35,290 bases of DNA from a virus. The translations under genes and the position numbers were made by a program. The notes under the pieces were generated by a model. That model worked only from the letters and a program-made list of their open reading frames with translations, did no database searches and was not told where the DNA came from. How positions within the stretch are numbered: the first letter of the stretch is position 1; each line of letters begins with the position of its first letter. Of the stretch, positions 1-35,290 are shown piece by piece. The stretch covers positions 1 through 35,290 of IMG/VR virus record IMGVR_UViG_3300027847_001126; one strand, written 5' to 3'.

Positions 1-617
1 TTACTCATGGTAGTGAAGAAATTATTCAAGGAATGAATGTGATAAACTCGGGAGGTGGTGCTGGTAAATCCATTGTATGTCAAAATGGAATTATCAATTT
101 AAGATCTGCTGCAACAGAGTCCACCGGCGGCTTATTATTTCAATTAAATAGACTTCCTTCTTCTTCTGAAAAAGGTGCGGCAGTTGCATCAACCGGATAT
201 ATTGCTATTACCCCTAAAAATCCAACAACAGCTAAAATAACAATGGAAACTCCACTTGGCGCTATAACTATGAAAAATCAAGTTGGAGAAATATCTCTTG
301 GAGATTCTCCCACAGGAGAAATAAAAATACAAAGCAGTGGAGGCGGGGCCGGAGCCGCAGGAGAAGTGACTATAACGAATGCCGCAAAAGGTAAAATAGC
401 AATTGATGGTGCCGGTTTAATAACAATTAAAAATGATGTGGCGGATTTGAAAAAAATTCTAGATGATTTTTTTATGGATTATATAATGCATCAACATGAC
501 TTAGTGGGGGGGAACTCTGGGGGCCCAATTGTTGGAGGCAAAGCACTTCCTATGACGAAGGGAACATATACGAAAACAGAAGAATCCAAATTATCCTTAG
601 CAAATTTATTATCATAA
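1..617 (+). CDS. Baseplate hub/spike protein, gp5-like, C-terminal part (5' truncated)
   Basis: The reading frame is open from base 3, with codons reading THGSEEIIQG before the first Met at 33, so the gene starts outside the window and the Met at 33 is internal. What is visible is a Gly/Thr/Ile-rich, beta-rich stretch of short repeated strands (ITIKN, ISLGD, IKIQS, ITITN-like), as in the OB-fold and beta-helix spike of T4 gp5 and gpV-type proteins. It ends with a helix (ADLKKILDDFFMDYI) followed by HQHDLVGGNSGGPI. A helix followed by an HxH and a Gly-rich tail is familiar from the C-terminus of phage hub/spike proteins. Any lysozyme domain would lie upstream and cannot be judged. Its position ahead of gp25-gp6-gp7-gp8 fits a hub gene. 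The family call is fairly sure; the exact gp5 orthology is inference. Confidence 0.6.
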   Translation, partial: THGSEEIIQGMNVINSGGGAGKSIVCQNGIINLRSAATESTGGLLFQLNRLPSSSEKGAAVASTGYIAITPKNPTTAKITMETPLGAITMKNQVGEISLGDSPTGEIKIQSSGGGAGAAGEVTITNAAKGKIAIDGAGLITIKNDVADLKKILDDFFMDYIMHQHDLVGGNSGGPIVGGKALPMTKGTYTKTEESKLSLANLLS

Positions 618-624
618 GTAATAT

Positions 625-804
625 ATGGCAAAAGACGAATGGCAACAACCAGATAAAATAGGAGCTCATCCAAAATTATCTCTGTTAGCTAAAAAATTGA
701 AAGAATTAACGGAATTAGAAAATCAATTATTGAAAACCGTTAGAACAGATATAGAAAAATTTAACGAAGTTGAAATAAAAAGGAAAGAAAATAATGGCTC
801 TTAA
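625..804 (+). CDS. Small charged helical protein, 59 aa, function unknown
   Basis: The ORF runs from ATG at 625 to TAA at 802-804. It starts 7 bases after the hub stop and overlaps the next gene by 11 bases, so it fills the only gap between them. The protein starts MAKDEWQQPDKIG and then becomes a Leu/Lys/Glu-rich helix (KLSLLAKKLKELTELENQLL) with heptad-like spacing of Leu, probably a short coiled coil. I do not recognise the family. Small coiled-coil proteins next to hub genes can be chaperones or tail-assembly factors, but nothing here proves that. The tight fit between two structural genes and the AT-rich codon use like its neighbours support it as real. Confidence 0.6.
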   Translation: MAKDEWQQPDKIGAHPKLSLLAKKLKELTELENQLLKTVRTDIEKFNEVEIKRKENNGS

Positions 805-3800
805 GAATAACGCAGCTGATACTCACGCAATTACGGGAACTAATTTAGAACTAGATATTACTGCTCTTGGCCAACTCGACGGGGAAGCGTTCGGACAGTA
901 CGGAGCGGCGGCAGAAGTGTTTGAGGCGGATCTTTGGAAATCTGCAGCATTAGGAGATATTGGTTACTTAAAACCATTTTTTGAAGCAGCAAAAAAGGCT
1001 TTGGAACTTCATAAAGCAAATTCAGCGTTTATTAAAGAAATATATGAAATAAACAAAGCTCTAATGTTTGCTACCATAGATCCTATATTTGCGGCAATTG
1101 ATGCAATCTTAGATGAAATCTTAGCAATATTAAAAGATTTACGAGGTCTAGGTTTTTACATGCTACCAGTTCATGCTGGTTCGGTTGAACCAAATGTAGA
1201 ACGAAATCCAATGACGGGTGCTTTATTTTTTGGGAAAAATATTTATGTTCCTGCAACACGAATCGGACCCACTGAGTCTCCAGTGGGTTCCGGCAAGTAC
1301 CAGCCCGCCAAATTGGATGTAGCCGGTGTCGGCGATAAAATAGCCATAGATCCTATCACAGGCGAACAAAATTATGTTGAAGCTCCGGAGATGAGTGAAG
1401 ATCCACTTCTTTTTAAAAAAGGGGGGGATACGACAGGAGTCGTTGATAATTATTATATAAAAATGAATAAGTACACAGGTTTGATGTCATTAACTCCCGG
1501 CGGAATTATACAAACTATAGATAAATCTTTTGATGATTTAGGCGACGTACCGAAATTTTTTAAACAAGCAATTGCAGACGGAACGACAGAGAGTAAGTTG
1601 GATGAATGGATTCCCAATGTTGATATAAACAAATTTTCAGATTTAATAGATCCAAGTTATTATAAATCAGGCAGACCGATTATGTCTGATTCAGCTAAAG
1701 TTGGGGGCATTATTTTTATAATAGGGCTGCCAGATTTTGACAAATTTTCAAACGTTCTGACAAATTTTAATAAGCTTATAGAAATTAAAGGCTTTGTGGA
1801 ATTACTAAAAGATATTAAAAAAATATGGAAACCCGCTGCAGTTTCTCATAAATTATTAGTATCTAAAGTCGCGAAAATAGTCGTTGCTAAAGGGGCGCCG
1901 GCGAAAGCGGAAGGAAGAGAAGAAGTGAGAGGGGGAGGAGATTCGGCGGGGGATGGGAGAGATACAGATTTCACGGATTACTACGTTATGCAAGAAGAAA
2001 AATCCGGAGCATTTACAGTACAGGATCCAAAGAAAACCAATAGAATATTAAAAAATGACAGAGGAGTTTATGGCCGCGTAAAAGCTGTAGTAGAAACTAA
2101 ATCGTGGATTAATGAAGTCATGGTCCCGAACGCATCTTCATCTATGGATTCTCAAGATGTTGATATGACAGAAAGTAGAATAAAAGCTAAACATATAGGT
2201 CAAAAAGAAAATCGCAATCCTTTGCCATATATGAATCAAACATTAGAGATTGAATATTTAGAAAGTGGCTCTGAAGAGTTTGTATCAGGTGAGTTAATAT
2301 ATGAAGCAATTCCTTCAGTTGCATCCGGAATAAAGGGCGAGGAAGGAAAAGTCATTGAACCGGATGATCAACGGGAAGCTACATACCATCAAGTTAAAGA
2401 AGGAGAATGTGTAGTAGGCATGGTAGTAGATGCTTATGATGATAATGCTTTACCAGAATCACCTAACTGGTCCGGTAAAAGTTTAGAGCAACTGATTCCA
2501 GCTTTGGGTCCAATGCTTAATAAATGTGAAGCGGAAGTAAAGGGGATAAAATCAAGTGTCGCATCTGCTAAAAAAACTTTAGATCCTATTATAAAATGGC
2601 TCGATGATAAAATAGAAGATGTATTAGCTTTCGCGGCAGATATTGAAGTAATATTAGATTTATTCGCTAATGGTTTGCCAGCTGCCGGTATGTATTCTTT
2701 ATATTTAGAACCAAGAGTCGGGGGAATAACTACATTTAGAGAAAGAATGAATGCCGCAGGAGGCGAACTCAAACCACCAGAAGATTTAAAATTTTGTGCC
2801 GGAGTATGTTTTTTAGGAGGAGGACCAGACGATTCTGTACTTTTAAGAGGTATAGATATGTTGGCATTGTTAATGGGTTTAAGAGTACAAACTGCAGCTG
2901 AAACAAAAGTGGCTGCCGATATGAAGTCATTAGCTATTGATCCTTATGCCGGACCCGGGACTTTTGCAGATGATGGAACTCCAAACACCAAAGTGTACTC
3001 ACCGCCCGATGAGGTATTTTTCTCTGGCAAAAATTTTGAATGCATATTAACAACAGAGGATCCTGATGATGCAAGCGCAGTCTTCACACCATTAATTCAA
3101 GATACCGCTGCAGGTTCTACCAGTGGGATGGTTGTAGTTAATTCTAAATACTGGAAAATGTTAGGGGATCCTGTTGGAGATGACGAGGCTGTAACTGTTG
3201 GAGACTCAAGGCCCGCAAGTGAATTGGCTGTTGATAAAAAAGCATGGTTGACGGCAGCGAAGGCAGGGCTAGAGAAGATTTTAGAACTATTGGAAGGGCA
3301 ACCGACCGGAACGAAAAGTATACTAGCCCAAATAATGGAAGTTAATCTTTTCGGTTCTTTTCATCCAATAACTGAACAATTTCAAGGCGATGATATAAAC
3401 ATTTATGAAGAGTTGCTAATGTTGAGAGACAATGATTTACGAGAATTAGAATTATTGGTCTTCCGCATTAAAGAAATGTTACAAATAATTGAAATAAGCT
3501 TGATTCAAACGACTCAAGGCATGGAGGACGATGAAACTGTTGAAAAAGGAAGTATAAGAACTAAAGGTAAGACATTGATGATAATAAAAGGTGAATTTGT
3601 AGATGAGGTGGACGGCACTAACTTTAATGATTTTGGTCACCGGGAAGTCAAACCAAATACTACAATTACTATATTTTCCCCTCTTTTAGAATCTTCTGGA
3701 TCAACAAGATCTGTTGAAAGTTTATCTAATACAACCGTCGCCGTTCTTGACGAAGCATTTCCTGTAGATCTGGATACATCATTGTCTTATAATATACCTT

Positions 3801-4585
3801 TAAACAGTACTACACAAAGATTTGAACCATATGCTTCTGCAGACGAAAATAAAATTACGAATGCGTATTTAATCGACGGTGTGACTTCCAGTCCCGGATC
3901 TCCGGTTGGATCTCAAACCCATTACATACATCCAGGTTATAGATTAAGAGCATATAAAGCTAAAGCTAATACTGTTTCAATAGCTATTCCAACTAGCGCA
4001 GGCAAATATCCACAGCTTCCGGTTTGGAGATCAGGTGAAGCCGGCGTGGAAGGGGATGTACGAACTACCGCGAATTATCCAGCAGGTACTGTGTTAAAAA
4101 TTAACGGGACTGTGCCGGTTTCTGAAACTTATATTTCAGACGATACTGGTCTCGAGATTGTGCGCACAGAGGAAGAACAGGCCGTCGCCGATACATGGAT
4201 GGCCCTAGGTGTTGCTGAAGGTGATGAAATAACAATTGTTTTTGACGGTGAAGACAGCTACACCAGAGCGGTGGATCATACAATTGGGGAAGAATATCTT
4301 AAGTTGACCGAGGCACTGGTAGTAGGATCGTCCGTAAGCATGTTTCAATTTCACGAAGAGTGGTCTTTTGAAATATCAGCTGAGTCCAATGCCGAAGCGG
4401 TTATCAGTGCCGCAATACAAAAAAGTAGAAATAAATTTAAAAAGTTATTAGAAGATGTATCAGCACAAGCGGAAGAAGTTTATGAATATCTCGATACTAT
4501 CAATGCCGAAACGTGGCCGAAGTTGGGCACCGCGGCTGACAACATCCACATCAGCAGGGAACACATGGCAAAGCACCACCCATAA
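794..4585 (+). CDS. Large virion structural protein with duplicated module, 1263 aa
   Basis: This very long gene lies between the gp5-like hub and gp25, so it is probably a tail or baseplate component. I recognise no T4 equivalent. It reads as two related halves. Half 1 has helices (about 50-115), then GLGFYMLP at 118-125 and VGGIIFIIG at 303-311. Half 2 has helices (about 585-628), then AAGMYSLYLEP from 630 with VGGITTF after it, and CAGVCFLGGG at 668-677. A Gly/Glu/Arg-rich linker (about 365-393) separates them. The C-terminal third (about 920-1230) is beta-rich, and the last 50 residues form a helix ending in HMAKHHP. Similar helix/GxYxL/GG modules occur in large structural proteins of marine myophages, to my recollection. 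The start at 794 is the first ATG and overlaps the upstream small gene. Specific function is not known. Confidence 0.75.
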   Translation: MALKNNAADTHAITGTNLELDITALGQLDGEAFGQYGAAAEVFEADLWKSAALGDIGYLKPFFEAAKKALELHKANSAFIKEIYEINKALMFATIDPIFAAIDAILDEILAILKDLRGLGFYMLPVHAGSVEPNVERNPMTGALFFGKNIYVPATRIGPTESPVGSGKYQPAKLDVAGVGDKIAIDPITGEQNYVEAPEMSEDPLLFKKGGDTTGVVDNYYIKMNKYTGLMSLTPGGIIQTIDKSFDDLGDVPKFFKQAIADGTTESKLDEWIPNVDINKFSDLIDPSYYKSGRPIMSDSAKVGGIIFIIGLPDFDKFSNVLTNFNKLIEIKGFVELLKDIKKIWKPAAVSHKLLVSKVAKIVVAKGAPAKAEGREEVRGGGDSAGDGRDTDFTDYYVMQEEKSGAFTVQDPKKTNRILKNDRGVYGRVKAVVETKSWINEVMVPNASSSMDSQDVDMTESRIKAKHIGQKENRNPLPYMNQTLEIEYLESGSEEFVSGELIYEAIPSVASGIKGEEGKVIEPDDQREATYHQVKEGECVVGMVVDAYDDNALPESPNWSGKSLEQLIPALGPMLNKCEAEVKGIKSSVASAKKTLDPIIKWLDDKIEDVLAFAADIEVILDLFANGLPAAGMYSLYLEPRVGGITTFRERMNAAGGELKPPEDLKFCAGVCFLGGGPDDSVLLRGIDMLALLMGLRVQTAAETKVAADMKSLAIDPYAGPGTFADDGTPNTKVYSPPDEVFFSGKNFECILTTEDPDDASAVFTPLIQDTAAGSTSGMVVVNSKYWKMLGDPVGDDEAVTVGDSRPASELAVDKKAWLTAAKAGLEKILELLEGQPTGTKSILAQIMEVNLFGSFHPITEQFQGDDINIYEELLMLRDNDLRELELLVFRIKEMLQIIEISLIQTTQGMEDDETVEKGSIRTKGKTLMIIKGEFVDEVDGTNFNDFGHREVKPNTTITIFSPLLESSGSTRSVESLSNTTVAVLDEAFPVDLDTSLSYNIPLNSTTQRFEPYASADENKITNAYLIDGVTSSPGSPVGSQTHYIHPGYRLRAYKAKANTVSIAIPTSAGKYPQLPVWRSGEAGVEGDVRTTANYPAGTVLKINGTVPVSETYISDDTGLEIVRTEEEQAVADTWMALGVAEGDEITIVFDGEDSYTRAVDHTIGEEYLKLTEALVVGSSVSMFQFHEEWSFEISAESNAEAVISAAIQKSRNKFKKLLEDVSAQAEEVYEYLDTINAETWPKLGTAADNIHISREHMAKHHP

Positions 4586-4597
4586 TTTCATTAACAG

Positions 4598-4605
4598 CTA
4601 AATAA
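4598..4605 (+). promoter_or_regulatory. Possible late promoter element upstream of gp25
   Basis: The 41-base gap before gp25 contains CTAAATAA, which resembles the TATAAATA-type -10 element of T4 late promoters and its marine variants. It lies 22 bases before the gp25 start, with a GGAG ribosome-binding site at 4613-4616 in between. In an AT-rich genome such a match can be chance. Confidence 0.3.
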
Positions 4606-4626
4606 AGTAACTGGAGTAATTTATAA

Positions 4627-5049
4627 ATGGCAGATACAACATATACAGAACTTGAATATGATAAAGATACGGGTGCAGCAATATATTCTGATGTAGATTT
4701 ATCGTTCAAAGTTCATCCTATTACGGGAGATCTTCTCAAAACAAAGAACTCTACTGTTATAAAACAGTCTATGCGTAATGTTTTACAAACTAGAGAATTC
4801 GAAAGAATAGGACATCCCGAAATTGGATCAAATTTACAAGGTCTGTTGTTTGATCCCATGAATAAAATAACAGAAACTCGATTAAGATTAAGTATTGAAA
4901 CAACTATGCAGGCCCTCGAACCGCGTGCTATAATAAGAGATATCTTTGTGATAGCTGAAGAGGATTTAAATAGGTATAGAGTAAAAATAATTTTCACTAT
5001 GATGGGACAACAATCCTCAGAAACCTTCGAACAATTTTTATATAGATAG
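4627..5049 (+). CDS. 25: Baseplate wedge subunit gp25
   Basis: This is the 140-residue gp25-like wedge component, a small protein distantly related to the T6SS protein TssE, that joins gp6 and gp53 in the wedge and links baseplate to tube and sheath. The sequence shows the family layout: a short N-terminal tail, DVDLSFKVHPITGDL near residue 23, the helix VIKQSMRNVLQTREFER, then the strongly conserved GSNLQGLLFDPMN, and a C-terminal beta part ending in FEQFLYR. Its length is close to T4 gp25 (132 residues). A GGAG site at 4613-4616 supports the ATG at 4627. The gp6 gene follows after 8 bases, as expected for the wedge operon. I am confident of this call. Confidence 0.93.
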   Translation: MADTTYTELEYDKDTGAAIYSDVDLSFKVHPITGDLLKTKNSTVIKQSMRNVLQTREFERIGHPEIGSNLQGLLFDPMNKITETRLRLSIETTMQALEPRAIIRDIFVIAEEDLNRYRVKIIFTMMGQQSSETFEQFLYR

Positions 5050-5057
5050 GAAACACT

Positions 5058-6944
5058 GTGCCGGAACAATCAGCTAAATTACAAGTATCTGAATTAGATT
5101 ATAGTTCTATTAAATCAAACTTAGTAGCATTTTTAAAAAGTCAAAGTGAATTTTCAAATTTTGATTTTGCGGGATCTGGATTAGATGTTATAATGGATTT
5201 GCTTTCATATAATACATACTACAATTCCTTTTATTTGAATATGTTAGCCAATGAAATGTTTTTAGATACGGCGGAACTCAGAAATTCTGTTGTACAAAAA
5301 GCTAAACAATTAGGTTATACGCCGCGATCTGTGCAGGGAACTAAAGCAATTGTTCAATTAGAAATAATTCCGAGTGATTCTGCAACATCTATGATTGTTG
5401 AAAAAGATAAAAGATTCTCAACAACTATTGATGAACAAAAATACATATTTACAACAGCAAATTCTTATTCCGGAATATTGGATGATTCAGGAAAATTTAC
5501 GATAAGGGATGTTCAATTAAATCAAGGTATCAGATTAACACACAAATATAAAGTTGATTATAATAATAAAGAACAACAATTTATATTACCAAACACAAAC
5601 ACCGATGTAACAACTCTTTCTGTTGTTATAAAATCTTCACCCACTTCAACTGAAACACATTCCTATCAATTAATATCAGATACAGTTAAAGTTACACCTA
5701 CATCTAATGTATATTTTTTATATGAAACTTTTGAAAATAAATTTGAAGTTCAATTCGGAGATAATAAAGTTGGATATAGGCCGGCAGATGGAAGTCAAGT
5801 TATTTTAGCTGCGAATATATCCGATGGAACAGCTACTAATAAAGCAGTAGCATTTAGAGCAATAGATGCAATAGGTGGATATTCTAATGTTTCTGTGCTT
5901 ACTACAACAGCTGGATATGGTGGAGGCAGCAGGGAATCTGTTGCTGAAATTAAGTATAATGCACCAAAATTATATGAAACTCAAAATAGATGTGTAACAT
6001 TAAATGATTATAAAAGAGTTGTGGAAAAAGAATGGGTTAATGCTGAATCCGTAACATGCTGGGGTGGAGAACAAAATGACCCTCCGAGATATGGAAAAGC
6101 TTATATTGCTGTTAAACCTAAAAGTGGATTATTTTTAACAACAAAAGATAAAGAAGTTATTAAAAAAGAAATTTTAGCAACAAAGAATATGGTATCTGTT
6201 ACGCCAGAAATTGTGCCACCGGATTATCTATACATATCAATTATCGCTAACGTTCGATATGATCCAAATAAAACTGTACAATCACCCCAAGAAATAGGTG
6301 AAAGAATTGTTTCAACTGCTCTAGATTATAATATTGAGGAATTAGGAAAATTTGATTTAAGATTTAGATATTCACGATTAACCACTTTAATTGATAATTC
6401 TGATCCAGCTGTTTTGAACAACCAGACAACAGTTTTATTATTTAAACGATTAGTAGTTGAGCTCGGCCAGGCATTTAACTATTCTCAAAATTTTTCTAAT
6501 CAGATAAAATATCCTTATAAGGGATATAAGGGAGCATTATCATCTTCAAAATTTGAATATATCAATGAAAATACTGATGTATTAGAACAAAATACATTAT
6601 TAAATGATGCTGACGGAATTATTCAAGTTGTGAAAGAAGAAGCCGGCGCAGTAGCAATTGTTAATTCTAATGTGGGAACAATAGATTATGAAACTGGTAA
6701 AATGACGTTGGTAGGATTTAAACCTAATTCTGTCGAGACGGTAGTAAATAATAATACTATTGAAATATATGTTGAAACCAATATTCAAGATGTTACCCCC
6801 ATTAGAGAACAAGTTATAATAATTAATAGAAAAGATGTAATAGTTAATATGATAGTAGACACGGCCTTATCTACTGGCGATTTTGTTCAGGGAACTGTTA
6901 ATGAAACGCCGGCTTTGGTAGTATATGGAGCTAATACCGCATAA
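5058..6944 (+). CDS. 6: Baseplate wedge subunit gp6 (Baseplate_J-like)
   Basis: This protein forms the inner ring of the baseplate with gp25, gp53, gp7 and gp8. The N-terminus shows the gp6 pattern: a short helix (YSSIKSNLVAFLKSQ), FDFAGSGLDVIMDLLSYNTYYNSFYLNMLANEMFL-type residues at about 33-70, then RNSVVQKAKQLGYTPRS. The middle holds the J-like part with YETQNRCVTLNDYKRVVEKEW (about 303-325). Its length of 628 is close to T4 gp6 (660). The start is GTG at 5058, preceded by AGGAAA at 5048-5053; no better in-frame ATG precedes the conserved N-terminus. The stop overlaps the next start by one base (TAATG), suggesting coupled translation with the gp7-like gene. Confidence 0.93.
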   Translation: MPEQSAKLQVSELDYSSIKSNLVAFLKSQSEFSNFDFAGSGLDVIMDLLSYNTYYNSFYLNMLANEMFLDTAELRNSVVQKAKQLGYTPRSVQGTKAIVQLEIIPSDSATSMIVEKDKRFSTTIDEQKYIFTTANSYSGILDDSGKFTIRDVQLNQGIRLTHKYKVDYNNKEQQFILPNTNTDVTTLSVVIKSSPTSTETHSYQLISDTVKVTPTSNVYFLYETFENKFEVQFGDNKVGYRPADGSQVILAANISDGTATNKAVAFRAIDAIGGYSNVSVLTTTAGYGGGSRESVAEIKYNAPKLYETQNRCVTLNDYKRVVEKEWVNAESVTCWGGEQNDPPRYGKAYIAVKPKSGLFLTTKDKEVIKKEILATKNMVSVTPEIVPPDYLYISIIANVRYDPNKTVQSPQEIGERIVSTALDYNIEELGKFDLRFRYSRLTTLIDNSDPAVLNNQTTVLLFKRLVVELGQAFNYSQNFSNQIKYPYKGYKGALSSSKFEYINENTDVLEQNTLLNDADGIIQVVKEEAGAVAIVNSNVGTIDYETGKMTLVGFKPNSVETVVNNNTIEIYVETNIQDVTPIREQVIIINRKDVIVNMIVDTALSTGDFVQGTVNETPALVVYGANTA

Positions 6945-9900
6945 TGGCTGATAATAGAATTTCTGAAATTATTCAAAATCAATTACCTTCCTTTTTTACG
7001 GAGGAGGGTTCCAATCTCCCTCTCTTTCTTACTAAGTATTTTGAATTCCTAGAATCTTATCAAATAGAATATACCGATTTAATTTTAGACGAATATAATA
7101 TAGTTCTTGAAGATGATGCCGATGCTTATTATATTTACGGCACAGCTCTGGATGATGGATTAATATACTCACCATCCGATTTAGAAGTTGAATATGATGT
7201 CGGATTACAAACAGGTTATTATTTTCCAATATATGGTAATAGGCCAGATGCGATAGCAGCTTCTGATGATCCAGGAATAGTTTATGAATTACACTTAGAA
7301 GAATTCGCCGGACGTACATTTTATATGCCCCAAAAAGGTGGAGAAAGCGGCGTCAACTTCGGAGTATATGAAAACGATCCACCTACAACAACACTTACCC
7401 AATATGCCACTTCCGGACGAAAATTTCTATTAGAAAGCACAGAAGACGATAATCCGAGTGTCAGTGAAATTCATGAATTATTGGTTGAATCAGATAGAGA
7501 TCCAACTACCGCAACATTTTCATTAGGTGAATTAATTGTGGGTGCCGTTTCTGGAACTGAAGCAATAATTACGGGTGTTCAAAATCACGGTGTTTTTCCA
7601 GCAGGCAAATATCAATCTGCAGATATTACCAGTAAAAATTATAAAACCGATCCTCATGTATTATTTGCGCGCCCCACAAATACTAAAGCTTTTCTTCACG
7701 GTGAAGAAATAGTTGGAAAAAGATCTAGAGCAAAAGCAGTAATTGGTCAAACCGATAAAGACATTAAAAGAAATCCTCTCCGAGGGGCGGCTGATTTAGA
7801 TTTGGTTAATGATATAGATGAAACCGATAATATGTATTTGGAGAGGTTCCGGGATGATTTTCTAACAAATATTCCTATCGGTGCCATTGGAGATTTAAGA
7901 CAAGCGATAAAAACCGCCAGAGAAATTTATAGGTCAAGAGGAACAGAGGATTCATTTTTATGGTTATGGAGAACTGTTTATGGATCGGAGCAACTTTCCT
8001 TTATATATCCAAAAGAAAGATTATTAAGACCATCCGACGGAACTTGGAAATCATTAAAATCTATTAAAATTTTTACTGGAGCAGCTTTAAATCCAGATGA
8101 TTTTAATAGTAAAATTATTAAAGGTGAACAATCTCAAGCAACAGCTACTGTTGATAATTCAATTTCATATTTTGAAGGAACAACTGGTGTAACAGAATTA
8201 TTTTTAACCGATTATACCAAAGGATATGATGTTCGTTTTGATGCCTATTCTGATTTTCAATCAGACGAAACAATAGCAACAATTGAAACATATATTGACG
8301 CAGAATTAATGGGAAGTGATAATTCGGAAGATGTGGTTAAATCAATGACCTTCCCGACAAAATCCTCTCGGGGAACATGTATTGCGGTTATTGGGGAAAT
8401 TGATATTATAAGTAATGGAACAGGATATGCCATTAACGATGAACTTATAATTACAGGAGGTGCCGGAAAAGGTGCTGTTGCACGCGTTGCGTCAACTGCT
8501 AATGGTGCTATTGATGAAGTTATCATTGATGATGGAGGTAATGGTTATTATGGAGGCGAACGTTTAGAAATTAATAATTCTGGAACCGGAGGAAGAGGAC
8601 ATACCGGCGTAATTTCCAAAGTGCTTCCCACAGGAGTGTTTAGAAGTTCTAATACAAAGGTTAGCGCAGCTATATCAGTTGCTGAAGGTGGAACTGCTGA
8701 ATCAGCTATATTATTAAATTCGGCTTCTTTTTCTATCGAAGAAGAAGATGTTAAATATCCAGAAAATATTAATACACACTTTAGTTCAAGTAATACAATT
8801 ACGTTTGTTGCGGAAGTAGCAAATCAAGATACCGCAGAAGGTGGAGCAAGTATATTATTAGAAGAAGGAACAGGTTTAATTCTTATTGATAGTACAGATG
8901 GAAGTTCTGATGCTGGAGATAATATTCTTTTCCACACTGAGGCTTTTGAAGATGATATACAACCAGGTTATTTTGTATATGATTCTAAAACAGGAACCAG
9001 AGGAACAGTTGCAGGGCCCTCAGTAAATAATTCAACTTTTGTATATGCATTAGAAAGTCCACAGGCTCCTAATTTTGTTGAAGGTTCAGCGTGTGATCTT
9101 TATTATAGTGCAAATGGATCTGCAGTTCCTGGTAAATCTAATATGTTTACCATTAACACGATTCAACCCGCCGGCTATTATGAAATTAAAGATGAAGAGG
9201 GATTATTTGCAAATCCATTAGGAGATGGTTCAAGATCAGTTTCAGATTATTATGGAGGAACTGCTTATACTTATACAGGTTTCGGGTCCATTTCTGAAAC
9301 TCGAGTAATAACTACAGGACTTGATTATATAAGAGCTCCTAGATATGCAGCAAAAAATGAATCTACTTTAGGTCTAGAACAATGGAGATTTGAAGATCCT
9401 ATAACAGGAAAAAATACTGGTCGATTAACATATTTAAATTTTGATGAAAATGTTTATGGAAAATATAGATTTGGCGAATCTGTTATAGGGGTAACATCTG
9501 GCAAGAAAGCAAAAGTAATATTACCTTCTGTTAATTCTACATCAAATTCTACTTTTAGTACCATGAAGGTAAAAGATGAAGAAGCAACTTTTTCTCTTGA
9601 AGATGTAAATGTTCTTCAAAATAATATTGGAGACTTTGAGGATGGAAGTATTTCAGGACTTTCGGCTTTTTCTTCAAAAAGAACAGCCGTAGATACTGGG
9701 AGCCACACACTTTCAGTAGAAACATCAAATACTATTTCTGGTTCATATAGTGGTAAGATAGCGATTAATGATCAGTTAGAAACTTATATTGGTTTACGTT
9801 CAATAGATAGTGAAGAAGGTGAAGCATATGCGAATACTATTATTCCAGGAAATCAATATAATGCTAAAATTTCTTTTAGAGGCAGCAAAAGTCTCAAGTT

Positions 9901-12900
9901 CGTTGAATTAAGATATGGCCATTCAGATACCGATGTTGATTATGAACCAGTAGGATCCACAGTAGGATTAACAGAATCAGTTGTTTATACTCTTCTGGAA
10001 ACAACTAATGCAGATCAAGTTTATACTTTCGAAGGAAAATTTGTAGCAAGTTCAGATCGTTATCACGCTGTTTATTTATTTGCAAATACTTCGACTTCTA
10101 CAACATATGATTTACATATAGATAATATATCAATCGCTGATATATCATCTCGTGGAAAAATTCAATATGAAGGATTTAATACTGCCGATGATATAGAATC
10201 ATTTATGATGTTAGAACCCGCAGATTTTATTCCTGGCGAAATGATTATTTCTTCCCAAGGTGCTAGAACAGCAACTTTAGCATCTTCAAATGCTTCTTAT
10301 CAGGAAACAAATTCTGGTTATGGTAACAATGCTATTTTAAAAGCCGGAGCTTTAAAAACTGGAGCTATCAAATCTCTTTCAATTACTACGGCAGGTATTA
10401 ATTATAATATAGTACCTGCTGTAACTGCTCCTGATGGCGATAATAATGCAACATTTTTAGCTATACGAACAGCTGTAACAAATTATCCTGGTAAGTTTCA
10501 AGATAAACTCGGAATGATTAGTGATATTATCAGGATTCAAGATTCTTATTACTATCAAGATTTTTCGTACGTTTTAAGATCGGACATTCAAATTAATGAA
10601 TTTAGAGATTTAGTTAGATCTTTTGTTCATCCTGCTGGTTGGAATGTTTTCGGGGAAATTGGAATATTACTTTTGATAAATGTAGACGTTAAAGTGGAGA
10701 CGGATACTATTAAAAAGCTTGAACTATTTGTTGATAGAACACCAGCATTTGTACCTACATACGGACCACTCACAACCAGCCAGAGAGGTACTGATACAAT
10801 TTATAATAGTACTACCATGGGCCCTTATACTAGTATTTTCGGGCAAATTGATATGTGGACTGGAGAAGTTCATAAAATGCATATTGAATTTTTGGATCCG
10901 CGAACAATAGGATTTGGAATTACAACAGATGATAAACATTTTGCATTTCATGCCGGACGAGTAGATTGGTTAGTTGGACGTGGATGGGATTATGAACCAT
11001 ACAGCCGAGGTTTGGCTGGACAATTTGATCCGTGGAACGATGGATATGATTCAAATCGCACAGGGAGAGTAGAAATACCTCATCATTTTTCGCAGCATGA
11101 TAAAGCGCGTCTTAATTCTACTGAAAAAATTGCTCCTTGGTATCCAAATGTATTTCCAGAATTAGTCATTCCAGGCCACTTCGAAGGAAATGAATGTACG
11201 GGCCACAGTGCCTTTGGCGGAGTTTCATTATGGGGCAAGTCAACTCATTATAATACAGAAAATAGGTGGGGTCCAGTACATACGACAAGTGCATGGCGTG
11301 CACCTGCAGGAGCACAAAGACCAGCCGACACCTATTGGGGTCTAGGCGGAGATGGGAATCCGAATACAGAACGTAAAGGCGGTATAGATTATTGGTTAGA
11401 GATAGGTATATTAGGTAAGTATCGTTCTCCGGACGGTACACAAGTAATGCCAACAATTACTACTTATTGGACTTACGGCCAAGAAGAAATTGAATTACTT
11501 GCGGACTTGTGGAAGGATAATCATTATCTCGAAGTTAAAACACACCTCGAAATTTTTGATCGTTGGGGATTACAACGGATACAACTTGATCTTCCAGCTT
11601 TAACAGGCGTGTCTACTTATGTTAACATGGCAGACTCTGTTTTAGAACCCATTTTTCCAGAAGCTGCGTTTGGCTGGCCCATAACAGAATATCCAAATCC
11701 TGCATCATGGGAAATAATGGTAACAGTTTCAGGCACAGATTTTTATTTTGATGGTGTAAACATTAATGATAGTGCTTGGTCAAGAAAACTTATTAAAGGG
11801 GTTACATATCGTTTCAATCAAGAAGACAGTTCTAATTTAACTCATCCATTAAGATTTGCTAGTATAATTGATGGTCATCATAATGGAAGCTTCGTATCAA
11901 GTATGGAATTTCCTGTAACTGCCGTAGGTACTCCTGGTAATGGCGGTGCTTATGTCGACTTTAAAATCCCAGATCATACTTATAAAACTTGGTTACCTCC
12001 GGATGAACTAGTTGATTGGCAGCCTGATTTTTATCGCGCATTATTTGCATTTTGTCATCTGCATGCAGACTTTGGTGGTCCAATAATGACGGAAAATAAA
12101 TCAGTACTTTCTTCAACTATAGAAGTGACTCCACACACTCCAGTTGCAGCGGTTGATAAACCACAATTAACTGCTATTAATACAGGAACTCAAGTATCCT
12201 CATCTGGTCAAGCGTATGCAAGAGCAAAAGATAAAAAATTAAATAATCCAAATACATTTATAGTAGCGGGTGCAAAAGTATATGGTGGAATGGCAGTGGG
12301 ATTAAGACCTGATGGAAAAGTAGAAAGAGTATATGAAGTAGGAAACGTATTATTTCCACGTATTAATTATGTTCATTCATTATTAGGAATAGTTAATGAA
12401 GATGCCGAAGTAGGAGAAGTTGTAACAGTAAGAGATACAGATTCTATAGAAGAACGTGTTTGGGATTTAATACCAGGAGCAGAATATTATCCTAATTATA
12501 GTCAAAATGTTTGGGCTAAAGGTGGCGATCACGAATGTTGGCTCACTACTGTACCGCCTACAATAACTTCTGCAGATAGTTTAGATAGAATTAAATTAGG
12601 AAAAGCAGTAACTAAAGATCAATTAGATTTATCTTTTTCTCAATGGAAATTATATGAATATCAAGCTTTTGAAGATATTAGTAAAGGCCATGTAGTTGGT
12701 TTAATGGATAATGGAAAAATTCAACTAGTTTTTTGCGAAGCAAATGGTGATGCGAAACCTCAATTAGATGGTGTACATTCAGTATTAGGACTAGCAAAAG
12801 AAGATATAGCACTGGGAGATTGGGGCGAAGTAGTTACAATAGATAAATCTCTTCAAATGGCTGCTTTTCTAGAAGGATCCTATAATCCACTTCCCGGAAC

Positions 12901-13585
12901 GGGGTTATCAAAAGGTACAAATTATTATGTTGATTATAGAGATGCTTCAATAAAAGAATTTGGAACTTATAGTAATCATCCCGATAATATTATCGGAGTC
13001 GCTTTACAAAACGATATAATTAAAATAACTACTAAGTTACCAATTCATCAAACATATTCACCACAATGGGATTTGACAACCACAGCATATCCATATCCAA
13101 CATATTGCCCGGTTAGAACTATTCCTAATCCTGATGAATATTTTCTAGCACATGACTCTATAGATGCTGCTGAACAATATGATGATCAAATAATTGAAAG
13201 CTTGGTAGTCACAAATGTGACACCAGTTAAAAATTTAGAGCAAGGTTCAACAGTTTACTTTGATGATATAAATATAATATTAGAAGAGTCCGATGGGATG
13301 TTATTAGAAGATGGAGATGAATTATTAGCGGAAGATGGCTCAAACGCTGCTACTTCTTCGATTGGTAAGCTAATAATCGAATCTGAATTTTTACTATATG
13401 AAGATCTCATAAATACAGGAATAGGTCAAGAACCGAATAGAAAAATGAATATTTATAGTCGTCATGACGCTAAATATATCGTGGGCGATTTGACCACAAC
13501 AACTTTTAACATTCATAATCGCGGTAATAAATATTTTCCAGAAGGAATATTAGATGCCGTTGCTCAACATACCGTTTTAGAGTAA
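6944..13585 (+). CDS. 7: Very large baseplate wedge protein, gp7-like, with extra domains (2213 aa)
   Basis: The N-terminus (RISEIIQNQLPSFF, then FLTKYFEFLESY) and the segment around 324-355 (TAREIYRSRGTEDSFLWLW, then YPKERLLRPSDGTW) match the large wedge protein that sits between gp6 and gp8 in marine T4-like phages. T4 gp7 has 1032 residues, so this is more than double. Added regions seen in order: an SGTEAII module near 200; Gly-rich NGTGY and GNGY beta repeats around 490-550; an SGKKAKV module near 850; a Trp/His-rich block (about 1300-1580); a cupredoxin-like domain (about 1587-1716); and two copies of a VGL-x-x-x-GK...VHS-x-LG...GEVVT unit (from 1782 and from 1914). The acidic C-terminal part has LLEDGDELLAEDG. 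Orthology to gp7 rests on position and the N-terminal third; the rest may serve fibre attachment or particle decoration. Confidence 0.75.
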   Translation: MADNRISEIIQNQLPSFFTEEGSNLPLFLTKYFEFLESYQIEYTDLILDEYNIVLEDDADAYYIYGTALDDGLIYSPSDLEVEYDVGLQTGYYFPIYGNRPDAIAASDDPGIVYELHLEEFAGRTFYMPQKGGESGVNFGVYENDPPTTTLTQYATSGRKFLLESTEDDNPSVSEIHELLVESDRDPTTATFSLGELIVGAVSGTEAIITGVQNHGVFPAGKYQSADITSKNYKTDPHVLFARPTNTKAFLHGEEIVGKRSRAKAVIGQTDKDIKRNPLRGAADLDLVNDIDETDNMYLERFRDDFLTNIPIGAIGDLRQAIKTAREIYRSRGTEDSFLWLWRTVYGSEQLSFIYPKERLLRPSDGTWKSLKSIKIFTGAALNPDDFNSKIIKGEQSQATATVDNSISYFEGTTGVTELFLTDYTKGYDVRFDAYSDFQSDETIATIETYIDAELMGSDNSEDVVKSMTFPTKSSRGTCIAVIGEIDIISNGTGYAINDELIITGGAGKGAVARVASTANGAIDEVIIDDGGNGYYGGERLEINNSGTGGRGHTGVISKVLPTGVFRSSNTKVSAAISVAEGGTAESAILLNSASFSIEEEDVKYPENINTHFSSSNTITFVAEVANQDTAEGGASILLEEGTGLILIDSTDGSSDAGDNILFHTEAFEDDIQPGYFVYDSKTGTRGTVAGPSVNNSTFVYALESPQAPNFVEGSACDLYYSANGSAVPGKSNMFTINTIQPAGYYEIKDEEGLFANPLGDGSRSVSDYYGGTAYTYTGFGSISETRVITTGLDYIRAPRYAAKNESTLGLEQWRFEDPITGKNTGRLTYLNFDENVYGKYRFGESVIGVTSGKKAKVILPSVNSTSNSTFSTMKVKDEEATFSLEDVNVLQNNIGDFEDGSISGLSAFSSKRTAVDTGSHTLSVETSNTISGSYSGKIAINDQLETYIGLRSIDSEEGEAYANTIIPGNQYNAKISFRGSKSLKFVELRYGHSDTDVDYEPVGSTVGLTESVVYTLLETTNADQVYTFEGKFVASSDRYHAVYLFANTSTSTTYDLHIDNISIADISSRGKIQYEGFNTADDIESFMMLEPADFIPGEMIISSQGARTATLASSNASYQETNSGYGNNAILKAGALKTGAIKSLSITTAGINYNIVPAVTAPDGDNNATFLAIRTAVTNYPGKFQDKLGMISDIIRIQDSYYYQDFSYVLRSDIQINEFRDLVRSFVHPAGWNVFGEIGILLLINVDVKVETDTIKKLELFVDRTPAFVPTYGPLTTSQRGTDTIYNSTTMGPYTSIFGQIDMWTGEVHKMHIEFLDPRTIGFGITTDDKHFAFHAGRVDWLVGRGWDYEPYSRGLAGQFDPWNDGYDSNRTGRVEIPHHFSQHDKARLNSTEKIAPWYPNVFPELVIPGHFEGNECTGHSAFGGVSLWGKSTHYNTENRWGPVHTTSAWRAPAGAQRPADTYWGLGGDGNPNTERKGGIDYWLEIGILGKYRSPDGTQVMPTITTYWTYGQEEIELLADLWKDNHYLEVKTHLEIFDRWGLQRIQLDLPALTGVSTYVNMADSVLEPIFPEAAFGWPITEYPNPASWEIMVTVSGTDFYFDGVNINDSAWSRKLIKGVTYRFNQEDSSNLTHPLRFASIIDGHHNGSFVSSMEFPVTAVGTPGNGGAYVDFKIPDHTYKTWLPPDELVDWQPDFYRALFAFCHLHADFGGPIMTENKSVLSSTIEVTPHTPVAAVDKPQLTAINTGTQVSSSGQAYARAKDKKLNNPNTFIVAGAKVYGGMAVGLRPDGKVERVYEVGNVLFPRINYVHSLLGIVNEDAEVGEVVTVRDTDSIEERVWDLIPGAEYYPNYSQNVWAKGGDHECWLTTVPPTITSADSLDRIKLGKAVTKDQLDLSFSQWKLYEYQAFEDISKGHVVGLMDNGKIQLVFCEANGDAKPQLDGVHSVLGLAKEDIALGDWGEVVTIDKSLQMAAFLEGSYNPLPGTGLSKGTNYYVDYRDASIKEFGTYSNHPDNIIGVALQNDIIKITTKLPIHQTYSPQWDLTTTAYPYPTYCPVRTIPNPDEYFLAHDSIDAAEQYDDQIIESLVVTNVTPVKNLEQGSTVYFDDINIILEESDGMLLEDGDELLAEDGSNAATSSIGKLIIESEFLLYEDLINTGIGQEPNRKMNIYSRHDAKYIVGDLTTTTFNIHNRGNKYFPEGILDAVAQHTVLE
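11702..12091 (+). other. Cupredoxin-like domain inside the gp7-like protein
   Basis: The segment has the order of a single-domain cupredoxin: a strand with EIMVTVSGTDFYFDG, GVTYRFNQED followed by THPLRF (His1634 of the host protein), a beta hairpin, and then FAFCHLHADFGGPIM. In this last stretch Cys1704 and His1707 are spaced as in a type 1 copper loop (C-x2-H). The position of the axial Met is Phe1710. Cupredoxin folds with this His...Cys-x2-His order are well known; similarity here is by eye, and copper binding is uncertain given the missing Met. Confidence 0.45.
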
Positions 13586-13617
13586 TTAATTAAAAATAAA
13601 AGATTGGAGTTATCGAA

Positions 13618-15345
13618 ATGCCGGCCTTAGTAACAAACAAATTTAGAATGTTCAATGCAAGACAATTCCGGGAGTCTTTTGACGAAGATTTCGGAATGAC
13701 AACATTCGCGAATACAGTCGCAGGCGATACATACTTAGAATCTAATATGTATCTTTTCATCGGTGGTGTCCAAAACTGGGCTAATGTAGCGGGAGCCGCG
13801 GCAGCAGATTCTGACACAACACCCCCTTCACCTACCGACGATGTATCAAACACCTATTATAGTCACTGGAAGGATATGATTGCAGCCAAAAAGGTTGTAT
13901 CTACCGACGTGACACATTGTATTCCTAGATATAATTGGGCTAATAATACGCCTTATTATGCTTATGATAATACAGAACCTGGAATGCTAGCACAATCATT
14001 TTATGTTATGACAGATGAATTTAACATTTATAAGTGCTTAGCGAACAATAACACATCCGGGAATAGTTTAGCTAAACCTACCGGACAGACAACAGCACTT
14101 GTTACGCCTGGATCTGATGGTTATAAGTGGAAATATATGTATACGATTTCCGCAGCATCAGCCTTAAAGTTTGTAACAACAAATTATATTCCAGTACAAC
14201 AAGTTAGATTTTCAAACGTTGTTATGGCTTCTGCCACTCAAGAAAATACTTTGCAAAGAGATGTTGAGAACGGCGCAGTTGATGGAGCCATTAACATCTA
14301 CAGAAAAACAGCTAATGGCACCGTTGGAGGATTAGAATATTTAATTTTTGAAACTAATACATTAGATAATGGTTTTGGTGGAGGATATAGTACTACTACA
14401 ACTTCTTGTAGAATTCACAGCACAGCTTCGGCCGTAGATGACGTTTATGTCGGTTCAGATATTTTCTTTACTTCAGGAGATGCTGAAGGTTCAGGTGGAA
14501 CTATTACAGATTATGATGCAACCACTAAAGTTGTAACTTTCAATCCGGCACTTTCTTCCGCTCCTGCTCAAGGCGATAATTTCCAAATAGCTCCCAGATT
14601 ACAAATTTTAGGAGATGGTACTGGAGCAAATTGTAGATCTAATGGAACTAATGCATCTGGCTTAACCGATATTGTAACTATCGCAGCTGGATCCGGATAT
14701 ACAAATGCAGTAGTTAATGTTTTAGCAAATACTTCTTGGAATTTAGATGATGCCAAGGTAGTTGCCGCAATTGAACCTAAAGGTGGTCATGGATTTGATT
14801 CCGTTGAAGAATTAGGCGGATTTAATATAATGGTTAATGTTAGACTAGAAAATGATGAATCTGGCGAATTTACAGTTGCGAATGATTTTAGAAAGATTGG
14901 ATTAATTTCACATCCAAATGCTGCTAATACTACAGATGGATCAGATCTTGGAACTCCGGCAGTAATTTCTTTAGGAGATCAAGCTCTTAGATGTACACTT
15001 CAATCATTTTCTGGAGCAGCTTATATAGCAGATGATGTAGTAACAGGAGCTGAATCAGGAGCCACAGGAAGGGTTGTTGACTGGGCTTCCGGTACAAGTA
15101 AGTTGAGAATAACACAAGTTACAAAAGGAGCTAATTCAACCGTTGGTTGGGATACAACTCCTGGATCGTTTCAAGCTAATGAAGCTCTAACAATATCTGG
15201 TGCCGGAACTACGGCTAACACAAGTGTTATTGAAGGACCTGACTTGAAACAATATACTGGTGATATTCTGTATGTTGAAAATAGATCACCAATCTCAAGA
15301 GCTAGTGACCAAATTGAAGATGTGAAATTAATTATAAACTTCTAA
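13618..15345 (+). CDS. 8: Baseplate wedge subunit gp8-like
   Basis: This 575-residue protein has the features of the marine T4-like gp8 family: the N-terminal VTNKFRMFNARQFRESF, the YLFIGGVQNW strand followed by PPSPTDDVSNTYYSHWKDMIAAKKV, then IPRYNWANNTPYYAYD, FYVMTDEFNIYKCL, and DGYKWKYMYTISAASALKF. The last residues, GDILYVENRSPISRASDQIEDVKLI, are typical of the gp8 C-terminus. It is longer than T4 gp8 (334). The extra length includes a Gly-rich AAGSGYTNAVV repeat near 357 and an ESGATGRVVDW module near 480, both of which recur in other virion proteins here. A GGAG site at 13606-13609 supports the start at 13618. gp8 joins gp7 in the baseplate wedge. Confidence 0.85.
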   Translation: MPALVTNKFRMFNARQFRESFDEDFGMTTFANTVAGDTYLESNMYLFIGGVQNWANVAGAAAADSDTTPPSPTDDVSNTYYSHWKDMIAAKKVVSTDVTHCIPRYNWANNTPYYAYDNTEPGMLAQSFYVMTDEFNIYKCLANNNTSGNSLAKPTGQTTALVTPGSDGYKWKYMYTISAASALKFVTTNYIPVQQVRFSNVVMASATQENTLQRDVENGAVDGAINIYRKTANGTVGGLEYLIFETNTLDNGFGGGYSTTTTSCRIHSTASAVDDVYVGSDIFFTSGDAEGSGGTITDYDATTKVVTFNPALSSAPAQGDNFQIAPRLQILGDGTGANCRSNGTNASGLTDIVTIAAGSGYTNAVVNVLANTSWNLDDAKVVAAIEPKGGHGFDSVEELGGFNIMVNVRLENDESGEFTVANDFRKIGLISHPNAANTTDGSDLGTPAVISLGDQALRCTLQSFSGAAYIADDVVTGAESGATGRVVDWASGTSKLRITQVTKGANSTVGWDTTPGSFQANEALTISGAGTTANTSVIEGPDLKQYTGDILYVENRSPISRASDQIEDVKLIINF

Positions 15346-15366
15346 AATTTTTAGAAAGAGATATAA

Positions 15367-18300
15367 GTGTCTGGAGTAAAAACAAATTTTAACATTGCAC
15401 CATACTATGATGACTATGATAAAAATAAAAACTTTCATAGAATTTTATTCAGGCCTGGTTTTGCAGTTCAAGCAAGAGAGTTAACTCAATTACAAACAAT
15501 CTTACAAGAACAGGTATCTAGGTTTGGTGATAATATCTTCAAAGAAGGTAGTAAAGTTTTTGGTGGGGATGTTACCCTTAATAATCAAGTTAATTCTTTA
15601 AAATTAGAATCTGCATTTGATAATGCAGATGTTGCCGTAACTAATTTTGCTCAAAAAACTATCACTGGTGGAACATCAGGAGCTAAAGGTTTAGTTATTC
15701 AAGCTGAGCCCGGAACTGTTTCAGATCAACCAACATTACTTTTTTCAAAATTGGGTGGTGGTGATTTTATAGACGGTGAAACAATTTCTACTTTAGAAGG
15801 CGTGCCATGGCAAGCTAATACGGTTAGTTTAAGTGGAACTGCCGGTATCGCTGCAGCTCAAAATACTGCATCCATTGCAAGTATTTCGGAAGGTGCTTTT
15901 TATATTAGTGGATTTTTTGTAGTTGTTCAAGATCAAACTATTTCATTAGACAAATATAGTAATAGTCCTACTAAGAGAATTGGATTACTCGCTACTGAAG
16001 AAATCGTTCAGACAGATGATGATCCATCTATTTTGGATAATGCTCAAGGGACTGCCAACTATGCCGCTCCCGGTGCAGATAGATTTGCTATAAATTTAAC
16101 ATTAGCGGCTCTAGATATAGTGACAGAAACAGTCGGAGCTGATGGAACAACGACTGTCACTAGTGACACTATTTCAGAATTTGCTGGTGAAAAATTTATA
16201 GAATTAACTAGAGTTGAATTAGGTGTTAAAACAACAGAAACGAAATATCCACTATATGCGGAAATTGAAAAGACAATGGCACGCAGAACTTTCGATGAAA
16301 GTGGAAGTTATACTGTTCGACCATTTGGAATTCAATTAAAAGATCATATAACCGGTAATAATTCTTTAATTTCTGCCGGATTAGAAGCAGGTAAGGCATA
16401 TGTAAAGGGATATGAATATGAAAGTATCGCTACACGATATGTTGATGTTGAAAAAGGAAGAGATACTGCAGCTATTTCGGATTATATAGTTGCTGCTGAT
16501 TATGGAAATTCTTTATATCTCAATAAAGTTTTAGGAACGTTTGATATTTCTAAACACGAACTTGTCGACCTTCATTGTTGTGATGCTGCAGTTGTTAACT
16601 CAGCAATAGGTGATTCAAATGCGCTGGAAAAATATAATCAAACAAAAATGGGTACAGCGAGAGTAAGATCGTTCGATTGGGAACAAGCGGATCTAGTCAC
16701 ATCTAATACTACTCATTATCATTCAGTTTATTCGACACGAATATATGATATACGTTTAAATAAAACTATTAATGCGCAAGTTTCCGGAGAAGGTGATGAT
16801 CTTATAACAATCGGAATGCCGGCAGACAAAACTTCTTATGCCAACGGAGCATATAAAGGAGCAACTCTCACAGTTAATACTACACTTGCCGGAGCTTCTA
16901 CCAGCGATGTTGTTACTATCGCAGAATATATAGCTATTGGTTCCCAACATAAAGCAATAAGTAATACCGCATTATCACAAAAAGTTCAATCTAATTCAAC
17001 TTTTTCTATTTCTTTTAAATTTCAAGATTTGGGATCTTTAATTGTCAAGCACGGAGCTAAAAGTCAATTAACTGAAGCTAATAGTTCATGTGTAGTTAAG
17101 ACAACACAAGCCAATATAGATAAATTATCAAGATTTAATAATGATCCTGAAGGTACGGCTTTATTGGCTGGCACAAGTAAAAATTCTTTAATTTTTCAAT
17201 TACCATTTTCACCTTTAGCATCTATTCCGGATGGAATAACTTATACTTATAAAACATTTCAATCTGTATCTGTTCCCATTGCTGGAACAACAACTGTTTC
17301 AACCGCAACAGGATCTTTTATAGGAACAGGAAGTTTACCTGCTTCTACAGCAAAAGAATTATATTCCGTGGTTGTTAAAACAATTGATAACCCTTCAAAT
17401 CCTCCTATAGATAATGTTACAGGAGAAGAATTAACTGAGGGCCAAATATTAGAATTTTCTTCAGCAACTGGAAGAACAGCAACCATTGATAGTGCATCTC
17501 AAACTACATTAAATTTAAATTCAAAAAATGGTGCATATCAAGTTGAAATTCTTTCAACTATTAGAACAGCAAATGCATCTCCAAGATCAAAAACTTTAAC
17601 AATTGGAAATACTACAAATTTATCATCTAATACTGATATATCAAAAGGACAAGTTCATTTTATATTACCTAATAAACAAGCCGGTAAAAAAGATAACTTA
17701 ATGATCTCAGATGTATTTAACTTAGTATATGTTATTGATTCCGGAGATAAATCAGCAGCCGTTACTTCAACACATTTAGCAGCCCTTAGAGATATAACAT
17801 CGACAACAGCAAAGAATATTACAGCAAATTATGAATTAGATAATGGTCAAAGAGATAACTATTATGATCATGCGTCTATTATTTTAAAACCCGGAGCCGC
17901 TGGACCGATAGGTCAAATGTTAGTAATCGTTGACCATTTTAGTAACCCTGCTCTCGATCCACCCATACAAGATGCCCTAGCAGGATACTTTTCGGTTCAA
18001 TCGTATGCCGATGTAGGTGCTAACACTGGTTATCATTATGGTTTAAACGGAGTTAAGAGAGAAGGTCTTAATTTTGATAAAATTCCTTCATTTACAAGTC
18101 CTACAACGGGCGAAGAAATTCAATTAAGAGATAGTATAGATTTTAGACCGTCGCGTTATTCTGCAAATAATGATAAAGGTTCTAATACAACAAATGATCT
18201 TACTTCTAATAATTCTGCTTTTCCATCATCTCAATTAGGAGCAGCTGGAGGCACTCCAGATCCAGAATATACATTGCAGTTTAATACAAACTATTATTTG

Positions 18301-21300
18301 GGTCGAAAAGATAAACTAGTTTTATCTAAAGATAGAGTTTTTAGAGTTCTTAAAGGAGTTCCTTCGAGGGAACCAATTACTCCTCCAGACGATGATGATT
18401 CTATAACATTATATACCTTAACTATTCCTCCTTATACTTTTAATACCGGAGATATTAAAACCAAGTATATTGATAATAGACGATATACAATGAGAGATAT
18501 TGGTAAGTTAGAAAAAAGAATTGAAAATCTTGAATACTATACTGCATTATCAATGCTCGAAAAAGAAGCTGCTGCAACATCAATATCGGGCGGATCAACA
18601 AAAGATTCTCTTTTTAATCCTGCCGGAGATAGATTTAAGAATGGTATTCTTGTAGATGGATTTAAAGGTCACTCTATAGGCGACGTAATAAACACTGATT
18701 ATTTATGTTCCATAGACATAGAAAAAAATGAATTAAGGCCTCCATTTAAAGCAGATGCCTTTAGTTTTCAATTATCAAAAGGATCTAGTAATAATATTTC
18801 ATACCATTTACCAGGTCCGGAATTAGCTACTTTACCATTTACAACAGCTAATCTAGTTAATCAACCATTGGCTAGTTCTTATAAAGCTATTAATCCTTAT
18901 GCCTTAGCTCAATTTTCTGGAGGGATAAAAACATTTCCAGATTCTGATGTATGGTATGATTCTTCTATAAGACCAGAAGTGTTAGTTAATTTAGAAGGGG
19001 TTAATGATAATTGGCAATTCGGAGCTGTAAATGGTGGACACGGATCTCAATGGGATGATTGGACAAAAATTTGGACTGGCGAGCAAATTAACCCAGAACC
19101 AGAAATAAGTGTAAAAGATGCTGGAGCAACCTCAGGAGGAATAAGAAAAGCAACTCTAATTTCTCAAGGTCAAACTAGAAGAGGTATTACTTCGAAGAAT
19201 ATTCCTGATTCTATTAAAAGAAGTTTGGGCAATAAAGTCGCAGATATTTCTATGACTTTTTGGATGAAACCTCATTTACTTAAATCACAATATGCCCCAG
19301 ACGATGATAGAATTTATTTTGTTGCTAAAGGAATGAAACCATCAACAAATGTAGCGATATTTTTTGACGGCACGAATGTTACAGCTAATGTATATCCTAT
19401 GCCTTTTCTTGTTCTTAATGCCGTGGATACTGCTAAACATTTAATTCAGGGAGAAACTCTTTCCGAAGGTGCTAATGTTTGTCAGATAATTATGCCAGAA
19501 AAAACTACCTCTGGTGGAACAGCAACTGGTTACATTAAAGTAATTAAAGCACATGATCAAAATGGTGATAATGCTGATATAGATCAAACATTTAGTCCAA
19601 GTACAACAACTATTTTATCTTCCAATAGTGGAATTTCTGCCGTAGTTTCTAATAGAACTGTTCCCACAAAAGGACAGGCTTCTTACATGACAACCAATTT
19701 AGCCGGATCTTTTGCTGGCGTTCTTAGTTTACCTAAAGCCGCACATAAAGCCGGTGAAAGATTATTAAGAGTTACCGATGAAGTAAATGATAAGGTTGCA
19801 AATTCTACCATGGCTGCCGAATGTACTTTTCATGTAAGAGGTTTATTGGATGGTAGGGAAGCAACTTCAATTTCAACAAGACCATCTACCTCGCGAAGAG
19901 AAGATGTTACTAATGAAAATGTTATAACAAGTGTTACTAGTAGAGTTGAAGGATCTCAAGGTTGGATGGATCCACTAACTCAAACATTTATTGTTAATAA
20001 GAGTAATTATGTAGAAGGTGTTTTTGTTAAATCTGTTGATTTATTTTTTAGACAAAAAGCAACTGCTAATAGTTCTACACCCCAATTACCCGTTACTGTT
20101 CAAATTAGACCATTAATTAATGGGCTTCCGAGTTGCGGAACAATTTTACCATTTGCGGAAGCATCCTTAAAACCAGAATCAATTCAAACTACTGTCTCTG
20201 CACCAGAAGCTGCAAATGCATTACATGTTACTACATTTGAATTCCCGGCACCGGTTTATTTAACTGGCGATGAATATGCATTAGTAATCATTTCTAATAG
20301 TAGTGAATATCAATTATGGACAGGAATACAGGGTCTAAATCCTTTAAGTACGGCTGCTATTAGTCCCAATTTTAGAATACCAAAACAACCGAATGTAGAA
20401 GACTTATATTTACCTACTAATGCAGGAGTTGTAAATAAATCTCCGGGCGAAGCTTTAATGATGAGAATCAACAGATGTCATTTTACAACAATGAATGAAG
20501 GTAATATAATCTTGATGTCTAATTCTACTAGCCAGTCTGCCGCAACATCTAATGTTTTTGCTGATGTATATAAACTTAATACATCAATAATGCAATTTGA
20601 TAGTTCAACAGTTGGATTTTCTTATAAAACTTCGAATACAGCCGGAAGTTATATCTCAACTAATTATGTTGCTGGCGAAAGAGATAAAAATGTTTATCCT
20701 ACTGAACGTATAATGATGCCGGCTAATACGGCTAATTCATTTAGTTGTCTTGTTGGAATTAGATCAACATCAAAATTTGTTTCCCCTGTTATTGATATTT
20801 CGAGATTTAGTTTAATAACTCTTGAAAATGATGTAGATAATGCAGCAATTGCAAATTCTCAAGTATATGTAATTAATGCAGGAGCTAATTATACATCTAC
20901 AGCTGTTGCAACAGTAGACGGAGGAAATGGGACAGGCGCGCTGATAGATTTAACAATTACTTCGGGTGAGATTACAGCAGCAACTGTATCAGCCGGTGGA
21001 TCTAGCTATACAGGATCTCCAACGATAACCGTAACAGATCCTGCACATACAGGAGAGAACTTTTGTAATATAGTTATAAGTAGTGAATTAGATAGTCAAG
21101 GTGGACCGATCAATACTAAATATATAACAAGAAAGGTTAATCTTGAAGATGGTTTTGAAGCTGAAGATTTAAAAGTTATAGTTAATGCTTATAAACCAGA
21201 AAGTGCAAAAATACATGTATATGCAAAAGTATTGAGCCCAGACGACACAGAATCATTTGATGACAGAGGATATATTCAATTAGAACAAGAAACGGCAACT

Positions 21301-21498
21301 TCTGTTAATTCATTAAATGAAGATGATTTTAAAGAATTTTTATATAGATCCCCCGGTGATTCAATTGATTATGTAGATGATAATGGAACGAATTATAAGA
21401 AGTTTAAAACCTTCGCAATTAAAGTATGTTTACTTTCAACTAGTACATTAGATGTACCAAGAGTGAAAGATTTAAGAGCAATAGCATTAGATGAATAA
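15367..21498 (+). CDS. Giant virion structural protein, DUF4815-like, 2043 aa
   Basis: The start (FNIAPYYDDYDKNKNFHRIL, then RPGFAVQARELTQLQTILQ) is a hallmark of a family of large structural proteins of marine and other myophages (DUF4815-like). Further recognisable parts are RYTMRDIGKLEKRIENLEYY near 1040, RRGITSKNIPDSIKRSLGNKV near 1272, a FVAKGMKPSTNVAIFFDGT stretch near 1318, DPLTQTFIVNKSNYVEGVFV near 1536, and VQIRPLINGLPS near 1579. An SGAKGLVI module (about 101-160) and an NAGANYTST/AGGSSYTGSP pair (about 1837-1890) are shared with neighbours. The start is GTG at 15367, shortly after AGAAAGAG. Its place right after gp8 suggests a baseplate-attached arm or fibre base, in a role comparable to T4 gp9-gp10; that is inference. 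I am sure it is a structural protein, not of its exact role. Confidence 0.75.
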   Translation: MSGVKTNFNIAPYYDDYDKNKNFHRILFRPGFAVQARELTQLQTILQEQVSRFGDNIFKEGSKVFGGDVTLNNQVNSLKLESAFDNADVAVTNFAQKTITGGTSGAKGLVIQAEPGTVSDQPTLLFSKLGGGDFIDGETISTLEGVPWQANTVSLSGTAGIAAAQNTASIASISEGAFYISGFFVVVQDQTISLDKYSNSPTKRIGLLATEEIVQTDDDPSILDNAQGTANYAAPGADRFAINLTLAALDIVTETVGADGTTTVTSDTISEFAGEKFIELTRVELGVKTTETKYPLYAEIEKTMARRTFDESGSYTVRPFGIQLKDHITGNNSLISAGLEAGKAYVKGYEYESIATRYVDVEKGRDTAAISDYIVAADYGNSLYLNKVLGTFDISKHELVDLHCCDAAVVNSAIGDSNALEKYNQTKMGTARVRSFDWEQADLVTSNTTHYHSVYSTRIYDIRLNKTINAQVSGEGDDLITIGMPADKTSYANGAYKGATLTVNTTLAGASTSDVVTIAEYIAIGSQHKAISNTALSQKVQSNSTFSISFKFQDLGSLIVKHGAKSQLTEANSSCVVKTTQANIDKLSRFNNDPEGTALLAGTSKNSLIFQLPFSPLASIPDGITYTYKTFQSVSVPIAGTTTVSTATGSFIGTGSLPASTAKELYSVVVKTIDNPSNPPIDNVTGEELTEGQILEFSSATGRTATIDSASQTTLNLNSKNGAYQVEILSTIRTANASPRSKTLTIGNTTNLSSNTDISKGQVHFILPNKQAGKKDNLMISDVFNLVYVIDSGDKSAAVTSTHLAALRDITSTTAKNITANYELDNGQRDNYYDHASIILKPGAAGPIGQMLVIVDHFSNPALDPPIQDALAGYFSVQSYADVGANTGYHYGLNGVKREGLNFDKIPSFTSPTTGEEIQLRDSIDFRPSRYSANNDKGSNTTNDLTSNNSAFPSSQLGAAGGTPDPEYTLQFNTNYYLGRKDKLVLSKDRVFRVLKGVPSREPITPPDDDDSITLYTLTIPPYTFNTGDIKTKYIDNRRYTMRDIGKLEKRIENLEYYTALSMLEKEAAATSISGGSTKDSLFNPAGDRFKNGILVDGFKGHSIGDVINTDYLCSIDIEKNELRPPFKADAFSFQLSKGSSNNISYHLPGPELATLPFTTANLVNQPLASSYKAINPYALAQFSGGIKTFPDSDVWYDSSIRPEVLVNLEGVNDNWQFGAVNGGHGSQWDDWTKIWTGEQINPEPEISVKDAGATSGGIRKATLISQGQTRRGITSKNIPDSIKRSLGNKVADISMTFWMKPHLLKSQYAPDDDRIYFVAKGMKPSTNVAIFFDGTNVTANVYPMPFLVLNAVDTAKHLIQGETLSEGANVCQIIMPEKTTSGGTATGYIKVIKAHDQNGDNADIDQTFSPSTTTILSSNSGISAVVSNRTVPTKGQASYMTTNLAGSFAGVLSLPKAAHKAGERLLRVTDEVNDKVANSTMAAECTFHVRGLLDGREATSISTRPSTSRREDVTNENVITSVTSRVEGSQGWMDPLTQTFIVNKSNYVEGVFVKSVDLFFRQKATANSSTPQLPVTVQIRPLINGLPSCGTILPFAEASLKPESIQTTVSAPEAANALHVTTFEFPAPVYLTGDEYALVIISNSSEYQLWTGIQGLNPLSTAAISPNFRIPKQPNVEDLYLPTNAGVVNKSPGEALMMRINRCHFTTMNEGNIILMSNSTSQSAATSNVFADVYKLNTSIMQFDSSTVGFSYKTSNTAGSYISTNYVAGERDKNVYPTERIMMPANTANSFSCLVGIRSTSKFVSPVIDISRFSLITLENDVDNAAIANSQVYVINAGANYTSTAVATVDGGNGTGALIDLTITSGEITAATVSAGGSSYTGSPTITVTDPAHTGENFCNIVISSELDSQGGPINTKYITRKVNLEDGFEAEDLKVIVNAYKPESAKIHVYAKVLSPDDTESFDDRGYIQLEQETATSVNSLNEDDFKEFLYRSPGDSIDYVDDNGTNYKKFKTFAIKVCLLSTSTLDVPRVKDLRAIALDE

Positions 21499-21748
21499 AA
21501 ATATCCAAACAGAAGATCCGAGATTTGTTAGAGACGTACATTCTAAAGCTCTATTAAATACGGATAAAGATGCCCTAAATAAACATAGATTGGAGCGCAT
21601 GGCTGCAGCTAAACTAAAAGCGCAGCATGATGAAGCGCGCGAAACACAAGCCGCACATCATAAACAACTCCAAGAATTAAAGTCTACTGTGGATAAAATT
21701 GAAAAATTAATACATAAAGTTTTAGAAAAGGATAACAATGGCAGCTAA
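21491..21748 (+). CDS. Small conserved coiled-coil protein, 85 aa
   Basis: The ATG lies inside the end of the preceding gene (8-base overlap) and the stop lies 11 bases into the next gene, so all three are translated as a linked block. The N-terminus reads DPRFVRDVHSKALLNTDKDAL, which resembles a small protein family found between structural genes of many T4-like marine phages (pattern PxFVRDxxSxAhhNTD). The rest is a charged helix with a coiled-coil pattern, ending LQELKSTVDKIEKLIHKVL. No catalytic motif is visible. It may be a virion-assembly or scaffold factor, but the function is unknown. Confidence 0.75.
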   Translation: MNKNIQTEDPRFVRDVHSKALLNTDKDALNKHRLERMAAAKLKAQHDEARETQAAHHKQLQELKSTVDKIEKLIHKVLEKDNNGS

Positions 21749-23273
21749 CGTAGCTTTATCAGATACGTTTGACTTATGGAGAACGCGTACTAATCAACTA
21801 TTAATGTACACTCAAATTCAGGGTGGCAAAGATGTTGTACACGTTTCTAATACTACTAATGCAACATCAACTACGACGGGTGCGATAACTTCAAACGGTG
21901 GTATTGGAATTTTGGAATCGGCTGTTGTTGGCGGTAGTGTTCTCATAAACACAAATTTAACTGTAGATAAAGATGTAGTAATAACAGGAAATACTGATAT
22001 CGGTGATACTTCTGCTGATACATTAACAATTAGTGCAAGAATAGATGCTGATGTAATTCCTTATACCGATGAAGCTAGAAATTTTGGTAATAGTACTTGG
22101 AGATGGGGAACAGTTCATGTAGGAGGCATTGCAGGATCAAATTCTTCCGCTTCATTACATATACCAGTAGGATCTAGTGCAGAAAGAGCCGGAGGAACAG
22201 GTTCAATTAGATGGAATACAACATTAAGTAGATTTGAAGGAAATACTGGTAGTTCTTTTTATCCTTTAGCTCAACCAGAAGATCAAGATGGCGATACAAA
22301 TATTACTACAGATAATGGTAGTGATGAAGATATAATCAGATTTTTTACTGGTAATTCTATAACTGAATCTACCGAGCGAATGAATCTGGGAACTTCAGGT
22401 AATCTCGCAATCGGTACGGGTTCCACAACCGGCGATGCACAACTTCAAGTTAGCGGCACTGTAAACGTTGGCGGGACTACGAATTTTGGAAATAGAGTTA
22501 ATATAAGAGGAAATACTTATATCTATGATTCAGCCGAGTGGTGTAATGTTGCACCTTCTAGTTGGTTTCATATACATTCTCCAGATACTACCATCGATTC
22601 CGAAAACGTTATTATTACTGGTAATTTAGTTGTTCAAGGTACTAGAACTTATAATGATACAACAGTTACAGTTACTGAAGATAAAACTTTTGTAATTGGT
22701 TTAGCTGGAAACGTTTATAGTGATAGTGATGCCTCTTCTGGTACTATTACTTCGCAAAGAAATAATGCTACTGAAAATCACGGATTATCAGTTTCAGATA
22801 AAGTTTTTATTGTGGTTGCCGGTACTTCTGGTTTAACAGATGAAGGAATTTATATAGTTGCAACAGTACCAACAGTTACAACATTTACATTAACAGGTTA
22901 TTCTGGCACCGGAACGTTTGATTGGGCTAAATGTCATACCGATGCACAAGCTAGTGGCGGAGGTCTAGTTATACCTGCTACAACTAAACATTCATTTACA
23001 TATGAAAGTTCTCTTAGCGCATGGTTAGTATCAGATGGTGGAAAAGTCAACGGAGCTTTTCAGGTAACTGGTACATCAGATTTTGATGGAGATTTAGATA
23101 TTGATGCCGACGTTGTTCATGATGGAACTTTTACCCATGCAGGGACATTCAAAACTACTGCAGATACTACCGCAGCAGCAAATTATTTTTTGAAGAGTGC
23201 GGATGCTGCTGGAACAAGTTCTTGGGTAGCATTTGGAATTTATGACTCATCCGGAACAAGACTCGGACCTTAA
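21738..23273 (+). CDS. Tail-fibre-like virion protein, 511 aa
   Basis: The protein starts with a short helix (SDTFDLWRTRTNQLL) and then runs as a Thr/Asn/Gly-rich, beta-repeat protein. It includes GNTDIGDTSADTLTI, a DEARNFGNSTWRWGTVHVG segment (about 112-130) of the kind seen in phage fibre proteins, and later VTGTSDFDGDLDIDADV and FTHAGTF. The middle (about 315-415) has a VTEDKTFVIGLAG part typical of trimeric fibre shafts. The N-terminal helix plus repetitive shaft suits a fibre anchored at the baseplate. There is no recognisable chaperone or endosialidase domain at the C-terminus. The start overlaps the small upstream gene by 11 bases. It is a fibre or fibre-like protein; which T4 fibre it replaces is unknown. 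Confidence 0.7.
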   Translation: MAANVALSDTFDLWRTRTNQLLMYTQIQGGKDVVHVSNTTNATSTTTGAITSNGGIGILESAVVGGSVLINTNLTVDKDVVITGNTDIGDTSADTLTISARIDADVIPYTDEARNFGNSTWRWGTVHVGGIAGSNSSASLHIPVGSSAERAGGTGSIRWNTTLSRFEGNTGSSFYPLAQPEDQDGDTNITTDNGSDEDIIRFFTGNSITESTERMNLGTSGNLAIGTGSTTGDAQLQVSGTVNVGGTTNFGNRVNIRGNTYIYDSAEWCNVAPSSWFHIHSPDTTIDSENVIITGNLVVQGTRTYNDTTVTVTEDKTFVIGLAGNVYSDSDASSGTITSQRNNATENHGLSVSDKVFIVVAGTSGLTDEGIYIVATVPTVTTFTLTGYSGTGTFDWAKCHTDAQASGGGLVIPATTKHSFTYESSLSAWLVSDGGKVNGAFQVTGTSDFDGDLDIDADVVHDGTFTHAGTFKTTADTTAAANYFLKSADAAGTSSWVAFGIYDSSGTRLGP

Positions 23274-23292
23274 TTAAAAACGATGAAAACAA

Positions 23293-24696
23293 ATGGCATC
23301 ACCATTAAAAGTTTACAATTCTGGATCGGCTGTTCAAGTAATGACCGAAGCAGAAATCGACAGTATGATAGTACCTCTTGTTCTGCAAGAGTTTGCGTCT
23401 AATAATGTTTATAATGTAAGAGGAAATTGTACCGCGTATGCTAATAATGATGGCAACGTCGGTTCCTTTGATAATAGATACAGAGACGATGACGTAGGTG
23501 ATCATCCTATTTCCGCATCGAATTTTACCACAACCACTTGGTCTATCCAACAAGAACAATCCAACGCTGCTAGTACAGCTAACGTAATCTATCCAACAAA
23601 ACTTATTGTTTCAGGCAATAAACTTCAGCAAATGAACTTTGCGGATTTAATAGCTACTATTCTAGCTAGAGTTTCTAATAATTGGAGAACTAATTTATAT
23701 CCTGTAGGAGGTTATTATTTCGGCCCTGCCGCGCCCGATGCAGATACATGGATTTATACTGGCGACGCTGTAACAGAAACTTATAGACAAGCTGGTGCTG
23801 ATAGTGAAATTGTTTATAGGTTATGGAGAAAAACTGCCCCCAATACAACTTCTGGTGATCGGCCTATTTATAATAGGCCAGGTAATGATGGTGTTCAGGA
23901 AATGACTGATGCTGATATTAAATCATTAGCGGCGGAGTGGAGAAATTATTTGATGAATAGCAGTGTCGGAGAAGATATTGGTTATTATAAATTAGTAGTT
24001 GGCACTTCAACCCCGACTCCCGGAACATGGGTTCAAACCGGTGCTTATACAGATTATCTAACAGATACTGGCGATGTAATTTATTCCCAAGGATATGAAG
24101 GAATATATTCTCAAATGTATGAAGGAATATATTCAGGACAATATTTAGGATTATATTCTGGACAATTTACAGGTATATATTCTGGACAATTTACAGGTAT
24201 ATATTCAGGTCAATTCACTGGACTTTTTTCACGTGGTTATGAAGGTTTTTATTCGCAAGGATATTCCGGTGGATATGCAGGTGGTTATCAAGGTCCTTAT
24301 CAAGGTGGATATACAACCGCATATACTGTAACATATGGGTCTGGAAGTGAAGCTCCTAATCCTCAAGCTTCTTCGGAAGGTGGTTCATTTTCTCATACAT
24401 ATTCTGGAGTTTATTCTGGAATTTTTTCAGGTACATTTTCTGGACAATATTCTAATCAATTTGCTGGATTTTATTCTAATCAATATGAGGGAATTTATTC
24501 ACAAGGTTTTCAAGGAATATATTCACAGGGATTTGAAGGAATATATTCACAGGGTTTTGAAGGATATTATTCTCAAATGTATGTAGGAATATATTCAGGA
24601 CAATATTCTGGATTTTATAGTAATCAATATACGGGGAGAACTGTATTAGCTTCTTTAGATTCTCAGCCGTATACTTTTTGGAAGAGGATTAACTAA
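23293..24696 (+). CDS. Virion-associated protein with aromatic octapeptide repeats (paralogue A), 467 aa
   Basis: The N-terminal half (1-262) contains two related short units, each led by VQVMTEAEID (about residue 15) or VQEMTDADIK (about 200), with KLVVGTSTPTPGTWVQTGAY near the end of the half. From residue 264 the protein turns into a repeat of eight residues, Y-S-x-x-Y/F-x-G-x, in two blocks (264-349 and 370-448) separated by the linker PNPQASSEGG. It ends with YTFWKRIN. Aromatic residues at positions 1 and 5 and Gly at 7 dominate. It is adjacent to and overlaps (1 base, TAATG) a paralogue with the same C-terminal plan. Both follow a fibre-like gene, so a fibre tip, adhesin or particle-decoration role is likely, but that is inference. 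Confidence 0.7.
   Translation: MASPLKVYNSGSAVQVMTEAEIDSMIVPLVLQEFASNNVYNVRGNCTAYANNDGNVGSFDNRYRDDDVGDHPISASNFTTTTWSIQQEQSNAASTANVIYPTKLIVSGNKLQQMNFADLIATILARVSNNWRTNLYPVGGYYFGPAAPDADTWIYTGDAVTETYRQAGADSEIVYRLWRKTAPNTTSGDRPIYNRPGNDGVQEMTDADIKSLAAEWRNYLMNSSVGEDIGYYKLVVGTSTPTPGTWVQTGAYTDYLTDTGDVIYSQGYEGIYSQMYEGIYSGQYLGLYSGQFTGIYSGQFTGIYSGQFTGLFSRGYEGFYSQGYSGGYAGGYQGPYQGGYTTAYTVTYGSGSEAPNPQASSEGGSFSHTYSGVYSGIFSGTFSGQYSNQFAGFYSNQYEGIYSQGFQGIYSQGFEGIYSQGFEGYYSQMYVGIYSGQYSGFYSNQYTGRTVLASLDSQPYTFWKRIN
24082..24339 (+). repeat. Octapeptide repeat block 1 of paralogue A
   Basis: Tandem 24-base units encode Y-S-x-x-[YF]-x-G-x. Two units are identical at DNA level (24154-24177 and 24178-24201, encoding YSGQFTGI), and a third at 24202 differs mainly at synonymous positions. 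This pattern suggests recent unit duplication inside an older repeat array. Confidence 0.85.
24400..24636 (+). repeat. Octapeptide repeat block 2 of paralogue A
   Basis: A second array of the same eight-residue unit (for example YSQGFEGI and YSNQFAGF) follows the PNPQASSEG linker. Three near-identical copies of YSQGF-x-GI or -GY lie at about 24496-24570. Confidence 0.8.
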
Positions 24697-26435
24697 TGAG
24701 TAAACCTTGTCGAATATTGCCATTTGGAGCGAATACCGGGCTTGGTTCTAGTGAAACAGGCAATTTGTTTATAGGAAAATTAACAGAAACGGGTTCCGGT
24801 GCTTCAGCGAATGTTGGAGAAATATGGGGAATAAATGAGCATCAGGGTGCCAGTGGTCAAGATACATATAAGAACGATATTGATGCAGGAGACTACTTAG
24901 TAATTAGATATCAAGAATATGGAATGCTCGGCGTTGGGCAGTTCATTAAAGTTACAAATGTTACCGGTACTTTTGGCTCAGCAGTATTAACATTGGAAGA
25001 TGGTGCAGCTCCCGACATTTATAGTTATTTAAATGCGTCCGGCGGAAATTATACTGGTCAAACTGATGTTGAAGTTATTTTTGAAAAAGTAGAAAGTTGG
25101 GGCGTACAGGAAATGACTGTAGACCAAATCGATGAGTCATGTGTTGTTCCTATTTTTGAAAGATGGGGAAGTTATACAAAAGGAACGGCAGGCAATGATT
25201 TTTGGAAGGGCCATGTCCGACCGATTTCTGGCACCAGTGCTACAGCCGGTTTTACTAGTGCTGGATATATAGGTGAAAGATATAGAAGTCCGGACGTTGT
25301 AGGAGATCACCCAGTTGCGAATAATGTATCTATAACTAATGTATTATTAGAATATAATTCCGGCAGTGATCCATATAATGGAACCAGTTTTAATGAAACT
25401 CATGTTGATGATACAGATAGTGTTCCTCCATTTATTAAGGTCGACGGCAGTAATGTCAAAGTTATGACTGAATCAGAAATGGAAGATAGTTCAGATACTG
25501 TAATCGAAAGATGTGTTCAATATTATATTAGTGCAGCTAATACAGTAGGTTCTTATCATATTGGAACATCACCTGGAGATGGAGATACTAGTTCTTGGCA
25601 TAGTGAAACATTTTTTGAAGATAATGTTATATCCTCATCCGGTGCTGCAAATACTACTTATAATCTCTATAGAAAAGAATCTGGTATAACAAGAGGATGG
25701 AGCGGTACTAGATTATTATCAAATGCTAATACAACTTCAAGAGCTGCAAATTCCGTTTATTATTTTGGTGGAACTAATACTGATTATATTGCCGTTGGAA
25801 ATTATCCACGTGCTGCAACAGATGAAGTAATTTATAAACCTATATATCAAGATACTCCTAATCTAAAAGAAACGGCGTATACCGCTGGTATTTCCGGAAC
25901 TTTAACAAATACTGCTAATGATGCAGGAATGCATTTATATTGGCATAAACGTTTATTAAGAAATGTTCTTTCAAAAACAATAGGTACTTATGCATTTGTT
26001 GCCGGCGGTTCCGCGCCTGGATCCGGTACATGGCAAGCCGTAGGAACATGCTCGGATAGATTAACAACCATTGGAGATGTAATTTATTCTCAAGGATATG
26101 AAGGTATCTATTCTGCATCATATGAAGGTATCTATTCTGCTGGGTTTCAAGGGCCATATGAAGGAATTTATTCTTCCGGTTTTCAAGGTGGATATACTTT
26201 TACATATGGGTCTGGAGGAGAATCTCCTAATCCTCAAGCTTCTTCAGAGGGTCCAACATATTCTGGAGTTTATTCTTCTGGCTTTACAGGAATATATTCA
26301 GGAATATATTCTCAGGGCTTTACATCAACATATTCAGGCCAATATTCTGGATTTTATAGTAATCAATATACAGGCACAACAGTTTTTACTGTCCTGGAAC
26401 AAGATGATTATTCTTTCTGGAAAAGAGTAACATAA
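24696..26435 (+). CDS. Virion-associated protein with aromatic octapeptide repeats (paralogue B), 579 aa
   Basis: This paralogue of the preceding protein has a longer N-terminal part (1-460) with units led by VQEMTVDQID (about 141) and VKVMTESEME (about 255). These recall the VQVMTEAEID units of paralogue A, and a GSAPGSGTWQAVG segment parallels its GTSTPTPGTWVQTG. From residue 464 it has YSQGYEGI-type octapeptides, the linker ESPNPQASSEG, more repeats, and the ending YTGTTVFTVL...YSFWKRVT, nearly the same as paralogue A. The array is shorter and less regular. The first 100 residues (LGSSETGNLFIGKL, GDYLVIRYQEYG) differ. The shared C-terminus and variable N-terminus suggest domain shuffling or gene duplication. 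Function is unknown. Confidence 0.7.
   Translation: MSKPCRILPFGANTGLGSSETGNLFIGKLTETGSGASANVGEIWGINEHQGASGQDTYKNDIDAGDYLVIRYQEYGMLGVGQFIKVTNVTGTFGSAVLTLEDGAAPDIYSYLNASGGNYTGQTDVEVIFEKVESWGVQEMTVDQIDESCVVPIFERWGSYTKGTAGNDFWKGHVRPISGTSATAGFTSAGYIGERYRSPDVVGDHPVANNVSITNVLLEYNSGSDPYNGTSFNETHVDDTDSVPPFIKVDGSNVKVMTESEMEDSSDTVIERCVQYYISAANTVGSYHIGTSPGDGDTSSWHSETFFEDNVISSSGAANTTYNLYRKESGITRGWSGTRLLSNANTTSRAANSVYYFGGTNTDYIAVGNYPRAATDEVIYKPIYQDTPNLKETAYTAGISGTLTNTANDAGMHLYWHKRLLRNVLSKTIGTYAFVAGGSAPGSGTWQAVGTCSDRLTTIGDVIYSQGYEGIYSASYEGIYSAGFQGPYEGIYSSGFQGGYTFTYGSGGESPNPQASSEGPTYSGVYSSGFTGIYSGIYSQGFTSTYSGQYSGFYSNQYTGTTVFTVLEQDDYSFWKRVT
26085..26375 (+). repeat. Octapeptide repeat region of paralogue B
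   Basis: Units of the form Y-S-x-x-[YF]-x-G-x run from residue 464 to about 560, interrupted by the PNPQASSEG linker. Some units are shortened to six or four residues (for example YSGVYSSGF and YEGIYSSGF), so the register slips. Confidence 0.75.
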
Positions 26436-26441
26436 ATACAT
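26432..26441 (+). promoter_or_regulatory. Possible late promoter element (ATAAATACAT)
   Basis: The sequence CATAAATACAT at the end of the paralogue B gene matches seven of eight bases of the T4 late promoter -10 element (TATAAATA). The same decamer ATAAATACAT occurs in the next real intergenic gap, before gp13. It lies about 30 bases ahead of the start at 26469. No transcription data; the AT-rich background lowers confidence. Confidence 0.4.
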
Positions 26442-26457
26442 ATAATATTAATATTAT
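26442..26457. other. 16-base perfect AT palindrome in a leader
   Basis: The 16 bases ATAATATTAATATTAT equal their own reverse complement. They lie between the promoter-like decamer and the AAAGGA ribosome-binding site (about 26458-26463) of the gene at 26469. It could be an operator or simply a product of an all-AT spacer. Confidence 0.4.
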
Positions 26458-26468
26458 GAAAGGAAAAA

Positions 26469-27143
26469 ATGGCTGAACAAGAAGTGGCTGAACAAGAAGA
26501 GTGGACACATGATACAATGATTGAGGGCCTGTGGCGCTCAGATCAAAAAAAAGAAATTTCTATTCTTTATGAAAGACAAGATAAATCTAGATACTCTGGA
26601 CAGGCTTTAGAAGATTCACGAGAATGGAAAGATTTTTTTCACAAATTTACATCTGAACAAATTGATGAATTTTCTGAAACTAATAAACAGCAACGCGAAA
26701 TTCAAAATAAAGACAGAGGCCCTAGATCAAATATTAAACAAAGGGATGAAAAACAACGATTTGAAAGAAAAAGAGCTGCAGATGATTTAGAAACTTTATT
26801 CCGAGCTAAATTAGAAGCTTTTGAAATTCCAGAAGTTAGAGATAGTGAAAATAGAGAATTAAGATCCCGAATTAGAAAATCTAAATCATTAACAGAAATT
26901 TCCGCACTAGTTGCGTCTTTTATAACTTTATCTATAATTAGAGTAACTTTATCTGCGGAAGGTCTTTTGGATGAAAGATCTACAGAGGAACCAGCAGCTA
27001 ATACATCAACAATTGAAGCAGTGGCCGATAAGGAAATTGGACAAGAAGAATGGATTAGGACGAAAAAACCCGTATCAGACCCTGATGGGAAAGAGGAAAA
27101 TAATTACTTAGATTCATATCTAAAAAAATCAAATGAGGCATGA
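26469..27143 (+). CDS. Charged protein of unknown function, 224 aa
   Basis: The protein is very hydrophilic and rich in Glu, Arg, Lys and Gln, with a likely helical, coiled-coil centre (about 60-135, including RDEKQRFERKRAADDLETL). One hydrophobic stretch (ISALVASFITLSIIRVTL, about 144-161) could be a single membrane segment or a buried helix. The last 60 residues are acidic and low in complexity (EEPAANTSTIEAVADKEIG). There is an imperfect short repeat at the start (AEQEVAEQEEW). I recognise no family. It lies between the repeat proteins and a glycosyltransferase, with a clear AAAGGA site before ATG at 26469, and its stop overlaps the next gene by 11 bases. Confidence 0.65.
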   Translation: MAEQEVAEQEEWTHDTMIEGLWRSDQKKEISILYERQDKSRYSGQALEDSREWKDFFHKFTSEQIDEFSETNKQQREIQNKDRGPRSNIKQRDEKQRFERKRAADDLETLFRAKLEAFEIPEVRDSENRELRSRIRKSKSLTEISALVASFITLSIIRVTLSAEGLLDERSTEEPAANTSTIEAVADKEIGQEEWIRTKKPVSDPDGKEENNYLDSYLKKSNEA

Positions 27144-27930
27144 TCAGGGTTTTTTATTATGTGCCACTAATTTTAAACCATATCTCACCGCAGCGCAACA
27201 ATTAGCAGATAGCTTAAAAGAATTTGCTCCAAACCATCCAGTAATTTTATATACTGAAGATAAATGGGTATCTGATTCTGGCAATCATATATTCGATGAG
27301 GTTCACGGAGGCATGCCCGCTTCCAATAGAGCCAAATTATTAGCCTTACAACATTCCCCTTTTGATCTTACATGTTATCTTGATTCTGATATGGTATGTA
27401 TCAATCCTAGGGCTCCGGAAATATTTAATGGAATAAAAGATGGATATGATATGGCGTGGACTAAAATCAGAACATATGCTGCTGCTCAAACGTGGTGGGA
27501 TAAGAAAAATTTAAAAGTTCCTCATGGTGGAATGTGTTTATATAGAAAGTCTGAAAGGATGATTTCTTTTATGCAACAATGGTGGGAAAATTGGGTATGG
27601 AAAAGACGGTATGAATGGGATCCAAGATGGGAGGGTAAATATCCTTATTGGGAAACCAGAGGATGGGATCAGTTTCCTCTACATCTAATGTTAGGAGTTA
27701 TAAGACAGGATGATCCATGGTATCGTCCAGATATTAAATGGCACTGGGTATTTGGAGGAGATCCCCCTTGTACTCCTGAAACAAATGATTGGAATACAGG
27801 AGAAGATGCGAAATGGAATTGGATAATAGGATATCACCCAGAAAGAGAAGGCATAGACAGAGATGAAATAGTATTTCATGATTATTCTTGCTTATTATTC
27901 AAAAAACAATATCAAAACGGAAGAATATGA
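27133..27930 (+). CDS. Glycosyltransferase, GT-A fold, DxD type
   Basis: The protein starts GFLLCATNFKPYLTAAQQLADSL, a first strand and helix like those of nucleotide-sugar binding folds, then VILYTED, and has ASNRAKLLAL (63-72) before LTCYLDSDMVCI (79-90). In this last stretch D84-S85-D86 is the metal-binding DxD of GT-A glycosyltransferases. The following GYDMAWTKIR and HGGMCLYRKSE (about 120-130) are typical acceptor-side elements. The C-terminal half is unusually rich in Trp (WWENWVWKRRYEWDPRW). The product probably transfers a sugar from a nucleotide donor, perhaps to a virion protein, to DNA or to a host glycan; the substrate cannot be read. It overlaps the upstream gene by 11 bases and the downstream gene by 4 (ATGA). 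Confidence 0.75.
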   Translation: MRHDQGFLLCATNFKPYLTAAQQLADSLKEFAPNHPVILYTEDKWVSDSGNHIFDEVHGGMPASNRAKLLALQHSPFDLTCYLDSDMVCINPRAPEIFNGIKDGYDMAWTKIRTYAAAQTWWDKKNLKVPHGGMCLYRKSERMISFMQQWWENWVWKRRYEWDPRWEGKYPYWETRGWDQFPLHLMLGVIRQDDPWYRPDIKWHWVFGGDPPCTPETNDWNTGEDAKWNWIIGYHPEREGIDRDEIVFHDYSCLLFKKQYQNGRI

Positions 27931-28733
27931 ATCATATAGAACATATTACAAAATATTGTAATGATAATGAAGTATTAGATATTCTTCAAAAGTTGGGGGA
28001 ATATCTTTATGATTTAGATGAAGATAAAATAAGAATGGGTAGCAGAAGAATAATCACTTGGAAAGAAGCTGTTTGTGAAGAATATTTAACGGAATATAAA
28101 AAGTTGGTTAGACCAGGACCACCTTGGCATCAAGGCGTACATGATTTATTATTAGATTTAAGAACAAGAAATAGACATTTGAAAGTTGTTAAATTATGTG
28201 CGGATTTAGGTAAAAGAATAGGAGCACGACAACAAGCTCTAAGTACAATATATCCGCCTGGAGGATATATGAGCTGGCATCACAATGCCGATGTTCCCGG
28301 TAGAAATTTAATTTTTACTTGGTCTAAAACAGGCAAAGGAATTTTTAGATATAAAAGAAATATTCCAGGTGCAGAATCTTTAAATTATGATATTCCAGAT
28401 CAAGTTGGCTGGAATGTAAAATCATTCGATTGGTTCGGGCACGGAGAAATAGATCGTACCGGATATACTTGGCATGCAGCAGGAACTGAAAGTCTCAGAT
28501 CAACTCTTGCATTTGTGATTCATAGTAATCCGATGTCAAATATGCTCTTAGAAGAAGATTTTAATCTTCATCCTTGGAGCAATGGATGTTTTATAAGTGA
28601 AACTGATACACAAAATAAATCTGAATGGTGGAAAGAAACCAAAGAAGAAATTACAACGATGAAATTAAAATCAGAAATTAAAAAAAATATTGCATTAGGA
28701 CCTGCTGGTGTCAAAGCTCTTCAAACCCGCTAA
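27927..28733 (+). CDS. 2-oxoglutarate/Fe(II) oxygenase-like protein, 268 aa
   Basis: The core reads ALSTIYPPGGYMSWHHNADVPG, with W117-H118, then IFTWS, GIFRYKR, GWNVKSFDWF, and TGYTWHAAGTESLRSTLAF, with H183 and R191. This is the order of a phage-typical double-stranded beta-helix oxygenase family (GxMxWHTNxDxPG ... FRYRD ... WH ... R): the first His of the metal site, a distal His and an Arg for 2-oxoglutarate. The usual Asp of HxD is not clear; D122 lies four residues after H118. I chose the ATG at 27927 over 27888 because it makes a 4-base ATGA overlap with the glycosyltransferase stop and gives a normal N-terminus. Substrate unknown; hydroxylation of a phage or host protein or nucleotide is possible. 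Confidence 0.6.
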   Translation: MNHIEHITKYCNDNEVLDILQKLGEYLYDLDEDKIRMGSRRIITWKEAVCEEYLTEYKKLVRPGPPWHQGVHDLLLDLRTRNRHLKVVKLCADLGKRIGARQQALSTIYPPGGYMSWHHNADVPGRNLIFTWSKTGKGIFRYKRNIPGAESLNYDIPDQVGWNVKSFDWFGHGEIDRTGYTWHAAGTESLRSTLAFVIHSNPMSNMLLEEDFNLHPWSNGCFISETDTQNKSEWWKETKEEITTMKLKSEIKKNIALGPAGVKALQTR

Positions 28734-29313
28734 TTCCCCAATTGTTAGATCTCCAGCTTATGTTAGAATATCATCAAAATGGTTTAAAAAAAATGCTGAT
28801 GATATTATTAATAAGTTAGATAAAAAAATAATTCCTGGTACAACAGTAAATAATAATTCAAGTGCTAGAAAATCTGATGTATTTTTATGGGATATATGGA
28901 AAATAGATTTAATAGATTTACAAAAAGTAATAATTTATAAATTAAAAGAAATTTTTATAGAAGAAAATAAGAAATTTCAATTTGATTTAGATTATTCATC
29001 AATTAATGTTCAATATACAAAATATCAAAAAGGAGATTTTTATACGTGGCATACCGATGATGATTTTAATGCAACACACAAAAAACATCAAAATGTAAGG
29101 AAATTGAGTATAACCGCGGCATTAAATGTGGGATCATATGAGGGAGGAGATTTACAAATAATTTTAAATTATCAAAAAGAACCACGAACAATGCGCTTAG
29201 AATTTGGAGATGCATTAGTATTTCCCAGTTTCACACAACACCAAATTACCCCGATTACTGAAGGCATTCGCTATTCGCTAGTATCCTGGGTGTCAGGACC
29301 TCCATGGAGATAA
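28708..29313 (+). CDS. 2-oxoglutarate/Fe(II) oxygenase, P4H/PiuC-like, 201 aa
   Basis: The catalytic part is clear: YQKGDFYTWHTDDDF with H115-x-D117, then RKLSITAALN and SYEGGDLQI, FGDALVFPSFTQHQI with H178, and TEGIRYSLVSWVSGPPWR with R188. H115, D117 and H178 bind Fe(II), and R188 holds 2-oxoglutarate in this family. The ending GxRYSLVxWVxGPxW is typical of PKHD-type hydroxylases such as PiuC. The start appears to be GTG at 28708, giving a 26-base overlap with the upstream gene; no ATG lies nearer. It is shorter at the N-terminus than typical PiuC (about 225). The two neighbouring oxygenases suggest a shared modification task. The substrate is unknown; hydroxylation of a protein residue is the usual expectation. 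Confidence 0.85.
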   Translation: MSKLFKPANSPIVRSPAYVRISSKWFKKNADDIINKLDKKIIPGTTVNNNSSARKSDVFLWDIWKIDLIDLQKVIIYKLKEIFIEENKKFQFDLDYSSINVQYTKYQKGDFYTWHTDDDFNATHKKHQNVRKLSITAALNVGSYEGGDLQIILNYQKEPRTMRLEFGDALVFPSFTQHQITPITEGIRYSLVSWVSGPPWR

Positions 29314-29319
29314 ATACAT
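29310..29319 (+). promoter_or_regulatory. Possible late promoter element (ATAAATACAT) before gp13
   Basis: GATAAATACAT in the 40-base gap before gp13 matches seven of eight bases of the TATAAATA late element and shares the exact decamer with 26432-26441. It lies about 35 bases ahead of the start, with TAGGA at 29341-29345 as ribosome-binding site. It is a reasonable start point for a gp13-gp16 transcript. Confidence 0.45.
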
Positions 29320-29353
29320 TATATGTCAGTAATCTATATGTAGGAATCTTATC

Positions 29354-30097
29354 ATGGCAAAACCTCAAACACGACAACAACTCAAAGAATATTGTCTTAG
29401 ACAATTAGGCCATCCAGTCATTGAAATTAATGTAGATGATGATCAATTAGAAGATAGAATTGATGAATCTATTCAACTCTATAATGATTATCATTACGAT
29501 GGTTCCGAAAAGATATATTTAAAACACGTAATTACAGCAGAAGATATTACTAATGAATATCTTAGCGTAGGCGATGAAACTATTAGTGTTATCAGAGCTT
29601 TCCCCATAGATACAACTGCTGGCAGTATTAGTATGTTCGATGTAAGATATCAATTAAGATTAAATGATATGTTTGATTTAAGTAAGCAACAGCTTTCAGG
29701 TTATACTATGGCAATGCAACACTTGAGTTTGATAGAAAATTTATTTAACCAATCCCCCTCATTTAGATTTAATAGACATACAAATAGATTATATCTTGAT
29801 ATCGATTGGTCGTATGAAATGAAGATTGGAAAATTTTTGTTATTTGAAACTTATAGAAGATTAGACCCAGAAGAATATTCAGACGCCTATAATGATATAT
29901 GGATAAAAAAATATACAACATCTTTATTTAAAAGACAATGGGGATCTAATTTATTAAAATTCGAAGGCTTACAATTACCCGGCGGTACTACTTTAAATGG
30001 CAGGCAAATTTTTGATGATGCAACAACAGAATTGCAAATGTTAGATGATGAAATTTTTACAAAATATCAATTGCCTGATGATTTTATGACAGGGTAA
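29354..30097 (+). CDS. 13: Neck protein gp13
   Basis: This is the neck protein that, with gp14, closes the filled head and provides the site for tail joining. The N-terminus TRQQLKEYCLRQLGHPVIEINV followed by DDDQLEDRIDESIQLYNDYHYDG is strongly conserved in gp13 of T4-like phages, and RRLDPEEYSDAYNDIWIKKYTTSLFKRQWGSNLLKF near 178-214 is equally typical. The length of 247 is shorter than T4 gp13 (309) but usual for marine relatives. It follows a promoter-like element and is the first of the head-tail connector genes gp13, gp14, gp15, gp16, in the T4 order. I am confident. Confidence 0.93.
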   Translation: MAKPQTRQQLKEYCLRQLGHPVIEINVDDDQLEDRIDESIQLYNDYHYDGSEKIYLKHVITAEDITNEYLSVGDETISVIRAFPIDTTAGSISMFDVRYQLRLNDMFDLSKQQLSGYTMAMQHLSLIENLFNQSPSFRFNRHTNRLYLDIDWSYEMKIGKFLLFETYRRLDPEEYSDAYNDIWIKKYTTSLFKRQWGSNLLKFEGLQLPGGTTLNGRQIFDDATTELQMLDDEIFTKYQLPDDFMTG

Positions 30098-30098
30098 T

Positions 30099-30302
30099 AT
30101 GAAATCATTTCGAAAATTTATAGAAGAAGAAATTAAAATACCTATAGAAGTAGGTGATATAGTTCTCGGTGGAAAATTTAAAAATAGAAGAATAGAAGTA
30201 AAAGAAATTGGTAAAAATGAAAAGGGTGATATTACCATTAATGGAAAATCGATTCTAAGAGTTAGAGTGACGGACGAAAAGGCTGACGATGCCAGTAAGT
30301 AA
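30099..30302 (+). CDS. Small conserved protein with VGD...GKFKNR motif, 67 aa
   Basis: The protein begins KSFRKFIEEEIKIPIEVGDIVL, then GGKFKNRRIEVKEIGKNEKG and ITINGKSILRVRV. This short layout (N-terminal helix, then an SH3-like set of strands with VGDxxxxGKFKN and a later INGR/K) recurs in small phage proteins I have seen, often next to structural genes. Function is not known. It starts 1 base after the gp13 stop, and its end overlaps the gp14 start by 14 bases, so it is translated within the neck operon. T4 has nothing between genes 13 and 14. Confidence 0.7.
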   Translation: MKSFRKFIEEEIKIPIEVGDIVLGGKFKNRRIEVKEIGKNEKGDITINGKSILRVRVTDEKADDASK

Positions 30303-31131
30303 TTATTTTCAAAAATACGAAAACAATGAATCAAATCTTCTAGAAGATTTAGTAGTTGAATCTATTCAAGTCTTCGGGCATGAAGTTTCTTATCTACCAA
30401 GAACTCAAAATAATTTAGATAATATTTTCGGAGAAGCTACTGCCTCATCTTTTGAATCGGCATATCCAGTAGAAGTGTATATTAAAACTACAGATGGTTT
30501 TGAAGGTGAAGGAGCATTTGTTGGAAGGTTTGGATTAGAGATTAGAGAACAAGTAACTTTTACTATTGCACAACGTACTTGGAAAGGATTGGGTCTTACA
30601 ACAAGACCTCTTGAAGGAGATTTAATTTGGTTTGATCTGGCCCAGAAAATGTTTGAAATACAATTCGTTGAACATCAAGCAATTTTTTATCAATTAGGTA
30701 AATTACCCGTTTTTGATTTATCTTGTGAATTCTTTGAATATAGTAGTGAAGATATTGATACAGGAATACCAGAAATAGATGCTGTAGAAGCAGATAGTGC
30801 GTACTCTGTCGAAATGGGATATTCTGCTAATTCAGGTGTATTTTCTACTGATGAAACTATAATTGGTTCTCTATCCGGAGCTTCCGCTAAAATATTAAAA
30901 TTACGCGACGTACCCGGATTAGGTTTATTTGTAAGAGTTACAAACATAGTAGGATCTTTTACAAATGGTGAAACTTTAACAGGTCAAACAACATCTGTAA
31001 CTGCAACCATGGGTACTGTAACAAAAGACTTTGCAGAAGATGCGCAAGCTAAAAATGTAGAAATTGAATCAACTGCAAAAGGCATTATTGATTTTACTGA
31101 AGGAAATCCATTTAGTGAAGGAACATTTTAA
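30289..31131 (+). CDS. 14: Neck protein gp14
   Basis: The N-terminus SNYFQKYENNESNLLEDLVVESIQVFGHEVSYLPRT, then LDNIFGEATASSFESAYPVEVYI, and later FVGRFGLEIREQVTFTI are conserved in gp14, the second neck protein. RPLEGDLIWFDLAQKMFEI and LPVFDLSCEFFEYSSEDIDTGI are typical too. The length of 280 is close to T4 gp14 (256). The C-terminal part (about 185-245) holds an added module, ETIIGSLSGASAKI...NGETLTGQ, which also appears in baseplate proteins of this window. The ATG at 30289 overlaps the upstream small gene. The stop overlaps the gp15 start by one base (TAATG). Confidence 0.92.
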   Translation: MPVSNYFQKYENNESNLLEDLVVESIQVFGHEVSYLPRTQNNLDNIFGEATASSFESAYPVEVYIKTTDGFEGEGAFVGRFGLEIREQVTFTIAQRTWKGLGLTTRPLEGDLIWFDLAQKMFEIQFVEHQAIFYQLGKLPVFDLSCEFFEYSSEDIDTGIPEIDAVEADSAYSVEMGYSANSGVFSTDETIIGSLSGASAKILKLRDVPGLGLFVRVTNIVGSFTNGETLTGQTTSVTATMGTVTKDFAEDAQAKNVEIESTAKGIIDFTEGNPFSEGTF

Positions 31132-32123
31132 TGTTAGGACAATATTGGTATCACGGCCTAGTAAGAAAATATGTAGCAGTATTTGGAACAATCTTTAATG
31201 ATATTTCTATTCAGAGAAGAAATAGTTCTGGCAATGTAATAGAGACAATAGGAGTTCCTCTAGCTTATGGACCCAAACAGAAATTTTTGACAAGAATTTC
31301 CGGAGATGAAAACCTAGATAAAAAGGTGGGCATGTCGTTGCCGCGGATGGGTTTCGATTTGACTTCGATGTCGTATAGTCCCGAGAGAATGTTACATCCC
31401 CTTCATAATAGAACTCAGAAATATAGAGGGGAAACTGGAGTAGTTAGAAGTCCGGTTCCATATGACTTTGCATTTGCTCTAAATATTTTTGTAAAAAATG
31501 CTGACGATGGCACACAAATTATAGAACAAATTTTACCATTTTTTCAACCTGATTTTACAGTAACAATTAATGCTCTTCCTACAATGGGTATAAAAATAGA
31601 TTTACCGATTGTTTTAGGAGGAGTCAATGTTGAAGATTCATATGAGGGAGATTTTTTATCGCGGAGGGCTTTAATATGGACATTAGATTTTACAGTTAAA
31701 GGATATCTGTATCCAAATATTAAAGGAAAAGGATTTGGTGACGGAAGTGATGATTTATCAACTAAACTTATTAGAACATCTATTATAAATTTTCATGTAA
31801 TACCTCATGCGCCGGTTGGAGCAATAGAACCAGAATATATCGTATTAGAATCTGATAATGTTTTCGGCGCGCAAAGAAGTTATTTTGTAAATGAAGATGG
31901 TACTAAATTTCTTTCAGAGGCAGTAAGAGGAGATAGAAATAGAGCATTAGTAAAATCTCGAATAACACAAACAGTGGGGGATGTTGACCCATCTGAAGGT
32001 GGATATGATGTAACGGAAACAAGAGACTTTTTTGCAGAAGGAATAGAATTTGATCCAACCACGGGATTAGACACGCGTTCTCCAAGCTTAGATATACAAG
32101 CATCCGGTAATAAAAATTTATGA
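31131..32123 (+). CDS. 15: Tail sheath stabiliser / tail completion protein gp15
   Basis: gp15 caps the head-proximal end of the tail and joins it to the neck. This protein shows the marker segments of the family: the start MLGQYWYHGLVRKYVAVFGTIF, then GVPLAYGPKQKFLTRI, LPRMGFDLTSMSYSPERM (the most conserved stretch, about 79-97), PYDFAFALNIFVKNADDG, QILPFFQPDFTVTIN and RRALIWTLDFTVKGYLYPN. Its length of 330 exceeds T4 gp15 (272), with an acidic C-terminal tail (about 280-330, with RVTQTVGD-like residues and VTETRDFFAEGIEF). It is co-translated with gp14 upstream, and gp16 follows after 6 bases. Confidence 0.94.
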   Translation: MLGQYWYHGLVRKYVAVFGTIFNDISIQRRNSSGNVIETIGVPLAYGPKQKFLTRISGDENLDKKVGMSLPRMGFDLTSMSYSPERMLHPLHNRTQKYRGETGVVRSPVPYDFAFALNIFVKNADDGTQIIEQILPFFQPDFTVTINALPTMGIKIDLPIVLGGVNVEDSYEGDFLSRRALIWTLDFTVKGYLYPNIKGKGFGDGSDDLSTKLIRTSIINFHVIPHAPVGAIEPEYIVLESDNVFGAQRSYFVNEDGTKFLSEAVRGDRNRALVKSRITQTVGDVDPSEGGYDVTETRDFFAEGIEFDPTTGLDTRSPSLDIQASGNKNL

Positions 32124-32129
32124 AGGTAG

Positions 32130-32582
32130 ATGATGAAAGATCGTGAACCAATTGATAAGCCATTATCAACAAAAGATGTAGATGACAAATTAAACGAGGT
32201 TTTTGAAATAACTCCAACGGTTGAAAAATTACCGGTTGCCAAAGTTATGCCTCAAAAAAATAAAGTAGATGATACAGATACTGATTTTCAATATTCGCGA
32301 GAGAATCTTTATAATATTATAGAAAGAGGTTCTGATGCCATGGACGGTTTAATGGAAATCGCCAGGGAAACAGAACATCCCAGAGCATATGAAGTAGTAG
32401 GCCAATTGATAGATAAGCTAACTAATGCAAATAAAGAACTTATTGGCTTACATAAAACAATGCAATCTATGAATGAAGATGGTCAAGGAAAGTCTCCTCA
32501 AAATGTAACAAATGCATTATTTGTTGGGAGTACCGCAGATCTTCAAAAACTTTTAAAACAAACTAAAGATAAGAAAAAGTAA
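32130..32582 (+). CDS. 16: Terminase small subunit gp16
   Basis: The DNA-packaging initiation subunit of T4-like phages, expected to form ring oligomers that recognise DNA and stimulate the gp17 motor. The central helices read YNIIERGSDAMDGLMEIARE, EHPRAYEVVGQLIDKLTNANKELIGLHKTM (about 66-117), the signature of the family (AxEVxxQLxxTxxxxNKELLxLH). N-terminal 50 residues and the Lys-rich C-terminus are disordered in appearance. Length 150 is near T4 gp16 (164). In T4 the large subunit gene 17 follows at once, but here a run of membrane and exported proteins follows instead, and no gp17 is found within the window. Confidence 0.9.
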   Translation: MMKDREPIDKPLSTKDVDDKLNEVFEITPTVEKLPVAKVMPQKNKVDDTDTDFQYSRENLYNIIERGSDAMDGLMEIARETEHPRAYEVVGQLIDKLTNANKELIGLHKTMQSMNEDGQGKSPQNVTNALFVGSTADLQKLLKQTKDKKK

Positions 32583-32591
32583 TGGAAACAT

Positions 32592-32936
32592 ATGATTGAT
32601 TTATTTAACACTTCTGAAATGATGATGCTTGGATTGGTATTATTTTCATCATTTTGGATATTCCTGTTTAATTACAGACAGGACAATAAGGATAAGTATA
32701 ACGGTCATGGATGGTTGATTTTACTTGATTTAGTAATTAATATGGGAATGTCAGCAACTGGTTATTTGTTGATTTCCATTGTATTTACAAACGTTCCACA
32801 ACTTGCGGCCTATGAAAGTTACCGTTATCCCATCGGTTATCTTTTTGGATTGACTTCCAATGTGAGCATACCAATTGTTCTCAAATGGTTTCAACAACAA
32901 ATCACCAAGAAGTTAAATGAAGCAGGAAAGAAGTGA
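32592..32936 (+). CDS. Small membrane protein, 3 TM, holin-like topology
   Basis: The 114-residue protein has hydrophobic segments at about 9-26 (MMMLGLVLFSSFWIFLFN), 42-65 (LILLDLVINMGMSATGYLLISIVF) and 80-98 (IGYLFGLTSNVSIPIVLKW), and ends in a positively charged tail QQQITKKLNEAGKK. Small size, three membrane segments and a basic tail are features of class I holins, but they are not specific, and no holin signature is certain. It could instead be a helper for the cytochrome protein that follows at 32944 after 7 bases. The gene starts 9 bases after the gp16 stop, with GGAA just upstream, so it is expressed with the late genes. Confidence 0.55.
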   Translation: MIDLFNTSEMMMLGLVLFSSFWIFLFNYRQDNKDKYNGHGWLILLDLVINMGMSATGYLLISIVFTNVPQLAAYESYRYPIGYLFGLTSNVSIPIVLKWFQQQITKKLNEAGKK

Positions 32937-32943
32937 GGTAATT

Positions 32944-33414
32944 ATGGCTGAAAAAGAAAAGGTTGTTGCAAATGGCAAAGACCAAAAAATAATACAACAT
33001 GATATTGAAGATTTAGATAAAAAGGTCGAAGAAGTTCAAGTCTTAGAAAATTTAATTAAAGATCAAACAGTTGCTAGTAAATCATTTATCTATGTTATCA
33101 TCGCACTTCTTATATATTTAATCTTTATGGTTATACCAGATATAGATGAAAAAGTTACATTTATGGAAAAGGATCTTAATTCCATTCTAGTTCAATCAGA
33201 ACGATACAAAAAATCAACTAGAGTATTTGCGAAAGATAATCAATGTGCGGGGTGTCATCTAAGTCCCGATTATTACCTCCACAATCTCTTAAAGAAATAT
33301 CCAAGTTTTTCTGATGTTAAAGCATTTATGTCGGTTGGTCATCAACGATATTATACTATGGCAGCACCACTACCTGATGCAGAACTATTAGAAATTTATC
33401 GAGCGTTGCAATGA
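32944..33414 (+). CDS. Membrane-anchored mini cytochrome c (CxxCH), 156 aa
   Basis: Residues 1-45 are charged and helical (IEDLDKKVEEVQVLENLI), residues 47-64 form one membrane segment (SFIYVIIALLIYLIFMVI), and the rest would be periplasmic. C101-A-G-C-H105 (bases 33244-33258) is a canonical heme c attachment motif. M139 in YYTMAAPLPDAELLEIYRAL sits where class I cytochromes c have the axial Met before the C-terminal helix (the usual MPxxxLxDxEL pattern). The cytochrome domain is thus only about 65 residues. I chose ATG at 32944, with GTGAGGT at 32933-32939, over the upstream ATG at 32917 that has no good site and overlaps the previous gene. Heme attachment would need host Ccm proteins. Its stop overlaps the next start (ATGA). 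Partner and function are unknown. Confidence 0.75.
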   Translation: MAEKEKVVANGKDQKIIQHDIEDLDKKVEEVQVLENLIKDQTVASKSFIYVIIALLIYLIFMVIPDIDEKVTFMEKDLNSILVQSERYKKSTRVFAKDNQCAGCHLSPDYYLHNLLKKYPSFSDVKAFMSVGHQRYYTMAAPLPDAELLEIYRALQ

Positions 33415-34526
33415 TTATGTTTGGTAAAATTATTGCATCTTTAGTTTGGGTTTTTTGGATAATGGCATTGTCTCCTGCCGGGGGACAAGATCCAATGAAA
33501 GAAAGACATGGAGTTGGTGTGCCAAAATCAGAATACAATCCAACGTATAGTTCAACATTCAATCGTGTAAAAGAAAGAGGAAATGTCATTTGTGGAACCA
33601 ATGATGAATTTCCCGGCTTCTCACAGGAAATTTGGAATAATGAAGATGGTGATAGGTGGGAAGGTTTTGATGTTGATATATGTCGTGCCGTTGCCGCCGC
33701 AATATTTGGTGATGCAGATGCAATCGAATTTACTATAGTCAATGGAAAAACACGATTTGAATTTTTAATAGATGGTTCTATAGATATTCTTTCAGCCGCC
33801 ACTACCTATACATTCACTAGAAACGTACTCAAAAAACTTGAGTTTGCTCCCACCACATATTATGACGGTCAAGGATTTATTGTAAGAAAAACACTTGGCG
33901 TGTCTTCAGCAAAACAACTAGAGGGCGCAAGGATTTGTTTTAGTTCTACTGGAACAGCTGCAAAGAACATTGCAGACTTTATGGAATTACATGGAATAAA
34001 TTATATCCCTGTCGCAGTACCACCTACTGAAAAAACAAAGAACGTATACAAAAGGGGTGACTGTGATATGTATGGTACTGATAGGTCTGGTCTTGCATCA
34101 AACAGATTAAGTTTTAGTGACCCTGATCGGCACATGATACTTCCAGAGATTATTTCAAAAGAACCATTAGGGCCAGTTGTCAAGTATGGAGATCAGAGAT
34201 GGTCAGATATTGTTCGATGGACAGTATATGTTCTTTTTATTGCAGAAGAAATGGGTATCAACTCAAAGAACATTGACTCGTTCAAGAACAACATAGACCC
34301 AAACATCCAACGATTTATGGGTGAGAAGAATGGTGTAGACCACCCCCATCTTGGTGCTAAACTAGGATTGCCCGCAACTTGGTCTTACGATATAATAAAA
34401 CAAGTTGGAAATTATAAAGAAATATATGAACGTAATGTGGGGCCAGATACCCCAATAGGATTACAACGAGGATTAAATAAACTTTATAGTCATGGAGGAC
34501 TACTATACGCACCACCATTAAAATAG
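33411..34526 (+). CDS. aapJ: AapJ-like general L-amino-acid ABC transporter substrate-binding protein
   Basis: A family 3 periplasmic solute-binding protein of 371 residues, about 30 longer than typical AapJ. A signal peptide lies at about 4-25 (IIASLVWVFWIMALSPAGG). Conserved AapJ segments appear in order: VICGTNDEFPGFSQ (59-71), WEGFDVDICRAVAAAIFGD (83-101), IDILSAATTYTFTRN (124-138), TTYYDGQGFIV, CDMYGTDRSGLAS (218-230), ILPEIISKEPLGPVV (243-257), DIVRW, KQVGNYKEIYERNVGP (330-345) and GGLLYAPP. R137 and D224 are at the positions that bind the carboxylate and amino groups of amino acids in this fold. The usual LSRNTT has become LSAATT. No permease or ATPase is nearby, so it would have to serve the host transporter. 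Base composition is richer in GC than neighbours, suggesting acquisition from a host. Overlap of 4 bases with the cytochrome gene. Confidence 0.9.
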   Translation: MIMFGKIIASLVWVFWIMALSPAGGQDPMKERHGVGVPKSEYNPTYSSTFNRVKERGNVICGTNDEFPGFSQEIWNNEDGDRWEGFDVDICRAVAAAIFGDADAIEFTIVNGKTRFEFLIDGSIDILSAATTYTFTRNVLKKLEFAPTTYYDGQGFIVRKTLGVSSAKQLEGARICFSSTGTAAKNIADFMELHGINYIPVAVPPTEKTKNVYKRGDCDMYGTDRSGLASNRLSFSDPDRHMILPEIISKEPLGPVVKYGDQRWSDIVRWTVYVLFIAEEMGINSKNIDSFKNNIDPNIQRFMGEKNGVDHPHLGAKLGLPATWSYDIIKQVGNYKEIYERNVGPDTPIGLQRGLNKLYSHGGLLYAPPLK

Positions 34527-34529
34527 TAC

Positions 34530-35099
34530 ATGAGATACGAACCGAGATACGATAAAAAGAATTACTTTGATGGTGTTCCAGAGGATAGAGCGGCGGTTGA
34601 TAATATTTTCAGATTAAATGTTACTAATCAAATGCGACTGAATATCAATGCCGACCAAAAGGCCGGACAAATGATTACAGTTTCAGCGATTGTGTTTTCC
34701 GTTACGGCAGCAAACTTTGACAATCCAATATTAATGTATCCGTTAATGTTTTTTGCGATTTGTTGTATTTTAACATTATTGTTTGCGATAATTGCGATAA
34801 TACCCAATGCCAAGTATCCTAAAAATAACTTAGGAAAACTGGATCAAATATCAGACCAATTTAATCCTTTGTATTTTGGACATTACTCTCATCTGACAAA
34901 GAATGAATATAAAGCATATTATGCCCTAACTTTATTGAACGATGACAGAATATATGATGCACTTGCAGAAGAAATTTATGTTTCAGGTAAAGCCCTCGCC
35001 CTTGTAAAGTATAAATGGTTGAGATGGTCTTATGGAATGTTTCTTTTCGGTATGGTAGGAAGTATAATGATTACTATATTTTCACTCATTGTGACATAA
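34530..35099 (+). CDS. PycTM-like (Pycsar effector, DUF5706) membrane protein, 189 aa
   Basis: Layout: N-terminal soluble part with FRLNVTNQMRLNINADQKAG (27-46), membrane segments at about 47-62, 68-92 and 165-188, and between them FNPLYFGHYSHLTKNEY (111-127), DDRIYDALAEEIYVSGKAL (138-156) and KYKWLRWSYGMFLFGMVGS (160-178). The ADxKA at the end of the first helix, the FFGHF-x-x-L-x-x-x-E-Y stretch and the IYxxGxxLxxKYxxLxxxYxxFxxG end follow the pattern I know for the PycTM/DUF5706 family. In bacterial Pycsar defence, PycTM proteins are membrane effectors activated by cyclic nucleotides. No cyclase or other signal gene is present here. It starts 3 bases after the aapJ-like stop, so it belongs to the same late block. 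The family call is by motif reading; function in a phage is open. Confidence 0.6.
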   Translation: MRYEPRYDKKNYFDGVPEDRAAVDNIFRLNVTNQMRLNINADQKAGQMITVSAIVFSVTAANFDNPILMYPLMFFAICCILTLLFAIIAIIPNAKYPKNNLGKLDQISDQFNPLYFGHYSHLTKNEYKAYYALTLLNDDRIYDALAEEIYVSGKALALVKYKWLRWSYGMFLFGMVGSIMITIFSLIVT

Positions 35100-35130
35100 T
35101 CAATTAGAATAAAGACAATGGAAAAACTAA

Positions 35131-35290
35131 ATGGTAGCATATTCACATTTGTCAATGATTGCTTTTGTGATATTAGGATTGTCTATGGTGAGACTAATGA
35201 TAAATTACAGTTCACTATTAGCAAAGAATCATAATGATGATCCAGATGATGATGTTGTATTTTACTGGCCGCACACAGGAATATGTTTTA
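35131..35290 (+). CDS. Membrane protein, N-terminal part (3' truncated by window end)
   Basis: The frame from ATG at 35131 stays open to the end of the window. It reads a hydrophobic segment (HLSMIAFVILGLSMVRLMI), then a polar loop AKNHNDDPDDDVVFYWPHTGICF that seems to enter a second membrane segment. The layout of a first membrane helix, then an acidic loop and YWPH before the next helix, recalls small multi-pass proteins of unknown function in proteobacteria, but I cannot name the family. It follows the PycTM-like gene by 31 bases and continues the run of membrane proteins. A 38-codon frame from 35118 overlaps it and is less likely real. Confidence 0.5.
   Translation, partial: MVAYSHLSMIAFVILGLSMVRLMINYSSLLAKNHNDDPDDDVVFYWPHTGICF

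Follow-up and report, generated by a model that had tools for sequence, protein, structure and literature searches.

Two adjacent genes of the window (the whole stretch of viral DNA that was analysed, 35,290 nucleotides) probably encode paralogous virion fibres. In both, an array of aromatic repeats inserted into a hairpin would run outwards to a PNPQASSEG loop and come back in an arm of matched length. By a smaller measure, we also lean towards a wider statement: that these proteins belong to a new class of viral fibre, an aromatic-laddered antiparallel hairpin that has both ends at the virion, a receptor-facing tip in mid-chain and arms that lengthen only in synchrony, each by the same number of residues, with marine viral proteins of over 3000 residues as the extreme. 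The source phage is T4-like, related to the Kyanoviridae, and marine.

The aromatic repeat and its insertion site

The two open reading frames lie on the plus strand and share one overlapping base (24696). Protein A (23293-24696, 467 aa) has relatives at 14 loci in a direct scan of IMG/VR, at 70-100% identity; relatives were also found for protein B (24696-26435, 579 aa). We refer to them as paralogues 1 and 2 of a hairpin-fibre family. Both contain the PNPQASSEG spacer and the terminal FWKR motif, as the earlier note had observed when it called them paralogues.

A has 18 copies of the motif YSxx[YF]xGx and B has 7, while 5000 composition-preserving shuffles of the arrays gave at most 3 and 2 copies, respectively. 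At a spacing of four residues there are 41 aromatic-aromatic pairs in the A array (shuffle mean 11.4, maximum 19), and at spacings of two or six there are none. In the B array the number of pairs at spacing four is 18, against a shuffle maximum of 10. The aromatics in both arrays are nearly confined to each fourth residue, so the regular aromatic ladder proposed earlier is present, and so is the octapeptide on which it was based. However, the real repeat unit is the tetrad [YF]-x-G-x, frequently doubled to the octad Y-S-x-x-[YF]-x-G-x; pure tetrads, such as YAGGYAGG, are found in relatives. The region marked out in the earlier note, 24082-26375, starts at the first tetrad in A and ends with the last tetrads in B.

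Different codons are used by the repeats within the arrays, and pN/pS of the A array against two relatives is 0.054/0.365 and 0.026/0.27, i.e. about 0.1-0.15. Both observations argue that the A array is maintained at the protein level. The single comparison for the B array (0.040/0.033) contains few changes and is uninformative. Further, when relatives are aligned the individual repeat units retain their own identity, that is, conservation is position-specific.

Residues 1 to about 257 of A (23293-24063, plus strand) are predicted by AlphaFold2 to form three alpha/beta modules, each of them built of beta-beta-helix-beta strands. With 25 alignment rows, pLDDT is mostly 80-93 per 10-residue block, with some blocks at 64-68. 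In the array, residues 258-454, it falls to 20-30, which gives no confidence, and beyond the array confidence is regained in a C-terminal strand at residues 458-465 (60-92). This strand carries the motif TFWKR (24655-24693, plus strand) and is predicted to complete module 3. The corresponding strand of B, with SFWKR, lies at 26388-26432 on the plus strand and is common to A and the relatives.

The place of the array can be read from the neighbouring end strands of the modules, with strand neighbourhood taken from the DSSP string and from module homology. In the model of A these are residues 57-64 and 78-87 in module 1, and 160-165 and 170-180 in module 2. Their equivalents in module 3, residues 246-254 and 458-465, have the array in between. 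When the array is excised, module 3 aligns end to end with module 2 in hhalign (probability 98.9, E 1.4e-17, 22 distinct sequences per side), and YRLWRKT, from the last strand of module 2, is paired with the C-terminal YTFWKR. A model of a B fragment, of low confidence (mean pLDDT 39.7), has two module strands that run on into the array (49-68 and 160-180). By the model of A and the module alignment, the third N-terminal module has the array inserted in its last beta-hairpin and is closed by the FWKR strand. The array is then a lengthened hairpin turn, and therefore both its ends must meet. The earlier description of two genes that end in arrays has to be corrected accordingly, and the part that the C-terminal strand has in completing module 3 rules out a low-complexity C-terminal tail.

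A Foldseek search of the N-terminal modules against PDB and BFVD gave no match at E<=0.001, and VIA-align returned six chains, the best with a Z of 4.8 (perforin-2 P2), too weak for use.

Arm lengths on the two sides of the turn

In A the outgoing arm covers residues 264-348 (24082-24336) and the returning arm residues 366-446 (24388-24630). Between them, at the midpoint, is a turning loop of residues 349-365 (24337-24387), with PNPQASSEG at 24355-24381; from aromatic to aromatic this loop is 18 residues. In B the outgoing arm is residues 464-504 (26085-26207), the loop with PNPQASSEG is at 26208-26258, and the returning arm is residues 522-558 (26259-26369). All these features are on the plus strand and were placed by their aromatic tetrads.

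For comparison among relatives the outgoing arm was measured from the tryptophan of a GTW motif to the last aromatic before PNPQASSEG, and the returning arm from the first aromatic beyond this spacer up to the tryptophan of WKR. The outgoing arm is five residues longer than the returning arm in 23 of 23 distinct A/B arrays (a truncated protein, from locus L033, was left out) and, after a further scan, in 26 of 26 from relatives, with four incomplete pieces left out. Since the relatives share ancestry these are not 26 independent events, and the ten length states among them are the fairer count. The states range from 50/45 to 114/109, and every step is a multiple of four. The earlier note had suggested comparing repeat number among related phages; what this comparison gives is two arms that change in step. 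When the distinct states were shuffled within A and within B, equal differences appeared in 5 of 100000 trials. With a cruder anchor the difference is four in 20 of 23 arrays and 5, 9 and 9 in the other three, where the extra residues are in the turning loop only.

Alignments show the paired changes directly. In five A relatives both sides of the turn are longer by 12 residues (among these, the L033 protein ends after the second insertion), and in L043 four residues are missing on each side.

An array rich in Tyr, Gly and Ser, with very low AlphaFold2 confidence, could instead be a disordered coat, sticky, phase-separating or silk-like, and the earlier note had made such a comparison. We hold this to be very improbable: a disordered tail would not be expected to match in length to the residue, to be conserved position by position across relatives or to have a C-terminus that closes the base module.

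To a single-pass shaft we give a small chance. It would be a triple-stranded beta-helix like T4 gp5C, each octapeptide would make one rung, and the equal halves would be incidental. According to PMC3004832, Gly, Asn/Asp, Val and polar residues occupy fixed places in the octads of gp5C. Further, Synechococcus phage S-RIM2 has VTGN tetrads in the same genomic slot, of which the aromatic tetrad could be a variant. However, a single pass leaves unexplained both the 26 of 26 matched arms and the C-terminal strand that completes the base module, and aromatics stand in place of the small core valine of gp5C. With the A array as query and E up to 10, a search whose filters drop weak matches found no Pfam family, Gp5-type included.

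When the arms are aligned from the turn in hairpin register, 396 of 414 outgoing-arm aromatics are opposite an aromatic. A register shifted by one tetrad is equally good (396 of 410), and residue-class mutual information between the arms picked out no single register. The chain could also go out and back with each arm forming its own compact rod, as a solenoid or as part of an intertwined multimer, and the two rods lying side by side without pairing of strands. Equal arm lengths are predicted by this arrangement too, AlphaFold2 gives no confident support for a simple flat hairpin, and a lone long two-stranded ribbon would be unstable. Against it, the arms exit from two adjacent strands of one hairpin, and the aromatic phase permits direct aromatic-aromatic facing. 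We consider separate rods rather unlikely, and the description below is of paired arms.

A profile scan found 49 loci. Distant relatives account for 32 of them (L044-L075), with 27-33% identity in the N-terminal region. Most of these encode giant proteins with scores to hundreds of aromatic tetrads, and with the modules and closing strand of A and B. The hairpin-fibre family, i.e. A, B, these giants and a 3347-aa protein of the cultured Phage C48C1, has in common the homologous N-terminal modules and a C-terminal strand that closes the last of them.

In the giants the match of the arms is mixed, exact in some members and approximate in others. Two paralogues of L044 have arms of 132/132 and 488/488 residues around non-repeat centres of about 185 and 133 residues. 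In giants of the C48C1 type the landmark was a 35-residue tetrad-free stretch; its distance to the array start was compared with the distance between its partner stretch and the array end. These distances are equal in L051 (253/253), L059 (365/365), L052 (429/429) and L064 (605/605), and from L051 to L052 to L064 each arm gains 176 residues at each step. The longer giant arms have a 44-residue internal super-repeat. Over 12 giants the distances correlate with r = 0.999, and none of 100000 permutations came as close. The landmark is exact in 7 of the 12, counting L060 and L066 on one edge only and L061 by extrapolation (its inner edge agrees; the other was extrapolated from a partly filled gap). 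It is off by 4 in L050, L056, L062 and L063, and by 24 in L069. For the C48C1 protein the landmark gave no arm match, perhaps because other domains interrupt its second arm.

Of 25 giants put through an automatic phase-run test, only 2 came out with exactly equal arms, and the whole-profile mirror correlation is weak for most members. Phase slips in L045-L049 put these giants beyond the practical reach of the arm test. A landmark based on a single motif was dropped because the motif recurs many times. If fully extended, the giant arms would span hundreds of nanometres, which is unusual.

Gene neighbourhood and proposed architecture

Upstream of A are baseplate wedge genes (4627-5049, 5058-6944 and 13618-15345, by PHROG and Pfam), a very long protein assigned to phrog_358 (15367-21498), a small virion structural gene of phrog_473 (21491-21748) and a 511-aa protein with no family assignment (21738-23273). 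Downstream of B, beyond three companion genes, are a 2OG-Fe(II) oxygenase (28708-29313) and then a head-tail adaptor, a neck protein, a sheath stabiliser and the terminase small subunit. The slot of A and B thus has the baseplate block on one side and neck and sheath-stabiliser genes on the other, which is the tail/fibre block where T4-like virion tail fibres are located, and also the slot of a structural protein in S-RIM2. The earlier placement in a fibre region stands, and this gene context together with the S-RIM2 synteny suggests that A and B are likeliest virion fibre proteins.

The companions are on the plus strand and follow the fibre in most relatives. Of 50 loci, 13 were excluded because they are incomplete or too short. 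The companions were counted in the other 37, which have a complete fibre and 1500 or more bases downstream; several loci are near-identical, so the counts are not independent. A charged protein of 224 aa (26469-27143), possibly a fibre-assembly factor, is matched by tblastn in 33 of the 37 loci, downstream of the fibre. A gene at 27133-27930, with no Pfam match and a DSD/DAD motif that we take to be glycosyltransferase-like, is found in 36 of 37. In the one locus that lacks it, L049, the next gene is another, incomplete fibre gene. The third, at 27888-28733, has no Pfam or PHROG match and looks dioxygenase-like by eye (SWHHNADVPG...WHAA); it occurs in 33 of the 34 loci with at least 2500 bases downstream. 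As a guess, the glycosyltransferase-like and dioxygenase-like products may modify the fibre, at Tyr or at Ser/Thr.

For A and B we propose the following arrangement. The N-terminal alpha/beta modules would form the base of the fibre. From the hairpin of the final module the chain would leave outwards through [YF]xGx tetrads, turn at PNPQASSEG and return through the matching arm, ending as the strand that closes the module. On such an out-and-back path the N- and C-termini are both at the base, and therefore the distal tip is in mid-chain. The arms may pair as antiparallel beta-strands, aromatic opposite aromatic and Gly opposite Gly, so that aromatics and glycines would alternate on one face of a two-stranded ribbon and give it a single aromatic face. 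Several hairpins, probably three as in other tail fibres, could come together face to face as a thin, stiff rod; the trimer, its packing and the contact with the receptor are proposed from what is generally known of tail fibres. Contact with the host would be made by the tip, i.e. the PNPQASSEG loop or, in giants such as L044, a central tip domain. The fibre would be lengthened by adding whole tetrads to both arms. With extended arms at 0.33 nm per residue, we estimate that the rod would measure about 15-20 nm in B and about 30 nm in A. Because AlphaFold gives no confident structure for the array, the antiparallel strand pairing, the oligomer and the dimensions are what we infer, while the comparisons above show where the array is inserted, that a C-terminal strand closes the module and that the arms of A and B are matched exactly in length.

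If this is correct, it is a principle of fibre building absent from Pfam, PHROGs and the PDB sequences searched. It would also provide a ruler that needs the sequence only: equality of the arms gives the position of the tip in unannotated giant phage proteins, and the position of the tip predicts where host-range variation should lie. How one gene can lengthen or shorten in two separate places at once becomes an evolutionary question, and the simple [YF]xGx code would be attractive for the design of stiff protein rods.

Relation to known families and systems

The out-and-back layout with matched arms was tied to no described protein family by the searches made (Pfam, PHROGs, PDB sequences and literature). 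A and B as whole proteins have no Pfam or PHROG match, and four pieces of them gave only chance-level matches at E<=10 (phrog_19152 at E 8.8, PF17851 at E 0.84). For the B array there is one unrelated weak Pfam match at E<=10, and a profile of A found no PDB sequence at E<=1. A well-described repeat family, which the earlier note had named as evidence against its idea, was thus not found in these three sources. Among PDB sequences a pyridoxal kinase matched the array at E 0.26, which we attribute to chance. Array matches in Vibrio phages were inspected in two regions and taken as compositional, because one is in a misc_feature of the opposite strand and the other is opposite an annotated gene. 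In a literature search, based on search results rather than full texts, no description of the hairpin-fibre family was found. The earlier statement that no phage protein of this kind is characterised therefore holds for characterisation, but not for existence: there are relatives in Phage C48C1 and in many uncultured viruses with giant proteins. As to the host, a cyanobacterial one was looked for via psbA, with a match in none of 7 records. A phage contig that carries one relative is part of an Acidimicrobiaceae MAG, either a binning error or a hint at the host.

Phage C48C1 (OQ984149.1, Kyanoviridae) is the sole named phage record found to have the N-terminal region. Its protein (141011-151054, WJE88074.1) is annotated as hypothetical, with no function described. 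It resembles A in its homologous N-terminal modules, with 26% identity over 99% of A (tblastn E 2e-11), and both A and B in its aromatic tetrads, its closing strand (LYVRVA) and its downstream companion genes. It differs in its size of 3347 aa, in an Arg-rich variant of the repeat and in several non-repeat domains within the array.

The S-RIM2 protein SWTG_00067 (YP_007675557.1, 1912 aa) is a 'structural protein' by annotation only. Like A and B it lies in the interval bounded by a small virion structural gene and by the head-tail adaptor, and it has tetrad repeats, V/L-T-G-N/D. However, its ladder is aliphatic and not aromatic, no sequence relation to A was detectable, and on reading the sequence no closing strand or GTW module was seen.

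T4 gp5C is similar to the arrays of A and B in having a period of eight residues with a conserved Gly and a hydrophobic residue. Its octad has Gly at position a, Asn/Asp at b and Val at g; in A and B the Gly is present, but Tyr/Phe are found where Val would be expected. Finally, gp5C is a single-pass intertwined trimer with a valine core, while A and B have aromatic residues on arms that would run out and back, with a pairing that is putative.

Companion and neighbouring genes

Two genes of the window, one glycosyltransferase-like (DxD; 27133-27930) and the other dioxygenase-like (27888-28733), accompany the fibre gene, also in distant relatives and in Phage C48C1. It is possible that their products modify the fibre.

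The phage further encodes a family 3 extracellular solute-binding protein (33411-34526; PF00497, E 1.4e-11). Adjoining the terminase region is a gene (34530-35099) whose product matches Pfam PycTM, a Pycsar effector protein, with an E-value of 4.8e-20; a link to defence or anti-defence is possible.

Repeats in giant relatives

The largest member of the family is the 3347-aa protein of Phage C48C1 (L001:19983-30026). In this protein a segment some 70 residues long (KTRHRSYLYY...NFSGQY) is present as a tandem pair of nearly identical copies, and this duplication could be real or an effect of assembly.

In a distant giant relative (L049:4425-7982) the aromatic phase shifts by one residue per ~29 residues over four consecutive blocks at the array start, as if bulges were built in at regular spacing.

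Comparison with S-RIM2

SWTG_00067 of Synechococcus phage S-RIM2 (L024:3990-9728) carries aliphatic VTGN tetrads, while those of the paired fibre-like proteins A and B are aromatic. Both occupy the same genomic slot, which suggests alternative repeat solutions for one fibre position.

Follow-up and report, generated by a model that had tools for sequence, protein, structure and literature searches.

A solute-binding protein of T4-like phages as a member of a conserved four-gene envelope cassette

An AapJ-type amino-acid-binding protein (solute-binding protein, SBP) encoded by a T4-like phage is a member of a conserved four-gene envelope cassette with the gene order P1-P2-SBP-P4. The window, that is, the whole stretch of viral DNA analysed (35,290 nucleotides), is a T4-like structural region in which genes for gp25, gp6, gp8, gp13/14/15-type proteins and the small terminase lie upstream of the cassette. 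The cassette and its nearest features are located as follows:

32592..32936, + strand: P1, membrane protein of 114 aa in which two hydrophobic segments exceed the threshold (three are probable); the best conserved of the cassette proteins
32944..33414, + strand: P2, with a charged/coiled-coil N-terminus, one membrane span (2.69) and a CxxCH c-type-cytochrome-like domain
33411..34526, + strand: SBP, AapJ-type amino-acid-binding protein of 371 aa, its start overlapping the stop of P2 (ATGA)
33411..33485, + strand: putative signal peptide (SBP residues 1-25), a hydrophobic stretch with conserved K6, W16 and G25
34530..35099, + strand: P4, PycTM-like membrane protein (Pfam PF18967, 72.4 bits against a cut-off of 27.2, E 4.8e-20)
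35131..35290, + strand: start only of a 202-aa multi-span membrane protein, an optional neighbour whose gene is cut by the window end

In IMG/VR, 201 of 213 pattern-matched stretches encoded a relative of the family profile, of which up to 80 per search were used. Loci were seeded on SBP, P1, P2 and P4 together with five phage contigs from bacterial MAGs (L082-L086). With the final 300 bases of the frame as the criterion of distinctness, and with fragments included, at least 129 distinct SBP loci were obtained; the cassette recurs in many marine viral contigs. P2 lay upstream of the SBP gene in all 110 loci with room; of 77 pairs in which the two genes adjoin, 75 have a 4-base overlap. P1 was near the SBP gene in 109 of 110 loci with room, the exception being L083, where P1 and P2 stand before a two-gene insert, and P4 followed downstream in 86 of 97. 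The initial annotation had described the SBP as an orphan; since P1/P2 are linked to it at every SBP locus with room, unlike the lone PstS, this description had to be abandoned. The cassette is not absolutely obligate, because the near-identical contigs L357 and L358 carry P1-P2 followed by other genes with no adjacent SBP, and L279 carries P4 without the rest of the cassette. Among the 112 distinct loci that have both P1 and the SBP, the gene before P1 was a small terminase in 63 and a HAD-like ORF in 27, and the cassette therefore occupies more than one site. IscU-like ORFs, named by eye, stand beside P1-P2 or near the cassette at L357:2511-2897, L358:3678-4064 and L074:726-1016.

The carriers of the cassette are uncultured T4-like phages, whose marine origin we infer from the IMG sample numbers of the carrier contigs, which we take to denote marine samples, and from the nearest cultured phages. 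When compared to cultured phages, gp6 of the window was closest to that of the Melnitz, HTVC008M and Mosig phages (34-37%), and the TerL of L049 was closest to those of cyanophages and Melnitz (about 58-60%). The T4-like backbone is common to the carriers and to HTVC008M/Mosig, Melnitz and the cyanomyophages, whereas the records of these cultured phages held neither a match to P1, P2 or P4 nor a close SBP. In a set of 50,697 phage records P1, P2 and P4 had no match (E ≤ 0.1), and the SBP had three, all below 60% identity and none in a marine phage by name. The cassette is not mentioned in the accessible parts of the literature searched, supplements aside (PMC7029224, PMC9599517, PMC6359870, PMC5504273, PMC5705922, PMC4053976, PMC8115048, PMC11094077, PMC8418041, PMC12783922, PMC13332234). 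The five contigs L082-L086 had been binned in Chloroflexi, Flavobacteriales, Saprospiraceae, Acidimicrobiaceae and Flavobacteriaceae MAGs and are likely misbinned. Amid the structural genes of the window, a 2OG-Fe(II) oxygenase gene was found at 28708-29313 (PF13640, E 2.2e-14).

The SBP matched PF00497 (SBP_bac_3) with 44.7 bits against a cut-off of 26.4 (E 1.4e-11). Its scores for the NCBIfam amino-acid-binding models stayed below their cut-offs; for the Lys/Arg/Orn-binding subfamily TIGR01096 the score was 128.3 bits, under the cut-off of 256.35. The closest solved relative was PDB 4z9n_A (phmmer E 4.7e-85), a binding protein of Brucella ovis whose structure was determined with glutathione. 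Structural modelling, which the initial annotation had proposed for the binding pocket, gave an AlphaFold model with a mean pLDDT of 80 that superposes on 4z9n_A with a TM score of 0.91 at 44% identity. The Pfam match, the relationship to 4z9n and the model agree with the earlier reading of a full-length AapJ-type binding protein, and on these grounds the SBP is a full-length homologue of the bacterial AapJ-type proteins with a predicted type II SBP fold. A search of a viral fold library with the SBP returned distant SBP-like proteins only, for example one from Cafeteria roenbergensis virus. The signal peptide that had been claimed is likewise reflected in a conserved, signal-peptide-like N-terminus: K6, W16 and G25 were invariant in 15 viral SBP homologues, with an Ala usually two residues ahead of G25. 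Signal-peptide cleavage follows the -3/-1 rule, and since G25 and the preceding Ala fit it, the SBP would putatively be cleaved after residue 25. At the other end of the protein, R353, G354, N356, G362, G363, Y366 and P369 of the C-terminal tail were invariant across a set of 26 viral and bacterial sequences. At one locus, L054:4428-5537, the SBP is divided into two open frames.

The ligand pocket was surveyed in 114 distinct viral proteins of at least 330 aa (shorter ones were left out) and in 122 bacterial proteins. Four codons of the window are central to the comparison:

33795..33797, + strand: Ala129 codon; 121 of the 122 bacterial homologues have Arg here
33819..33821, + strand: Arg137 codon, putative alpha-carboxylate ligand; Arg in 114 of 114 viral and 122 of 122 bacterial proteins
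33960..33962, + strand: Ala184 codon; all 122 bacterial homologues have Glu here
34080..34082, + strand: Asp224 codon, putative alpha-ammonium ligand; Asp in 114 of 114 viral and 121 of 122 bacterial proteins

The equivalents of R137 and D224 in LAO and GltI presumably hold the alpha-carboxylate and alpha-ammonium groups. That these amino-acid-contacting Arg and Asp positions are retained, as had been noted for the window copy, is true of every viral protein in the survey, and R115 and T132 were, like R137, invariant in both sets. The surrounding pocket has changed. Residue 129 is Ala in 113 of 114 viral proteins (L074 keeps Arg) and residue 184 is Ala in 109 of 114, and the bacterial pocket motifs RNTTW and GTTTE are altered in nearly all of the viral SBPs. 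The change from LSRNTT to LSAATT pointed out in the window thus extends to the phage clade, where A-(A/T)-T-T stands in place of the bacterial RNTT. In addition, T222 is replaced by Gly in 114 of 114 viral proteins and D138 by Asn in 112 of 114. The deepest viral member, L086, has A129 yet retains E184, so that R129 was probably lost first. Because R129 and E184, near-universal in bacteria, are lost, the ligand may differ or its binding may be weak. The fixation of R129A and E184A in the clade points to an altered ligand specificity, and since the change is both fixed and under selection, we would attribute it to a new specificity and not to decay.

Of the partners, P1 was aligned with 17 relatives, whose identity to the copy in the window ranged from 64 to 100%; it had no Pfam family over cut-off and no PHROG match. 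Three candidate assignments of P1 were rejected. As a truncated ABC permease it gave a sub-threshold match to BPD_transp_1 (E 0.065; best 0.014, in 6 of 18 members), as a NuoN-like fragment a lone weak profile match to 6u8y_H (E 0.0079) that was not relied on, and as a holin, proposed by its look only, it was unsupported by PHROG or Pfam. In P2, both Cys and the His of the CxxCH motif were invariant in 21 aligned copies, and the motif suggests that heme may be attached. SoxA-TsdA_cyt-c was matched by 20 of 21 P2 members (best E 4.3e-5), the window copy reaching E 0.1 and 13 bits, under the 27-bit cut-off; a fold search with P2 gave no match, the structure model being poor (pLDDT 61). P4 matched the PADLOC models for PycTM (7e-15) and for the CBASS 2TM effector (1e-7) in addition to PF18967. 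It thereby resembles PycTM of Pycsar and the 2TM effectors of CBASS; unlike in those systems, its neighbours in the phage cassette include an SBP, and no nucleotide cyclase that could be a Pycsar partner was found by Pfam beside it or elsewhere among the 25 window proteins.

Of 112 distinct loci, 8 have the gene for the 202-aa membrane protein after the cassette. Its copies are 83-98% identical to the window stub, and the full copy at L009:2981-3589 had no Pfam or PHROG family. Class-3 lipase genes were seen near the cassette at L009:4028-4606, L020:8715-9509, L069:8264-9094 and L081:11961-12830; their N-terminus is lipoprotein-like in some copies, and Pfam was run on the L009 copy only.

All four cassette genes are under purifying selection. 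Over pairs with dS between 0.1 and 1.2, the median dN/dS was 0.076 for P1, 0.137 for P2, 0.152 for SBP (2,451 pairs) and 0.165 for P4. The base composition of the SBP gene is ordinary over its full length, with a GC content of 38.1% when compared to 35.4% for the window, a value reached by 54 of 342 gene-sized windows. The hand-counted G+C of four 60-base lines in the initial annotation (25, 23, 13 and 14) was exact, yet unrepresentative of the gene: 124 of 588 such lines hold at least 25 G+C. The codon check proposed together with the windowed GC did reveal a difference, since synonymous codon use of the SBP gene deviates from that of the other window genes (z 4.6). P2 and P4 are shifted as well (2.4 and 2.7), and the deviation fits movement between phages. 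The GC3 of P1 is high (0.348). No gene of the window deviates more in codon use than an ORF of 1263 aa at 794-4585 (z 8.0, GC3 0.282), which has zero Pfam or PHROG matches.

Phylogeny was based on 148 proteins, 26 of them viral, with midpoint rooting and a bacterial sampling biased by the scan patterns and toward Alphaproteobacteria. All viral SBPs fell on one side of a branch with an SH-aLRT of 100 and a stem of 1.05 changes per site, outside the bacterial AapJ part of the midpoint-rooted tree. No bacterial group in this tree of 148 proteins was sister to the viral clade, and the best bacterial identity to the SBP among the relatives found was about 50%. Taking the deep separate clade and the lack of a bacterial sister into consideration, the gain appears to be old and its donor cannot be named. 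A phylogeny intended to name the host group hence named none, and the more recent gain from a host that had been put forward was rejected in view of the tree and of the GC content over the full length. Movement between phage lineages is indicated by the comparison of individual loci. Relative to the window, L006 and L016 have a gp15 and a small terminase of 47% identity, an identical P1 protein (DNA 96.2%) and an SBP of 89-90%; in L063 the values are 80% for gp15, 81% for the terminase, 87% for P1, 77% for SBP and 57% for P4. Because P1 is identical where gp15 and the terminase share only 47%, we conclude that the cassette moved between lineages.

The absence of a permease and an ATPase noted earlier extends beyond the window. 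BPD_transp_1 was found in none of seven carrier records, which are fragments, and ABC_tran-like matches occurred in two of the seven, all short and none a clear transporter ATPase; the ORF with such a match in G008 we take to be a gp46-like recombination nuclease. In a Skermanella relative (L092), two BPD_transp_1 permeases and an ABC ATPase are encoded downstream of the gene. AapJ-like genes (E ≤ 1e-10) were present in 167 of 289 sampled Alphaproteobacteria, and possible hosts would therefore often have an Aap system. As to the host itself, a 134.5-kb carrier (L389:13320-13528) encodes a permuted tmRNA (RF04321, 88.8 bits) with the ARAGORN tag ANNNDYTPAYAYAIAA. Of 33 small alphaproteobacterial genomes, 26 scored above the RF04321 cut-off, as did 1 of 14 controls; the tag matched none reported for small alphaproteobacterial genomes. 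Since this permuted tmRNA type is common there, it is a weak sign that the host is an alphaproteobacterium.

The SBP likely captures an amino-acid-like ligand. That this capture serves host uptake with the help of the cassette is the reading we tentatively prefer, at a little under even probability. The cassette would be made late, with the surrounding virion genes. The SBP would be exported, close on a free alpha-amino acid or an amino-acid-like ligand with a specificity shifted from that of bacterial AapJ, and dock on the infected host's own AapQM permease. Host uptake could then continue, or shift to another ligand, once host synthesis stops, while P1, P2 and P4 in the inner membrane may support or regulate the envelope state of late infection. 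The conservation of the Aap-type C-terminal tail in the viral SBPs is the main argument for docking on an Aap-type permease, though no proof of it, and the presence of dedicated partners hints that the SBP does more than feed a host permease.

The same tail speaks against a ligand-gated membrane module, in which the SBP would sense a periplasmic compound and control P1, P2 and P4 with no transport, so as to exclude superinfecting phages, time lysis or blunt a cyclic-nucleotide defence. Such a module is possible, although we regard it as somewhat unlikely. The linkage to P1 and P2 at every SBP locus with room, the likeness of P4 to Pycsar/CBASS membrane effectors, the missing permease and clear transporter ATPase in the seven fragmentary carrier records and the changed pocket fixed in the viral clade would all fit it, whereas no cyclase was found by Pfam in the window and P4 is absent from 11 of 97 loci with room. 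Rather doubtful is the proposal that the SBP gates P1, a heme-bearing P2 and a P4 like PycTM or 2TM effectors, that the membrane would thereby answer to a periplasmic ligand, and that the unit moves between phages.

A captured host aapJ that raises uptake beside unrelated neighbours, as a plain auxiliary metabolic gene (AMG) of the PstS type, is quite improbable. Cyanophage PstS comes without its permease. The SBP has in common with it that a solute-binding protein is phage-borne, PstS being carried by cyanophages according to the accessible part of PMC6359870, and the retained clamp and fold as well as the lack of a nearby permease are in keeping with such a gene. A PstS-type AMG is a lone SBP of traceable host origin; here, near-obligate linkage to P1/P2 with overlapping genes was observed, and a deep separate clade for which no donor was found in the tree. 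Unlike PstS, the SBP stands in linkage with membrane genes specific to phages, its pocket is altered by fixed changes, and it has no close host copy among the relatives found. When compared to bacterial AapJ (SBP_bac_3; 4z9n), it shares the fold, the length, R115, R137, T132, D224 and the C-terminal tail; it differs by R129A, E184A, T222G and D138N, by its separate clade, by the lack of Q/M/P genes in the seven carrier records (fragments) and by its linkage to P1/P2/P4. ABC transporters have been listed among the genes of aphotic-zone viruses in the accessible part of PMC5504273.

We consider it very improbable that the SBP is a scavenger or decoy without transport, removing for instance a periplasmic amino acid or peptide signal, or a protein of the virion surface. 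A pocket that is changed yet conserved and the frequent position of the cassette among virion genes, with the small terminase adjoining in 63 of 112 distinct loci, would agree with this; the N-terminus resembles a signal peptide, and the HAD-like ORF preceding the cassette in 27 of 112 loci shows that the tie to virion genes is not fixed. A decaying passenger gene, to which the loss of R129 and E184 and the split frame at L054 could be ascribed, is scarcely credible: the purifying selection on the SBP (median dN/dS 0.152) refutes it at the level of the whole family, and the 114 distinct viral proteins of at least 330 aa speak against it as well.

In summary, what looks like an orphan AMG can turn out to belong to a larger phage machine. 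Should the SBP serve uptake, as in the reading that we tentatively prefer, these phages would alter the flow of amino acids in the cells that they infect; should it act as a sensor, it would represent a new phage route to govern the envelope of the infected cell.
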